Below, one piece after another: positions 1 to 64,000 of a stretch of DNA of 64,000 nucleotides. The stretch's first letter is position 1, and each line of letters begins with the position of its first letter. The DNA comes from Lysinibacillus contaminans (lineage in GTDB: Bacteria; Bacillota; Bacilli; Bacillales_A; Planococcaceae), in the NCBI RefSeq assembly GCF_001278945.1, contig NZ_LGRV01000001.1:1-64000 (forward strand), read 5' to 3'. A program made the translations under genes and the position numbers. The notes beneath the pieces were generated by a model. That model made no database searches. It was not told the origin of the DNA and saw only the letters and a program-made list of their open reading frames with translations.

Positions 1-39
<39 letters not shown>

Positions 40-124
40 ATTCGGAATACAAACCATGGGTTTGTAAGATTGCGTTTTGCGTTCAGTTTTGAAGGTTTAT
101 AATAACTTTATAAAACTTCCAAGA

Positions 125-201
<77 letters not shown>

Positions 202-213
202 TAAATACCTCTT

Positions 214-289
214 GGGGCCTTAGCTCAGCTGGGAGAGCGCCTGCCTTGCACGCAGGAGGTCAGCGGTTCGATCCCGCTAGGCTCCACCA
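214..289 (+). tRNA. tRNA-Ala (anticodon TGC)
   Basis: A 76-nt cloverleaf with acceptor GGGGCCT/AGGCTCC. This gives the G3-U70 wobble pair that identifies alanine tRNA. The anticodon loop is CTTGCAC (TGC) and CCA is encoded. It lies 12 bp after tRNA-Ile in the rRNA spacer and is co-transcribed with the rRNAs. Confidence 0.97.
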
Positions 290-296
290 ATTTTAT

Positions 297-332
297 TGTT
301 CTTTGAAAACTGGATAAAACGACATTGATATA
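297..332 (+). promoter_or_regulatory. boxA-like antitermination site and 5' arm of the 23S processing stalk
   Basis: TGTTCTTTGAAAAC resembles the boxA element in Bacillus rRNA spacers that recruits the Nus antitermination factors. The following bases 308-332 are complementary, with small internal loops, to 3622-3647 just after the 23S gene. This would form the long duplex cut by RNase III-type enzymes to release pre-23S. The pairing is visible in the sequence; the function is by analogy. Confidence 0.7.
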
Positions 333-382
333 GTAACAAACACATTTATTTTTTTAATTAAGTTTTTAGGCTTAATAACGTA

Positions 383-3607
<3,225 letters not shown>

Positions 3608-3678
3608 AACAAAATAGTTTGTATATCAATGAAACGTTTATCCAGTTTTGTAAGAATAATTCTTTCAATTAAATAAGG

Positions 3679-3794
3679 TCTAGTGATGATGGCAAAGAGG
3701 TCACACCCGTTCCCATACCGAACACGGAAGTTAAGCTCTTTAGCGCCGATGGTAGTTGGGGGCTTCCCCCTGTGAGAGTAGGACGTCGCTAGGC
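3679..3794 (+). rRNA. rrf: 5S ribosomal RNA
   Basis: It contains the 5S hallmark CCCGTTCCCATACCGAACAC and GGTAGTTGGGGG. The terminal helix pairs CTAGTG near the 5' end with CGCTAG near the 3' end. Length is about 116 nt. It is the last gene of the rRNA operon and is followed at once by a terminator. Confidence 0.95.
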
Positions 3795-3799
3795 ACATG

Positions 3800-3831
3800 A
3801 AACAGTCAACTATATGTTGGCTGTTTTTTTC
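3800..3831 (+). terminator. Rho-independent terminator of the rRNA operon
   Basis: A 10-bp stem AACAGTCAAC/GTTGGCTGTT with one G-U pair and a 5-nt loop is followed by a T run, directly after 5S. Confidence 0.9.
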
Positions 3832-4146
3832 TGTATTGAGATATTATCTAACCACATGTTATGTAGGTTTCACATAAAAATAGTATAAATTGTATAGATA
3901 ACAGTATGAAGGATTCTTAAGTTCAACTTATCTAGTTATTAATAGTACCTTTGCCAAAAGAGTTAGTTATGAATCTCTTCCTCAGTGTTTTCTTCAGTTA
4001 TATCTTCGACTAAGTTATCCTCTAATGATAGTTTATAGTAAAAATAATTGTTATAAAATCTTGCCTTCCTTATTAAGGATAACAATGTATAATTGGGTTT
4101 AAGTGAGGAAGTCTAAAAAGATAAGAGTAGTGAAAGGAAGGGCAAT
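3832..4146. other. Gene-free interval between the rRNA operon and yebG
   Basis: About 315 bp of AT-rich DNA. On the minus strand 3963-4085 is open for 40 codons from a TTG, with an acidic C-terminus, but no Shine-Dalgarno site is visible. It may be a decayed gene end. Nothing else is convincing. Confidence 0.4.
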
Positions 4147-4341
4147 TTGGGAAAAAAGCAAATTTGGTATGAAGTAGAAGAAAATGAAACTATAGAAGAA
4201 TGTTTGGCACGAATGCAAAAGGATGGTTATATAGCTATGGGGAGAAAAGAAGAACCTGTCTTTCAAATAGTAAATGGAGAACCGACGTATTTACGTCAAA
4301 AAATACAATTTAAAGCGATGTTATGTCAAGAATTTGAATAG
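4147..4341 (+). CDS. yebG: NETI-motif small protein (YebG-like)
   Basis: A 64-residue protein with the sequence ENETIEECLARMQKDGY at residues 12-28, the signature of the small NETI-motif family of Bacillales. In B. subtilis yebG lies just upstream of purE, as here, which supports the assignment. The start is TTG, chosen because AAAGGAAGGG stands about six bases before it and no ATG fits. It is soluble, strongly charged and has no signal peptide or membrane segment. Its function is unknown. The gap to purE contains the purine control region, so it is probably a separate transcription unit. Confidence 0.8.
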   Translation: MGKKQIWYEVEENETIEECLARMQKDGYIAMGRKEEPVFQIVNGEPTYLRQKIQFKAMLCQEFE

Positions 4342-4350
4342 ATATGACTG

Positions 4351-4396
4351 AAAACCGAACAATGTCTTTTTACTAATTTAAAACGTTCGCATTTTT
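4351..4396 (+). promoter_or_regulatory. PurR operator (two inverted PurBoxes)
   Basis: Box 1, AAAACCGAACAAT at 4351-4363, matches the Bacillus PurBox pattern AWWWCCGAACWWT. Box 2, around GTTCG at 4385-4389, is the inverted partner with the conserved CGAAC core. The pair lies directly upstream of the -35 element, as in the B. subtilis pur operon, where PurR represses and PRPP relieves repression. Confidence 0.82.
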
Positions 4397-4399
4397 ACA

Positions 4400-4428
4400 T
4401 TGACGATAGTGAATACAATTGATAAAAT
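4400..4428 (+). promoter_or_regulatory. Sigma-A promoter of the pur operon
   Basis: TTGACG (4400-4405) and TAAAAT (4423-4428) are separated by 17 bp. Transcription should start near 4435, just before the guanine aptamer, giving a leader of about 310 nt before purE. Confidence 0.85.
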
Positions 4429-4448
4429 GTGATTAGGAAATACAATTA

Positions 4449-4522
4449 AATCCCACATATATGCTAGAGGATCGGCTCTAGTGTCTCTACCCGGCACCGT
4501 AAATGCTGGACTATGCGGGAAA
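4449..4522 (+). promoter_or_regulatory. Guanine-type purine riboswitch aptamer
   Basis: A P1 stem (TCCCACATA with TATGCGGGA) encloses P2 (CTAGAG/CTCTAG, loop GATCGG) and P3 (CCGGCA/TGCTGG, loop CCGTAAA). The conserved junctions CTCTACC and GACTATG are present. The C in GACTATG is the base that pairs with the ligand, and C there specifies guanine or hypoxanthine rather than adenine. Confidence 0.92.
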
Positions 4523-4593
4523 GCAACTTTTGGCATGTTTCGGGAAGGTGTGTTTACAGATGAGTAAATCTGCATATTCTTTTCATCAATGGT

Positions 4594-4651
4594 CCTTAAG
4601 TAAGCTGCTTTCACGTGTACTGTAGAGAGTAGTTTATTTGAGGGTTTTTTT
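4594..4651 (+). terminator. Riboswitch-controlled terminator before purE
   Basis: A 16-bp stem (4594-4609 with 4628-4643) has every position paired when G-U pairs are allowed, followed by seven T. It is the likely expression platform: guanine binding should favour it and stop transcription before purE. Confidence 0.85.
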
Positions 4652-4744
4652 GTGTAAAAAAGTAAAAAATGCAGTGGCTATTGAATAATAGTAGCTAGCA
4701 CAACAATCGATCATTTTTCTATCGTTTAAAAGGAGCGACAATTC

Positions 4745-5233
4745 ATGAATCCGAAAATCGGTGTTATTATGGGTAGTTCAAGTGACTGGGAAACAATGAA
4801 ACATGCATGTGATATTTTAGATGAATTACAAGTACCGTACGAGAAAAAGGTAGTATCTGCACATCGAACACCTGACTTAATGTTCGAATATGCAGAAGCA
4901 GCGCGAGGACGCGGCATTCAAGTGATTATTGCAGGGGCTGGTGGTGCCGCGCATTTACCAGGTATGGTGGCAGCGAAAACGACGTTGCCGGTTATTGGAG
5001 TACCAGTGCAGTCTCGTGCACTGAATGGTCTTGATTCATTATTGTCGATTGTACAGATGCCAGGTGGCGTGCCTGTAGCAACGGTTGCGATTGGTAAAGC
5101 TGGAGCGACAAATGCAGGCTTGCTTGCGGCGCAAATTTTGTCGATAACAGATGCAGAGCTTGCTAACATACTAGATGCTAGACGCGAGATGACAAAGCAG
5201 CAAGTATTAGAAAGCACGGGTGACCTAGTGTGA
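4745..5233 (+). CDS. purE: N5-carboxyaminoimidazole ribonucleotide mutase PurE
   Basis: A 162-residue class I PurE that converts N5-CAIR to CAIR in de novo purine synthesis in the cytoplasm. The phosphate-binding GSSSDWETM lies at residues 10-18, followed by SAHRTP and [11 protein letters not shown], all family signatures. Length is typical. AAAAGGAG precedes the ATG by about eight bases. It is the first gene of the operon, downstream of the PurR/riboswitch leader. Its TGA overlaps the GTG start of purK, indicating translational coupling with the enzyme that supplies its substrate. Confidence 0.97.
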
Positions 5234-6354
5234 GGAAGATTATATATCCTGGACAAACAATCGGCATTATCGGTGGTGGGCAACTTGGACGTATGATGGC
5301 ACTTGCAGCAAAAGAAGCTGGTTTTAAAATTGCTGTGCTAGAGCCTACAATGGATTCACCATGTGGACAAGTAGCAGACATTCGCATTCTAGCGCCATAC
5401 AATGATGAGGCGGCTTTAGAAGAGCTAGCAGAAGTAAGTGATGTTATTACGTACGAGTTTGAAAATATTGATTATGAAGGCCTAAAACGATTAACGGAGA
5501 TGGCGTATGTACCACAAGGTGCTGAATTAGTGCGTATTACACAAGATCGTGTGACGGAGAAAGCAGCAATTGTAGAAGCTGGCTGTCCTGTTGCACCTTA
5601 TGTTGTGGCAAGTACATATGAGAAATTAGTAGAAAATATTGAAACAATCGGTTATCCGTGCATCGTGAAAACAGCAAGAGGTGGCTATGATGGTAAAGGG
5701 CAACAACTATTAAAATCAGCGGCTGACCTTACGTTGGCGGAAGAGCTTTTCACACATTCACAATGTATTGCAGAAGGTTTTGTACCTTTCGTGAAGGAAG
5801 TTTCCGTTATTGTACAACGTAATGGTGACGGTGAATCCTATTGCCAACCAGTAGGTGAAAATATTCATGTGCATCATATTTTGCATGAAACAATTGTACC
5901 TGCACGTATTACAGAAGAGACAGCTCAGGCTGTTGAAAGTGAAGCAATGAAAATTGCAGATTATTTGGATCTTGTGGGTACACTAGCAGTGGAAATGTTC
6001 GTCTTAGAAAATGGCGACATTGTCATTAATGAGTTAGCGCCAAGACCACATAATTCAGGCCACTATTCAATTGAAGCATGTAACGTATCGCAATTCCATC
6101 AACATATTCGAGCTGTTTGTGGTTGGCCTTTACGAAAGCCGCAGCTATGGGCACCATCTATTATGGTGAATGTTCTAGGACAGCATGTAATGCCACTTAG
6201 TAATTTAATTGCAAAATATCCTGATTGGTCTTTACATCTTTACGGCAAAGCTGAAGCTAAGGTAAACCGTAAAATGGGGCATGTAACGATTATGACAAAA
6301 GATTTGGAACAAACTTTACAAGAAATCGAACATTCTGGCATTTGGTCAGAATAG
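5230..6354 (+). CDS. purK: N5-carboxyaminoimidazole ribonucleotide synthase PurK
   Basis: A 374-residue ATP-grasp ligase making N5-CAIR from AIR, bicarbonate and ATP. The N-terminal pre-ATP-grasp fold has [13 protein letters not shown] at about 11-23. The ATP-grasp core has [12 protein letters not shown] near 147-158, and [14 protein letters not shown] near 265-278 supplies metal-binding and substrate residues. Length is normal. The GTG start overlaps the purE stop (GTGA), and no other start fits as well. Its product feeds PurE directly. Confidence 0.97.
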
Positions 6355-6367
6355 AAGGAGATACGCG

Positions 6368-7663
6368 ATGATTGAACGCTACACCAGACCCGAAATGGGA
6401 GCAATTTGGACGGAACAGAACAAATACCAAGCATGGTTAGAAGTAGAAATCTTAGCGTGTGAAGCTTGGGCAGAAATCGGCGATATTCCAAAAGAAGATG
6501 TCGCAAAAATTCGTGCAAATGCATCTTTTGATGTGGATCGTATTTTAGAAATTGAAAAAGAAACTCGACATGACGTTGTAGCCTTTACACGTGCCGTATC
6601 TGAAACACTGGGTGAGGAACGTAAATGGGTGCATTATGGCTTAACATCAACGGACGTTGTCGATACGGCCCTTTCTTATTTGATTAAACAAGCAAATGAT
6701 ATTTTACGTAAAGACATTGTGAACTTCATTGATATTATTGCTGCGAAAGCGAAAGAACATAAATATACGGTGATGATGGGACGTACACATGGTGTCCATG
6801 CAGAGCCAACGACTTTCGGCTTGAAACTAGGTTTATGGTACGAAGAAATGAAACGTAACTTAGAACGTTTCGATGCAGCTGCTCAAGTAATTGAAACTGG
6901 AAAGATGTCTGGTGCTGTTGGGACGTATGCAAATATTGATCCACGTGTAGAACAATATGTATGCGATAAACTTGGACTTGCAGCGTCGCCTATTTCAACA
7001 CAAACGCTACAGCGTGATCGCCATGCACAGTATTTAGGTGCCTTAGCTTTAGTAGCAACGTCAATTGAAAAGTTCGCAACTGAGATTCGCGGTTTGCAAA
7101 AGTCAGAAACAAGAGAAGTAGAAGAAGCCTTTGCAAAAGGACAAAAAGGTTCATCAGCAATGCCACATAAGCGTAATCCAATCGGCTCTGAAAATATGGT
7201 TGGTCTGTCACGTTTAATGCGTGGTTATATGGTAACAGCGTATGAAAACGTTGCGTTATGGCATGAGCGTGATATTTCACATTCATCTGCAGAGCGTGTG
7301 ATTTTACCAGATGCGACGATTACATTAAATTATATGTTAAATCGCTTCGGTAATATCGTTAAAAACTTAACAGTATTCCCTGAAAACATGAAACGTAATA
7401 TGGGTCGCACCTTTGGGCTAATATACTCTCAACGCATTTTACTTGCACTAATCGATAAAGGTTTAGTGCGTGAAGAAGCGTATGACACAGTACAGCCACT
7501 TGCGATGCAGGCATGGGACGAGCAAGTGCAATTCCGTACATTAGTTGATGCGAGTGAAAAAATCACATCATTCTTAACAAAGGAAGAGCTAGATGATTGC
7601 TTTGACTACAACTACCACTTACAGCATGTAGACATGATTTTTGAACGTCTTGGACTAAATTAA
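6368..7663 (+). CDS. purB: Adenylosuccinate lyase PurB
   Basis: A 431-residue fumarase/aspartase-superfamily lyase. It removes fumarate from SAICAR and from adenylosuccinate, so it acts twice in purine synthesis. The superfamily signature [11 protein letters not shown] lies at about 261-271, and the active-site segments [10 protein letters not shown] and TSTDVVDTA are present. GAAGGAG lies just before the ATG. A hairpin with arms near 7662-7671 and 7684-7694 separates it from purC and may shape mRNA processing within the operon. Confidence 0.97.
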
Positions 7664-7732
7664 CTTTATTCTGTCGGTTGATTGAGTAAAGTTAATGATT
7701 CCGGCGTATTTGAAAATAGGGGGAATGACGAA

Positions 7733-8443
7733 ATGATTAAAGATCAACTTTTGTATGAAGGTAAGGCAAAAAAACTGTATGCAACGGAGGAGCCAAATGT
7801 GCTTCTTGTTGCGTACAAGGATAGTGCAACAGCATTTAACGGTGAGAAAAAAGAAGAGATTGTTGGAAAAGGCGTGTTAAATAACCGCATTACCTCTTTA
7901 ATTTTCGAAAAATTACAAGCAAACGGAATTGCGTCACATTTCTTAAAACAATTGTCAGATACTGAACAACTTGTGAAAAAGGTCGACATTATTCCAATTG
8001 AAGTCGTAGTACGTAACATAGCGGCTGGTAGCTTAGCGAAACGCCTTGGCTTTGAAGAAGGCACACCTTTAAAACGCCCGATCGTTGAATTTTATTATAA
8101 AGACGACGAGTTAGGTGATCCGTTCATTACGACGGAGCATATTGATGTACTAGACCTTGCAACACCTGATGAAGTAACAGCAATCTATGACGGCGCACTT
8201 GCTGTCAACAAAGTACTGCTACCAATCTTCGAAGATGTGGACGTAACTTTAATAGATTTTAAATTAGAGTTTGGGCGTGACACGGATGGATCGGTATTAC
8301 TGGCTGATGAAATTTCACCAGACACATGCAGACTATGGGATGCGAAAACAAAGCAAAAGTTAGATAAGGACGTCTTTCGTCGTGACCTTGGCAATTTAAC
8401 TGAAGTATATACTATTATCCTTACTAGACTCGGAGGCAAATAA
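7733..8443 (+). CDS. purC: SAICAR synthase PurC
   Basis: A 236-residue enzyme joining aspartate to CAIR with ATP. The N-terminus LLYEGKAKKLYAT and the signatures VVVRNIAAGS and SPDTCRLWD are those of PurC. The open frame extends upstream to a TTG at 7682. The ATG at 7733 is preferred because AGGGGG precedes it and homologues begin at this point. Length is typical. The stop is followed after two bases by the purS start. Confidence 0.96.
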   Translation: MIKDQLLYEGKAKKLYATEEPNVLLVAYKDSATAFNGEKKEEIVGKGVLNNRITSLIFEKLQANGIASHFLKQLSDTEQLVKKVDIIPIEVVVRNIAAGSLAKRLGFEEGTPLKRPIVEFYYKDDELGDPFITTEHIDVLDLATPDEVTAIYDGALAVNKVLLPIFEDVDVTLIDFKLEFGRDTDGSVLLADEISPDTCRLWDAKTKQKLDKDVFRRDLGNLTEVYTIILTRLGGK

Positions 8444-8445
8444 AA

Positions 8446-8694
8446 ATGAAAAAAGTTAAAATTTACGTAACATTACGTGAGAGTATCTTAGACCCACAAG
8501 GTTCAGCAGTAAAAGGTTCATTAACAAAAATGGGATACGGTGAAGTTGAAGATTTACGTATCGGAAAATATTTAGAATTAACGATCGCTGACTCAGCTCG
8601 CGACATCGATACACTTGTAAAAGAAATGTGCGAAAAAGTATTAACGAACGTTGTGATTGAAGATTACCGCTATGAAGTCGAGGAGGCTAACTAA
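8446..8694 (+). CDS. purS: Phosphoribosylformylglycinamidine synthase subunit PurS
   Basis: An 82-residue PurS. It bridges PurL and PurQ in the three-part FGAM synthase of Gram-positive bacteria and archaea. [16 protein letters not shown] at the N-terminus and the [16 protein letters not shown] segment are typical. It is needed because PurL here is the short form. A CGGAGG site precedes the ATG, and its 3' end contains the AGGAGG that serves purQ. Confidence 0.95.
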
Positions 8695-8696
8695 TC

Positions 8697-9380
8697 ATGA
8701 AATTCGCAGTCCTCGTATTCCCTGGGTCAAACTGTGACATCGATATGTATCACGCCATTAAAGATGAACTAGGTGAAGAAGTAGATTATGTCTGGCATTC
8801 TCAAACAGATTTAAGTAGTTTTGATGGGATTCTAGTACCAGGAGGCTTCTCTTATGGAGATTACCTTCGCTGTGGTGCAATGGCGAATCAATCAAACATT
8901 ATGGCTGAAGTAAAAAAAGCAGCTGATGCTGGTAAGCCAGTGCTAGGTGTATGTAACGGATTCCAAATCTTAACGGAAGCAGGATTACTACCAGGTGCCT
9001 TACTTCGTAACAAAAACTTAAAATTCATGTGCCGTACAGTACAACTAAAAGTAGAAAACAACAATACATTATTCACAAATCAATATGAGCAAGGTCAAGT
9101 AATTGATATTCCGATCGCACATGGTGAGGGTAACTACTATTGTGACGAGGAAACATTACAAAAGCTAAAAGATAATAATCAAATCGTATTCACATACTCA
9201 GGAGAAAATCCAAATGGTTCTTTAGAAGATATCGCAGGGATTGTTAACGAGCGCGGAAATGTACTAGGTATGATGCCACACCCAGAGCGTGCAGTAGATA
9301 CTCTTGTTGGTGGAGCAGACGGACTAGCTGTATTTAAATCAATTGTAAAGCAGTGGAGGGAAAATCATGTCAATAACTAA
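8697..9380 (+). CDS. purQ: Phosphoribosylformylglycinamidine synthase glutaminase subunit PurQ
   Basis: A 227-residue class I glutamine amidotransferase that releases ammonia for FGAM synthesis. The nucleophile cysteine lies in GVCNGFQIL (about residue 86), with the His and Glu of the triad in MMPHPERA near the C-terminus. The N-terminal FPGSNCD is a PurQ mark. The start is two bases after the purS stop, with AGGAGG inside purS. It overlaps purL by 14 bp, as expected for subunits made together. Confidence 0.96.
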
Positions 9381-11601
9381 GTTTGAGCCAACAGCAGAGC
9401 AAATTAAAGAGAAAAAGCTATACGCTGAAATGGGTATGTCAGACGAAGAATTCGCAATGGTAGAAGGAATTTTAGGTCGTCTACCAAATTGGACAGAGAC
9501 AGGTCTTTTCTCGGTAATGTGGTCGGAGCATTGCTCTTACAAAAACTCAAAACCAGTGTTAAGTAAATTCCCAACCAAAGGCCCTCGAGTATTACAAGGT
9601 CCTGGTGAAGGTGCAGGGATTGTCGACATTGGTGATGAACAAGCCGTTGTTTTCAAAATGGAATCACATAATCATCCATCGGCAATCGAGCCTTACCAAG
9701 GTGCGGCAACAGGAGTTGGTGGGATCATCCGTGACGTATTCTCAATGGGGGCACGTCCAATCGCAATGCTGAACTCGCTACGTTTCGGTGAGTTAAAATC
9801 AGCACGCGGTAAATACTTATTTGAAGAAGTAGTGGCTGGTATCGCTGGCTACGGTAACTGTATCGGTATTCCAACTGTAGGTGGCGAAATTCAATTCGAC
9901 CCTTGTTACGAAGGAAATCCACTGGTTAACGCAATGTGCGTTGGGTTAATTGATCATAAGGATATTCAACGAGGTATCGCTGCTGGTGTTGGTAATACAG
10001 TAATGTACGTAGGCGCTAAAACAGGTCGCGATGGTATCCACGGTGCGACATTTGCCTCTGAAGAGTTAACAGAAGACTCAGAAGACAAACGCCCAGCAGT
10101 GCAAGTAGGGGATCCATTTATGGAGAAACTTTTACTTGAAGCATGCTTAGAAGTTGTGAAATCAGATGCATTAGTAGGTATTCAAGATATGGGTGCTGCT
10201 GGTCTTACGTCATCTTCAGCGGAAATGGCTTCAAAAGCTGGCTCTGGTGTGGAAATGAACTTAGACCTAGTGCCTCAACGTGAAACAGGCATGACAGCTT
10301 ATGAAATGATGCTTTCTGAATCTCAAGAGCGTATGTTATTAGTTGTGAAAAAAGGTCGCGAAGATGAAATAAAAGTGATTTTCGATAAATATGATTTAGA
10401 TGCAGTAGCAATCGGTGTTGTAACTGACGATAAAATGCTACGCCTAGTACACAACGGCGAAGTGGTGGCGAATGTACCAGCTGATGCACTTGCAGAAGAT
10501 GCACCAGTTTACTATAAGCCATCTGCTGAGCCTGCTTACTATGCTGAGTTCCAAGCTATCGAAAATGCTGAACCAGTTGTAACAGATTATAAAGAAACAT
10601 TAAACGCACTTTTAAAAGCACCAACTATTGCTTCTAAAGAATGGGTTTACGATCAATACGATTACCAAGTACGTACGTCAACAGTTGTTGCACCGGGTTC
10701 TGATGCGGCAGTTATTCGTGTACGTGGTACAAATAAAGGTCTTGCGATGACAACTGACTGTAACTCTCGCTACATCTACCTTGACCCAGAAGTGGGCGGT
10801 GCAATTGCAGTAGCAGAAGCGGCTCGTAACATCGTAGCAACTGGTGGTACACCACTTGCCATTACAGACTGCTTAAACTTCGGTAACCCAGAGAAACCAG
10901 AAATCTTCTGGCAAATCGAAAAATCAGCTGACGGTATTTCTGCAGCTTGTACAGCATTAAACGCACCTGTTATTGGTGGTAACGTATCCCTTTATAATGA
11001 GCGTTCGGGTGTAGCAGTTTACCCAACACCAACAATCGGTATGGTAGGTCTTATTGAAGACTTAGCACACGTAACAACTCAAGATGTGAAAGCGGCTGGC
11101 GATATTGTATTCGTAATCGGTGAAACAAAAACTGAGTTTGGTGGTTCAGAGCTTCAAAAATTACTAAACGATGGTGTGATTTCTGGTAAAGCACCTGCTA
11201 TTGACTTAACTGTTGAAGCGGCTCGTCAAAATGATTTATTAACAGCTATTAAAGCTGGACTTGTAGCTTCTGCCCATGACGTAGCAGAAGGTGGACTTTC
11301 AGTGGCGCTTGCTGAAAAAACATTTGGTGCAAACGGTTTAGGCGTTGATGTATCACTTGCCGGATCGGCTGTAACTGCTTTATTCAGTGAAACACAATCT
11401 CGTTTTGTTGTAACAGTTAAAGAAGAAAATGCATCAGCATTTTTAGAGACTGTAAAAGATGCACAAAAAATCGGTGTCGTAACAAACGATGCGCTTGTTA
11501 AAATCAGCGGTGATAACGGTGTGCTTGTAGAAGGTACAGTGGAGGAATTCCGTTCTAATTGGAAAGGAGCAATCCCATGCTTGCTGAACTCAGAGGCTTA
11601 A
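9367..11601 (+). CDS. purL: Phosphoribosylformylglycinamidine synthase subunit PurL (short form)
   Basis: A 744-residue catalytic subunit converting FGAR to FGAM with ATP. It is the small PurL type that lacks built-in PurS and glutaminase domains. [15 protein letters not shown] near the N-terminus, [13 protein letters not shown] and the later [11 protein letters not shown] are family motifs in two AIRS-like halves. GTGGAGG lies upstream within purQ. The 3' end overlaps purF by 25 bp. Confidence 0.97.
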
Positions 11602-13001
11602 ACGAAGAATGTGGGGTGTTTGGTATTTGGGGTAACCCAAGTTCAGCACACCTTAGTTATTACGGGCTACACGCTCTTCAACACCGAGGACAAGAAGGAG
11701 CTGGTATCGTCGTATCTGACGGCCAGCACCTTCGTGCGGTAAAAGGAGAGGGTCTAGTAAATGATGTATTTAATGAGGATAAACTAAAAGCAGTAAGCGG
11801 CAATGCGGCAATTGCGCACGTACGCTATACAACAGCTGGCGGTGGTGGTATCGAAAACGTGCAACCGCTTTTATTCCACTCATCAACTGGTAGCCTTTCT
11901 ATTGCTCACAACGGTAACTTAGTCAATGCTAATCATTTAAAACAATATCTAGAGCGTCAGGGCAGTATTTTCCACTCTAGCTCTGATACAGAGGTGCTTG
12001 CGCATTTAATTAAGAAAAGTTCACATTCACCATTTCGTGCGAAGGTGAAAAATGCCTTGTCATTATTGAAAGGCGCTTACTCGTTCTTAATTATGACGAA
12101 GGATGAAATGCTTGTGGCACGTGATCCACATGGTTTACGTCCGCTATCTCTAGGTAAGTTAGGGGATGGTTGGGTTGTTGCTTCAGAAACTTGTGCATTT
12201 GATTTGATTGGTGCAGAGTTTGTTCGTTCTGTTGAACCAGGTGAGTTATTAATTATTAACGATGAAGGCATAAAGTCTGATCGTTTTGCGCCTATGCAAA
12301 ATCGTGCGATGTGTGCGATGGAGTATGTGTACTTAGCGCGTCCCGATTCAGATATCGATGGCATTAATGTACATATGGCACGTAAACGTATGGGGAAACA
12401 GCTAGCTCGTGAATGTGCACATATTGAAGCTGATGTTGTAACAGGGGTTCCTGATTCAAGTATTTCTGCAGCTATTGGATTTGCAGAGGAAAGCGGAATT
12501 CCTTACGAGTTAGGGTTAATTAAAAACCGTTATGTAGGTCGTACATTTATTCAGCCGACGCAGGAATTACGTGAGCGCGGCGTAAAAATGAAGCTTTCTC
12601 CAGTTGTCCAAGTTGTAAAAGATAAGCGCGTTATTATGGTCGATGATTCAATCGTACGTGGGACTACTTCTCGCCGTATCGTGAACATGCTAAAAGAGGC
12701 GGGCGCAGCAGAAGTACATGTTGTGATTTCGTCACCACCAATGACAGATCCTTGTTATTACGGCATTGACACATCTACACATGAAGAGCTAATTGCTTCT
12801 AGTCATAGTGTCGATGAAATTCGTGAGGCAATCGGTGCTGATTCGCTGACATTCCTTTCTGTAGAGGGTACGGTCGAGACAATCGCACGTCCATACGATG
12901 ATGAAAATCGTGGACTTTGCTTAGCATGTTTCACAAGTAAGTATCCAACTGAAATTTTCCCAGATACAATCTTACCGCACGAAAAAGAACTGTTACGCTA
13001 A
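11577..13001 (+). CDS. purF: Amidophosphoribosyltransferase PurF
   Basis: A 474-residue enzyme for the first committed step, PRPP plus glutamine to phosphoribosylamine. Bacillus PurF is made with a short propeptide, and here [11 protein letters not shown] precedes the catalytic Cys12 of CGVFGIWG. The phosphoribosyl site [14 protein letters not shown] is near 362-375. Three cysteines in CGVF and in the C-terminal CLACF region fit the oxygen-sensitive Fe-S cluster of the Bacillus type. The ATG at 11577 (GGAAAGGAG upstream) is chosen over an upstream in-frame ATG at 11559. Confidence 0.96.
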
Positions 13002-13030
13002 GCGTATTTCATTAAAGGAGGAAGTCTTGC

Positions 13031-14086
13031 ATGTCAAAAGCATATGAACAAGCAGGTGTAAATATTGAAGCAGGCTATGAAGCCGTTAAACGAATGAAGT
13101 CTCACGTTGAGCGTACAAACCGTCTAGGTGTGATGGGTACGTTCGGTGGCTTTGGTGGTATGTTTGACTTGTCAGAACTAAATCTAAAAGAACCTGTTCT
13201 TATTTCAGGGACTGATGGTGTTGGGACAAAACTGAAATTAGCATTTATGGTGGACAAGCACGATACAATCGGTGTTGACTGTGTTGCTATGTGTGTCAAT
13301 GATATTGTCGCACAAGGCGCAGAGCCACTTTACTTTTTAGATTACGTAGCACTAGGTAAAGCAGTACCTGAAAAAATCGAGCAAATCGTTAAAGGTGTAG
13401 CAGATGGTTGTGTACAATCTGGAGCAGCCCTAATTGGTGGAGAAACAGCTGAAATGCCAGGTCTTTACGAGGAAGATGAGTACGATTTAGCAGGCTTTGC
13501 AGTAGGTGCTTGTGAAAAATCTGCAATCGTGACAGGTGAAAAAATTGTAGAAGGTGACGTGCTTGTTGGTCTTGCTTCAAGTGGCGTGCATTCAAACGGC
13601 TATTCATTAGTACGTAAAATTGTCTTCGCTGACAACGATTATGCAGTAGATGCAGTTGTAGAAGGCTTCGAGGATTTAGGTCCAATTGGTGAAGCACTTC
13701 TAGTACCAACTAAATTATATGCAAAACCAGTTCTTGCAGCATTAAAAGCAGCGGACGTTCATGGCTGTGCACACGTAACAGGTGGCGGTTTCTATGAAAA
13801 TCTACCTCGTATGATGCCTGAGGGATTGGCAACTGAAATTGATCTAGGTTCTTGGCCAGTACTTCGTATTTTTGAATTCTTAAAAGAAAAAGGGCAATTA
13901 GAAGATAAGGATCTTTATAATGTCTTTAACATGGGTATTGGATTCGTAATAGCTGTACCAGCAGAAGAAGCGGATAAAGTTATTGCTACAGCTGAAACAA
14001 ACGGTGAAAAAGCGTTCAAAATCGGCCGCGTTGTGAAAGGTGAAGGTGTTGTATTTAACGGCTCACATGATGGGAGCTTAGTGTAA
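13031..14086 (+). CDS. purM: Phosphoribosylformylglycinamidine cyclo-ligase PurM
   Basis: A 351-residue AIR synthetase closing the imidazole ring with [23 protein letters not shown] and the C-terminal [14 protein letters not shown] are the usual PurM motifs. Length is normal. AAAGGAGG stands eight bases before the ATG. The TAA stop shares its last base with the ATG of purN (TAATG), so the two are translationally coupled. Confidence 0.97.
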
Positions 14087-14655
14087 TGACTGCACCAACC
14101 AAAATTGCCGTGTTTGCTTCAGGCAGCGGCAGTAATTTTCAAGCGATTCAAGAAGCAATAGAACATGGAGAGTTAAATGCGAAAGTCGCGCTTGTTGTCA
14201 CAGACAAGCCTGGCGCATTTGTCGTAACACGTGCTGAAAGCTTTGATATACCAGTATTAGCGTTAAGTCCGAAAGAGTTTGCGTCGAAAGTAGATTACGA
14301 GACTGCTATTATTGAAGCGTTACGCGAATGTGGCGTCGAGTGGGTAGTTCTAGCTGGCTACATGCGCTTAATTGGCGAAGTGTTGTTAGCGGCTTATCCG
14401 CAGCGTATCGTCAATATCCATCCTTCATTATTACCTTCTTTTCCAGGTAAAGATGCCATCGGACAAGCAATGGACCACGGTGTCAAAGTAACTGGAGTAA
14501 CAGTTCACTTTGTCGATGAAGGTATGGATACGGGTCCAATTATCGCACAGGCTGCTGTACCAGTTGTTGTTGGTGATCGCGTAGCGACAGAAACGGCGAT
14601 TCATAAAGAAGAACATTCGTTGTATACAACGGCATTGCAGCAATTATTTAAATAA
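14086..14655 (+). CDS. purN: Phosphoribosylglycinamide formyltransferase PurN
   Basis: A 189-residue folate-dependent GAR transformylase. FASGSGSNFQAI at residues 9-20 binds the phosphate, and NIHPSLLPSFPG near 109-120 holds the catalytic Asn-His. A downstream GMDTGPI carries the catalytic aspartate. It overlaps purM by one base. The 87-bp gap to purH contains an imperfect hairpin (arms near 14662-14673 and 14694-14705) that could adjust downstream expression. Confidence 0.96.
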   Translation: MTAPTKIAVFASGSGSNFQAIQEAIEHGELNAKVALVVTDKPGAFVVTRAESFDIPVLALSPKEFASKVDYETAIIEALRECGVEWVVLAGYMRLIGEVLLAAYPQRIVNIHPSLLPSFPGKDAIGQAMDHGVKVTGVTVHFVDEGMDTGPIIAQAAVPVVVGDRVATETAIHKEEHSLYTTALQQLFK

Positions 14656-14742
14656 CTAAGATTGAAGTGGGTAGTTCGCTCTACAATGACCTAAACCCGC
14701 TCAATCATACATTCGAAAGAGACAAATTAGGAGGATTTTGTT

Positions 14743-16269
14743 GTGACAAAACGTGCATTAATTAGTGTTTCAGATAAAGCAGGTATTTTAGAATTTGCGA
14801 AGGAATTAGTCGCATTAGGTTATGAAATTTTATCAACTGGCGGTACGAAAAAAATGCTACAAGACAACAATGTAGCAGTAACAGCTGTTGATGAAGTAAC
14901 AAAGTTCCCAGAAATTTTAGATGGCCGAGTGAAAACATTAAACCCAATGATTCACGGTGGATTATTAGGGAAGTTTGACGATGCGAGCCACCAAGCTCAA
15001 ATGAACGAGCATGGCATCGAGCCAATCGAAATCGTGTGTGTAAACCTTTACCCATTCGTTGAAACAATTTCAAAGCCTAATGTTACATGGGACGATGCAA
15101 TCGAAAATATCGATATCGGTGGACCAACAATGCTACGTTCAGCAGCGAAAAACCACCAATACGTTACAGTCATTGTTGATTCGAATGACTATGCTCATGT
15201 ATTAGAGGAGTTAAAGACTGACGGTAAGACAACTATTGAAACACGAAAAAAATTAGCTGCAAAAGTATTCCGTCATACAGCGGCTTATGATTCATACATC
15301 TCTAATTACCTAACAGAAGAAGAGTTTCCTGAAAGCTTAACACTAACTTATGAGTTAAAACAAAACCTTCGCTATGGTGAAAATCCTCACCAAAAAGCAG
15401 CGTTTTATCAAAAACATCTTGGTTCTGATTTCTCGTTAGCTTATGCTACACAATTACATGGGAAAGAATTATCATACAATAACATCCAAGATGGTAATGC
15501 AGCACTTCAAATCGTAAAGGAATTCGAAATGGCAGCTGCAGTAGCAGTGAAACATATGAATCCTTGCGGTGTTGGTACTGGCGCAACATTAGAAGAGGCA
15601 TTTGATAAAGCATATGCAGCAGATCCAACATCAATTTTCGGCGGTATTATCGCACTTAACATGGAAGTAGACGTAGCAACTGCTGAAAAACTAAGCCATA
15701 TTTTCTTAGAAATTATTATTGCGCCATCATTCTCACAAGAAGCGCTTGATATTTTAACGCAAAAGAAAAATATTCGCTTATTAACAATTCCATTTGCGCA
15801 AGAAAAACAAGATAAATTCAATGTTGTTTCTGTTGAAGGTGGTTTACTAGTACAAGAGCCAGACCGCCACTGCTTTGTAGATGCGGATATTAAAGTAGTA
15901 ACAGACCGTGAACCAACTGAACAAGAGTGGGAAGCATTACAACTTGGCTGGTCAGTTGTGAAACATGTGAAATCGAATGCAATAGTTGTAACAGACGCAC
16001 AAATGACATTAGGAGTTGGTGCTGGTCAAATGAATCGTGTCGGCGCAGCGAAAATTGCGTTTGAACAAGCGGGTGAAAAAGCAAAGGGTGCAGCACTTGC
16101 CTCTGATGCGTTCTTCCCAATGGGCGATACTGTCGAGGCAGCTGCAGCAGCTGGTATTACAGCAATTATCCAACCAGGTGGCTCTATTAAAGACCAAGAT
16201 TCGATCGATAAAGCAAATGAATACGGCATCGCGATGGTATTTACTGGCGTACGTCATTTCAAACATTAA
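14743..16269 (+). CDS. purH: Bifunctional AICAR transformylase / IMP cyclohydrolase PurH
   Basis: A 508-residue bifunctional enzyme for the last two steps to IMP. The N-terminal MGS-like cyclohydrolase domain begins with LISVSDKAG and includes [11 protein letters not shown]. The C-terminal transformylase domain carries KHMNPCGVG near 269-277 with the catalytic Lys-His, and a late [15 protein letters not shown] is the start, with TAGGAGG eight bases before it. The purH-purD gap contains a strong hairpin. Confidence 0.97.
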
Positions 16270-16308
16270 TTAAAAAATTCATCAATCAATTAATATACAG
16301 ACACTTTA

Positions 16309-16336
16309 ACCGAGATGGTGGTACATCTCGGTTTTA
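16309..16336 (+). terminator. Hairpin between purH and purD, possible attenuator
   Basis: A perfect 9-bp stem ACCGAGATG/CATCTCGGT with a 6-nt loop is followed by a short T run. Since purD continues the operon, it is probably a partial terminator or an mRNA stabiliser that lowers purD expression. Confidence 0.6.
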
Positions 16337-16360
16337 CTTACAAAGGGAGGGTTTTTCCAC

Positions 16361-17617
16361 ATGAACGTATTAGTAATTGGAAGCGGTGGTCGTGAGCATG
16401 CAATTGCCAAACAATTTAGCATTTCTCCATCCGTAGAAAAAGTATTCGTAGCACCAGGTAATGACGGGATGCGTGGTGACGCGGAAGTAGTAGCAATTGA
16501 TGCAATGGATTTTGCAGGACTTGCACAATTTGCAAAAGAAAACGCAGTAGTTTTAACCTTCGTTGGCCCAGAGCAACCACTTGCAGCTGGTATCATAGAC
16601 TTCTTCACAGAGCGTGGCTTACGTGCATTTGGTCCGACGAAAGCAGCAGCTCAAATTGAAGGTAGTAAATCATACGCAAAAGAAATTATGAATAAATACA
16701 ATATCCCAACTGCTGCACACGAAACATTTACAGAAGCTGATCAAGCAGTAGCATATATTAAAGAGCAAGGTGCACCAATTGTTATTAAAGCGGACGGATT
16801 AGCAGCTGGTAAGGGTGTTATCGTGGCGATGACGGAAGAAGAAGCGATTGAAGCCGTGCAAGATATGATTGGAAATCAACGCTTCGGAGAATCATCATCT
16901 CGCGTTGTTGTGGAAGAATTCTTAGACGGCGAAGAATTCTCATTTATGTCGTTTGTTCATAAAGGTCAAATTTATCCGATGGTGATTGCACAGGACCACA
17001 AACGTGCATATGACGGCGATCTAGGTCCCAACACTGGTGGTATGGGCGCCTATTCGCCAGTTCCACAAATTTCACAGGACGTTGTAGACCAATCTTACAA
17101 AGAAATTGTTGAGCCAACAGTAGCCGCAATGGAACAAGAAGGCGTGTCGTTCACTGGGATTTTATATGCAGGCTTAATTTTAACGAAAAACGGTCCGAAA
17201 GTAATTGAGTTCAACGCACGTTTCGGTGATCCTGAAACACAAGTGGTGTTACCGCGTATGGCATCTGATTTTGGTGCATTCATGACAGCCTTAATGGATG
17301 AAAAACCATTCGATTTACAATGGTCAGATGAAGCAATGCTGGGTGTAGTTATTGCAGCTGCAGGATATCCTGGAGATGTTGAAAAGGGCAATGCATTACC
17401 AAATCTAGCTGCGCTTTCTACTTCGCACGATGTGTTCCATGCAGGGACAAAATTAGTAGACGATAAGTTTGTCGGTAACGGCGGGCGTGTGCTATTAGTG
17501 GGTGCAAAAGCAGCAACATTAAAAGAAGCGCAAGAAAAAGTGTATGCAGGTATTGCGACTGAAGAATGGACAAACTTCTTCTTCCGTAAAGATATCGGCT
17601 GGCGAACATTTAAATAA
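16361..17617 (+). CDS. purD: Phosphoribosylamine-glycine ligase PurD
   Basis: A 418-residue ATP-grasp enzyme that joins glycine to phosphoribosylamine. NVLVIGSGGREHAIA is the N-terminal phosphate loop, ADGLAAGKGV near 144-153 is the ATP-grasp loop, and EFNARFGDPETQ near 284-295 is the metal site. GGGAGG precedes the ATG. It is the last gene of the operon, followed by a terminator shared with the convergent gene. Confidence 0.97.
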   Translation: MNVLVIGSGGREHAIAKQFSISPSVEKVFVAPGNDGMRGDAEVVAIDAMDFAGLAQFAKENAVVLTFVGPEQPLAAGIIDFFTERGLRAFGPTKAAAQIEGSKSYAKEIMNKYNIPTAAHETFTEADQAVAYIKEQGAPIVIKADGLAAGKGVIVAMTEEEAIEAVQDMIGNQRFGESSSRVVVEEFLDGEEFSFMSFVHKGQIYPMVIAQDHKRAYDGDLGPNTGGMGAYSPVPQISQDVVDQSYKEIVEPTVAAMEQEGVSFTGILYAGLILTKNGPKVIEFNARFGDPETQVVLPRMASDFGAFMTALMDEKPFDLQWSDEAMLGVVIAAAGYPGDVEKGNALPNLAALSTSHDVFHAGTKLVDDKFVGNGGRVLLVGAKAATLKEAQEKVYAGIATEEWTNFFFRKDIGWRTFK

Positions 17618-17686
17618 TTTATACGTAACTGCATTAATTGAAGCCAGTTCTAATGTTTTTTGTAGCCAACGCTTTAACTTCGCTTC

Positions 17687-17728
17687 AAAAAAAGGCATGT
17701 CTCGAATACTTATGAGACATGCTTTTTT
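17687..17728. terminator. Bidirectional terminator between purD and the convergent DUF2892-like gene
   Basis: A 9-bp stem GCATGTCTC/GAGACATGC is flanked by A-rich and T-rich runs on both sides, so it can end transcription from either direction. Confidence 0.88.
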
Positions 17729-17729
17729 G

Positions 17730-18203
17730 CTAAGAAGGATTCTGTGAGTTATTTGTAGAATTTTTAGTGTCTGAGGAGTTTTGCTTATTTGTTTCAGTGT
17801 TATTATTCTTTTTAGTGTCCGAGGAATTTTGCTTATTTGTTTCGGCGTCGGTGTCGCTTGTTTGTGTAGACCCTGATTTAGTATCAGTGTTACTACTTGA
17901 AAAAGCAGATGAGAAATCTTGCATTAATTTGCTGATGTTCTCGGGTGTTATAGAATTTTGACCACTGAACATACTTTGCATAGTAGTCGTCATGGCACTT
18001 TGCATATTGGTATTAAGCATTGCCTTTGTAGGGCAATATTTGAAAATACCTTCTGCCATTTTCATGGCACCAAGAGTAATCATTAATTTTCCTGATAGAC
18101 AGTCAGAATTTCGTGAAACTTTGGCGATTCCAAACGCGGTCATACTTGTGCCGACCATAAAACGACAAAAAGCATTTCTATCACTTAAATTGGACTGTTG
18201 CAT
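17730..18203 (-). CDS. DUF2892-like membrane protein with low-complexity tail
   Basis: A 157-residue protein of unknown function. Residues about 15-65 (FMVGTSMTAFGIA, then GKLMITLGAMKMAEGIF and KYCPTKAM) resemble the YgaP/DUF2892 two-helix membrane domain, including its C-P ending. The rest is polar, rich in Ser, Thr, Asn, Gln and Asp, with a repeated ETNKQNSSDTK. AAAGGAGGT precedes the ATG. The tail is probably extracytoplasmic and disordered. The family assignment is moderate, and the DNA repeat in the tail may vary between strains. Confidence 0.65.
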   Translation of the reverse strand: MQQSNLSDRNAFCRFMVGTSMTAFGIAKVSRNSDCLSGKLMITLGAMKMAEGIFKYCPTKAMLNTNMQSAMTTTMQSMFSGQNSITPENISKLMQDFSSAFSSSNTDTKSGSTQTSDTDAETNKQNSSDTKKNNNTETNKQNSSDTKNSTNNSQNPS

Positions 18204-18394
18204 TCTAAATTACCTCCTTTAGTTTTAGTGAAAAATGATAAGAGTACACTTTGCTTTACGAAAGTGCTGTGTTACGATTGAAGCAAGATAACTGCAAAAG
18301 CAAAAAATATAACGCGCTTATGCGATAGTAGTATGTGTTATTTAGAGTGATTTACACAATGAAATTTTACGTAATATAGGAAGGAGCGTTTTTG

Positions 18395-20116
18395 ATGAAC
18401 CCGGTATGGAAAATTACAGAACTTCGTCAACAGTTAGCCGTAATAGATGGAAAGCAAGCACCGGATATTGTTTTAAAAAATGCACGTTATTTGCACAGCA
18501 TGTTAAAACAGTGGATTGAAGGTAATATTTGGATTTTGGGTGATCGCATTGTCTATGCAGGCGACAAAATGCCTCCTTTAATAGAAGGAACTGAAGTAGT
18601 AGATTGCACTGGAAAAACAATTGTGCCAGGTTATATTGAGCCGCATGTTCATCCGTCTCAGCTTTATCACCCGCAGTCATTTGCAGATTTTTGTGGCCAG
18701 TTTGGAACAACAACATTTATAGCAGATAATTTAAGCTTTGCTTTATCTTTAAAAAATAAGAAAGCGTTTTCAATATTAGATGATTTGAAAAAGTTACCTT
18801 TTTCGTTTTATTGGTGGACGCGATTTGATTCGCAGACGGAGATGGAGCAAGAGGAGGAAATTTTCTCGAATACATCGATTTTAGAATGGTTAGAGCGTGA
18901 TGATGTTGTACTTGGTGGTGAATTAACGGGTTGGCCACGTTTATTACATGGCGATGACCAAATGCTATACCGTATGCAGATGGCAAAGTGCATGGGTAAG
19001 AAGATTGAAGGGCACTTTCCAGGGGCATCAGAACGTACATTAGCACGCATGAAGTTACTCGGTGCAGACGGCGACCATGAAGCAATGACAGTAGAGGAAG
19101 TGGAACGAAGAATAGTGCAAGGATTTGCGGTAACGCTTCGACATTCATCGATTCGTCCAGATTTACCCGATCTATTAAAGGGGATTGTGGAAAAAGAACT
19201 TCCTATTTTCGATCATTTAATGATGACAACAGATGGCTCTACTCCCATGTTCCATCAAGATGGTGTCATGGATAAATGTATTCAGGTGGCATTAGATGCT
19301 GGCGTACCAGCAATTGATGCGTACCAAATGGCCTCATATAATGTAGCGCGCTATTATAATATGTCGAATTTACATGGCTTTATCGCAACTGGGCGCTTTG
19401 CTTCGCTAAATATTTTACAAGATGAGTGGCATCCTGTTCCGGAAAGCGTGCTATCGAAAGGCGTTTGGTTAAAGCGTAATGGAGAGCGTGTACTAAGGCT
19501 AAGGAAGGTTGATTACTCGGCGATTCCGGAATTTAATTTGGATTTTAGCCTTTCAGCAGAAAATTTCCAGTTTTCAATGCCATTTGGAATTGAAATGGTG
19601 AATGATGTCATTACAAAGCCGTACAACTCAACGATTTCAAAGGAAAGACAACTTTCAAATCATGATGAATGCTATTTAATGCTCATCGATCGAAAAGGTA
19701 AATGGCATGTTAATACGATGATTAAAGGCTTTGCTACAGATGTTCAAGGACTCGCATCTTCTTATTCGTATACAGGTGATATTTTACTCATCGGTAAAAA
19801 TATAGACGACATGGAGAAGGCATTTGAAGAAATGAAAGCAATGCGAGGTGGAATTGTACTCATTGAAAAAGGTGAAGTTGTAGCTACCCTGCCACTTACG
19901 ATTGGTGGGTTGTTATATGATGGTAATGTTGAAGAATTAATAGAGAAAGAGATTGCTTTAAAACGAGCTTTAACAGACCGAGGCTATCATCTTGGAGACG
20001 CTATTTACTCGCTAGCATTTTTACAATCGACTCACTTGCCTTATATACGTATTACCCAAAAGGGCATTTTTGATGTTATGAAAAATAAGTTATTATTGCC
20101 AGCGGTTATGCTTTAA
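18395..20116 (+). CDS. yerA: Putative adenine deaminase-like amidohydrolase (YerA)
   Basis: A 573-residue metal-dependent amidohydrolase related to adenine deaminase. GYIEPHVHPSQ carries the H-x-H metal pair typical of the superfamily, with later GHFPGAS and LLGADGDHEAM matching the adenine-deaminase pattern. In B. subtilis yerA follows purD in the same way. True adenine deaminase activity has not been shown for all members, so the substrate is uncertain. The ATG at 18395 is preferred over the adjacent TTG because AGGAAGGAG lies eight bases upstream. Confidence 0.82.
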   Translation: MNPVWKITELRQQLAVIDGKQAPDIVLKNARYLHSMLKQWIEGNIWILGDRIVYAGDKMPPLIEGTEVVDCTGKTIVPGYIEPHVHPSQLYHPQSFADFCGQFGTTTFIADNLSFALSLKNKKAFSILDDLKKLPFSFYWWTRFDSQTEMEQEEEIFSNTSILEWLERDDVVLGGELTGWPRLLHGDDQMLYRMQMAKCMGKKIEGHFPGASERTLARMKLLGADGDHEAMTVEEVERRIVQGFAVTLRHSSIRPDLPDLLKGIVEKELPIFDHLMMTTDGSTPMFHQDGVMDKCIQVALDAGVPAIDAYQMASYNVARYYNMSNLHGFIATGRFASLNILQDEWHPVPESVLSKGVWLKRNGERVLRLRKVDYSAIPEFNLDFSLSAENFQFSMPFGIEMVNDVITKPYNSTISKERQLSNHDECYLMLIDRKGKWHVNTMIKGFATDVQGLASSYSYTGDILLIGKNIDDMEKAFEEMKAMRGGIVLIEKGEVVATLPLTIGGLLYDGNVEELIEKEIALKRALTDRGYHLGDAIYSLAFLQSTHLPYIRITQKGIFDVMKNKLLLPAVML

Positions 20117-20125
20117 CATGATTCA

Positions 20126-20165
20126 GCATTCATCCCCCAGATTTCATAAATAGTGGGATGAATGC
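20126..20165 (+). terminator. Inverted repeat after yerA
   Basis: A perfect 11-bp stem GCATTCATCCC/GGGATGAATGC with an 18-nt loop lies 10 bp after the yerA stop. No T run follows, so it may stabilise the transcript or act as a weak terminator. Confidence 0.5.
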
Positions 20166-20256
20166 AATCTATAAAATGGCAACTACAATTACGCTGTGGC
20201 GTAATTAATCATTATACATAATTTGAACGTAATTGATTTGAGGGAGGAAATTGTCT

Positions 20257-21300
20257 GTGTTGAAATCAAATAAAATATTTATGGCATTAGCATTTAGCGC
20301 TTTGTTCATCGGGGGATGTTCAAAGGAAAAAGAAGAGGATGTAACACCGAAAGAAGAAGAACAGGCTGTTGAGGAAACTGTTGAAGAAGAGGTACATTTA
20401 GCACCGCTGACAGGAGAAGTCGTTGAAGAAGAAGTAACGCAGCGTCCGATTATCGTGACAGTGAATAATCATCCTCAAGCACGCCCACAGTCTGGCCTAG
20501 CTGAAGCGGATGTTATCTATGAAATGCTTGCTGAAGGTAATGTAACTCGCTTTTTAGCAGTCTATCAAAGTGCATTACCTGAAACAGTAGGGCCAGTGCG
20601 AAGTGCACGTAATTATTTCGTCGATATTGCCAAAGCATATGATGCATTTTACATTGCACATGGTTATAGCCCTGAGGCGAAATCGATGCTTACCAACAAC
20701 GTAGTCGATAATATTAATGGAATGAATTATGACGGTACTTTATTTAAACGCTCGAAGGATCGTGTGGCACCACATAATTCTTATATTTCTTCAGAAAACA
20801 TATTAAAAGGAGCGGAAAAAGTAGGCGCTTCAATGAATTACAGTGAAAAAGTAGTTCAGGCTTTTTATGAACAAGGTGAACATGGTAAGATAGGCATTGA
20901 AACTAGTCAAGTTGACGTTTACTATGGGAATAATAAGTCCTTCCATAATACGTATGTGTACGATCATCAAAACAATCTTTATGAACGACAATCGGGTGGC
21001 GTAACCACACAAGATATGCTGACAGGTGAAGCATTAACATTTGCGAATGTATTATTTTTCGAAATGAAGCATCAAACAATTGATGATGTAGGTCGCCAAG
21101 ATATTGATCTAACATCTGGTGGAAATGCTTACGTATTTCAGAATGGCTATTTAAGAGAAGTCAAATGGGCAAATGTCGATGGAATTCCAATGGCTGTTGA
21201 AGAGTCTGGAGAGCTAGTAAAGCTAATGCCAGGGAAGTCTTGGGTTCATTTCGTACCAGCCTCACCGGGGTTACAAGCAATAGTGAAAACACAACCTTAA
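20257..21300 (+). CDS. yerB: DUF3048-family lipoprotein YerB
   Basis: About 347 residues. The N-terminus is a lipoprotein signal with lipobox FIGGC, then an acidic Glu-rich linker, then a DUF3048 domain containing RPIIVTVNNHPQARPQSGL and VGPVRSARNYFVDIA. It is exported and anchored to the outer face of the membrane; its function is unknown. AGGGAGG at 20241 is too close to TTG 20251, so GTG at 20257 is the better start. yerC follows 15 bp later. Confidence 0.85.
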   Translation: MLKSNKIFMALAFSALFIGGCSKEKEEDVTPKEEEQAVEETVEEEVHLAPLTGEVVEEEVTQRPIIVTVNNHPQARPQSGLAEADVIYEMLAEGNVTRFLAVYQSALPETVGPVRSARNYFVDIAKAYDAFYIAHGYSPEAKSMLTNNVVDNINGMNYDGTLFKRSKDRVAPHNSYISSENILKGAEKVGASMNYSEKVVQAFYEQGEHGKIGIETSQVDVYYGNNKSFHNTYVYDHQNNLYERQSGGVTTQDMLTGEALTFANVLFFEMKHQTIDDVGRQDIDLTSGGNAYVFQNGYLREVKWANVDGIPMAVEESGELVKLMPGKSWVHFVPASPGLQAIVKTQP

Positions 21301-21315
21301 AGGGAGGAAAGCTAC

Positions 21316-21633
21316 ATGCAAATCGAAAAAATTCGGGGTCATCAAACGGAGCAATTATTTAAAGCAGTGTTAGAACTTAAAGATATTGAAGAATGCTATA
21401 AGTTCTTTGATGACTTATGTACGATTAGTGAGATTCAATCGCTGGCACAACGTTTTGAAGTTGCGCATTTATTACGTTTGAAGAAAACATATGAATCCAT
21501 TAAAAAAGAAACGGGCGCAAGTACTGCAACCATTTCCCGTGTACGCCGTTGTTTTGATTATGGGAATGATACATATGATGAAATGCTAGGTCGTCTGTAT
21601 CCGGAAGAAAAACCATTCCAAGCACCGAAATAG
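21316..21633 (+). CDS. yerC: TrpR-like DNA-binding protein YerC
   Basis: A 105-residue YerC/YecD-family protein with a TrpR-type helix-turn-helix. The segment TISEIQSLAQRFEVAHLL followed by SIKKETGASTATISRVRRC (residues 62-80) is the DNA-reading unit. There is no ligand domain. AAAGGGAGG is upstream of the ATG. It is close behind yerB and ends at a terminator, so the two probably form one unit. Its targets are unknown. Confidence 0.87.
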   Translation: MQIEKIRGHQTEQLFKAVLELKDIEECYKFFDDLCTISEIQSLAQRFEVAHLLRLKKTYESIKKETGASTATISRVRRCFDYGNDTYDEMLGRLYPEEKPFQAPK

Positions 21634-21659
21634 TAGCTTCATAAATGTGTCAATAGAGA

Positions 21660-21697
21660 GACTGGGTAGAACTTCTGCTCAGTCTTTTCATTTTTTT
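21660..21697 (+). terminator. Terminator after yerC
   Basis: The stem GACTGGGTAGAA with TTCTGCTCAGTC (two G-U pairs) is followed by TTTTCATTTTTTT. Confidence 0.85.
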
Positions 21698-21766
21698 GTC
21701 GTGTTGCTTCGGCTATACTTATAGATGAATATATATAAATAGAAAAGCTAGATAGGTGGTATATGG

Positions 21767-22456
21767 ATGGAGTATTTAGAGTGGAGACATGTGTTCAAGC
21801 TAGACCCAGCAAAAGAAATTTCTGATGAGGCATTAGAAAAAATTTGTGAATCAGGCACGGATGTCATCCTAGTCGGTGGCACAGATGGTATTACCCTTGA
21901 TAATGTGCTCGATTTATTAGTGCGTGTACGTCGTTTTACAGTCCCTGTCGCATTGGAAATTTCAACGGTTGAATCAGTTACACCAGGATATGATTATTAT
22001 TTTATTCCAACAGTATTAAACAGTGATGACCCAAAATGGATTAAAAACTTACATCATGAGGCCATTAAAGAGTACGGTGATATTATGGTGTGGGAAGAGC
22101 TTGTAGCTGAAGGATATTGTATTTTAAATCCTGATTGTAAAGTGGCTAAAGAAACAGGTGCAAACACTGATTTATCTGTTGATGACGTTATTGCATATGC
22201 GCGTTTGGCTGAAAATTTCTTTAAACTCCCGGTATTTTATGTAGAATATAGCGGCATGTATGGCGATATTGAAATTGTACGTGCTGTGAAAAATGAATTG
22301 AATCATACAAAGCTCTTTTACGGTGGAGGTATTACGTCTGCAAAACAAGCAGAGGAGATGGCTAAGTATGCAGACACGGTGGTTGTCGGCAATATTATTT
22401 ACGACGATTTAAAAGCTGCACTTGCCACTGTTAAGGCTGTAAAAAGTACGATATAA
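21767..22456 (+). CDS. pcrB: Heptaprenylglyceryl phosphate synthase PcrB
   Basis: A 229-residue TIM-barrel prenyltransferase joining heptaprenyl diphosphate to glycerol-1-phosphate at the membrane. [10 protein letters not shown], the phosphate-binding [11 protein letters not shown] near 166-176 and YGGGI near 190-194 fit the PcrB family. TAGGTGG lies eight bases before the ATG. It lies just upstream of pcrA, as in B. subtilis. Confidence 0.92.
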
Positions 22457-22459
22457 TTA

Positions 22460-22473
22460 AGAACAAACGTTTG
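22460..22473 (+). promoter_or_regulatory. LexA (DinR) box-like site before pcrA
   Basis: AGAACAAACGTTTG matches the Bacillus LexA box CGAACRNRYGTTYG at 13 of 14 positions (only the first base differs). It lies in the pcrB-pcrA gap, a fitting place for SOS control of pcrA and ligA. No clear -35/-10 pair was identified beside it. Confidence 0.6.
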
Positions 22474-22590
22474 TACATCTTCGTTCAGCTGGCGTTAGTA
22501 CGCTTGCTAAATGAAGTTAAACTCTCAGAATGCATTTTTTCTGCGTAAAAGCGGAAAATGTGCTGAGGCGATTTTAATAGGTGGTGCGAA

Positions 22591-24840
22591 ATGGAACAGT
22601 TAACGAAAAATTTATTAGTAGGAATGAATCCTGAGCAAGAAAAAGCGGTGAAAACGACAGAAGGGCCGCTACTTATTATGGCAGGCGCTGGATCGGGAAA
22701 AACGCGCGTGCTAACGCATCGTATTGCATATTTAGTTGTGGAAAAAGAAGTTTATCCATCTAAAATTTTAGCCATTACATTCACGAATAAAGCAGCACGT
22801 GAAATGCGTGAACGTATTGATGCTATCCTTGGGAATGGGACAGGTGATAGCATGTGGGTATCGACTTTCCACTCAATGTGTGTGCGTATTTTACGCCGTA
22901 ATATCGATCAAATCGGCATGTCAAAAAACTTCTCAATTTTAGATTCAACTGATCAGTTGTCAGTTGTAAAAAATGTCTTAAAGGAAGAAAATATTGATTC
23001 AAAACGTTTTGAGCCTCGCGCAATTTTAAATGCCATTAGCTCAGCAAAAAATGAATGTATTACAGCAGATGAATTCGCCGCAAATATGAATGAACATAAT
23101 CCGTATGAAAAAACAGTAGCTACGGTATACAAAGGCTATGAAAAACGCCTGCGTCGCAATCAATCACTTGATTTTGATGATTTAATCATGACGACGATTA
23201 CTTTATTTAAGCGTGTTCCAGAAGTATTGGAATACTACCAAAACAAGTTTCAATATATTCATGTCGATGAATACCAAGATACGAACAAATCACAGTATTT
23301 ACTTGTGAAACTATTAGCGAAGAAATTCCAAAATATTTGTGTTGTAGGGGATTCTGACCAATCCATCTATCGCTGGCGTGGAGCGGACATTGGAAATATT
23401 TTATCGTTTGAAAAGGATTATCCGAATGCAAAGGCTATCATGCTAGAGCAAAATTATCGTTCAACAAAACGCATCCTGCAAGCGGCAAATGACGTCATTC
23501 AAAATAATACGACGCGCTATCCAAAAGAGTTGCGTACGGATAATGCTGAAGGCGAAAAAATAGCGATGTACAAAGCGTACAATGAACAAGAAGAAGCGCA
23601 GTTTGTCGTGCAAACCATTCAACAGTTAATCGACAAAGAAAATCGTACACTTGACGATTTTGCTATTCTTTATCGAACGAATGCGCAGTCGCGTGTTATG
23701 GAGGAAGTGCTCGTTAAGTCCAATATGAGTTATCAAATCGTCGGTGGTACGAAGTTCTATGATCGGAAAGAGATTAAGGATTTACTGGCTTATTTACGTT
23801 TAATCGCTAATAACGATGATGATTTATCGCTAGCGCGTATTATCAATGAGCCAAAGCGTAGTATTGGGGCAACTTCTTTTGAAAAGATGGCACGTTATGC
23901 AATTGATCAAGATCGCTCCATTTTCGACGCGATGAATGATTTATTTTTTATGGGACTAACAGGGAAGGCGGCAGCATCCGCAGAGCATTTTTATGCGATG
24001 ATCAAAGGTTTCACAGAAATGCAGGAATATTTATCAGTAACCGAGCTAGTGGAGCAAGTGATTGAGAAGTCTGGCTATCGTGCAATGCTGCAAAATGAAA
24101 AAACAATTGAAGCAGAAAGTCGCTTAGAAAATATTGAAGAGTTTTTATCTGTTACAAAAGCTTTCGAAGAGCGTAGTGAGGATAAGACACTCATTAGCTT
24201 CTTAACTGATCTTGCGCTGGTGGCAGATATTGATGCGCTTGACAAAGAGGACACGTCTAAAGGAAGTATTATTTTAATGACGATGCATGCCGCTAAAGGT
24301 TTAGAATTCCCTGTTGTATTTATTATCGGAATGGAGGAAAATATTTTCCCGCATTCGCGTTCCCTTGATGATAACGATGAGATGGAAGAAGAACGGCGCT
24401 TAATGTATGTTGGCGTGACGCGCGCAGAAGAACGATTATATTTAACGTGTGCCGGTTCACGTACGATTTTTGGGCGTACGAGCTATAATAATGCTTCACG
24501 TTTTTTACGTGAGATTTCAGCGGATATTACAGAATCAATTTCTAAAAGTGGTAGTAATCTTGATGTGCCGTTTGCATCTAGCAATCGTTCGAATGGTTAT
24601 AAAAAACGGTCACTTGGTGAGGTACAGCAAACTAAGCCAGCGTCAGCGCGTCTACAATCAACAGGGGGCGACCAGTTTGGCTGGAAGGCTGGCGATAAAG
24701 CAGTCCATAAAAAATGGGGCACCGGCATGGTCGTTAGTGTAAAGGGTGAGGGTGATGGAACAGAGCTAGATATTGCATTCCCACAACCAATTGGTATTAA
24801 ACGATTACTAGCACAATTTGCACCAATCGAAAAAGCGTAA
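22591..24840 (+). CDS. pcrA: ATP-dependent DNA helicase PcrA
   Basis: A 749-residue superfamily 1A (UvrD/Rep) 3'-5' helicase used in repair, plasmid replication and clearing stalled RNA polymerase. The Walker A AGAGSGKT is at 31-38. DEYQDTN (motif II), [13 protein letters not shown] (motif III), [16 protein letters not shown] and [12 protein letters not shown] follow in order. The last 45 residues ([13 protein letters not shown]) form the Tudor-like domain that contacts RNA polymerase. TAGGTGG is upstream. ligA starts 14 bp after the stop. Confidence 0.97.
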
Positions 24841-24854
24841 GCGGAGGAAACTAA

Positions 24855-26855
<2,001 letters not shown>

Positions 26856-26877
26856 AACAGTAAAGGGGTATTTAATA

Positions 26878-28014
26878 ATGAAGTCATTTCGACTCATTCC
26901 GGCAATAGTGGCGGCTGCAATGTTAGTAGGTTGCGTACCTGCTGCTAAGGAAGATGCAGAGCTTGAACAGGAAGAACAGCAGGAAAAAGCAGAAACAACG
27001 ATTATTCCAAATATATCGATTGATGAATCTTTTTATAAAACGTTAATCCCATATAAGGAAAGCGCTAGTCGGGGATTAATTGTTTCAAATATTTACACAA
27101 AGTATGACATTAAGGAAGCAGAAACTGGATTAATGCGTCTTTCTCAAAATGAGTTTGACACAGAGAATTACTACTTTCAAGAAGGTCAGTATTTAGCTGA
27201 AAGTACAGTGAAAGATTGGCTTGCGCGTAGCTCTCAAGAAGAGGAAGGCTTAAACCCTCCAACAACTGATACAATGACAGCTGAAGAGCGTGCGACGACT
27301 GCACCTGTTTATTTAGCGCATATTGTCGAGCAAAATTATTTAACAAAAACAAATGATAATAAAGTGAAGTTAGGCGGAATTTCAATCGGTCTTGCGATGA
27401 ACTCTATTTATTACTACCAAAAAGAGAAATACGGTGAGTATTATGACGAGCCAATTGACGAAGCAAAATTAGTTGAGCAAGGGAAAAAAATGGCGGCAGA
27501 AATCATAACTCGTCTGCGTACACGCGATGAGCTAAAGGATGTACCAATTGTCGTTGGGTTATTTAAGCAACAAGCACGCAATAAAATAATCCCAGGTACG
27601 TATTTCTCCTATGGTGTAGCGGAAGCGGGACAAAATGATGTAGGCGATTGGGAAGCAATCGATGAAGAGTATGTATTGTTTCCAACAGACGATTCACAGG
27701 ACGTCTATCGTGATGTGAGCAACAACTTCAAAAACTTTAAACAAGATGTTGATAAATACTTCTCAAACTACACAAGTGTCATTGGTACAGGCTTCTACCA
27801 AAATAAAAAAATCCAAAAGCTAACGATTGAAGTACCTATTCAATTTTTCGGTACTACTGAAGTTATCGGTTTCACCCAATATTTGACAGGTGCACTCATT
27901 AAGCAATTCGATAATATAAATGTCGAAGTAAGCATTACGTCAATAAATGGTCCAGAGGCTTTGATTGTGAAACAAGCGAATGAGAAAGATCCTTATGTGC
28001 ATATTTATGAATGA
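26878..28014 (+). CDS. camS: CamS-family sex-pheromone-precursor lipoprotein (YerH)
   Basis: A 378-residue lipoprotein with lipobox AAMLVGC near residue 19 and an acidic linker. The remainder matches the CamS family (B. subtilis YerH), whose cleaved signal peptide can act as a pheromone in enterococci and staphylococci. Its role in Bacillus is unknown. The ATG at 26878 with AAAGGGG nine bases upstream is preferred over the upstream extension that overlaps ligA. The order pcrA-ligA-yerH is conserved. Confidence 0.85.
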   Translation: MKSFRLIPAIVAAAMLVGCVPAAKEDAELEQEEQQEKAETTIIPNISIDESFYKTLIPYKESASRGLIVSNIYTKYDIKEAETGLMRLSQNEFDTENYYFQEGQYLAESTVKDWLARSSQEEEGLNPPTTDTMTAEERATTAPVYLAHIVEQNYLTKTNDNKVKLGGISIGLAMNSIYYYQKEKYGEYYDEPIDEAKLVEQGKKMAAEIITRLRTRDELKDVPIVVGLFKQQARNKIIPGTYFSYGVAEAGQNDVGDWEAIDEEYVLFPTDDSQDVYRDVSNNFKNFKQDVDKYFSNYTSVIGTGFYQNKKIQKLTIEVPIQFFGTTEVIGFTQYLTGALIKQFDNINVEVSITSINGPEALIVKQANEKDPYVHIYE

Positions 28015-28020
28015 TGAAAT

Positions 28021-28050
28021 ATAGTCAGCTACAAGCTGGCTATATTTTTA
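28021..28050 (+). terminator. Terminator after camS
   Basis: The stem ATAGTCAGC/GCTGGCTAT with one G-U pair is followed by ATTTTTA, six bases after the camS stop. Confidence 0.82.
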
Positions 28051-28160
28051 TGCTAGAAAGTATATTTTTAGTATGTAAATTCGGTTCACATAATGAACCG
28101 TGTCTATTCATAGATAACACTCTGTCATAGTAGCGAAAGTTTCTGTATTTTTGGTGAAAG

Positions 28161-28191
28161 TTGTGATTTTTAAAGTGAAAAATGTTATGAT
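28161..28191 (+). promoter_or_regulatory. Candidate promoter of gatCAB
   Basis: TTGTGA (28161-28166) and TATGAT (28186-28191) are 19 bp apart, longer than ideal, about 80 bp before gatC. The terminator upstream makes a promoter here necessary. Confidence 0.45.
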
Positions 28192-28270
28192 TGTTGGCAT
28201 GGTTAACTTTATCTAGCGCTTTTTTTATTGATAAATTTAAAAATTATGGTCCTATTCGGAGGTGTAAATA

Positions 28271-28558
28271 ATGGCGAAATTAACAAAAGAAGAAGTGAAG
28301 CACGTTGCGAATTTAGCACGTCTTGCAATTACGGAGGAAGAGGCAGAAAAATTTGCTGAGCAACTTGGTAAAATCACAGACTTCGCAGAACAATTAAACG
28401 AGCTTGATACGACAAACGTTGAACCAACTACACACGTGTTACCACTTGTTAACGTTATGCGTGAAGACGTAGCACACAAAGGTTTAGACCGTGAAGTAAT
28501 GATGTTAAACGTAAAAGAACAAGAAGATGGTCAAGTAAAAGTACCAGCTATCATGTAA
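28271..28558 (+). CDS. gatC: Asp-tRNA(Asn)/Glu-tRNA(Gln) amidotransferase subunit GatC
   Basis: A 95-residue GatC that wraps around GatA and GatB and stabilises the complex. [18 protein letters not shown] at the N-terminus is the family signature, followed by a small C-terminal region ([12 protein letters not shown]). TCGGAGGTG precedes the ATG. It heads the gatCAB operon that makes Gln-tRNA(Gln), needed where a dedicated GlnRS is absent, as in most Bacillota. Confidence 0.95.
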
Positions 28559-28582
28559 TACTAAAATATAGGAGGATTCCTC

Positions 28583-30046
28583 ATGACGTTATTCGAACGT
28601 TCAGCAAAAGAGCTACAAGCTGACATACAAGCAGGTAACTTAACGATCGCTGACTTAACAAAAGAAGCATACGAACGCGTTGCAAAGCTTGACGGCGATG
28701 TACAAGCATTCCTTGCTTTAAACGAAGAAAAAGCAACTGCACAAGCAGCTGAAATGGATCAAGTACCATTCAACGAACGTGGACCACTTTTCGGTCTTCC
28801 TATCGGGGTTAAAGATAATATCGTAACAGAAGGCTTAGAAACAACTTGTGCTTCTAAAATCCTTGAAGGTTTCATGCCGATTTATGATGCAACGGTTGTA
28901 CACAAACTACGCGCAGCGGGTATGGTGACAATCGGTAAATTAAACATGGATGAATTTGCAATGGGTTCTTCAAACGAAAACTCATACTATAAAACAACGA
29001 AAAATCCATGGAACTTAAATCACGTACCAGGTGGTTCTTCAGGTGCATCTGCAGCAGCAGTAGCAGCTGGTGAAGTTCCATTCTCACTTGGTTCTGACAC
29101 AGGTGGTTCAATCCGTCAACCAGCAGCATATTGCGGTGTTGTAGGGATGAAACCTACATATGGTCGTGTATCTCGTTTTGGCCTAGTAGCATTTGCGTCT
29201 TCTTTAGACCAAATCGGACCAATTACACGTAATGTAGAAGATAACGCACTTTTACTTGAAGCAATCTCAGGTTTAGACGCTAACGATTCAACTTCAGCAA
29301 ACGTAGAAGTACCAAACTTTGCAGCAGCTTTGACTGGTGATATTAAAGGCTTACGTATCGCTGTACCTAAGGAATTCCTTGGTGAAGGTGTTGGCGAAGC
29401 AGCAAAACAATCAGTGCTAGATGCATTAGAAGTACTAAAATCTTTAGGTGCAACAGTAGAAGAAGTTTCTCTTCCTCACTCTAAATACGCACTTGCAGCT
29501 TACTATATTCTTTCTTCTTCTGAAGCGTCTTCTAACCTTTCTCGTTTCGACGGTATCCGTTACGGCTTCCGCGCTGAAAACGTAGATAACTTACTAGACC
29601 TTTACAAAGAAACTCGTGCACAAGGTTTCGGTGATGAAGTAAAACGTCGTATCATGCTTGGTACTTATTCTTTAAGTGCTGGTACTTACGATGCTTACTA
29701 CAAAAAGGCCCAACAAGCACGTACGCTCATCAAAGCAGACTACGACAAAGTTTTCGAAGACTATGACGTAATCATCGGTCCAACTACACCAACACCAGCT
29801 TTCCAAATCGGTGAAAATGTAAATGATCCAATGACAATGTACGCTAATGATATTTTAACAATTCCTATGAACTTAGCGGGTGTACCAGCAATTTCAATTC
29901 CATGCGGTTTTGAAAATGGTTTGCCATTAGGTTTACAAATTATCGGTAAACACTTCGATGAAGAGACAATTTACCGCACAGCGCATGCTTTTGAGCAAGC
30001 GACTGAATTCCATAAACAAGTTCCTCAAATTTGGGAGGGAAAATAA
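28583..30046 (+). CDS. gatA: Asp-tRNA(Asn)/Glu-tRNA(Gln) amidotransferase subunit GatA
   Basis: A 487-residue amidase-signature enzyme that releases ammonia from glutamine. The Ser-cisSer-Lys triad is visible: Lys in IGVKDNI near residue 78, the cis-Ser in [11 protein letters not shown] near 150-160, and the nucleophilic Ser in [12 protein letters not shown] near 172-183. TAGGAGG precedes the ATG. GatB begins one base after the stop, so expression is coupled. Confidence 0.97.
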
Positions 30047-30047
30047 C

Positions 30048-31475
30048 ATGAACTTTGAAACAGTTATTGGTTTAGAAGTACACGTTGAGTTAAAAACAAA
30101 CTCGAAAATCTTCTCTTCAGCACCTGCTCATTTCGGTGCCGAGCCAAATACAAATACAACAGTAATCGACCTAGGCTACCCTGGTGTCCTTCCTGTATTA
30201 AATAAAAACGTAGTAGATTTTGCGATGCGTGCTGCCCTTGCACTTAACATGGAAATCGAACAAGAAACTAAATTCGACCGTAAAAACTACTTCTATCCGG
30301 ATAATCCGAAAGCATACCAAATTTCACAATTTGATAAGCCAATCGGTAAAAATGGCTGGGTAGATATTGAAGTAGACGGTTACACAAAACGTATTGGTAT
30401 TACACGACTTCATATGGAAGAAGATGCTGGTAAACTTTCACACGCTGGTGACCATTCATTAGTTGACTTTAACCGTCAAGGTACACCACTTGTAGAAATC
30501 GTTTCTGAGCCAGATATCCGCACGCCAAACGAAGCATATGCGTATCTTGAAAAAATAAAATCAATCATCCAATATACAGATGTTTCTGACTGTAAAATGG
30601 AAGAGGGTTCTTTACGTTGTGATGCCAACATTTCAATCCGTCCATACGGCCAAGAACAGTTCGGTACAAGAACAGAGCTTAAAAACCTAAATTCATTCAA
30701 CTTCGTACGTCGCGGCTTAGAGCATGAAGAATTACGTCAAGCAGACGTATTACTTTCAGGCGGCGAAATTGAGCAAGAATCACGTCGATTCGATGAAAAA
30801 ACAGGCAAAACAGTTCTTATGCGTGTTAAAGAAGGAACAGATGATTACCGTTACTTCCCAGAGCCAGACTTAGTGCGTCTTTCAATTGACGACGAATGGC
30901 TTGAGCGTGTACGTGCAGAAATTCCTGAGCTTCCAGATGCTCGTAAAAAACGTTATGTGGAAGAGTTAGGCTTAACAGCTTATGACGCAGGCGTACTTGT
31001 TCTTTCTAAAGAAATCTCTGACTTCTTTGAAGGTATGGTAGCAGCTGGTGCTGATGCAAAACTATCTGCAAACTGGTTAATGGGTGATGTTTCTGCTTAC
31101 TTAAATGCTGAACAAAAAGAGCTTAAAGATACTGCGCTAACACCAGAAAACCTTGCAGGTATGGTGAAATTAATCGCAAACGACACAATCTCATCTAAAA
31201 TCGGTAAAAAAGTATTTGCTGAATTAGTTGAAAATGGTGGTTCTGCTGATGAAATCGTCAAAGCAAAAGGGTTAGTACAAATTTCTGACGAAGGCGCATT
31301 ATTAGCAATCGTTACTGAAATTTTAGACAACAATCCACAATCTATTGAAGACTTCAAAAATGGTAAAGATCGCGCTATTGGCTTCCTAGTTGGTCAAATT
31401 ATGAAAGCAACTAAAGGTCAAGCGAACCCACCAATGGTCAATAAATTATTACAACAAGAGATTGCGAAACGCTAA
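30048..31475 (+). CDS. gatB: Asp-tRNA(Asn)/Glu-tRNA(Gln) amidotransferase subunit GatB
   Basis: A 475-residue kinase-like subunit that activates the mischarged tRNA with ATP and transfers ammonia. [19 protein letters not shown] at the N-terminus, [13 protein letters not shown] and the C-terminal YqeY-like helical region (to QEIAKR) are typical. The ATG at 30048 follows GGGAGG by nine bases. An open frame runs upstream within gatA but is not used. A terminator follows. Confidence 0.97.
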
Positions 31476-31493
31476 TTTCTTATTAATTGAAAC

Positions 31494-31527
31494 AAGCCAA
31501 GAGAGCAAAATTGCTTTCTTGGCTTTT
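31494..31527 (+). terminator. Terminator after gatB
   Basis: The stem AAGCCAAGAGAGCA/TGCTTTCTTGGCTT with a G-U pair is followed by a short T run. Confidence 0.85.
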
Positions 31528-31669
31528 CATATGCAAAAAATAGATGACAACGAAATGGGCATACTAACAAATATACGGAGATACAGCATTAAATAGTTGT
31601 CTAAATTGCGTATTCATAGCAAAATATAGAATAGATACACTATATGATTTCTAGGGGGAATGAAGTGAA

Positions 31670-32230
31670 ATGAAAACTGAACAAGCATATTTCAATGAAG
31701 CGATTTCAATTCAACAATATATGGACAATATGTCTATGCTAAAAGAGGATAGTTTCCGTATTTATGAGGGTTTTGAAGTACCGACTAATGATGGGTTTAT
31801 CGATTTATTAAAGGGAAAACAACCTAAGATTTTAACGATTACAGAAGACTGGTGCGGTGATGCCATGTTAAATAATCCGATTATACGACGTGTAGCAGAG
31901 GCGGCTGATTTGGATATGCGTGCAGTATTACGTGATGCAGACACGGATTTAATTGATCGTTATTTAACAAATGGTGGTCGTGCCATTCCTATTTATGTAT
32001 TATTAGATAATGCAGGACAAGTTATAGGCAAGTGGGGACCTCGTGCGCCTGAATTGCAAGAAAACGTTGTAAACAAACGCGCTAGCTTGCCGGACAAAGA
32101 AGATCCAACATTTGAAGATGCTCAAAAAGTTATGTATGGTGAAATTCGTGAAGAAAATATTTCGAACAAACAATTTTGGACATTTGTCTACGAAGATTTC
32201 AAAAAACATGTAACAGCAGCATTGCGATAA
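31670..32230 (+). CDS. Thioredoxin-fold family protein with a single active-site cysteine
   Basis: A 186-residue soluble protein that resembles the thioredoxin family. The redox position reads EDWCGDAM (Cys62), where classical thioredoxin has WCGPC. The second cysteine is therefore missing and a simple dithiol oxidoreductase role is unlikely. AIPIYVLLD near 107-115 holds the cis-proline expected in the fold. AGGGGGA lies about ten bases before the ATG. It stands alone between the gatB terminator and dagK. The substrate is unknown. Confidence 0.75.
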   Translation: MKTEQAYFNEAISIQQYMDNMSMLKEDSFRIYEGFEVPTNDGFIDLLKGKQPKILTITEDWCGDAMLNNPIIRRVAEAADLDMRAVLRDADTDLIDRYLTNGGRAIPIYVLLDNAGQVIGKWGPRAPELQENVVNKRASLPDKEDPTFEDAQKVMYGEIREENISNKQFWTFVYEDFKKHVTAALR

Positions 32231-32299
32231 AAGTTAAGCAACATTCCCACGCAAAACAGCGTTTAGGGAATAGAATCTTATGAAGCAGGAAGGTATGTT

Positions 32300-33232
32300 A
32301 TGAAAAGAGCAAGAATCATTTATAACCCTACATCTGGGCGTGAAGCATTTAAAAAGCATTTGCCTGAAGTGTTGGAAAAACTAGAGGTAGCAGGCTATGA
32401 AACATCTTGTCATGCAACAACTTGTGAAGGCGATGCAACAAATGCAGCGAAAATTGCAGTAGAACGAGGATTTGATATTGTCATAGCAGTTGGTGGAGAT
32501 GGTACATTAAACGAAGTTGTTTCAGGTGTGAGTCAGTTTGAAAAACGCCCTAAAATCGGTTTAATTCCAATGGGAACGACGAATGACTTTGCACGTGCGG
32601 TGCATATTCCAAGAAATATTGATGAAGCGCTCGAAATCATTATTAAAGGGGATACATTACCGGTAGATGTGGGAATATTAAATGGTGTGCGCTATTTCAT
32701 CAATATCGCTGCAGGTGGCCGTATTACAGAGTTAACTTATGAAGTGCCGAGCAAGATGAAAACGATGCTAGGTCAACTAGCGTACTATGTCAAAGCAGTT
32801 GAAATGATTCCATCGATTAAAGCGACACATATGCGTATTGAATACGATGATGAAGTATTTGATGGCGACACAATGATGTTTTTATGTGGCTTGACGAATT
32901 CTGTTGGTGGCTTTGAAAAACTAGCTCCGGATGCAAGCATTAACGATGGATTGTTTACTCTACTTGTTTTGAAAAAAGTAAGCTTACCAGAATTTGTACA
33001 GCTTGCAGCTATGGCATTGCGCGGCGAGCATTTAAATGATGAGCGTGTAATTTATAAAAAAGCTCGTTATGTAAAAGTAACGTCTAGGGATGAAGTGCAT
33101 TTGAATTTAGATGGCGAATATGGTGGCGATGCACCGGCAACGTTTGAAAATTTAAAACGCCATATTGAAATTTTCGTACCGATAAACGACATTCGTGAAG
33201 AAGATCGCGTGGAATATCTGCAAAATAAGTAA
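32300..33232 (+). CDS. dagK: Diacylglycerol kinase DagK
   Basis: A 310-residue soluble lipid kinase that phosphorylates diacylglycerol released by lipoteichoic acid synthesis, returning it to phospholipid. IIYNPTSGR at residues 6-14 and VGGDGTLNEVV near 64-74 form the nucleotide site, and PMGTTNDFARA near 92-102 is the DAGK signature. The C-terminal beta domain includes NLDGEYGGDAPAT. The order gatB-dagK-rlmCD matches B. subtilis (yerQ-yefA) apart from the inserted bd-oxidase genes. Confidence 0.95.
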   Translation: MKRARIIYNPTSGREAFKKHLPEVLEKLEVAGYETSCHATTCEGDATNAAKIAVERGFDIVIAVGGDGTLNEVVSGVSQFEKRPKIGLIPMGTTNDFARAVHIPRNIDEALEIIIKGDTLPVDVGILNGVRYFINIAAGGRITELTYEVPSKMKTMLGQLAYYVKAVEMIPSIKATHMRIEYDDEVFDGDTMMFLCGLTNSVGGFEKLAPDASINDGLFTLLVLKKVSLPEFVQLAAMALRGEHLNDERVIYKKARYVKVTSRDEVHLNLDGEYGGDAPATFENLKRHIEIFVPINDIREEDRVEYLQNK

Positions 33233-33296
33233 TTATGACCTTAAATAAGAAAAAAGTTTGACAAATGTACGTATATTAATTGAACAAATATTGAAA

Positions 33297-33341
33297 CCTT
33301 TATAATAGGCCGAATTTTCGGCTCATTATAAAGGTTTTTTT
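33297..33341 (+). terminator. Terminator after dagK
   Basis: The long stem CCTTTATAAT...ATTATAAAGG encloses GGCCGA/TCGGCT, followed by seven T. Confidence 0.88.
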
Positions 33342-33385
33342 CGTGGCAATAGTGGAAAATATAGGTATAGAAAGGAAAGGAAGTG

Positions 33386-33487
33386 GTGCATTTGTATAAA
33401 ACGCAAGAAAAAAAGCTCATGTGGTTAAGCTTTGGAGTTGCAATTATTATGCTACTTTCCATACTCGGCAAAATATTTGGAGGTTAG
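33386..33487 (+). CDS. Small single-span membrane protein upstream of cydA
   Basis: A 33-residue ORF, MVHLYKTQEKKLMWL followed by the hydrophobic SFGVAIIMLLSILG and a short IFGG end. That is one membrane helix with a basic N-terminus, so likely N-in. GAAAGGAAAGGAAG lies just before, making GTG at 33386 or TTG at 33392 possible starts. It ends 12 bp before cydA, in the same direction. It could be an extra small subunit or assembly peptide of the oxidase. I do not recognise a family. Confidence 0.6.
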   Translation: MHLYKTQEKKLMWLSFGVAIIMLLSILGKIFGG

Positions 33488-33499
33488 GAGGGGAAAATA

Positions 33500-34846
33500 A
33501 TGGTCAATGAGTCAGCGGTCTTCTGGAGTAGGGCACTAACTGAATTAACCCTATCGTTCCATATCATCTATGCAACGATTGGTGTTGGTGTACCACTGAT
33601 GATTATGATTGCACAGTGGACAGGATACAAAAACAATGATGAGCACTACATTTTATTGGCAAGACGATGGGCTCGTGGATTCGTCATTACGGTTGCTGTT
33701 GGGGTCGTAACAGGAACAGCCATTGGTTTGCAATTATCGTTGCTGTGGCCAAACTTTATGCAGCTTGCCGGCCAAACGATTGCATTACCACTTTTCATGG
33801 AAACATTTGCATTCTTTTTTGAAGCAATCTTCTTAGGAATATATTTATACACATGGGATCGATTTGACAGTCAGAAAAAACATATGCTTCTACTCATCCC
33901 AGTAGCAATAGGAGCTTCGATGTCTGCGGTATTTATCACGATCGTGAATGCGTTTATGAATGCGCCGCAAGGTTTTGATATTGTAGATGGCGAGCTTGTA
34001 AACATTCAGCCATTTTTAGCAATGTTTAACCCTGCGATGCCGACAAAAGTAGCACATGTCCTCGTAACCGCCTATATGACATCGGCGTTTGTGTTGGCTG
34101 CAATTGCTGGATATCGTATGTTAAAAGGATCCGACCATGTATATCATAAAAAAGCCTTACTGTTATTAATGAAAATTGGATTGATCTTCTCCATTGCCGC
34201 GGCAGTGATCGGTGATTTCTCTGGAAAATATTTAGCGGAATATCAGCCTGAAAAATTAGCAGCTGCTGAATGGCATTTTGAAACAGAAGACAAAGCATCA
34301 CTTATATTGTTTGGCATTATGCAAGATGGTGAAGTGAAATATGAGATTCGAATTCCTTATGCACTAAGTATTTTAGCGCATAATAATCCGAATGCAGAAG
34401 TGATTGGGTTAGACCAATTTGCAGAAGAAGATCGACCGCCACTCTATATTCACTATTTATTTAATATCATGGTATTTATTGGGATGTTCATGGTACTCGT
34501 CTCATTGCTTTATGTCGTTGGTAAAGCGCGTGGCTGGCAGTTTATCCATGCACTCTGGTATAAATGGATTATCGTCGCAGGTGGACCACTATCTATTATC
34601 GCCATTGAAGCTGGTTGGTGGCTTGCAGAGGTTGGGCGTCAGCCGTGGATACTATATGGCTTAATGCGCACCCCAGAAGGAGCAACAACAAGCGATCATG
34701 TCGATTTAATGCTGTTATTATTTGCAGGTGTCTATACTGTACTTGGAATTGGCAGTGTGGTCGTACTGACTCGTATGTTTAAGAAGAATCCAATTGAACG
34801 TGAAATACAAGATCGCCAATCTGAAAAGGGCGGTGACATCGTATGA
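33500..34846 (+). CDS. cydA: Cytochrome bd-type quinol oxidase subunit I
   Basis: A 448-residue integral membrane protein with about nine helices that carries hemes b558, b595 and d and reduces oxygen with menaquinol. SFHIIYATIGVG has the heme ligand His near residue 21. KVAHVLVTAYMTSAF supplies the second heme His. The quinol loop is short, which marks the Bacillus/Geobacillus (YthA/CbdA) type rather than the long E. coli form. AGGAGG precedes the ATG. It overlaps cydB by four bases. Confidence 0.93.
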   Translation: MVNESAVFWSRALTELTLSFHIIYATIGVGVPLMIMIAQWTGYKNNDEHYILLARRWARGFVITVAVGVVTGTAIGLQLSLLWPNFMQLAGQTIALPLFMETFAFFFEAIFLGIYLYTWDRFDSQKKHMLLLIPVAIGASMSAVFITIVNAFMNAPQGFDIVDGELVNIQPFLAMFNPAMPTKVAHVLVTAYMTSAFVLAAIAGYRMLKGSDHVYHKKALLLLMKIGLIFSIAAAVIGDFSGKYLAEYQPEKLAAAEWHFETEDKASLILFGIMQDGEVKYEIRIPYALSILAHNNPNAEVIGLDQFAEEDRPPLYIHYLFNIMVFIGMFMVLVSLLYVVGKARGWQFIHALWYKWIIVAGGPLSIIAIEAGWWLAEVGRQPWILYGLMRTPEGATTSDHVDLMLLLFAGVYTVLGIGSVVVLTRMFKKNPIEREIQDRQSEKGGDIV

Positions 34847-35868
34847 CATTAGAAGTTTTAGGGATTTCAGTGTTGTGGATTTTCTTATTTGGTTATGTGA
34901 TTGTTGCATCGATTGATTTTGGGGCAGGATTCTTTAATGCTTACAGTGTACTTGTAGGAAAAAATCATATTTTGACGAACATTATTCAACGTTATTTATC
35001 GCCAGTTTGGGAAGTAACGAACGTCTTTTTAGTATTCTTCTTCGTAGGGATTGTAGGATTCTTCCCACAAACAGCATTCTACTATGGCACAATTTTGCTA
35101 GTGCCGGTTAGTATCTCACTTGTATTACTTGCGATCCGCGGTTCATATTATGCGTTTGAATCATATGGTTCAAGAGGGCATGTGGGCTATACACTAACTT
35201 ACGGAGTTTCAGGATTATTAATTCCAGCTTCATTTTCTGTTGTATTCGCCATTGCGGGTGGTGGTTTTGTGGACATGGTGAATGGGCAACCAGTACTCGA
35301 TTATTGGGCGTTGTATACGAGCCCATATGCATGGAGCATTGTCGTGTTAAGTATTGCAGCAGTGTTATTTATTTCAGCCGTATTCCTGACTTGGTATGCA
35401 CATAAGGCAAATGATGAGGAAGCGACAAATCTAATGCGAAAATATGCACTCATTTGGGGATTACCATTAATGATTAGCGCGCTCGGCATTATGTACGAAA
35501 TGAAAGGTATTAATCCAGAGAGCTATGCCAATATGGTCAAGTTATGGTGGATATTTGGTATTTCTGCAGTCTTATTCGTCCTTACGATGGTGTTACTATG
35601 GATGAAAAAAAATTACGGTTTGGCAGTAGTGCTATTAATAGCTCAATTTGGCTTCGCATTCTATGCCTATGGTCTCGCACAGTATCCGTATTTACTATAT
35701 CCATATTTAACAATTTACGATAGTTTCACAAGTAAACAAATGGCGATTGCGTTAATCGTCGTATTTATTCTTGGATTATGTCTATTAATCCCGTCTTTAT
35801 ATTTACTGTTGAAACTATTCTTGTTCAATAAAAATTATGTAACAGGTAAAGAAGACAATCATGCATAG
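34843..35868 (+). CDS. cydB: Cytochrome bd-type quinol oxidase subunit II
   Basis: A 341-residue polytopic membrane partner of subunit I that stabilises the heme-containing subunit. The N-terminal FGYVIVASIDFGAGFFNA and the later AFLTWYAHKAND-like segments fit the CydB family of the Bacillus YthB type. The start ATG overlaps the cydA stop (ATGA), so the subunits are translationally coupled. The tiny cydS follows 12 bp downstream. Confidence 0.92.
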   Translation: MTLEVLGISVLWIFLFGYVIVASIDFGAGFFNAYSVLVGKNHILTNIIQRYLSPVWEVTNVFLVFFFVGIVGFFPQTAFYYGTILLVPVSISLVLLAIRGSYYAFESYGSRGHVGYTLTYGVSGLLIPASFSVVFAIAGGGFVDMVNGQPVLDYWALYTSPYAWSIVVLSIAAVLFISAVFLTWYAHKANDEEATNLMRKYALIWGLPLMISALGIMYEMKGINPESYANMVKLWWIFGISAVLFVLTMVLLWMKKNYGLAVVLLIAQFGFAFYAYGLAQYPYLLYPYLTIYDSFTSKQMAIALIVVFILGLCLLIPSLYLLLKLFLFNKNYVTGKEDNHA

Positions 35869-35880
35869 GAGGTAGTAGGA

Positions 35881-36003
35881 ATGGATAATTTCATCATGTT
35901 TTATGCACCGTTCATTGTGGTGATTATAGGCATTGCCTTTGCCTTCTGGTGGGCGCCAAAAGATCAGCATGCAACAAAAAACGAGGGAAAGAGTCGCGAA
36001 TAG
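35881..36003 (+). CDS. cydS: Cytochrome bd oxidase small subunit CydS
   Basis: A 40-residue single-span membrane protein. FIMFYAPFIVVIIGIAFAFW is followed by WAPKDQH, closely like the CydS subunit seen in Geobacillus bd oxidase (FLIMYAP... then KDVH). CydS fills the groove that CydX occupies in other bd enzymes. ATAGGAGG precedes the ATG. Its stop codon lies in the loop of the terminator that ends the operon. Confidence 0.88.
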   Translation: MDNFIMFYAPFIVVIIGIAFAFWWAPKDQHATKNEGKSRE

Positions 36004-36017
36004 CGGCTCTTTTTTTA
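35988..36017 (+). terminator. Terminator of the cydABS operon
   Basis: The stem AGAGTCGC/GCGGCTCT (one G-U pair) with loop GAATA is followed by seven T. The TAG stop of cydS lies at the loop. Confidence 0.9.
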
Positions 36018-36199
36018 TGACAAGGTTGGATGCACGATAGAATAAAGGTTTTGCACAATTGCATTACTTTTCATATCGTCGTATGCTACATGTTTCTTTT
36101 GTGTGTGATCTCTAGCCATTTTTGTGAAAATCCAGCCTTGTTCTTTTTTCATCTGCTGTCACATGCTACAATAGAAGAATTGAAATGGAGGATTTACGT

Positions 36200-37564
36200 A
36201 TGTCAGCACCTGTAAAAAAGAATGATCGATTAACAGTTTATATAGAAGATTTAACGCATGACGGCAATGGCGTTGCAAAGATCGATGGCTACCCGTTATT
36301 TATTCAAGGCGCACTTCCTGATGAGACAGCAGAAGTGCATGTTTTAAAAACATTAAAAAACTACGGCTTTGCCAAAATGATAGAAATCATTAAGCCATCA
36401 CCAGACCGTGTAGAGGCACCTTGTGAATATTTTTCTCAATGCGGTGGTTGCCAACTACAACACCTGTCTTACGAAGGACAGCTAAAATGGAAAGAGAACA
36501 TGGTGCGCAACGTTATGCAACGTATCGGCAAAATCGATGCGCCTGTATTACCGGTAAAAGGGATGGAAGAGCCTTGGCAGTACCGAAACAAAGCTCAGAT
36601 TCCATTTTCAACAGATGAAGCAGGACAAGAGATTGCCGGCTTCTACAAAACGAAATCTCATACCATTGTGGATATGGAACGCTGCCTGATTCAAACAGGT
36701 GAAGCAGACGTCATTCTTGCTGAATTGAAAAAAGAATTAGCAACAATCGGCATTAGTCCATACAACGAAGACACACATGAGGGGATGCTACGTCATGTAG
36801 TTGTACGTAAAGCACGTGCAACTGGTGAAGTCATGGTCGTACTCGTAACGAAAAAGAAAAAGTTCCCTAAGGCAGAAGAGGCTGTTGCGACAATTCAAAA
36901 GCTAGTGCCGAATGTTACTTCAATCATGCAAAATATCAATTGCGATAAAACAAACGTCATCTTTGGTGAGGAAACATTGAACCTTTGGGGCAAGGACGTC
37001 ATTATCGACACTATTGGCGATATACGATTTGAAATTTCTGCTCGTTCATTCTACCAAGTGAACCCAATCCAAACAGAAGTACTGTATCAGCAAGCGTTAG
37101 ATTACGCAGATTTACAAGGGGATGAACGCGTCATTGATGCCTATTGTGGTATCGGCACAATTTCATTGTTCTTAGCGCAAAAAGCAAAAGCTGTCATGGG
37201 CGTGGAAATTGTGCCGCAAGCAATTGAAGATGCAAAACGAAACGCCGAGCTAAACGGCTTTACGAATACGTATTTTGAGGCTGGACCAGCAGAAGAAGTC
37301 ATTCCACGTTGGTACAAAGAAGGCAAAGAAGCGGATGTACTTGTAGTCGACCCACCACGAAAAGGTTGTGACGAGGCATTACTGACAACGATATTAGAAC
37401 AACGACCAAAACGCGTTGTTTACGTATCATGTAACCCAGGTACACTTGCCCGAGATCTTCGTATTCTAGAGGATGGCGGCTATAAAACGCAGGAAATTCA
37501 GCCAGTTGATATGTTCCCGCACTCAACACATTGTGAGGCTGTCGCGTGGTTGGAGTTAGTTTGA
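36200..37564 (+). CDS. rlmCD: 23S rRNA (uracil-5-)-methyltransferase RlmCD
   Basis: A 454-residue SAM-dependent enzyme that in Bacillus makes m5U at two 23S sites. An N-terminal TRAM domain precedes the Fe-S cysteines CEYFSQCGGC and the later MERCLIQ. The methyltransferase core has DAYCGIGTISLF, VDPPRKGCDE and the catalytic Cys in YVSCNPGTLARDL. It ends with HSTHCEAVAWLELV. The ATG at 36200 follows TGGAGG by eight bases. The 3' end is repeated in degenerate form four times downstream, marking this gene as the edge of an accessory region. Confidence 0.95.
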   Translation: MSAPVKKNDRLTVYIEDLTHDGNGVAKIDGYPLFIQGALPDETAEVHVLKTLKNYGFAKMIEIIKPSPDRVEAPCEYFSQCGGCQLQHLSYEGQLKWKENMVRNVMQRIGKIDAPVLPVKGMEEPWQYRNKAQIPFSTDEAGQEIAGFYKTKSHTIVDMERCLIQTGEADVILAELKKELATIGISPYNEDTHEGMLRHVVVRKARATGEVMVVLVTKKKKFPKAEEAVATIQKLVPNVTSIMQNINCDKTNVIFGEETLNLWGKDVIIDTIGDIRFEISARSFYQVNPIQTEVLYQQALDYADLQGDERVIDAYCGIGTISLFLAQKAKAVMGVEIVPQAIEDAKRNAELNGFTNTYFEAGPAEEVIPRWYKEGKEADVLVVDPPRKGCDEALLTTILEQRPKRVVYVSCNPGTLARDLRILEDGGYKTQEIQPVDMFPHSTHCEAVAWLELV

Positions 37565-37572
37565 TGTAATGA

Positions 37573-37627
37573 AAAAAAAGCTGTGCCGAAAATCCAGTTT
37601 TCATTGGGAATTTCGGCACAGCTTTTT
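37573..37627 (+). terminator. Terminator after rlmCD
   Basis: A 15-bp perfect stem AAAGCTGTGCCGAAA/TTTCGGCACAGCTTT with flanking A and T runs. Confidence 0.93.
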
Positions 37628-37677
37628 GAATTGAAGTTTATTATAAGAATTTTTTTGCACCCGGTGCAAGTAATGCT

Positions 37678-37714
37678 AAAAATCGTAAATGCGAATAGTA
37701 CATTTACGATTTTT
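37678..37714 (-). terminator. Terminator of the nhaC-like gene
   Basis: A perfect 13-bp stem AAAATCGTAAATG/CATTTACGATTTT with a 9-nt loop and T/A runs. The gene's TAA stop lies within the stem. Confidence 0.88.
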
Positions 37715-38999
37715 GAATAGGTTTATTTTTAGTTTTCGGATAACCGATGAAGATGGCAATGACTCCGCAGACACCTACTAAAATGGAGTAATACGAATAT
37801 TGCATGATTAAAATAGGGGAAATGCCGGCGATACTGGCAGCTGCTAAAAATTGTGCACCGTACGGAATTATACCCTGAACGACACATGAAAAAATATCGA
37901 TGATGCTTGCTGATTTACGTGGCTCAATATCGTATTGATCGGCAATTTTTTTTGCTATTGGCCCAGCAATCATAATTGCAATCGTATTATTGGCGGTTGA
38001 AAGATCGGTTAAACCAACTAAACCTGCTATTGCAAATTGGGCATCTTTTTGCGACTTAATTTTACGCGTTGCGATATGTACGATAAAATCAATGCCGCCA
38101 TTATGCTTAATGATCTCGACCATACCGGCAATTAACATCGCTAAAAACGCCATTTCAAACATATTGCTCATACCGTCACCAATTGCGCCGATAAATGTCA
38201 TCACCTCATAACTACCATCAATTAAGCCAATAGTTCCAGCGAGGATGATCCCACTTGCTAATACTGTAAAGACATTTACTCCAATCAAAGCAAAAACAAT
38301 GACGAATAAATAAGGAATCAATTTGTACCAATCAAAGCTTGCATGTGTCACTTGAGCTGTGGAATTCAGCGTCAAAAAGGCTAAAATAACACATGTGACA
38401 ATTGCTGCTGGTAACACAATGAAAAAGTTAACTTTAAATTTGTCTTTCATTTCTGCGCCTTGTGAGCGGACCGATGCTATAGTTGTATCCGAAATAAATG
38501 ATAAATTATCTCCAAACATAGCACCACCTATAACAGTTGCCATTAATAGCGGTATTGAAAGTCCTGTTTGCTCCCCAATCGCTAAACCTATTGGAGCGAG
38601 GGCAACAATCGTTCCAACTGAAGTGCCCATTGCTAAAGATATAAAACAGGCAATTATGAATAAGCCAATAACTAATAAGTTTTGTGGCAAAATGGAGAGT
38701 GCAAAGTTTACCGTTGCTTCAATAGCGCCCATTCCTTTTGCGGTTTCCGAAAATGCACCGGCAAGTAAGAAAATGATCACCATTAACATGACGTTCGAAT
38801 TCCCGGCGCCGGTCGTAAAGGTTTCAATCTTTTTTGTGATCGTTTCTTTGCGGTTCATGAAAAGAGCAACAGTGCTTGCAATCGAAATGGCAACCAATAC
38901 AGGAAATGCATAAAAATTATTTAATACAATTCCTGAGCCGATAAACAAAATTAAAAATACAACAATGGGAATTAATGCCCATGGATTTCCTTTTTGCAT
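37704..38999 (-). CDS. NhaC-family Na+/H+ antiporter-like transporter
   Basis: A 431-residue polytopic membrane protein, about eleven to twelve helices, of the NhaC branch of the ion transporter superfamily. The conserved GGAMFGDNLSFISDTTIA (residues 155-172) is the helical-hairpin core of the family. Later GLTDLSTANNTIAIMIAGPIA repeats the pattern. Members exchange Na+ for H+ or move amino acids or malate/lactate, so the substrate is open. AAAGGAGGAAG precedes the ATG. It is convergent with rlmCD and has a long leader with an attenuator-like hairpin. Confidence 0.88.
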   Translation of the reverse strand: MQKGNPWALIPIVVFLILFIGSGIVLNNFYAFPVLVAISIASTVALFMNRKETITKKIETFTTGAGNSNVMLMVIIFLLAGAFSETAKGMGAIEATVNFALSILPQNLLVIGLFIIACFISLAMGTSVGTIVALAPIGLAIGEQTGLSIPLLMATVIGGAMFGDNLSFISDTTIASVRSQGAEMKDKFKVNFFIVLPAAIVTCVILAFLTLNSTAQVTHASFDWYKLIPYLFVIVFALIGVNVFTVLASGIILAGTIGLIDGSYEVMTFIGAIGDGMSNMFEMAFLAMLIAGMVEIIKHNGGIDFIVHIATRKIKSQKDAQFAIAGLVGLTDLSTANNTIAIMIAGPIAKKIADQYDIEPRKSASIIDIFSCVVQGIIPYGAQFLAAASIAGISPILIMQYSYYSILVGVCGVIAIFIGYPKTKNKPIQKS

Positions 39000-39246
39000 T
39001 TCTTCCTCCTTTAAGAGTGCGCATCAGTTAACATACAAATAAGAGCCTCTTCTAAAACCAATAAGAAGAGGCACCACATATGCTAAAGTGCATTTTATTT
39101 ATATAGAAAATTTTTGTAGGGCTGAGCATGACATCTACTACTTTATTGCGAAGCGATTATTATGGCTATCCCACAATAATCATGATAAGAACTTTTTCAT
39201 TTTATGAAATAATCCTTAGAATATAAGAAAATTCGTGTTAAGTCAA
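39000..39246 (-). promoter_or_regulatory. Promoter and structured leader of the nhaC-like gene
   Basis: On the minus strand TTGACT (39246-39241) and TATTCT (39223-39218) are 17 bp apart, giving a leader of about 210 nt. It contains a stem GATTATT/AATAATC around GGGATAGCC. A terminator-like 9-bp hairpin GCCTCTTCT/AGAAGAGGC (39072-39045) is followed by TCTTATTT. Such a layout suggests ligand-controlled attenuation, but I cannot match it to a known riboswitch or T-box. Confidence 0.6.
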
Positions 39247-39611
39247 TTTGTTTGTTATTTCCGAATAATATAAAAACACAGTTCTTTTGGACTAAAATAG
39301 AGTCTGACAATTGTATGAGTTAAATTCACAATTCTAATCCCTTTGGTATCAAGGGCTTTCAAATAATAAAAAAGGGCACCCGATATGGGAGCGGGCATAA
39401 ACACTTCGTTTTAAAAAATGAGAGAATGGAGATTAGAGTACCTCGAGTTATTAAAGAAAACAATGATATAAAGGTTACAATTTCTCAAACATCTCTAGCT
39501 ACCCTCTGAAGAGACTACTTTATAGTTTCTAAAAACCCATGCCATGATAAGCAATGCGAAAGCGCGTGATCTAACTGGAGTCAGATCTGAATAGTAAATC
39601 CAGTAGCACCA
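39247..39611. other. Gene-free accessory DNA upstream of the nhaC-like gene
   Basis: About 365 bp. No supported ORF. On the minus strand, frames ending near 39255 read like a transposase or other gene remnant, but this is weak. A small GC-rich patch GGGCACCCGATATGGGAGCG lies at 39376-39395. Confidence 0.35.
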
Positions 39612-39672
39612 TTGTGTTGCCACATACACTCGACACATTGCGAAGCGGTTGCGTGGTTAGAGTTAGTATAAT
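39612..39672 (+). repeat. rlmCD-tail repeat, copy 1
   Basis: 39627-39671 reads HSTHCEAVAWLELV-stop, identical in protein to the last 14 codons of rlmCD (37520-37564). The six base differences over the first 41 bp are all third-position synonymous changes. Upstream, TTGTGTTGCCACATACAC is shared with copy 4 but not with rlmCD itself. A terminator follows, as it does after the real rlmCD. Confidence 0.9.
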
Positions 39673-39674
39673 GA

Positions 39675-39715
39675 AAAAGAACGAATTTCCGATGGTGGAA
39701 TTCGTTCTTTTTTTT
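39675..39715 (+). terminator. Terminator behind rlmCD-tail copy 1
   Basis: The stem AAGAACGAATTTCC with GGAATTCGTTCTT is followed by more than eight T. Confidence 0.9.
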
Positions 39716-39751
39716 GTTGTTCTAAAAAAGATTAAAGATATTATTTTGAGG

Positions 39752-39788
39752 TTATTGAACTAATGTAAGCAGGTTAGTTGAAGAAGGA
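39752..39788 (+). repeat. Inter-gene hairpin repeat R1
   Basis: TTGAACTAATGTAAGCAGGT followed by TAGTTGAAGAAGG. The near-palindrome TTGAACTAAY...GTTAGTTGAA defines a family of five in this module. Confidence 0.8.
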
Positions 39789-39854
39789 TTTCTTGTTAGG
39801 AAATCGAATATTAGATAAGCAGTTATTATTAAAGAACTTAATAGGGAGATTTTT

Positions 39855-40628
39855 ATGGGTTATAAAATTGTTTTTTTTGATGTTGATGGGACTATTACAC
39901 ATCATGAAGATGGCAACATTCCATACAGTACTATTGAAGCTATAAAAAAATTGAAAAGGAAAGGAATTAAGGTAGTAGCAGCAACAGGAAGGCCGTTATC
40001 AATGTGCAAGGAATTACAGGAGTTGGGTATTGAAACATTCATAACAGCGAATGGAGGATACGTGAAACATAACCAAGAAGTTATTCATAAAGTACCAATG
40101 GATAAAAGTATAATTCAAGAAGTTATGGCATTTGCCAAATTACAGAATAACGGATTGTCATTTTATACTGAAGAATTTAGTATGAATGGTGTAATTGAAA
40201 CTGAAATTTTAAAAGCCTTAAAGGAAACATTGTCTCTGAATGATTATCCTGAAATTTATCATTTATTACATAATCAAGAGGTTTTTTTATTGTGTTTGTT
40301 TGCAAATGATGAAACGGTTGACAAGTACATTCATAAATTCCCGCATCTAACATTTAAAAGATGGCATCCTTATGTGTTGAACGTTTTGAAGGAGGATGTA
40401 TCAAAGTCATTAGCCATCCTTAAAACTTTAGAATTTTTTGGGATTGATAAATCGGATGCTATTGCTTTTGGAGATGGAGAAAATGATATTGATATGTTGG
40501 AATTAGTAGGATTCGGTATAGCGATGGGAAATGCAAAAGAAACACTGAAAAATGTTGCTGATTTTGTTACCAAAAAATCCAGTGAAAACGGCATTGAATA
40601 TGCATTGAAAAAGTTTGAGATAATTTAG
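39855..40628 (+). CDS. Cof-type HAD-superfamily phosphatase
   Basis: A 257-residue HAD-IIB hydrolase. Motif I is FFDVDGT with nucleophile Asp9 and Asp11. Motif II is AATGRP near 41-46, and motif IV is FGDGENDIDM near 218-227, binding Mg2+. Between them lies the Cof-type cap. These enzymes dephosphorylate small sugar phosphates, pyridoxal phosphate or flavin precursors; the substrate here cannot be told. TAGGGAG precedes the ATG. It lies between hairpin repeats R1 and R2, in the accessory region. Confidence 0.88.
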   Translation: MGYKIVFFDVDGTITHHEDGNIPYSTIEAIKKLKRKGIKVVAATGRPLSMCKELQELGIETFITANGGYVKHNQEVIHKVPMDKSIIQEVMAFAKLQNNGLSFYTEEFSMNGVIETEILKALKETLSLNDYPEIYHLLHNQEVFLLCLFANDETVDKYIHKFPHLTFKRWHPYVLNVLKEDVSKSLAILKTLEFFGIDKSDAIAFGDGENDIDMLELVGFGIAMGNAKETLKNVADFVTKKSSENGIEYALKKFEII

Positions 40629-40672
40629 ACTGTAATCCTTAGTTTCGAAACCATCTTAAAAATCGCTTTTTC

Positions 40673-40710
40673 CTTATTGAGCTAACGGCGCAGGATAGTT
40701 GAAGAAGATA
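40673..40710 (+). repeat. Inter-gene hairpin repeat R2
   Basis: CTTATTGAGCTAACGGCGCA followed by GGATAGTTGAAGAAGATA, same family as R1, R3, R4 and R5. It begins 44 bp after the HAD gene. Confidence 0.85.
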
Positions 40711-40769
40711 AGTAAAACAATTGCATAAATAATCTTTTTCTAGTATATGATGTTTGGGAGGGAAGAAAA

Positions 40770-41015
40770 TTGAAAACTTTTAGACCTATTATTGTATGTA
40801 CAATGTTACTAAGCGTAGTTACAGCGTGTAATCAACAAAATCCCGAACAAGATAAATTTGTTATATTTGCACACCACGAAAATATGAATGATAAATTGAG
40901 AGAATCTCTGTCCATATGTTTAAATACTGAAGAAATTACGTATCAAGTCGACGATGATAAAAATGTTTTAATAAAGAATAAAGATGTTGACCATGCAGTT
41001 ATGCGTTGTTCATAA
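40770..41015 (+). CDS. Small lipoprotein of unknown function
   Basis: An 81-residue predicted lipoprotein: basic start MKTFRP, hydrophobic IIVCTMLLSVV, lipobox VVTAC with Cys20, then a small charged domain ending AVMRCS. The start is TTG with GGGAGGGAAG upstream. It lies between repeats R2 and R3. I do not recognise a family. The domain pattern (FVIFAHHENMNDKLRESL) could be an immunity or binding protein, but nothing supports a choice. Confidence 0.7.
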   Translation: MKTFRPIIVCTMLLSVVTACNQQNPEQDKFVIFAHHENMNDKLRESLSICLNTEEITYQVDDDKNVLIKNKDVDHAVMRCS

Positions 41016-41034
41016 AAATTGTGTAATGTTTTTC

Positions 41035-41070
41035 GTTACTCAACCAACAGGCGCTTTAGTTGAATAAGCA
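41035..41070 (+). repeat. Inter-gene hairpin repeat R3
   Basis: TTACTCAACCAACAGGCGCT followed by TTAGTTGAATAAGCA. It starts 20 bp after the lipoprotein stop and is followed by a terminator. Confidence 0.8.
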
Positions 41071-41079
41071 CAAAATAAG

Positions 41080-41105
41080 ACCACTCCATGATGGGTGGTT
41101 TTTTA
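41080..41105 (+). terminator. Terminator after R3
   Basis: A 7-bp stem ACCACTC/GGGTGGT (one G-U pair), loop CATGAT, then six T. A near-identical hairpin downstream is split by the IS1182 element. Confidence 0.85.
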
Positions 41106-41192
41106 TGTGTCGAAATTAGTACGTGGTATTATTTAATTTACTAAGGGAACAATTTTGTAACTATTATTTTTAGTATATGGGAAGGTGATGAG

Positions 41193-41372
41193 ATGAGTAA
41201 AAGAGATCAGATACTACTTGGGGTCGTAATCATATTAATGATAATGAGTTTCGTGTTGCATTTAATGTTTGGTTTCGAAGCAATAGGACTTAAACTATTT
41301 GATTTGTTGATTATCGCCATGTGGGGTTTTATTCTCTTTGGAATATATAAGAGGAAGAACGGTGTTTTCTAA
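41193..41372 (+). CDS. Small two-span membrane protein
   Basis: A 59-residue protein with two hydrophobic stretches, ILLGVVIILMIMSFVLHLMF (about 7-26) and LKLFDLLIIAMWGFILFGIY (about 33-52), and a basic end KRKNGVF. GGGAAGGTG precedes the ATG. It lies between the R3 terminator and the hairpin into which the IS1182 element inserted. Family unknown. Confidence 0.65.
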   Translation: MSKRDQILLGVVIILMIMSFVLHLMFGFEAIGLKLFDLLIIAMWGFILFGIYKRKNGVF

Positions 41373-41475
41373 CGATTAAATTCCGACTTTCAAAAAGACT
41401 AGTGTTTCTTACTTTTAGGATACAAAACAAGACTACTCAGTAAGAGGGCACTGAAAAAGTCCAAAATTTAATTTA

Positions 41476-41517
41476 AGCAGTGGAAAGCTCGTTTGCATCG
41501 AACTTTCCACTGCTTTT
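41476..41517 (+). terminator. Terminator inside the left end of the IS1182 element
   Basis: The 12-bp stem AGCAGTGGAAAG/CTTTCCACTGCT is followed by TTTTT. It probably shields the transposase from outside transcription. Confidence 0.8.
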
Positions 41518-41560
41518 TGTTTTATACTAAGGTTATCAATGTATGTAGGTGGTATTTAAA

Positions 41561-43021
41561 ATGATTTCAAACCAAGAAACGCTGAAACTTAGCCCTTTTA
41601 TGGCGATCTATGATATCGTCGTACCCAAAAATAATATGCTTCGCCAAATCAATGAACTTGTCGATTTCTCATTTATTTTAGATGAGTTGAAAACTAAATA
41701 TTGTCTCGATAATGGTCGTAATGCTGTGCCTCCTATTCGTATGTTCAAATATTTATTATTAAAAGCGATTTATGATGTATCCGATGAAGATCTGGTTGAA
41801 CGCTCGAAATACGATATGTCCTTCAAATACTTTTTAGATATGGCGCCTGAAGAAGATGTCATTCATTCAAGTTCATTAACGAAATTTCGCCGACTCCGTC
41901 TTCAAGATGTGGGTTTATTAGATTTGTTGATTGGAAAAACGGTTGAGATTGCGTTAGAGAAAAACATCATTTCGAGTAAAACGATTATTGTTGATGCCAC
42001 ACATACAAAAGCACGTTACAATCAAAAATCACCAAAGGAATTTTTACAGGAGAAATCAAAAAACGTCCGTAAAGCTGTCTATCAATTTGATGAAACAATG
42101 AAAGAAAAATTCCCGCCCAAAACCACTTCTAACGAAGTAAATGATGAACTCGATTATTGCCGTCAAGTCGTAGAAATCGTGGAAGCACAACCAAAAATAG
42201 CGTGTGTCCCTGCTGTCAAAGAAAAATTAAATGTTTTAAAAGAAGTGGTCGAAGATTTTGAAGTACAACTTAGCTATTCCGCAGACCCAGACGCACGTAT
42301 TGGTCATAAATCAATGGACTCTTCTTTCTTTGGATTTAAAACGCATATTGCTATGAGCGATGAACGCATCATTACTGCCGCTGTCGTGACAACGGGTGAG
42401 AAAAGTGATGGGAAATACTTAAAAGAATTAATAGAAAAAAGTAAAACAACAGGCATAGAAATTGACACAGTGATCGGTGATGCAGCTTATTCAGAGAAAG
42501 ACAATCTCCAATTAGCTAAAACAGAGGAATTTCAACTTGTATCAAAACTAAATCCGCAGATTACACAAGGTGGACGTACGAAAGAAGAAGAATTTGAGTT
42601 TAATAAAGATGCTGGTATGTATGTGTGTAAAGCAGGACATATGGCAATTCGCACAGCACGTACGAATAAAAAGAACGTCGGAAAGAACCAACGTCAAACC
42701 TATTATTTTGACATAGAAAAATGTAAAGTATGTCCTTTGCGCGAAGGTTGTTATAAAGAAGGTGCTAAAAATAAGACCTATTCGGTGACCATAAAATCGA
42801 TGGAACACGCAGAACAGGAAGTCTTTCAGAACACAGATGATTTTAAAGAACTGGCGCGTTCACGTTATAAAATTGAAGCCAAAAACAGTGAGTTAAAGAA
42901 CGGACACGGGTATGATGTAGCATCATCTGCGGGTCTATTTGGGATGGAAATGCAAGGAGCCACAACTATATTCGCCGTCAATTTGAAACGGATACTCACG
43001 TTATTGAAAGAAAAAGAGTAA
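41561..43021 (+). CDS. IS1182-family DDE transposase
   Basis: About 486 residues, full length and intact. The N-terminal DUF772-like domain (PPIRMFKYLLLKAIYDVSDEDL) is followed by a DDE core with TIIVDATHTKA near 144-154 and DTVIGDAAYSEK near 300, then a Cys-rich insert (CPLREGC) and RYKIEAKNSELKNGHG with the last acidic residue. ATG at 41561 lies eight bases after GTAGGTGG; an upstream GTG is less likely. It is flanked by inverted repeats and its own terminator. Confidence 0.93.
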   Translation: MISNQETLKLSPFMAIYDIVVPKNNMLRQINELVDFSFILDELKTKYCLDNGRNAVPPIRMFKYLLLKAIYDVSDEDLVERSKYDMSFKYFLDMAPEEDVIHSSSLTKFRRLRLQDVGLLDLLIGKTVEIALEKNIISSKTIIVDATHTKARYNQKSPKEFLQEKSKNVRKAVYQFDETMKEKFPPKTTSNEVNDELDYCRQVVEIVEAQPKIACVPAVKEKLNVLKEVVEDFEVQLSYSADPDARIGHKSMDSSFFGFKTHIAMSDERIITAAVVTTGEKSDGKYLKELIEKSKTTGIEIDTVIGDAAYSEKDNLQLAKTEEFQLVSKLNPQITQGGRTKEEEFEFNKDAGMYVCKAGHMAIRTARTNKKNVGKNQRQTYYFDIEKCKVCPLREGCYKEGAKNKTYSVTIKSMEHAEQEVFQNTDDFKELARSRYKIEAKNSELKNGHGYDVASSAGLFGMEMQGATTIFAVNLKRILTLLKEKE

Positions 43022-43033
43022 AATAACCGAAAG

Positions 43034-43083
43034 AAATAGGCGACTTCCTGTTCCAAGATGAACAAGAAGTCGCCTATTTTTAT
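43034..43083 (+). terminator. Transposase terminator in the IS1182 element
   Basis: The 14-bp stem AAATAGGCGACTTC/GAAGTCGCCTATTT, then T-rich DNA, 13 bp after the transposase stop. Confidence 0.88.
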
Positions 43084-43259
43084 CTTAAATGAACCTACAA
43101 ATTTAAAAACGTAAGTTTTTCAGTGCCCTCCTCAGTAATGGGTGGCTTTTTTAAGTATCGTAATTGTAAATGGTGATAATTATCCAAATGAAATTAATTT
43201 GGGTAGTATTAAACTAACATTACAGCATAGCAAAAGAAGGATATGATAGGGGGATGTAA

Positions 43260-43328
43260 ATTAAGAAACGTTTAATTATGTTGATTTTATTAGCTGTGTG
43301 GTTTTTAACTTCAGCGTCATCAAGTTAG
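43260..43328 (+). pseudogene. Signal-peptide-like gene remnant or tiny ORF with ATT start
   Basis: After GATAGGGGG a frame beginning with ATT reads (I/M)KKRLIMLILLAVWFLTSAS then a stop after 23 codons. It looks like a secretion signal cut short, either a decayed secreted-protein gene or a very short peptide with a rare ATT start. Repeat R4 follows 12 bp later. Confidence 0.4.
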
Positions 43329-43340
43329 AATGTTAACGGA

Positions 43341-43377
43341 TTAGTAAACTAACAGTGCAGTTTACTTGAAGAAGAAT
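43341..43377 (+). repeat. Inter-gene hairpin repeat R4
   Basis: TTAGTAAACTAACAGTGCAG followed by TTTACTTGAAGAAGAAT, same family as R1-R3 and R5. Its arms GTAAACT/AGTTTAC-like pair closely. Confidence 0.8.
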
Positions 43378-43437
43378 ATTGCGGATATTTTCATTATTTG
43401 AAATGATTGAGATTGAATTTAAGAAAGGGGGATTATT

Positions 43438-43992
43438 ATTTTAATTTTATTTGGTTTCTTAATTTCTTTTATTACCATTATATTATTCTTAATTTTATGT
43501 GCTAACATAATAATTTCTTTCATTAAAAAGAATCCTTTTCCTAAAAAAATGCTGATTGCTACGTTATCTGGGGTTGTTTTAGTATCTTCAATCTATATAT
43601 ATGAAATGTACTTTTTTACATTTAGAGAGATTGATAGAGAATTCATCCAAAATGGACCTGGACCTGTAACATCACCTACAGAAAAGTATGTTGCTAATGC
43701 TTATTACGAACCATTTGGTGGTGCAGCAGGAGGTGTTAATGTATGGGTTGAAATCACAAACAATATTGAGAAGAATAAAGTCCAAACTGTTTATTATAGT
43801 GATGCAAAAAGTAATTTTTCTATGGAATGGCTGGATGAGGATGTCCTGTACATTCTAAATGACGAACCTAATTATCCAAATTCAAATAGAAGTATCGAAT
43901 TAGAAATTGGTAAAGAGATTTATCACGAAAATGGTTTGGCTTGTAAAAGTTTGTTAATGAAAGACGACTATGAGACTTGCTATCAATACTAA
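43438..43992 (+). CDS. DUF5412-like membrane protein, probable ATT start
   Basis: The strict ATG frame is 43549-43992 (147 residues), but the frame is open upstream and encodes a further hydrophobic helix (ILFGFLISFITIILFLILCA). AAGAAAGGGGG at 43421-43431 points to translation beginning at one of the ATT codons near 43435-43438. The mature region, with NAYYEPFGGAAGGVNVWVEI and a Cys pair near the end (ACKS, ETCYQ), resembles the DUF5412 family of Bacillus. Two N-terminal helices and an outside domain are predicted. Function unknown. The start is uncertain. Confidence 0.62.
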   Translation: MLILFGFLISFITIILFLILCANIIISFIKKNPFPKKMLIATLSGVVLVSSIYIYEMYFFTFREIDREFIQNGPGPVTSPTEKYVANAYYEPFGGAAGGVNVWVEITNNIEKNKVQTVYYSDAKSNFSMEWLDEDVLYILNDEPNYPNSNRSIELEIGKEIYHENGLACKSLLMKDDYETCYQY

Positions 43993-43996
43993 TATC

Positions 43997-44030
43997 CCTT
44001 ATTGAACTAACAGTGGCATTAATTGAAGAT
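43997..44030 (+). repeat. Inter-gene hairpin repeat R5
   Basis: TTATTGAACTAACAGTGGCA followed by TTAATTGAAGAT, beginning about five bases after the DUF5412-like gene. Confidence 0.82.
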
Positions 44031-44046
44031 CATTGAGCTGCTTAGA

Positions 44047-44091
44047 CACTCGACACATTTCGAATCGGTTGCGTGGTTGGAGTTAGTGTAG
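44047..44091 (+). repeat. rlmCD-tail repeat, copy 2
   Basis: The frame reads HSTHFESVAWLELV-stop: two residue changes (Cys to Phe, Ala to Ser) against the end of RlmCD, with the other differences synonymous. A terminator follows, but an IS3 element splits its loop. Confidence 0.88.
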
Positions 44092-44150
44092 AAATAAAAA
44101 AGAGCGAATTAAACTGACCTAACGATATGAGACACATATAAAACACCTTT

Positions 44151-45011
44151 TTAGGCTGCCGTTACACCATATTTTACGGGTGTTAGGTAGCCTAATTTTT
44201 CTTGGATACGTTCTTCATTATAATAATTTAAATAGGTAATTACCCGCTCAATTACGTCTTGATTACGTAATGAATTAAATTTAACATATTGAAATTCCTC
44301 AGACTTTAAGTTCGAATGAAAAGATTCAATCACCGCATTGTCCCAACAGTTTCCTCTACGTGACATGCTGCTGACAAGGTCGTTTTCCTTAATGTAGGCC
44401 TGATACGCATATGACGTGTAAACACTCCCTTGATCTGAATGCACAATCACACCTTCGGGGTGGTTACGGACAGACAGTGCCTCCTTTAACGTGTCGATTA
44501 CGAGTAGTGTCTGTTGATGATCGTATAATTTATAAGCGACAATTTCATTATTGAATAGATCCATAATGGTCGAAAGATATTTTGTAGTACTGCCATACTG
44601 AATATATGTAATGTCTGTCACCCACTTCTTGTTCGGTTCACTAGCCGTGAAATCTCGTTTAAGAAGATTAGGGGCAATTATGATGCTTTCACCTTGGGAT
44701 TTCCACTTCCGTTTTGGCTTGATACGGCACTGTAAGTTATGCTTTTGCATGAGGTTCTGTACTGTATTGCGATTCAATTTTATATTATGTTCCTGCTTCA
44801 ACATTGCCTTTATTTTTCTATGACCATTCCGATACTTAGTGCTTTTGCACAGTTCTATAATAGATTCCTCTACTACTGAAAGCGACTTATTTATGCCGTG
44901 AAGATACCATCTATAATAGTTCGCCCGTGGTACTCCTAACGCGGATAGGATAGCTGTAATCGTGTACTTCTTTCTAAGTTTCTCTACAATCTGTAGAACT
45001 ATTTCTTTTTT
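44151..45011 (-). CDS. IS3-family transposase OrfB (integrase core)
   Basis: The rve-type integrase core. WVTDITYI carries the first Asp, VIVHSDQGSVYTS the second, and SRRGNCWDNAVIESFHSNLKSE the Glu; the C-terminus is LGYLTPVKYG. The ATG at 44804 would give 217 residues, but the frame is open and protein-like to the slippery run T-AAAAAA-G at 45012-45005 (IVEKLRKKYTITAILSALG). The product is therefore probably an OrfAB fusion made by a -1 shift near the orfA stop. No internal stop was found, so the element may be active. Confidence 0.88.
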   Translation of the reverse strand, partial: KKEIVLQIVEKLRKKYTITAILSALGVPRANYYRWYLHGINKSLSVVEESIIELCKSTKYRNGHRKIKAMLKQEHNIKLNRNTVQNLMQKHNLQCRIKPKRKWKSQGESIIIAPNLLKRDFTASEPNKKWVTDITYIQYGSTTKYLSTIMDLFNNEIVAYKLYDHQQTLLVIDTLKEALSVRNHPEGVIVHSDQGSVYTSYAYQAYIKENDLVSSMSRRGNCWDNAVIESFHSNLKSEEFQYVKFNSLRNQDVIERVITYLNYYNEERIQEKLGYLTPVKYGVTAA

Positions 45012-45316
45012 AACTCCCTTTCGATTTCCATGTACTTTTTTAGAATTTCGTTCTCCATCTTCAAATGTGATAATTGTCGTTCCCGTTTATCGTCTTCACT
45101 GGCTAACTCGGGACCGTGACCGAAAGTGTATTGTTTACCAATCGGCTGATCAAATAGATAAATTTCATTCGCGCGATACCATTTCATCCAAGTTTCGACC
45201 TGTGATTTGTTTTTGATTCCGTGTTTCTCCATAATTTCATTAGTTGTCAATTCACCACTTAGTTTATCTTTAACAACAGCCCATTTAACTTCGCTTGAAT
45301 ATACGTTCTTGCCCAT
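44999..45316 (-). CDS. IS3-family transposase OrfA (helix-turn-helix)
   Basis: A 105-residue DNA-binding part of the IS3 transposase: MGKNVYSSEVKWAVVKDKL with a helix-turn-helix (ELTTNEIMEKHGIKNKSQVETW) and a coiled-coil end MENEILKKYMEIERELKKK. CATCGGAGGTG precedes the ATG at 45316. An upstream open extension is not part of the gene. The A6G slippery heptamer lies eight bases before its TAG. Confidence 0.88.
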   Translation of the reverse strand: MGKNVYSSEVKWAVVKDKLSGELTTNEIMEKHGIKNKSQVETWMKWYRANEIYLFDQPIGKQYTFGHGPELASEDDKRERQLSHLKMENEILKKYMEIERELKKK

Positions 45317-45420
45317 GCAAAAACACCTCCGATGTAAGTACTTTTTACAAGTGTACCACTCCGAAGGTGTTTTATATTGTCTCAATAATTTAGGTTAGTC
45401 CAAATTTCAAATAAAGAGGT

Positions 45421-45434
45421 TCGCTCTTTTTGGT
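45421..45434 (+). terminator. Right half of a terminator split by the IS3 element
   Basis: TTCGCTCTTTTT pairs with AAAAAGAGCGAA at 44097-44108 on the other side of the IS. Before insertion the two made a terminator behind rlmCD-tail copy 2. Confidence 0.7.
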
Positions 45435-45663
45435 TGAAATTTGTAAAGAATTACAAGGTCGAATTTCATTATTAGGAAAAGTCCACAACAAAAATCTTGT
45501 CTTTATATGTGAATAAATGTGGAGGGAATACTACAAAATCAGTAAAAACTAATTCTGTATTTATAGTTTTTACGTTGAAAGTTTACAACAACTGAGCCGA
45601 TTGCTATATTAAGTGTTAATACCTGAAAATGGTAAATAAAGAATGGGGAAAAGGGGTTTGAAA

Positions 45664-46173
45664 ATGGATGTAAGATTCCCAATTGGAAAATTACAAGTTC
45701 CTGAAAAAGTAACATTTGAAAATGTTCAAGAATGGTTAAAGCAAATTGAAACATACACAATTCGACTAAGAGAAACTGTTGATTTTTTAAGTGATGAGGA
45801 ATTAAACAAAACTTACCGTGAAGGTGCATGGACAGTTCGTCAACTTGTACATCACATTGCAGATTCTCAGTTGAATATGTATCAACGTTTGAAGCTGGCT
45901 TTAACAGATGATAATCCAATAGTTCCAGCTTTTGATGAAGAAAAGTGGGCTGTTCAACCCGATACAGAGCTTCCTGTAGAAAGTTCTATTAAAATGTTAG
46001 AAGGCATAAATGAGCGTATCGTATCTTTAGGACAAAATTTAACTGAAGAGCAATTAGATCGAGCATTTACTCACCAAACAAACGGCAAAATAACAGTTTC
46101 AACAAAAGTTGCAAAATTAGCTTGGCACGAAGAGCATCATTTAGCTCATATAAAATTTGCATTATCAAAATGA
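45664..46173 (+). CDS. DinB-superfamily YfiT-type bacillithiol transferase
   Basis: A 169-residue four-helix-bundle protein of the YfiT/BstA group. Three histidines for a divalent metal are visible: His in VRQLVHHIADS near 47-55, and WHEEHHLAHIKFAL near the C-terminus. Relatives attach bacillithiol to electrophiles or antibiotics, or act as metal hydrolases; which applies here is not known. The ATG at 45664 follows AAAAGGGG. It lies between rlmCD-tail copies 2 and 3, the only gene of that module besides the IS. Confidence 0.85.
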   Translation: MDVRFPIGKLQVPEKVTFENVQEWLKQIETYTIRLRETVDFLSDEELNKTYREGAWTVRQLVHHIADSQLNMYQRLKLALTDDNPIVPAFDEEKWAVQPDTELPVESSIKMLEGINERIVSLGQNLTEEQLDRAFTHQTNGKITVSTKVAKLAWHEEHHLAHIKFALSK

Positions 46174-46241
46174 TTAAACTTTATTATATAAAACTAGCAG
46201 CGATTTATTTTATGTAAGGTGACTCTATTACATCTTTATTT

Positions 46242-46287
46242 CACATACACCACCCTCACCACATTGTGAGGCGGTCGCGTGGTTGGA
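46242..46287 (+). repeat. rlmCD-tail repeat, copy 3
   Basis: CACATACAC as in copies 1 and 4, then a frame reading PHCEAVAWLEFS-stop. HCEAVAWLE is kept and the last residues have changed. It is the copy nearest in bases to the rlmCD end over ACATTGTGAGGC and GTCGCGTGGTTGGAGTT. Confidence 0.85.
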
Positions 46288-46947
46288 GTTTTCATAATTT
46301 ACCTGGTACACACGTAATTGGTAAACGATTCCGAGAATTTAAAAGTTATACTATATAACATAAAAAAGTAGACATTTTTAATCCCGACCCTGATTTTCTT
46401 GCAAATAACCTTTGCGAAATTGGGGTCTTTTTATATGGAATTTAATTGGAAAATATCTCATGTTCAGCATATATGATTAGTACACGGATTAATCCATCTG
46501 TTTCTTTTCTAGGAAAGGAATTGCTTGTATTGATTTTATATCATGAAGCCATCCTATGCTTATCACCGGTAATCAAGTGGTTATTTATATGGGCTTTCCA
46601 GAAGTTTTGCGACTTTTTGGAGGCCTTTATTTCATAGCTATTTCAAGGTTATTTAAAGAATAATTCTTCATTCTACCTCATGATAAAATATGTTGTCAAT
46701 AATAAATTTGTGAATTTATTAAAAAAATGTTACAATAGTCTTACAATTGTTTTTTTGAACTCGTATTTCGAATTCAGCTGTCCTTTTTTGCAGATAGAAT
46801 TTGGATACGTTTTTTTAATATCCTTTTTAAAGCCGAAGAAAAAAATTAAAACAGTTATGTGAGCTTTAAAGGAAGTTAGTTGAATAAAATTATTAATTTA
46901 TTTTCTAATTGTAACCGAGTATTTATTCCATAAGGAGGACTAGAATA
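46288..46947. other. Gene-poor interval with terminator and promoter
   Basis: A hairpin GACCCTGATTT...AAATTGGGGTC (about 46387-46430) with TTTTTAT is a likely terminator. Two ATG- or TTG-led frames (46446-46637, 46680-46862) are hydrophobic but lack ribosome sites and look accidental. TTGTGA (46708) and TACAAT (46731) with 17-bp spacing are a plausible promoter for the next gene. GTTAGTTGAATAAAA near 46876 resembles half of an R repeat. Confidence 0.5.
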
Positions 46948-47802
46948 ATGAATCTAATCAATAAGAAAGTTACACACAAGCGTTTTGGAATGGGTAGTAT
47001 AGTTAAACAAAATGATTCTAGTATAGAAATAAATTTCGCATCGGAAAATAAAATGTTTGTTTTCCCTGATGTATTTGGAAAGCACCTAAAACTACATGAT
47101 AAAAGTGATGCTAGTTCACTTGAAAAAATAATTCAAAAAAAGGAAATGGAACGAAAAGAGGAAGAATCGAAGAAGGAAGAGGAAAAAAAACTACAACGAA
47201 AAAACCTGGAACTTCGCTTAGAACACGAAAAACTTATGAAACATCATAAACTTCATCCAGAATCACAAATGGTTTTTAAGTGTGACGCAGAAGAACAGAG
47301 TAGTTCTTTTTCAGAGTGGAAGGTTTTTTCAGGCGCAATAAAAAGTGGTAATAACAAAGGGAAGCCAAACAAACCAACCCGCTTGCACCAAAATAGCGCT
47401 GTCCTGTTAACAGCAATAGATTCCGGCATGCCTGAAAAAGACAGACGTATCTTAGGTGTCTATATGGTGAATGAAGATTTTATCGGTAAGCTTTGTGAAG
47501 ATGGAAATATTCCTGCTCATTCAAAATACAGACTCCAACTTACAGAACAGGAATCGGAGCAGTTACTTTTGTGGGAATATTATGTAAATGAAAAATCTCC
47601 CGACAAAATGACATGGAATACAGGTAAATACCGTTACTTTGATAATTTATGGATGGCTCAAATTTTACTTGATATAGTTTCGTTGAAAAGTAACCCAGAG
47701 GAACGCGAGCTGGCACAACAATTTTTTAAACATTTTTGTAAAATGAATCAGATAACAGTTCAAGATTTACCAAAGCCTAATGGCGCATTATTGCGTATTT
47801 AG
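46948..47802 (+). CDS. Tudor-like / coiled-coil / PUA-EVE-like protein of unknown function
   Basis: A 284-residue protein in three parts. Residues 1-50 (KKVTHKRFGMGSIVKQ...IEINF) resemble the Tudor-like end of PcrA in this same window ([13 protein letters not shown]). Residues about 58-98 are a charged coiled coil. Residues about 105-275 look like a PUA/EVE-type fold: SEWKVFSGAIKSGNNKGKP, RILGVYMVNEDF and GKYRYFDNLWMAQILLDIV. The Tudor part may bind RNA polymerase or another protein, and EVE-like domains read modified bases. Both are inferences. AAGGAGG precedes the ATG. Confidence 0.65.
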   Translation: MNLINKKVTHKRFGMGSIVKQNDSSIEINFASENKMFVFPDVFGKHLKLHDKSDASSLEKIIQKKEMERKEEESKKEEEKKLQRKNLELRLEHEKLMKHHKLHPESQMVFKCDAEEQSSSFSEWKVFSGAIKSGNNKGKPNKPTRLHQNSAVLLTAIDSGMPEKDRRILGVYMVNEDFIGKLCEDGNIPAHSKYRLQLTEQESEQLLLWEYYVNEKSPDKMTWNTGKYRYFDNLWMAQILLDIVSLKSNPEERELAQQFFKHFCKMNQITVQDLPKPNGALLRI

Positions 47803-48245
47803 ACGTTAGCCCAATGATAATAAGAATGACAGGAGACTGACATATTTTCCTATCTATTACTAATGGCGGACAGTACCTGGCTCTGTCTGCTAATAAACGT
47901 GTGGAATTAATATAATCATTTATCAAGAACGAATTCTTATTAAAAGGATTCGTTCTTTTTGTATTAGGGACTTTCATTTTTCTAACGCCTCCGTGTCCCA
48001 AGTTTCTTGTCCAGGGTAGTTTGTCTTGTTTCGTTATACAGCTTTCGCCCTCTCTTACTGTTGAAATTCTACAAAACTAAAAAATCCATTAAAACGGGTT
48101 GAATAGCGCTTTTATAACATTTTATAAATACTATTTTGTTAAATATGTAAGTAAATCCATAAATTTATATATACTTTTTGAACTTAATGTATACTGTAGA
48201 TATCCTGTTAAACAAGTAGGAAAGTCTTTTTCTAGGAGAGTTACG
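47803..48245. other. Gene-free interval with terminator and promoter
   Basis: A hairpin AAGAACGAAT/ATTCGTTCTT (47925-47957) followed by TTTT ends transcription from the left. TTGAAC (48178-48183) and TATCCT (48201-48206), 17 bp apart, are a candidate promoter for the response-regulator gene. No supported ORF otherwise. Confidence 0.6.
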
Positions 48246-48935
48246 ATGAAATTAGATTGTTTAATTGTTGATGATGAGATTGCTTTAGCTGAAACAACTT
48301 GTGAATATTTTAATATGTTCGAAGTCAAAACAGCATTTGTTACAAGTGCAGAGGAGTGCGAGCTTTTTTTGAAGGAACATGAACCATCATTGATTCTTCT
48401 AGACATCAATCTCGGTAGTGAATCAGGGTTTGATTTATGTAAAAGATTGCGTAAAACTACGCAGATTCCCATTCTATTTATAAGTGCTCGCTCTAGTGAT
48501 GACGACGTTCTAATTGCGCTTAACATCGGTGGAGACGATTACATTCAAAAGCCATATACACTAAGTATTTTACTAGCAAAAGTAAAAGCGGTACTTAAAA
48601 GATATGGCAGTGGTTCTAGCAACCAACAAGAGGTTTTAGAGTTTGGTCAAATCCAAATTGATACACAACTTCATCGTGTTCGAGTTAAGGGTATTGATAT
48701 TCAGCTAAAAACGATGGAATATAAACTTCTCTCGTATTTGGCGAAAAATAAAAATCGTATCATCACAAAAAATGAATTGTTTCAAAATGTATGGGGAGAT
48801 ACCTTTGTAGGGGATGGAACCCTAAATGTACATATTCGCCATTTACGCGAGAAAATTGAAGAGAATCCAAAGGACCCGCAATTTATAAAAACGGTTTGGG
48901 GAACGGGGTATGTGTTAGAGGATACCAAGAAATGA
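48246..48935 (+). CDS. OmpR-family response regulator
   Basis: A 229-residue two-domain regulator. The receiver has the acidic pair in IVDDE, phospho-acceptor Asp53 in LLDINLG, and the Lys of QKPYT. The C-terminal winged-helix DNA-binding domain includes LKTMEYKLLSYLA and TLNVHIRHLREKIE. The ATG at 48246 follows TAGGAGAG; the open frame reaches further upstream without a ribosome site. It overlaps the kinase gene by four bases (ATGA). It probably controls the adjoining ABC transporter. Confidence 0.93.
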   Translation: MKLDCLIVDDEIALAETTCEYFNMFEVKTAFVTSAEECELFLKEHEPSLILLDINLGSESGFDLCKRLRKTTQIPILFISARSSDDDVLIALNIGGDDYIQKPYTLSILLAKVKAVLKRYGSGSSNQQEVLEFGQIQIDTQLHRVRVKGIDIQLKTMEYKLLSYLAKNKNRIITKNELFQNVWGDTFVGDGTLNVHIRHLREKIEENPKDPQFIKTVWGTGYVLEDTKK

Positions 48936-50200
48936 GAATAAAACTGTTAATTATCATCTTTTTGGTTATCTTTACTACAGGAATTACTTTCCCCATAATC
49001 ATGATTAACCATAAAAATATTTCAGAAGTGAATATTGTAGCCATTAATGAAGTAGTTAAAACTGTCGAAAGAAATTGGGGACATATTAATAAAGAAACAC
49101 TTAGCAACAGCGGTTTTAACCCCCCACTTACGATTATAGATAACGTAGAAAACGTAATATATCAATCCCCTGGTATTCAATTTAACAATACATATGATGC
49201 CATCAAAAATAGAGCGTCGATTGTAGATGTGATGCAAAATGATGAAGTTGTAGGGAAGATTATTATCCATAATAACGAACAAGAAATAGTGCGAAAAATG
49301 AAAAAGGAACTGGTTACATCCTTCATTTTAATAGTTGGTTTATTAATGATTGTTAGTAGTATTTATTTTTTCTATATTTATAGAACGTTATTGAAACCTT
49401 TTCAGCAACTTCAACATTTCGCAGCACATGTCGCTAGAGGTAATCTAGATATCCCTTTAAATATGGGTAAGAGCAATTATTTTGGCGCATTCACGGAAAG
49501 TTTTGATTTGTTACGTGAGGAACTCTATGCTGCTCGTGAAAGAGAGTATGAATCCAACCGTAGTAAGAAAGAGCTTGTGGCTACATTAAGTCATGATATT
49601 AAGACGCCTATTGCATCGATAAAAGCTGTAAGTGAGTTAATGCTTATGCAAATAAAAGATGAAAAGATGATTAAACACGTAAATACTATCAATTCGAAAG
49701 CAGAGCAAGTTAACTTACTTGTTACGGATATGTTTCACGCTACTTTAGAAGAACTTCAACAGTTAAAATTAACAGTAACTGAAGAATCGAGTGAAGTACT
49801 TGTTGGAATGATTGAAAATGTAAATTACGATCATCAAATCGTTTATGATTCTATTCCACCTTGTATAATTTTAACCGATCCCGTCCGAATGCAGCAGGTA
49901 ATCGATAATATTATAAGTAATTCATATAAGTATGCAGGAACAAAAATCTCGATTAAACCTCAAATTATTCAGGATTATCTAGAGCTATATATTCAAGATT
50001 TTGGACCGGGAATTAGCGAAGAAGAATTGCCACTACTGTTTAATAAATATTATCGGGGCAAAAATGTCGAAGGCAAGAATGGATCAGGACTAGGTCTCTT
50101 TATATCGAAGTACTTCATGGAAAATATGCAAGGCCAAATTAACTGTTTCAATCGAGATGATGGTTTTACGGTAGTCTTGAAAATAAAACTCGCTTCCTAA
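48932..50200 (+). CDS. Membrane sensor histidine kinase
   Basis: A 422-residue kinase. Helix 1 is at about 3-24, followed by an outside sensor of about 100 residues, helix 2 at about 128-150, a HAMP-like linker, then the dimerisation domain with phospho-acceptor His221 in ATLSHDIKTPIASI. The catalytic domain carries the N box (DNIISNSYKYAG) and G boxes (DFGPGI, GSGLGLF). The sensor is larger than in BceS-type kinases, so it may sense a ligand itself. The start is the ATG overlapping the regulator stop. Confidence 0.93.
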   Translation: MRIKLLIIIFLVIFTTGITFPIIMINHKNISEVNIVAINEVVKTVERNWGHINKETLSNSGFNPPLTIIDNVENVIYQSPGIQFNNTYDAIKNRASIVDVMQNDEVVGKIIIHNNEQEIVRKMKKELVTSFILIVGLLMIVSSIYFFYIYRTLLKPFQQLQHFAAHVARGNLDIPLNMGKSNYFGAFTESFDLLREELYAAREREYESNRSKKELVATLSHDIKTPIASIKAVSELMLMQIKDEKMIKHVNTINSKAEQVNLLVTDMFHATLEELQQLKLTVTEESSEVLVGMIENVNYDHQIVYDSIPPCIILTDPVRMQQVIDNIISNSYKYAGTKISIKPQIIQDYLELYIQDFGPGISEEELPLLFNKYYRGKNVEGKNGSGLGLFISKYFMENMQGQINCFNRDDGFTVVLKIKLAS

Positions 50201-50286
50201 TTAAGGAATAATTAAGAATTACACAAAGACTTAATAAGAATTCATTTTGTATGCTAAGACTGTAATCATCATTACGGTCTTTTTTC
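50193..50286 (+). promoter_or_regulatory. Terminator and candidate regulator-binding repeats before the ABC genes
   Basis: AAGACTGTAAT/ATTACGGTCTT (50256-50281) plus a T run is a terminator for the two-component genes. Just upstream are direct repeats ATTAAGGAATA and ATTAAGAATTA with an 11-bp period, and then CTTAATAAG. Such spacing is common for OmpR-family operators. TATGCT at 50250 could be a -10 element. The operator call is an inference. Confidence 0.5.
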
Positions 50287-50327
50287 TTTGAGTTGAAAAT
50301 CAATTAGGGGAGAGTGCAAATTAAATT

Positions 50328-51089
50328 ATGACAAAGATCATTATTAAAACGGAGAAGTTGTGTAAAACTTTTTCGAGCGGTGGAATTCAACAGCATGTTT
50401 TAAAAAATTTAGATATCAGTTTATTCGAAGGCGATTTTACTATCATAATGGGTAGTTCAGGATCCGGGAAATCCACTTTACTTTACGCAATGAGTGGGAT
50501 GGATAAACCAACATTAGGTGAAATCGATTTTGCTGGAAAAAGTTTATCTCAATTAAACAACGATCAACTTGCGGTATTTAGAAGAAACAACTGTGGTTTT
50601 GTATTTCAACAAATATATTTACTAGACAATATGAGCGTACTTGATAATGTACTGGCAAGTGGTCTTTTAGTAAATAAGAAAAAGAGTGAACTCGTACAAA
50701 AAGCGAAAGAATTATTAATGCAAGTAGGAATCAATGATAACGCATGGTCTAAATTTCCGACACAACTTTCGGGTGGTGAGGCGCAACGAGTTGGGATTGT
50801 TCGTGCATTGATTAACAATCCGAGAATAGTTTTTGCAGATGAACCAACCGGTGCATTAAACTCTGCATCTAGTGAGAGTGTATTAGATGTTTTAACAAAT
50901 GTAAATCAAAACGGACAAAGTCTTGTCATGGTCACGCATGATATGAAAACCGCATTACGTGGGAATCGAATTTTATATTTACGAGATGGTGTCATTTGTG
51001 GTGATTTGCAGTTAGGTGGATACAGTGAACAAAACAATCTCGAACGGCACGAGAAACTCCAACATTTCCTAGCTGAAATGGGGTGGTAG
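50328..51089 (+). CDS. ABC transporter ATP-binding protein (MacB/BceA type)
   Basis: A 253-residue ATPase of the LolD/MacB/BceA group. Walker A is GSSGSGKST near 42-50, the Q-loop is in FVFQQIYLLD, the signature is LSGGEAQRVGIVRAL and Walker B is IVFADEPTGAL. The ribosome site AGGGGAG is rather far (about 14 bases) from the ATG, but no other start fits. The stop is one base before the permease start. Together with the kinase pair this looks like a peptide or antibiotic sensing and detoxification module. Confidence 0.92.
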   Translation: MTKIIIKTEKLCKTFSSGGIQQHVLKNLDISLFEGDFTIIMGSSGSGKSTLLYAMSGMDKPTLGEIDFAGKSLSQLNNDQLAVFRRNNCGFVFQQIYLLDNMSVLDNVLASGLLVNKKKSELVQKAKELLMQVGINDNAWSKFPTQLSGGEAQRVGIVRALINNPRIVFADEPTGALNSASSESVLDVLTNVNQNGQSLVMVTHDMKTALRGNRILYLRDGVICGDLQLGGYSEQNNLERHEKLQHFLAEMGW

Positions 51090-51090
51090 G

Positions 51091-53442
51091 GTGAAAATCA
51101 TGAACCTAGCTATGGCGAATATTAGAAAAAGTAAATCTGCTACCGTGTCTTTATTTGTATTTATTTTGGTTGCTGCGCTACTTCTTAATATGGGGTTAAT
51201 GGTCAATACGCAGCTAAATGCATTTTTTGACCAGAAAACTGAACAATTAAAAGATCCTCATGTAACATTTCAAATGGATCAAGCAAGTTATCATCCAGCT
51301 CATAATGAATATTTAGCAAACTATTCTGGTATAAAAGAAACTGAAACAGAAGAGATTATCAATATGCACAGTGCTAAAGTGCCTTTCGGTAATGGTGAAT
51401 TGAAGATTAATTTTGTTATTTATAATGCGGATACAAAACGTACTATTGGACCGTTGAATTTAATTGAAAAGCTGACAACCACGAGTATCAATGATATTTA
51501 TGTGCCTTACATTTTTAAAACAAATGGGGGTTATAAATTAGGTGATGACTTTACCATCACCTATCAAGATCGAGATTATGACTATCGAATTGCTGGTTTT
51601 TTAGAAACAACGATGATGGGTACAACTAACGGCGGCGTGATGAAATTCATGTTACCAGATACTGACTATCAATCACTAGCAGACGAACTAGACAATCAAT
51701 CAAAAGGTATGATGATATCTGTAGTAATGGAAGATAAAAAACAATCTCCGAAGTTAAACAATGATTTTTTTCAAAATTTAAAGAAACCTCAAACAGTGGA
51801 ATCGACTTCTTATATCTGGGGTTTAGATATTGAACTGCTTAAAAATGTAGATTCATTAGTTATTAAAATTATAGCTACAATATTAATAGCTTTTTCGGCA
51901 ATTATTGTGATTGTCTCATTAATTGTCATCAAGTTTCGTGTTTCGAATAATATTGAAGATGATATGGCAAATATGGGAGTGTTGAAATCCATTGGTTATA
52001 CAAGTAGGCAAATTCTTTCATCAATTATGCTCCAGTATTTCTTAATTACGCTTAGTGCTAGTGTAGTAGGAATTGCATTGTCATATGCTCTTATGCCTCT
52101 AATCGGAAATATTATTTCAACATTATCTGGATTAGTATGGATTAATAGCTTTGATTTGATTATTAATTTAATCAGTATTTTCTTTGTGACGATTTGTGTT
52201 GTAATCGTAACATTACTATCAGCCTTTCGAGTGCGAAAAATTTTACCTGTTGCAGCACTTCGTGGAGGTATTCAGACACACAGTTTTAGAAAAAACTATC
52301 TACCTTTGGAAAAAGCAAAAGGTGGTCTTCATTTTTCACTTGCGATTAAGTCAATGTTGGCAAATGTGAAACAAAATATCATGATACTTTTAATTATTAT
52401 GTCATTAACTTTTGCTACAGTTTTTTCTGTAGTGCTGTATTACAATATTGCTTTTGACAAGACCGCATTTGTTAACTTATTTGGCGAAGAACCGGCGAAT
52501 GTGATGATATATGCTAAGCCAGATACAGAAACAAATACAAGTGAGCTTTTAAATCATATTCAACAAATGGACCAAGTAAGGAATGTAAATATAGTTGATT
52601 TTATTTCAATAAAAATTGATGATCATTCTGTATTTACGAGTGTTACGGAAAATTTTAATCGGTTAAAAAATAATGTTGTCTACGAAGGTCGTCAGCCTAA
52701 ATATGAAAATGAAATTTCTATATCTTGGGTTGTGTCTAATCAAATTAATAAAGAAATTGGTGATACGGTTAAAGTAAAATATGGAGCTGAAACAGACAGT
52801 TATGTAATAACGGGTCTTAGTCAAACAGTTGGTAATTTAGGACAGACAGCATCATTAACAATGGACGGTATTCAGCGATTACAACCAAACTATAAAGGTA
52901 CTACACTTTTTGTTTATTTAGATGGAATATCGAATAAGGATTTTATTCAAAATGTCCAAAAACAGTACGGAAATTATATAGCTGATACATTAGATTTCGA
53001 TAAACAGATAGAAAGCCAAACAAGTATGTATACAGATGCAGTATTTGCTGTTATGGTAATCATTTTGACAATTACTGTCTTAGTTGTTGTATTGATTTTA
53101 TATCTAGTCATTCAAACAATAATTACAAAGCGTAAGAAAGAGTTTGGGGTTATGAAAGCAATTGGTTATTCAACAATTCAACTGATGAATCAAATATCTA
53201 TCAGTTTGCTACCTATAATCATCACAGGTGTTGGTATCGGTAGTTTGTTGGGGATATTCTTCACTAATCCTATGCTTTCTATTTTACTTTCAAGTGCAGG
53301 CGTTAAACGTTTGGAATTTACCATTCATTTACCGATTATTACAATGGTTTGTGTAGGGATTCTTATTTTATCTTATATTGTTTCAATGCTTGTATCTTTA
53401 AAAATTAAGAAAATATCTGCTTACGGTTTAATTACAGAATAA
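51091..53442 (+). CDS. ABC transporter permease with two FtsX-like domains
   Basis: A 783-residue membrane protein: helix 1 at about 17-37, a large outside MacB-like domain (to about 245), three helices around 250-370, a second hydrophobic start near 425-445 with a further outside domain, and three C-terminal helices (AVMVIILTITVLVVVLILYL onward). Two FtsX domains with outside loops fit mechanotransmission-type transporters and not simple importers. GTG at 51091 follows GGGGTGG. An ATG nine bases on is an alternative. Confidence 0.88.
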   Translation: MKIMNLAMANIRKSKSATVSLFVFILVAALLLNMGLMVNTQLNAFFDQKTEQLKDPHVTFQMDQASYHPAHNEYLANYSGIKETETEEIINMHSAKVPFGNGELKINFVIYNADTKRTIGPLNLIEKLTTTSINDIYVPYIFKTNGGYKLGDDFTITYQDRDYDYRIAGFLETTMMGTTNGGVMKFMLPDTDYQSLADELDNQSKGMMISVVMEDKKQSPKLNNDFFQNLKKPQTVESTSYIWGLDIELLKNVDSLVIKIIATILIAFSAIIVIVSLIVIKFRVSNNIEDDMANMGVLKSIGYTSRQILSSIMLQYFLITLSASVVGIALSYALMPLIGNIISTLSGLVWINSFDLIINLISIFFVTICVVIVTLLSAFRVRKILPVAALRGGIQTHSFRKNYLPLEKAKGGLHFSLAIKSMLANVKQNIMILLIIMSLTFATVFSVVLYYNIAFDKTAFVNLFGEEPANVMIYAKPDTETNTSELLNHIQQMDQVRNVNIVDFISIKIDDHSVFTSVTENFNRLKNNVVYEGRQPKYENEISISWVVSNQINKEIGDTVKVKYGAETDSYVITGLSQTVGNLGQTASLTMDGIQRLQPNYKGTTLFVYLDGISNKDFIQNVQKQYGNYIADTLDFDKQIESQTSMYTDAVFAVMVIILTITVLVVVLILYLVIQTIITKRKKEFGVMKAIGYSTIQLMNQISISLLPIIITGVGIGSLLGIFFTNPMLSILLSSAGVKRLEFTIHLPIITMVCVGILILSYIVSMLVSLKIKKISAYGLITE

Positions 53443-53546
53443 TGAGAATCAGAAAATCACGCATAGTTTTAGTATTAAAAATAGGATATTTTCTGTCTAA
53501 CAAAGAATGAATCTATTCTAATTTCCTATAAAACCACCAACAACTC

Positions 53547-53606
53547 TTGTGTTGCCACATACACACCATACATTGTGAAGCGGTGCATGGTTGGAGTTAG
53601 TATAAT
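53547..53606 (+). repeat. rlmCD-tail repeat, copy 4
   Basis: TTGTGTTGCCACATACAC identical to copy 1, then ACATTGTGAAGCGG and TGGTTGGAGTTAGTATAAT. One base is missing after GCGGT, breaking the reading frame, so this copy is decayed. A terminator follows 15 bp on. Confidence 0.9.
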
Positions 53607-53621
53607 TAAACAGTTAAATGA

Positions 53622-53673
53622 AAAAGCAGATGGTTTAGAAGTACGATAATGTACTTCTAAATAATCTGCTTTT
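53622..53673 (+). terminator. Terminator behind rlmCD-tail copy 4
   Basis: AAAAGCAGAT and TTAGAAGTAC pair with GTACTTCTAA and ATCTGCTTTT, with a three-base internal bulge on each side. Confidence 0.88.
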
Positions 53674-54063
53674 GCTTTTACATTTCCCATATAAATGAAG
53701 ATACTATTGTTGGAGAAAATTGATCAAAATTATAAAATGAAATCGTAACTTTTTATATTACCCTTCCTTAGCGAAAAATATCATTCAATAACAACGTCAT
53801 TAACAAGAGTGAAAATATCGTTGAAGCGGACATTGTTTGAAGATAAATTAATAAAGCTAGGGTATACTTTAAAAATGATTTAATACATTTAGCTCGCAGA
53901 CATTTATGGAATGTCCACAGATATTCCTAACCCTATTAGGTACTAGTGGACTTAATCTAATAATTATTAAACATGGCTTAAGTGTTAAAGAAATAGGAGC
54001 TTTTTTGCTTTTAATTTTGGGATGAGAGTTTGACAATGTATCCCATAATGAGAGGATTTGAAT

Positions 54064-55038
54064 TTGAAAATGATAGATAATTTTTGGCGTGATTTACCAC
54101 GACCATTTTTTGTACTTGCACCAATGGAAGATGTGACAGATGTTGTTTTTCGTCACGTAGTAAGTGAAGCCGGTCGACCGGATGTATTTTTCACAGAGTT
54201 TACAAACTCGGATAGCTATTGTCATCCAGAGGGCATGAAAAGTGTGCGTGGCCGTTTAATTTTTACAGAAGATGAACAGCCAATAGTGGCACATATTTGG
54301 GGGGATAATCCCGAATATTTCCGTCAAATGAGTATTGGCATGGCAGAGCTAGGATTTAAAGGCATCGATATTAATATGGGCTGCCCTGTACCGAATGTAG
54401 CAACGAGAGGGAAAGGTAGCGGCCTTATCCTACGTCCTGAAGTTTCGGCAGAGCTTATTCAAGCAGCTAAAGTGGGCGGACTACCTGTCAGTGTGAAAAC
54501 TCGACTTGGCTATAAGGACGTCGATGAGTGGAAAGAGTGGCTAACACATATTTTAAAACAGGATATTGCGAATCTTTCTATTCATTTACGTACAAGAAAG
54601 GAAATGAGCCAAGTAGATGCGCATTGGGAGCTGATCCCAGACATAAAAAAATTACGTGATGAAATAGCCCCAAATACGCTATTAACAATCAATGGCGACA
54701 TTCCTGATCGTCAGACTGGTCTAGAGCTTGCGAAAGAATATGGTATTGATGGCGTTATGATCGGGCGAGGTATTTTTAAAAATCCTTTTGCTTTTGAAAA
54801 AGAGCCAAAAGAGCATAGCAGTAAAGAGTACCTTGATCTTTTAAGACTGCAGCTTGATCTTCAAGATCAATATGCGGAAGCACTACCACGTTCAATCACA
54901 GGGCTTCATCGCTTTTTCAAAATTTATGTTAAAGGATTCCGTGGAGCTGGTGAATTAAGAAATCAATTGATGAACACGAAATCAACAGATGAAGTACGTA
55001 TATTACTTGATACTTTTGAAGCAAACAATGTTGATTGA
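54064..55038 (+). CDS. dus: tRNA-dihydrouridine synthase family protein
   Basis: About 324 residues, a flavin-dependent enzyme that reduces uridines of tRNA. A TIM barrel starts with [37 protein letters not shown] carries the catalytic Cys, SVKTRLGY and TINGDI bind FMN and substrate, and [15 protein letters not shown] closes the barrel. The C-terminal helical domain binds tRNA. GAGAGG upstream favours TTG at 54064 (MKMIDNF) over TTG 54058; ATG 54070 is possible. It bounds the accessory region on the right. Confidence 0.9.
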
Positions 55039-55138
55039 TGCTGGATGATAGAGTGAAATAACTGCAATAAGTATCTTTAGTTTTATGAGCAATTGAATAG
55101 TAACTCTGCTACATCAAATAAAGTTGTGCATACCATGT

Positions 55139-55199
55139 GGATAAAGGATTAGAGAAAAGGGGATATCCCTATCTCTAAATCTTTTATCCACTTTTAATT
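55139..55199 (+). terminator. Hairpin after dus
   Basis: GGATAAAGGATTAGAGA pairs imperfectly with TCTCTAAATCTTTTATCC around a GGGATATCCC centre, then a short T-rich stretch. The remaining gap to 55434 is AT-rich and shows no ORF; TATAAT at 55380-55385 may be a -10 element for the next gene. Confidence 0.6.
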
Positions 55200-55434
55200 T
55201 GTAACGCCAAAGACTTTGAGGGAGCCCGATACAGTAAAAAGAAGGGGTTTTTTTGATTCTTAAGTTGCTTTAGATTTTTTAATACAATTCAATCGTGACG
55301 AAAATTTTATTTTTTAGATTAAAGTGTATTAATTATTATTCTTTTTTGAGAACTTTAATAATTTTAATTATTATGTTACTATAATTTGGCAACAAGAAAA
55401 ACCTTATTATAAGGGAAATAAAAGGAGCTTGTTT

Positions 55435-56235
55435 ATGAAGAGGTTAGATGGAAAAGTGGCAGTTATTACTGGAGGAGCTTCTGGTATTGGATTAGGAACC
55501 GTACTGCGTTTGGTAGAAGATGGCGCTTCCGTTGTTGTAGCTGATGTAAACTACGAGGCTGCACAACAAGTTGTGGAAGACATCACCAAAGACGGCGGAC
55601 AAGCAATTGCTGTAAAAGTAGATGTTTCTGTAGAAGCTGAAGTAAAAGATATGATTGAAGCAGCTGTAAAAACTTATGGCAGATTGGATATCCTTCATAA
55701 TAATGCAGCATGGGGACCAATTAATGACAAGGAAATTCCTGATATGGATGTGGAGATGTGGGATCGGGTTATGGGCATCAATTTACGCGGTCCGATGTTA
55801 GGTTGTAAATATGCAATCCCCGAGATGATAAAAATTGGTGGAGGTACCATTATTAATACAGCTTCAGCAAATGGTAAAGTAGGAGACTATGAACGTACTG
55901 CTTATTCTGCTTCTAAAGCTGGTTTAATGTCTCTAACACGTTCTGTTGCTACTCAACACGGAAAAGATAACATTCGTTGTAACTCTATTTTGCCAGGGCT
56001 TATTCTAACACCTGCAACTAAAAGAAAGTTCTCTAAAGAATTAATGGAATTAATGGAAGAAGGAAACTTATTACCATCTATTGGTGGACCAGAGGATATC
56101 GCTGCTTTAGTATCATTCCTTGTATCCGATGAAGGTAAATATATTACAGGGCAAGAAATTAACTGTGATGGTGGGGTACTTGTTCGTGCAGGTGCTGGTG
56201 CAATCATGAAATATGTACGCGATCGTCAAAACTAA
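55435..56235 (+). CDS. Short-chain dehydrogenase/reductase (classical SDR)
   Basis: A 266-residue SDR, 264 from the chosen ATG. The nucleotide site TGGASGIG lies at 12-19 with Asp38 in VVADVN favouring NAD, NNA at 89-91, and the catalytic Ser144-Tyr157-Lys161 (NTASANG, YSASK). The substrate is an alcohol or ketone that cannot be named. AAAGGAG lies eight bases before the ATG at 55435. It precedes two transporter genes but is separated from them by a terminator. Confidence 0.92.
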   Translation: MKRLDGKVAVITGGASGIGLGTVLRLVEDGASVVVADVNYEAAQQVVEDITKDGGQAIAVKVDVSVEAEVKDMIEAAVKTYGRLDILHNNAAWGPINDKEIPDMDVEMWDRVMGINLRGPMLGCKYAIPEMIKIGGGTIINTASANGKVGDYERTAYSASKAGLMSLTRSVATQHGKDNIRCNSILPGLILTPATKRKFSKELMELMEEGNLLPSIGGPEDIAALVSFLVSDEGKYITGQEINCDGGVLVRAGAGAIMKYVRDRQN

Positions 56236-56252
56236 ATCGCTTATTTAAAAAA

Positions 56253-56300
56253 GTACCAGGTACAGAACAATTCTGAATTGTCCTGTATCTGGTGTTATTT
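56253..56300 (+). terminator. Terminator after the SDR gene
   Basis: The stem ACCAGGTACAGAACAATT with AATTGTCCTGTATCTGGT, three-base loop, then TTATTT. The remaining gap to 56597 holds no supported ORF. Confidence 0.75.
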
Positions 56301-56597
56301 AAATAATTGTTAAAAGTACCTGTGCCGTTTGTATCTTCAATACCTCTTACTGCCTCACTATCTTTAGGTTGCTATTCATATCGATAAGCATGTGCACCTA
56401 AAAGAAATGCATCTTTAGCTTTTTATTTTCCCTCAGTCCTTTTTATGCTAAAGTTTTTGGTAAATGTGCAACACTTGCACTATCTTGATTAAAAATTGAG
56501 TTAGCCAATTCAAATCATAAAACAATTCTTAATAACAGGTTTACACAGTCACCTGAAATTCATATATATAGATAAAAGCTAATAGGAGTAGAAATCA

Positions 56598-57878
56598 TTG
56601 GAAAAACAAAATAGCAGATACAGATGGGTTGTATTTGTTTCTGTATTGTTTACTTATTTGTTAATGGCGAGCCAGCGGACTGCTCCAGGATTGATTACAG
56701 ACCAATTGATGAGGGATTTTCATGTAACAGCATCAACGATTGGTTTATTAACCAGTATACAATTCTTTGTATACACGAGTTTGCAAATTCCGATGGGGAT
56801 ATTGGCTGATCGGTATGGACCAAACTTTTTTCTAATTATCGGTGCCACACTTACAGGTTTAGGTACAATCATTTATAGTCTTAGTACACATGAATTGATT
56901 CTGTTTTTTGCTAGAATACTCACTGGCATAGGGGATGCAACCATATGGGTGAATATGGTGTTAATTTTGGCTCAATGGTTTCATAAAAAGGAATTTGTTC
57001 GATTAATTGGCCTGGCGGGCATGACAGGAAGTCTAGGTTTCTTATTGGCGACAGTCCCTTTCTCCGCATGGATACATTTACTTGGTTGGAGGTCAGCATT
57101 TTTCTCAGCGGGACTACTATTATGTTTCTGTGGCTTATTCCTTTATTTTGTACTAGTAAAAAAAGCAAAACGAATCTTTGTGGATGAACCGGTAGCTGGA
57201 ACAGAAGAAGTACAACGTGAAAAAGTATTAGTTTTACTACGAAGGATTTTTTCAAGTCGGCAAGCATGGTCATTATTCTTTTGTCATTTTGGCGTAGTTG
57301 GCGGTTATGTAGGGTTTATCAGTTCTTGGGCAGTACCATATGGGATGAATATGTACGAGATGACACGCTCAGATGCAAGTCAAATGATTATGATCGGTCT
57401 TATCGGGGCACTTATTGGAGCCCCTCTAGCTAGTTGGATTTCAAGCCGATTAGATACAATAAAAAGACCATATATTGTCGTTCATATCACTGTTTTATTC
57501 GGTTGGTTTTCTTTCCTTTTATTTAATGGACACCCGTCATTTTTCATGTTAATTATTCTTTTCTTTATCATTGGCTTTGGATATGGGGCAAGTGCATTAA
57601 CCTTTGCAGCTGTACGTCAATCTTTCCCTATAAAAGAATCTGGCATTGTTTCTGGGTTTGCGAATACGGGGGGCTTTCTAAGTGCTGTATTGCTACCAAT
57701 CATTTTTGGCTATATATTGGATTATTTTCAAGCTACTTCAGGTAATCAGAGTGATGGATACTACTATGGTTTCATCATACCAGTTATCTTCTCCATAATT
57801 GGCTTGATTGGAGTGATTTCTTATAAGGAAAAGCGTCAGGAAACAGGAGATAAAACAAATATCAATATATTAAACTAA
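56598..57878 (+). CDS. MFS transporter
   Basis: A 426-residue major facilitator with about twelve helices. The motif GILADRYGP (about 70-78) between helices 2 and 3 and ARILTGIGDATIW in helix 4 are MFS marks, and a central basic loop (AKRIFVDEPVAGTEEVQREK) splits the halves. Similarity in style is to the organic-anion or cyanate-type porters, but the substrate is unknown. The start is TTG with TAGGAG nine bases upstream. No terminator is obvious after it. Confidence 0.85.
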   Translation: MEKQNSRYRWVVFVSVLFTYLLMASQRTAPGLITDQLMRDFHVTASTIGLLTSIQFFVYTSLQIPMGILADRYGPNFFLIIGATLTGLGTIIYSLSTHELILFFARILTGIGDATIWVNMVLILAQWFHKKEFVRLIGLAGMTGSLGFLLATVPFSAWIHLLGWRSAFFSAGLLLCFCGLFLYFVLVKKAKRIFVDEPVAGTEEVQREKVLVLLRRIFSSRQAWSLFFCHFGVVGGYVGFISSWAVPYGMNMYEMTRSDASQMIMIGLIGALIGAPLASWISSRLDTIKRPYIVVHITVLFGWFSFLLFNGHPSFFMLIILFFIIGFGYGASALTFAAVRQSFPIKESGIVSGFANTGGFLSAVLLPIIFGYILDYFQATSGNQSDGYYYGFIIPVIFSIIGLIGVISYKEKRQETGDKTNINILN

Positions 57879-57892
57879 AGATTCTAGCGAGT

Positions 57893-58020
57893 AAGTAACA
57901 ACGTGGACATTTGCACCGAAAGTACAGCGACAGGAGCATGACGCATGAACGTGAAGAATGAGAGCGCACATATTTTGCAGGCTCATGCGGAACGTGCGGC
58001 CAGCCCGAATGTATAGGAAA
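57893..58020 (+). repeat. GC-rich intergenic element, possibly a dispersed repeat
   Basis: A locally GC-rich 125-bp patch in AT-rich DNA, with related internal segments CATGAACGTG and GCGGAACGTGCGG and no ORF. It resembles dispersed intergenic elements I recall from Planococcaceae genomes, but only one copy is in the window. Confidence 0.4.
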
Positions 58021-58120
58021 TATTATGAAGAATTCTTTAGTTCAACTTAGATAACTTTAATATTAATTTTTTTATAGAAAAGCATATTTTAATATGTTAG
58101 AATAACAATAAAAATAATGA

Positions 58121-58152
58121 TCCTTTAATACGGTCCAGAGAGGCTGAAAAGG
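58121..58152 (+). promoter_or_regulatory. PyrR-binding loop, site 1 (anti-antiterminator)
   Basis: GGTCCAGAGAGGCT (58132-58145) matches the PyrR RNA pattern ARUCCNGNGAGGYU at 13 of 14 positions, within a hairpin closed by CCTTT/AAAGG. Downstream GGGC...TGA can pair with TCA-T-GCCC (58193-58200) as an antiterminator. Confidence 0.8.
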
Positions 58153-58194
58153 GCTGCGTGATATTTTAAATATTTTTAATATCTTTGTTTATTC

Positions 58195-58233
58195 ATGCCC
58201 TTTTGTCTTATCTGACGGAAGGGTATTTTTTTT
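58195..58233 (+). terminator. PyrR-controlled attenuator terminator
   Basis: ATGCCCTTTTGTC pairs with GACGGAAGGGTAT (G-U pairs allowed), followed by seven or more T. Its 5' arm overlaps the proposed antiterminator. Confidence 0.85.
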
Positions 58234-58265
58234 GCTTTTATAGCTGTGGTTACACAACTAAAGTA

Positions 58266-58302
58266 CCTCTTTTAAAGTAAGTCCCGTGAGGCTTAAAAGG
58301 AG
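58266..58302 (+). promoter_or_regulatory. PyrR-binding loop, site 2
   Basis: AGTCCCGTGAGGCT (58280-58293) matches ARUCCNGNGAGGYU at all 14 positions, in a hairpin CTCTTTTAA/TTAAAAGGAG. No second terminator with a T run follows before the start codon at 58387. Confidence 0.78.
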
Positions 58303-58386
58303 AATGGAATAGTTTTATTTAATAGATACATCCATTCAGAAATAAAAGAGAATTATTGCATCTAGAAAACACTGGAGGAAATAGGA

Positions 58387-59595
58387 ATGGATTATCGAAA
58401 AAAAACCGTGGTCGCATCGGTAGCTGGTTTAACATTAGAAGGCATGGACATCATGTTTATCTCATTTGCGATGACAATGATTATTGCAGAATTTAACATT
58501 GATTTAGCAACTGGGGGACTTATTTCTTCTATAACGAATATAGGGATGTTATTAGGAGGAATCATTTTTGGAGTATTAGCGGATAAGTATGGAAGGGTAA
58601 AAGTTTTTACTTATACCGTGATATTGTTTGCAATCGGAACAGCTTTAACCGGATTAGCAACAAGTATTGAACAAGTTTATTTATTTAGATTCATCGCCGG
58701 AATAGGTGCTGGAGGAGAATATGGGATTGGTATGGCGCTTGTTGCAGAGGCCTGGCCGAAGAATAAACAAGGAAGAGCATCTTCATATGTCAGTGTAGGT
58801 GCTCAATATGGTGTCATTTTAGCAGCGTTGTTAAGTGCTATCATTCTTCCTACTTTAGGATGGAGAGCATTGTTCTTTGTTGGTGTAGTACCTGTTATTT
58901 TTGCCTTTATTGTACGTAAGAATTTAGATGAATCACCAGAGTGGCTCGCTGCTCAGAAGAATAAAAAAATAAGTAACAAAAAAGAAAAGGGTAAGTTGGT
59001 TCAATTGTTTGAAACGCCACGAACAGCAATTACGACAATCTCTTTAATAGTAATGGCAACTGTTCAAATTGCCGGTTATAACGGGTTAATGATTTGGCTT
59101 CCATCTATGTTGCAACAATCACAGGGTTTATCTGTTTCAAGCTCAGCGCTTTGGACAATTAGTACGGCAGTTGGCATGATTATTGGTATGTTAACTTTTG
59201 GACTATTCCTGGATCGATTTGGGCCAAAGCGTGCCTTTGGAGTTTTCCTTATTGCCTCTGCATGTGCTGTGTTTTTATACTCATATGCAACTGGTAGTAT
59301 GGGAGTATTAATAGGTGGTGCAATTGTCGGATTCTTCTCAAATGGAATGTTCGCCGGGTATGGGGCGTTAATTGGTAGTCTATATCCCGTTCAGATTCGA
59401 AGTACGGCAACAAACACGATTTTCAACTTCGGTAGAGCTATAGGCGGTTTTTCACCAATCTTTGTCGGCTATATTCTACAAAGTTATGATATGAAAGTCG
59501 CGATGCTCTATTTAGCAGGCTTATATTGTATTTCCTTTATTATTATGATCACGCTTAAAAAAGGTGACTTAGAGAATGTGCGTGAAGCTCTATAA
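58387..59595 (+). CDS. MFS transporter under PyrR-type leader control
   Basis: A 402-residue MFS permease of the metabolite:H+ symporter style. GMDIMFISFAM in helix 1, GVLADKYGRVKVF (about 62-74), RFIAGIGAGGEYGIGMAL in helix 4 and LFLDRFGPKRAF in the second half are all typical. The leader carries two PyrR-binding motifs, so the substrate may be a pyrimidine or precursor such as uracil, orotate or dihydroorotate. This is inference from regulation, not from sequence similarity. CTGGAGGAAATAGG precedes the ATG. A strong terminator follows. Confidence 0.85.
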   Translation: MDYRKKTVVASVAGLTLEGMDIMFISFAMTMIIAEFNIDLATGGLISSITNIGMLLGGIIFGVLADKYGRVKVFTYTVILFAIGTALTGLATSIEQVYLFRFIAGIGAGGEYGIGMALVAEAWPKNKQGRASSYVSVGAQYGVILAALLSAIILPTLGWRALFFVGVVPVIFAFIVRKNLDESPEWLAAQKNKKISNKKEKGKLVQLFETPRTAITTISLIVMATVQIAGYNGLMIWLPSMLQQSQGLSVSSSALWTISTAVGMIIGMLTFGLFLDRFGPKRAFGVFLIASACAVFLYSYATGSMGVLIGGAIVGFFSNGMFAGYGALIGSLYPVQIRSTATNTIFNFGRAIGGFSPIFVGYILQSYDMKVAMLYLAGLYCISFIIMITLKKGDLENVREAL

Positions 59596-59637
59596 CCAAA
59601 TGAAAAATAAAATATAACAAAAAATACATTTATTTAT

Positions 59638-59679
59638 CCATCGATTGAAATGCATTTGCGTTTCAATCGATGGTTTTTT
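59638..59679 (+). terminator. Terminator after the PyrR-controlled MFS gene
   Basis: A perfect 13-bp stem CCATCGATTGAAA/TTTCAATCGATGG, 10-nt loop, then six T. Confidence 0.93.
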
Positions 59680-60050
59680 ATTACTATAGGTTATGTTGCA
59701 GCGAAGAAATAAACCTCTACCATTTAAAACAAACCTCTTAATTAGTATACAGTCATGGTAATCAAGAAAATAAAGTAAGAATAACATGCAGGAGTAAAGA
59801 GAATGGATGCATATCAACCATTCTTTACTCCTGTTTTTTTATGCCTGTTACAACCTGATTTACAGGGTATACTAAAACAGTAAGAAGTTAGGTATAATTA
59901 AACATTGAGAAAAGGTATGTGGGGTTCTATAAGCTCTTTATATTTGGATAAAGAATGAATAAAAAAGCCACCGAAGGCATTAAATTATAATTGGTAGTAG
60001 ATACATAATGTTTAGATTAAAGCTAGTAACGAAAGGAAGACAAACCTGCA
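59680..60050. other. Gene-free interval with an orphan terminator
   Basis: A second terminator, CAGGAGTAAA...GAATGG paired with CCATTC...TTTACTCCTG (59790-59830) and a T run, has no gene before it; a small RNA or lost gene is possible. TATAAT at 59893-59898 could be the -10 element of the IclR gene, though its -35 is weak. Confidence 0.5.
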
Positions 60051-60809
60051 TTGCCAAATAAAAATATAACGGTTGTCCGTTCAATGGACATCTTAAATCT
60101 ATTTATCGATCATACAGAACTGTCATTTCAAGAAGTAATTGAGTTATCAGGAATCCCTAAAACTACCGCTTTCCGCATGTTAAAGTCTTTAGAGGAGATG
60201 GAATTTTTAGAAAAGGGAACTGATGCGAAATATAGGTTAGGAACTCTTTTCTTGAAATTTGGACATCTGGTTTCCATGCGCCTGGATGTGCGGAAAATTG
60301 CATACCCAATTATGAATGAGATACATAATGATGTAAAAGAAGCGATTAATTTAATTGTTCGTGATGGTAACGAAGCTATGTATATCGAGAAAGTGGATAC
60401 AAAACAAAAAGTTCGACTCTATACAGCAATCGGAAGAAAAAGCCCGCTTTATGCAGGGGCATGCTCTCGTGCAATCTTATCCTTTTTACCGGATGCTGAA
60501 ATAAAGGAATATCTCGAATCGATAGAGCTTAAACCATTTGCAATGGGGACAATTACCGATAAGGAAAAGCTTTATGAATCGATTGTACAGGCGAGAGAAC
60601 TTGGTCATACAATCAGCCACTCCGAATTAGAAAACTATACATCTGCTATTGCAGCACCGATTTTTGATCATAAGGGAGAAGTCATTGCTGCTTTGAGTAT
60701 TGCAGGATTAGAAACTAATTATCAAGGAGAAAAAGTTGAAATCTTGGTTGAGAAACTTAAGAAGGCTACCACAGAAATCTCTAAGCAATTGGGTTGTGAA
60801 CAGTATTAA
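60051..60809 (+). CDS. IclR-family transcriptional regulator
   Basis: A 252-residue regulator. The N-terminal winged helix (VVRSMDILNLF, LSFQEVIELSGIPKTTAFRMLKSLEEMEFL) is followed by an effector domain (residues about 75-245) with the typical RSPLYAGACSRAIL and SAIAAPIFDHKGEVIAALSIAG. Such proteins control catabolic operons in response to small acids. The start is TTG, with GAAAGGAAG about 11 bases upstream. It may govern the neighbouring 5-oxoprolinase genes or one of the MFS genes. Confidence 0.9.
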   Translation: MPNKNITVVRSMDILNLFIDHTELSFQEVIELSGIPKTTAFRMLKSLEEMEFLEKGTDAKYRLGTLFLKFGHLVSMRLDVRKIAYPIMNEIHNDVKEAINLIVRDGNEAMYIEKVDTKQKVRLYTAIGRKSPLYAGACSRAILSFLPDAEIKEYLESIELKPFAMGTITDKEKLYESIVQARELGHTISHSELENYTSAIAAPIFDHKGEVIAALSIAGLETNYQGEKVEILVEKLKKATTEISKQLGCEQY

Positions 60810-60846
60810 AAAAGGTGTCTCAATAGTCATTTGAGACACCTTTTTT
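60807..60846. terminator. Terminator after the IclR gene
   Basis: AAAAAAGGTGTCTCA pairs with TTGAGACACCTTTTTT (8-nt loop). Runs on both sides suit both directions, although the minus-strand pxpC gene ends over 160 bp away. Confidence 0.92.
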
Positions 60847-61013
60847 GAGCTGAAATCCTTGGTTTTTCCGTTATACATTGTCTCTTTTTTGTTCATCACC
60901 AAAAGTGGAGGATGACATTTGATTAAAGAACGAATTGATTTTGGCATGCTCATTGATTAGAGAGTCGCCCGGTCGGAACGGAAATCAAGTTAGGTTTATG
61001 AACCTCTTTTTAC

Positions 61014-62012
61014 TCACAATTGATGTAATCTTTTTATATGGAGCCCAAATGCCAACTCATTAATTTCTTTCTCTTGATGAATTAATGCCCATTGCGCTTC
61101 TTCAAGCGTGACCTCTTTAAAATATACCTGACCGTTTGCTTGCATTTGTGCTAAAGAAGGTAAATCCGCAGTAATCACTTGTCCAATTTTAGGATATCCA
61201 CCAGTTGTTTGACGATCCGCCATTAAAATAATGGGTTGTCCATTAGAGGGCACTTGAATCGTTCCAAATGTCACTCCTTCGGATAATAATTCAAACGGTT
61301 CTTTTAATTGGATTTCTTCCCCTTCCAATCGATAGCCCATGCGATCTGAGTGTGTTGAAATGGTGTAAGGCGTAGAAAAGAATTTTTTTAAACTTTCTTC
61401 ATCAAAACGCTCATATTCAGAGCCTCTGATGATACGGATTGTTTGAATTTTTTTAAATGTAATAAAGGGTGTGTGATAAACTGACCAAGAAAGGTAATTG
61501 ACTTTCTTTTTTAATTGATTAAAAAGATCCTCTCCGGATTCTGTTCGTTTATTGCATTCAAAAACATCATTCTTTTGCAATTTTCTACCTTGAAAGCCAC
61601 CAATTCCAGCACGTATGTAGGTGCTTTTACTGCCCATTACTTTGGGTATTTGAATGCCGCCACTAAACGATACATAGGCACGGCTTCCACTAATCGCAGC
61701 ATTAAATTTTAAAATAGATCCTTGTCGAATTAAAACAGGCTGCCACATCGGTATTTCTTTTCCATCTATTGTAGGTTGTAGATTACCACCTGTAATTGCA
61801 ATTAGTTCATCACTTTCAAATAAGAGGCTAGTTCCAAAAAGTGTCACCTCAAGAGCGCCTTCTCCTTCAGAATTTCCAACGAGTAAATTTGCAATCCTTA
61901 AGGAACTTGAATCCATCGCTCCTCCTACGATAACACCAAACTTCTGTAGTCCATATCTTCCTAAGTCTTGAATGGTTGCCAACATACCTGGCTGTAATAC
62001 CTTTACTCCCAT
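61014..62012 (-). CDS. pxpC: 5-oxoprolinase subunit PxpC (KipA family)
   Basis: A 332-residue member of the biotin-dependent carboxyltransferase-like/KipA family. With PxpA and PxpB it forms the ATP-driven bacterial 5-oxoprolinase that opens pyroglutamate to glutamate. VLQPGMLATIQDLGRYG at the N-terminus, RVSG-like strands and DRQTTGGYPKIGQV near the end are family marks. The ATG at 62012 follows GGGAGATGG and matches homologue starts; one at 62027 is also open. It overlaps the pxpB end by 10 bases. Confidence 0.9.
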   Translation of the reverse strand: MGVKVLQPGMLATIQDLGRYGLQKFGVIVGGAMDSSSLRIANLLVGNSEGEGALEVTLFGTSLLFESDELIAITGGNLQPTIDGKEIPMWQPVLIRQGSILKFNAAISGSRAYVSFSGGIQIPKVMGSKSTYIRAGIGGFQGRKLQKNDVFECNKRTESGEDLFNQLKKKVNYLSWSVYHTPFITFKKIQTIRIIRGSEYERFDEESLKKFFSTPYTISTHSDRMGYRLEGEEIQLKEPFELLSEGVTFGTIQVPSNGQPIILMADRQTTGGYPKIGQVITADLPSLAQMQANGQVYFKEVTLEEAQWALIHQEKEINELAFGLHIKRLHQL

Positions 62013-62743
62013 GTTCCCATCTCCCAAGCTCTCGTATAGTCATCCAATGAAATTGGTACAAATTGAATTCGATCACCCGGTTGCAATAAGGTCGGAGGAG
62101 ATTGTTCAGGTAGAAATAAACGAGAAGGTGTTCGCCCGATAATCTGCCATCCACCAGGCGTTTCTAATGGGTAAATCCCTGTTTGACTTCCCGCAATTCC
62201 AACAGATCCAGGAGCAATTGTTAAACGTGGCGTTTCTTTACGTGGTGTTGCAATTTGACGGTCCATTCCGCCCATAAAAGGAAAACCAGGAGCAAAGCCT
62301 AACATGTAGACAAGATATTCTGTGGAAGAGTGGATTTTAATCACTTCACTAGTTGTTAAACCGTTATAAGAAGCTACAAATTCTAAGTCTGGTCCCATTT
62401 CACCACCATATACTACAGGTACCTTTACAACACGATCAGTCGTCGTTTCAGCTATGTGAGGTTGGTTCATTAAGGAAAGGATCCTTATTTTCACATCTTC
62501 ATAAGGCGTTTTTATACCCTTTTCTAAATTTGAGAAGTATACATCAACCGGGTTGTAATAAACTGTCACACTATTATAGGCAGGTACAGCTTCGACAAAG
62601 CCACTAAATGGTTGATTCTCTAATAAATTTAATATGCTTTTTACTTTTTTATGTGTTGCCTCGTTGATTCCCTCACCCACTTGAATGACAAGTGCAGAAT
62701 CGCTCAAAGGTCTTATTTGTACATTTTCTTTTACTATTTTCAT
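62003..62743 (-). CDS. pxpB: 5-oxoprolinase subunit PxpB (KipI family)
   Basis: A 246-residue KipI/allophanate-hydrolase subunit 1 family protein. VYGGEMGPDLEFVA, EYLVYMLGFAPGFPFMGGM and PGGWQIIGRTP are the signature segments. It pairs with PxpC. The related B. subtilis KipI also inhibits the sporulation kinase KinA, but that role is not implied here. CAGGAGGTGG stands before ATG 62743; an ATG 24 bases upstream is less likely. It is first in its minus-strand operon and diverges from pxpA. Confidence 0.9.
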   Translation of the reverse strand: MKIVKENVQIRPLSDSALVIQVGEGINEATHKKVKSILNLLENQPFSGFVEAVPAYNSVTVYYNPVDVYFSNLEKGIKTPYEDVKIRILSLMNQPHIAETTTDRVVKVPVVYGGEMGPDLEFVASYNGLTTSEVIKIHSSTEYLVYMLGFAPGFPFMGGMDRQIATPRKETPRLTIAPGSVGIAGSQTGIYPLETPGGWQIIGRTPSRLFLPEQSPPTLLQPGDRIQFVPISLDDYTRAWEMGTWE

Positions 62744-62934
62744 AAAAACCACCTCCTGAAGTTTCATAATTCGGTATAGAAGTTTTAAATATCGGATTAT
62801 TAATATTATATTTTAACCGCAACCAAAAACAAGTTGAATTTTAATAAAATTGTTTTATTTCTAAAGATTTAAAAATTTTTCTTTCCTAGAATAATAAAAT
62901 ATGCTAAAATTTTTTTTACATTTCAAAACTAAAG

Positions 62935-62972
62935 TTCCGAATATCGGTACCGAATATTTGGAAACGCATTCA
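62935..62972. promoter_or_regulatory. Candidate operator and cre-like site between pxpB and pxpA
   Basis: TTCCGAATATCGGTACCGAA continues with TATTTGGAA, containing a direct repeat CCGAATAT (13-bp spacing) and outer TTCC/GGAA symmetry. TGGAAACGCATTCA (62959-62972) overlaps it and fits the catabolite-response pattern TGWAARCGYTWNCW at 12 of 14. Either could control the divergent pxp genes; both are guesses from pattern. Confidence 0.45.
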
Positions 62973-63010
62973 CTAATAATGCGTTAATGAAAAGATGTGG
63001 GGGGAAGAAG

Positions 63011-63787
63011 ATGTTTCGTGTTGATTTAAACTGTGATTTAGGGGAAAGTTTTGGTCGTTATCAACTTGGAGAGCAAGAAGAAATCTTAAAATATGTAACA
63101 TCTGCTAATATCGCTTGTGGGTTCCATGCTGGAGATCCAACGGTTATGCGAGAAACAGTTAAGCTAGCCATTGCGAATGGTGTGAAAATTGGAGCACATC
63201 CAGGATTACCGGATTTAAATGGATTTGGGCGACGTGAGATGAACATCACACCACAGGAAGCTTATGATATGGTTGTTTATCAAGTTGGGGCGTTGCAAGG
63301 TTTTTTAACTATCCACAATGAAACCATGCAGCATGTTAAGCCACATGGAGCGCTTTATAATATGGCGGCTAAAAGTCCTGCAATTGCTGAGGCTATAGCA
63401 CAAGCCGTTTATGATATTTCACCGTCACTTGTGTTATTCGGTCTTTCTGGTAGCGAATTAACAAAAGCCGGAGAAAAACTAGGGCTTCAAACAGCACATG
63501 AAGTATTTGCAGATCGTACCTATCAGCAGGATGGTTCTTTAACATCTCGCAAACAACCAGATGCATTGATTACTGATAACGGACAAGCTATTGAACAGGT
63601 TGTAAGAATGGTGAAAGAAGGAAAAGTACTATCACAGCAACAAATCGAAGTCTCACTACAGGCAGATACTGTTTGTATTCATGGGGACGGAGAACATGCT
63701 GTAGAATTTGCGAAAAATATTCATACAAAATTAACGGAACAGCATATATCTGTACGTGCAATCAAGGAGGACCTCAATGGGAGCTAA
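63011..63787 (+). CDS. pxpA: 5-oxoprolinase subunit PxpA (LamB/YcsF family)
   Basis: A 258-residue YcsF-type subunit. [12 protein letters not shown] at the N-terminus, [13 protein letters not shown] near 35-47, GAHPGLPD and VKPHGALYN are the conserved metal-site segments of the family. It acts with PxpBC on 5-oxoproline. The ATG at 63011 is chosen because GGGGGGAAG precedes it and homologues begin MFRVDLN or similar; an upstream ATG at 62987 is in frame. It overlaps the transporter gene by 11 bases. Confidence 0.93.
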
Positions 63788-64000
63788 TAAAATCGAAGTT
63801 ATTACAGCAGACATAGAGCAAAAGAAAAAAAGTAAGTTTGTTAAGAAAACCGCAAGTAAAAGTGTATTACTAGGAGCGGCCTTTTTAATGGCTACCTCAT
63901 CTATTGGACCAGGTTTTTTAACACAAACAACAATATTTACACAGCAATTAGCTGCAAGTTTTGGGTTTGTTATATTAATTTCATTAATTCTAGATGTTGT
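63777..64000 (+). CDS. NRAMP-family transporter, N-terminal part (YcsG-like)
   Basis: The first 74 residues only; the gene runs past the window end. After a charged cytoplasmic start, the first helix shows [19 protein letters not shown], the NRAMP helix-1 pattern in the divergent form found beside pxpA (B. subtilis ycsG). In that branch the metal-binding DPGN is replaced, so transport of metal is doubtful and a role in 5-oxoproline uptake has been suggested by location. AAGGAGG precedes the ATG. Confidence 0.8.

Follow-up and report, generated by a model that had tools for sequence, protein, structure and literature searches.

Small elements stacked at the 3′ end of rlmCD in Lysinibacillus contaminans and their probable link to large serine recombinases

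The closest described counterparts of the locus analyzed here are the rumA ICEs and IMEs of streptococci. According to published accounts (PMC4701971, PMC5704250, PMC5357655), these carry a single large serine integrase, of family Ser_4 in the IMEs, and their att site lies in the 3′ part of the integrase gene. They resemble the elements of our window (the whole stretch of 64,000 nucleotides analyzed, positions 1 to 64,000 of L. contaminans contig NZ_LGRV01000001.1) in the family of the target gene; as described, both gene ends are exchanged reciprocally. The exchange is reported to alter the C-terminus of the rumA product, whereas in the window the incoming end restores HCEAVAWLELV together with a hairpin. 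The window elements also differ in that no integrase was found, no transfer gene was recognized among the 13 of their ORFs scanned and several of them are stacked. The location of att inside the integrase gene, as given for the rumA elements (PMC4701971), is the architecture that we read for the large serine recombinases (LSRs) at rlmCD, where it was observed in relatives only (the overlap in L110 and the remnants that run into the RE-A sequence in L168-L170, see below).

SCC elements offer a second comparison. Their Ccr enzymes are LSRs, their att site is at the 3′ end of the rRNA methyltransferase gene rlmH, and the cassettes described include one that has several att variants but no known ccr (PMC8407400). 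They differ from the present elements in target, rlmH versus rlmCD, and in core. CIMEs are portrayed as products of ICE/IME decay which have lost the recombination genes, have kept both att sites and undergo tandem accretion (PMC5704250). The same combination is seen in the window, where the edges (att halves) are present and no recombinase was found; the size of ~2-7 kb and the number of elements per site are, however, more like those of a cassette array. In Listeria, prophages of a broad-host phage genus are located between rlmCD and fosX (PMC8386393). These are whole prophages, whereas no phage genes were recognized among the window element ORFs scanned. IME8 of Lysinibacillus, in the description available, has tyrosine recombinases and uses another site. 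No Phage_integrase was present near the array of the host genome (G000) among the matches listed, and none among the window ORFs scanned. The portions of the literature searched contained no description of such rlmCD-end arrays in Bacillales.

Organization of the rlmCD-dus interval

In six genus-mates (L056, L044, L050, L059, L045, L046) dus starts 108-189 bp past rlmCD. In the window the distance is ~16.5 kb, and four blocks of ordinary genes are found between the two genes (Table 1). As in the rumA systems, the insertion is in the 3′ part of the gene, and the repeats start within its last codons. Four extra copies of the rlmCD 3′ end are present, starting at 39627, 44047, 46253 and 53562/53571. 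A degenerate pattern of the peptide end, allowing up to 3 mismatches, matched the window 4 times, whereas 0.02 matches would be expected by the shuffling of sequences. The repeat is most likely a spare rlmCD end, carried in by one of several small elements piled at the gene end.

Table 1. Position of rlmCD, its end copies, half-sites and cargo genes in the window
Feature	Position	Strand	Evidence or remark
rlmCD, 23S rRNA uracil-5-methyltransferase, target gene	36185..37564	+	NCBIfam TIGR00479 (rumA) 1.3e-170, above cut-off; Pfam
Present rlmCD end, CAT to stop, with inverted repeat 37575-37627; putative left edge (P′) of element 1	37529..37627	+	
Element 1 cargo: Na+/H+ antiporter (NhaC-like)	37704..38999	-	Pfam PF03553 1.4e-22; TIGR00931 below cut-off
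RE-A half-site, right edge of element 1	39593..39631	-	Pattern match 39616-39643
Copy 1, HSTHCEAVAWLELV-stop; from CAT (39636) putative left edge (P′) of element 2	39627..39671	+	
Hairpin-like stretch after copy 1	39672..39714	+	Alignment to working rlmCD ends of other genomes runs through it
Element 2 cargo, whole	39855..43992	+	Pfam
Element 2: HAD hydrolase	39855-40628	+	Pfam
Element 2: small ORF	40770-41015	+	
Element 2: DUF772/DDE transposase	41549-43021	+	Pfam
Element 2: DUF5412 protein	43549-43992	+	Pfam
Copy 2, HSTHFESVAWLELV-stop	44047..44091	+	Type matches working ends L047, L069 over 45-55 nt
IS transposase ORFs (rve integrase core, helix-turn-helix) in left edge of element 3	44151..45385	-	Pfam
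Element 3 cargo: YfiT-family bacillithiol transferase (DinB_2)	45643..46173	+	NCBIfam NF009807 2.4e-66, above cut-off
RE-B type half-site, right edge of element 3	46202..46261	+	By eye; 88-89% homologous to RE-B junctions of L069, L047
Copy 3, PSPHCEAVAWLEFS-stop; putative left edge of element 4	46253..46297	+	Working ends of its type: L052, L068, L060
Element 4 cargo, whole	46948..53442	+	
Element 4: 284-aa protein	46948-47802	+	
Element 4: response regulator	48099-48935	+	
Element 4: histidine kinase	48896-50200	+	
Element 4: ABC ATPase	50328-51089	+	
Element 4: FtsX-type permease	51091-53442	+	
RE-A half-site, right edge of last element	53529..53566	-	One mismatch to pattern
Copy 4, probably the displaced older rlmCD end	53562..53610	+	Frame broken by 1-base deletion
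Fossil of an LSR gene 3′ end, VKAKADYLEVHYRTSKPSAF	53583..53699	-	Overlaps hairpin behind copy 4
dus, tRNA-dihydrouridine synthase, old right neighbour	54058..55038	+	Pfam PF01207

The initial annotation had pointed out that copy 1 differs from the rlmCD end at six positions in 41 bp, all of them third codon positions, with the peptide unchanged, and had considered such a pattern unexpected for a non-coding duplicate. Re-alignment confirmed the six differences. The two sequences align without gaps from 37520-37564 (gene end) to 39627-39671 (copy 1), and over these 15 codons (45 nt, to the stop) there are 8 differences, all synonymous: seven in third positions plus TGA/TAA. Both sequences encode HSTHCEAVAWLELV-stop. 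When substitutions were simulated at random, half of them transitions, the peptide remained unchanged in a fraction of 1e-5 for 8 of 45 nt and of 6.5e-5 for 6 of 41 nt. The pattern is therefore not due to chance, for which the simulated probability is ~1e-5. The three codons of copy 1 ahead of CAT (CAC TCG ACA) come at least partly from the right half-site of the preceding element, GTTGCCACATACACTC at 39616-39631, so that they are not drifted rlmCD sequence and the rlmCD-type end starts at CAT. For the 36 nt from CAT on, with 7 differences, the simulation kept the peptide in 2.3e-5.

The other copies vary in their state. Copy 1 is intact and copy 3 has no clear decay; copy 2 has two unseen residues, F and S, in place of the C and A to which these positions are confined in the 34 working ends scored, and the core of copy 4 (53571-53610) has lost its frame by the 1-base deletion. 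A gradient of decay with distance from rlmCD was considered and is unsupported, as the numbers of intact copies by rank are 13/21, 4/11, 2/2 and 0/2.

Some of the cargo is found at rlmCD in other strains as well. The stretch with the YfiT and 284-aa genes recurs immediately after rlmCD in L047 and L069, with 93% identity, and ~0.4 kb after rlmCD in L039, with 91% identity. Since in L047 and L069 RE-A comes after the 284-aa gene, the last block, element 4, may represent two elements with a lost boundary. The 284-aa protein has no Pfam or NCBIfam match; cassettes with its gene recur at rlmCD in several genera. The YfiT cassette of L047/L069 aligns only from window position 45403, past the IS transposase ORFs. 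The HAD hydrolase gene of element 2 has ~81% DNA identity to a Cytobacillus firmus plasmid gene beside IS110 transposases, and the gene is present on Cytobacillus and Priestia plasmids; the two HAD-bearing plasmid stretches read contained no rlmCD-type core and only loose RE-A lookalikes. No conjugation or mobilization module was recognized among the 13 larger window element ORFs, to which the scan applied.

Half-sites and large serine recombinases at rlmCD ends

Two conserved sequences precede many of the copies that are not part of the gene: RE-A, ...ACCCACCAGCACCnATGTGTTGCCACATACACTC, and RE-B, ...CTACTACATC...CAGCACTCACCA. In the window, copies 1 and 4 are preceded by RE-A, copy 3 by an RE-B-like sequence and copy 2 by neither. 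The RE-B-like half-site of element 3 was located by eye and was not flagged by the strict RE-B pattern (up to 3 mismatches). A search of GTDB genomes with the pattern RE-A + CAYTGYGA found 18 stretches, from Lysinibacillus, Solibacillus, Psychrobacillus, Ureibacillus, Paenisporosarcina, Neobacillus, Mesobacillus, Bacillus and a Bacillales MAG. All 18 continue as an rlmCD-type end, e.g. HCEAVAKIVLE, the first core codons being preset by the CAYTGYGA of the pattern. Further RE-A copies in the fetched stretches adjoin HVECVAQLVL or HVECVAKIELV. With a looser RE-A pattern (up to 1 mismatch) there were 79 places in 41 of 261 genomes, a set drawn for the order and listed as one family, and none with the reversed pattern; some of the 79 places are without a clear rlmCD-type end after them. 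The core pattern was present in 33 of 61 relatives.

RE-A had no match in viral contigs, plasmids or phages. The coding form GARTGYATGTGGCARCAY was found in 7 stretches of viral contigs, in frames unlike those of LSRs, and these were dropped as chance matches. On the minus strand, the RE-A half-site at 39593..39631 (CVECMWQHNGATGF...) resembles the last part of an LSR gene. Stops or indels disrupt the RE-A frame in some of the 46 distinct instances, so the conservation of RE-A may reflect binding of a recombinase rather than coding.

Copies of these sequences were also observed in other settings. Solitary copies with a shortened RE-A variant are located in L054 and L057 (two genomes), downstream of a gene that we take to be glmS-like. 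RE-A-like copies come after dus at L069:8037, L047:12000 and L071:5654, and that of L069 adjoins, as judged by eye, a second kind of methyltransferase-like end, HVECVAKLSLKG. Two solitary rlmCD-end copies are found elsewhere in the host genome, L037 (G000:C1:829337) and L038 (G000:C1:1744302), which have two nearby genes in common, a small lipoprotein-like one and that of a presumably IS110-like transposase.

An intact recombinase gene was found in Psychrobacillus vulpis (L110). It encodes a 573-aa LSR (Resolvase, Recombinase and Zn-ribbon), here called P0001, and lies antisense directly behind rlmCD, its last residues being encoded by the rlmCD antisense strand. Homologues of P0001 at E ≤1e-40 were detected in 16 of 250 family members, with identities of no more than 26-33% for some of them; at the stricter value of 1e-80 there were 10 of 261. 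Ten LSR regions were fetched, and in eight of these the recombinase match overlaps the end of an rlmCD-family gene or is at most 83 bp from it. For two of the eight, G189 and G090, that gene is only 35-36% identical to rlmCD and must be counted among other members of the family. The best NCBIfam match of P0001 was XisF, followed by CcrB, CcrC and CcrA, all below their cut-offs (for CcrB 1.5e-35 and 122.9 bits versus an equivalog cut-off of 900 bits). As P0001 falls below the curated cut-offs for ccrA, ccrB and ccrC, it may work like a Ccr enzyme, yet is not classed as one.

In G086 rlmCD is followed by an LSR gene, split between frames, and at 11.9 kb by an RE-B junction with an rlmCD-type end, which bounds the LSR region. 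The core common to both edges is CATTGTGAA; dus is another 18.8 kb on. LSR remnants in L168, L169 and L170, three loci which may be closely related to one another, extend across the core and into RE-A while staying in frame (L168: ...SNTQHSTCA/ECMWQHKGAGGF). Each of them has a stop ~12 residues ahead of the core, and L169 has another near the core. L173 carries an LSR remnant at the rlmCD end and RE-A 3.9 kb further. On account of the remnants in L168-L170 and L173 we interpret RE-A as the final part of a recombinase gene that was left at the far edge. In the stretches fetched around LSRs, from ten genomes plus L110 and up to 59 kb long when joined, there was no RE-A with up to 3 mismatches and a single one with 4, in G080, so that RE-A is tied to LSRs only via these remnants. 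Assignment of half-site to LSR type is not one-to-one: in L108 a left edge of G086 type is combined with RE-A as the right edge. Excised circles were not seen. The 20 kb that precede dus in G175, G080 and G114 contained no rlmCD-type end. One stretch of G189 has rlmCD itself 1.6 kb ahead of dus; in its other stretch, and likewise in G008, the ends come after a different gene. Ends like HVECVVLMSRVEK with a common upstream sequence were seen in G080 (12846), G114 (6415), L066 and L188, and we assume them to be the end of an ICE gene targeted by other serine integrases.

In the window itself no encoded LSR was detected, either by domain scan of the 13 element ORFs or by LSR tblastn; PF00239 had no match in the window's part of its contig, and no P0001-like LSR at 1e-40 was present in the host assembly (G000, 4.1 Mb, 86% complete). 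What was found is a fragment. The sequence VKAKADYLEVHYRTSKPSAF behind copy 4 matches the C-terminal regions of LSRs (G175, E 8e-7; G086, E 2e-6) in a search with five short window stretches. As DNA (53621-53680) it gave E 1.5e-10 against the whole window, the best value with the reversed window being 4e-5. When the edges of 81 loci were compared, antisense LSR matches were obtained at 12 (one being the intact L110) versus 3 in the same-strand control; the window fossil does not pass in this comparison at that database size. The fossil DNA is also the hairpin after the rlmCD end of copy 4, and one sequence may thus double as recombinase code and as a putative rlmCD terminator. A resolvase-domain recombinase directly beside copies was looked for by eye in 12 genomes, with no instance.

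We consider it likely that LSR elements are stacked at the end of rlmCD and that copy 1 is an RE-A/P′ junction. According to this model, attB would be the last ~12 codons of rlmCD, used by an LSR family that is known from the streptococcal rumA elements and present in Bacillales, whose gene would lie antisense to rlmCD and overlap its end, and in the free circle attP would be inside the 3′ end of the LSR gene. Recombination would join the left half (P′) of the element to rlmCD, one strand of P′ re-encoding HCEAVAWLELV-stop plus the hairpin and the other strand being the 3′ end of the LSR gene. The last codons of that gene (RE-A: ECMWQHxGAGGF; RE-B: a short tail) would stay at the far edge, by the displaced rlmCD end, and repeated insertions would stack the elements. 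Copy 1 would then be RE-A of the outermost (antiporter) element joined to P′ of the next, and would have ended rlmCD until element 1 inserted. The differences would be synonymous only because each P′ was kept as a functional rlmCD end in its own lineage. The left edge moreover appears to be doubly constrained, by the rlmCD C-terminus and hairpin and by the recombinase C-terminus on the other strand, and this would produce a synonymous-only pattern. The model presumes that the LSRs are active at rlmCD and that RE-A belongs to an LSR of the rlmCD kind; elements without an LSR would once have had one, or would have moved in trans. The stack in the window was probably built by enzymes of a known DNA-inserting class, of which only a fragment was found here.

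Direct repeats with synonymous differences would also result from Campbell-type homologous integration of circles with an rlmCD end, or from capture by flanking homology after transformation, neither of which calls for a site-specific recombinase, and none was found in the window. This explanation is nevertheless improbable, given that one half-site adjoins different rlmCD ends in many genera and that LSR genes and remnants are present at the edges of the copies. Restoration of the gene end by the element is typical of tyrosine integrases, and a tyrosine integrase with an identity segment at the gene 3′ end, as in the classical genomic islands at tRNA genes, could be invoked. A 118-aa Phage_integrase fragment is indeed located 1.5 kb from a copy in G036; inspection by eye of the matches listed for 12 genomes gave no other near the copies, however, and serine recombinases sit exactly at the edge, which makes a tyrosine enzyme very unlikely.

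Origin of the present rlmCD end and order of arrival

Each copy, together with its downstream flank, was compared with the fetched loci (E up to 1e-4, best 14 matches). Each of the four copies with some flank matches a working rlmCD end elsewhere. Among the matches listed, copy 1 with its hairpin is of the type that forms the working end in L109, L168, L169 and L174 (80.6-82.7% over 81-93 nt), and copy 4 is of the type found in L172, where dus starts 313 bp past rlmCD. Window segments 53561-53746 and 53829-53994 align to L172 at 82-87%. The present gene end with its long flank occurs otherwise, among the matches listed, at junctions only (L048, L111/L089, L037, L167); in L073, L063 and L172 the working ends are similar to it no further than ~15-18 nt beyond the stop.

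This comparison of flanks assigns copy 4 to the displaced end, copy 1 to element 2 and the present end to element 1. Copy 4 is most likely the older end displaced by the array, because its flank aligns with a working rlmCD in L172 and bears the LSR fossil. The present rlmCD end probably arrived with element 1, in agreement with the proposal of the initial annotation that it may be the newcomer. The same annotation regarded copy 1 as the end of a formerly working rlmCD allele, either the displaced native end or one brought from another strain. It does have the form of a working end, as in the four loci above, and is probably not native: it is preceded by RE-A, and the end nearest dus is that at 53,562-53,610. 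Copy 1 is probably the left edge of element 2 joined to the right half-site of element 1.

A comparison with relatives free of the island had been suggested as a check, and over the 30-bp core its outcome was divided. Among six relatives with rlmCD beside dus, four are nearer copy 1, one is nearer the gene and one is a tie; for the 20 working ends scored the numbers are 7/7/6 (copy 1/gene/tie), with no exact match to either sequence. Although copy 1 is an intact rlmCD-type end and those four of six relatives are nearer to it, the simple version in which it is the displaced native end has very little probability, as the segment ahead of dus has its own rlmCD end, aligned with the working rlmCD of L172 and its flank, and RE-A rather than rlmCD precedes copy 1.

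For the stacked LSR elements preferred here, the order of insertion would follow from their position. In L073 (G036) a sequence similar to window 55096-55206 is directly behind rlmCD (82% over 112 nt), so that dus itself seems to be an earlier arrival, and the dus unit is possibly an older insertion.

Movement of cassettes between strains

The 284-aa protein is 83-93% identical in genus-mates, whose rlmCD, where contained in the stretch, is 90-92% identical. In L174 it is 88% identical (rlmCD 76%) and in L102 81% (rlmCD 60%). Furthermore, the 284-aa and YfiT cassettes of L174 are in reverse order relative to the window. The identities and the reversed order fit horizontal exchange at the rlmCD site, and the cassettes would have moved in trans, without a resident recombinase.

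A broader reading, which we put forward tentatively as possible rather than probable, is that the end of rlmCD serves Bacillales as a site of gene capture in general, integron-like but with no integrase residing there. Cassettes of 2-7 kb that lack an LSR, each with a replacement end plus hairpin (P′) and an LSR-gene tail (P), would be mobilized in trans by LSR elements passing through, would be exchanged among families and would be reshuffled, rlmCD remaining functional as its 3′ ends are swapped. The stacking of LSR elements at rlmCD would explain why a core gene of rRNA modification differs in its 3′ end among related strains. It also yields, for tests of trans-mobilization, att half-sites that match and an LSR that is intact, and RE-A provides a DNA signature for decayed elements without a recombinase gene.
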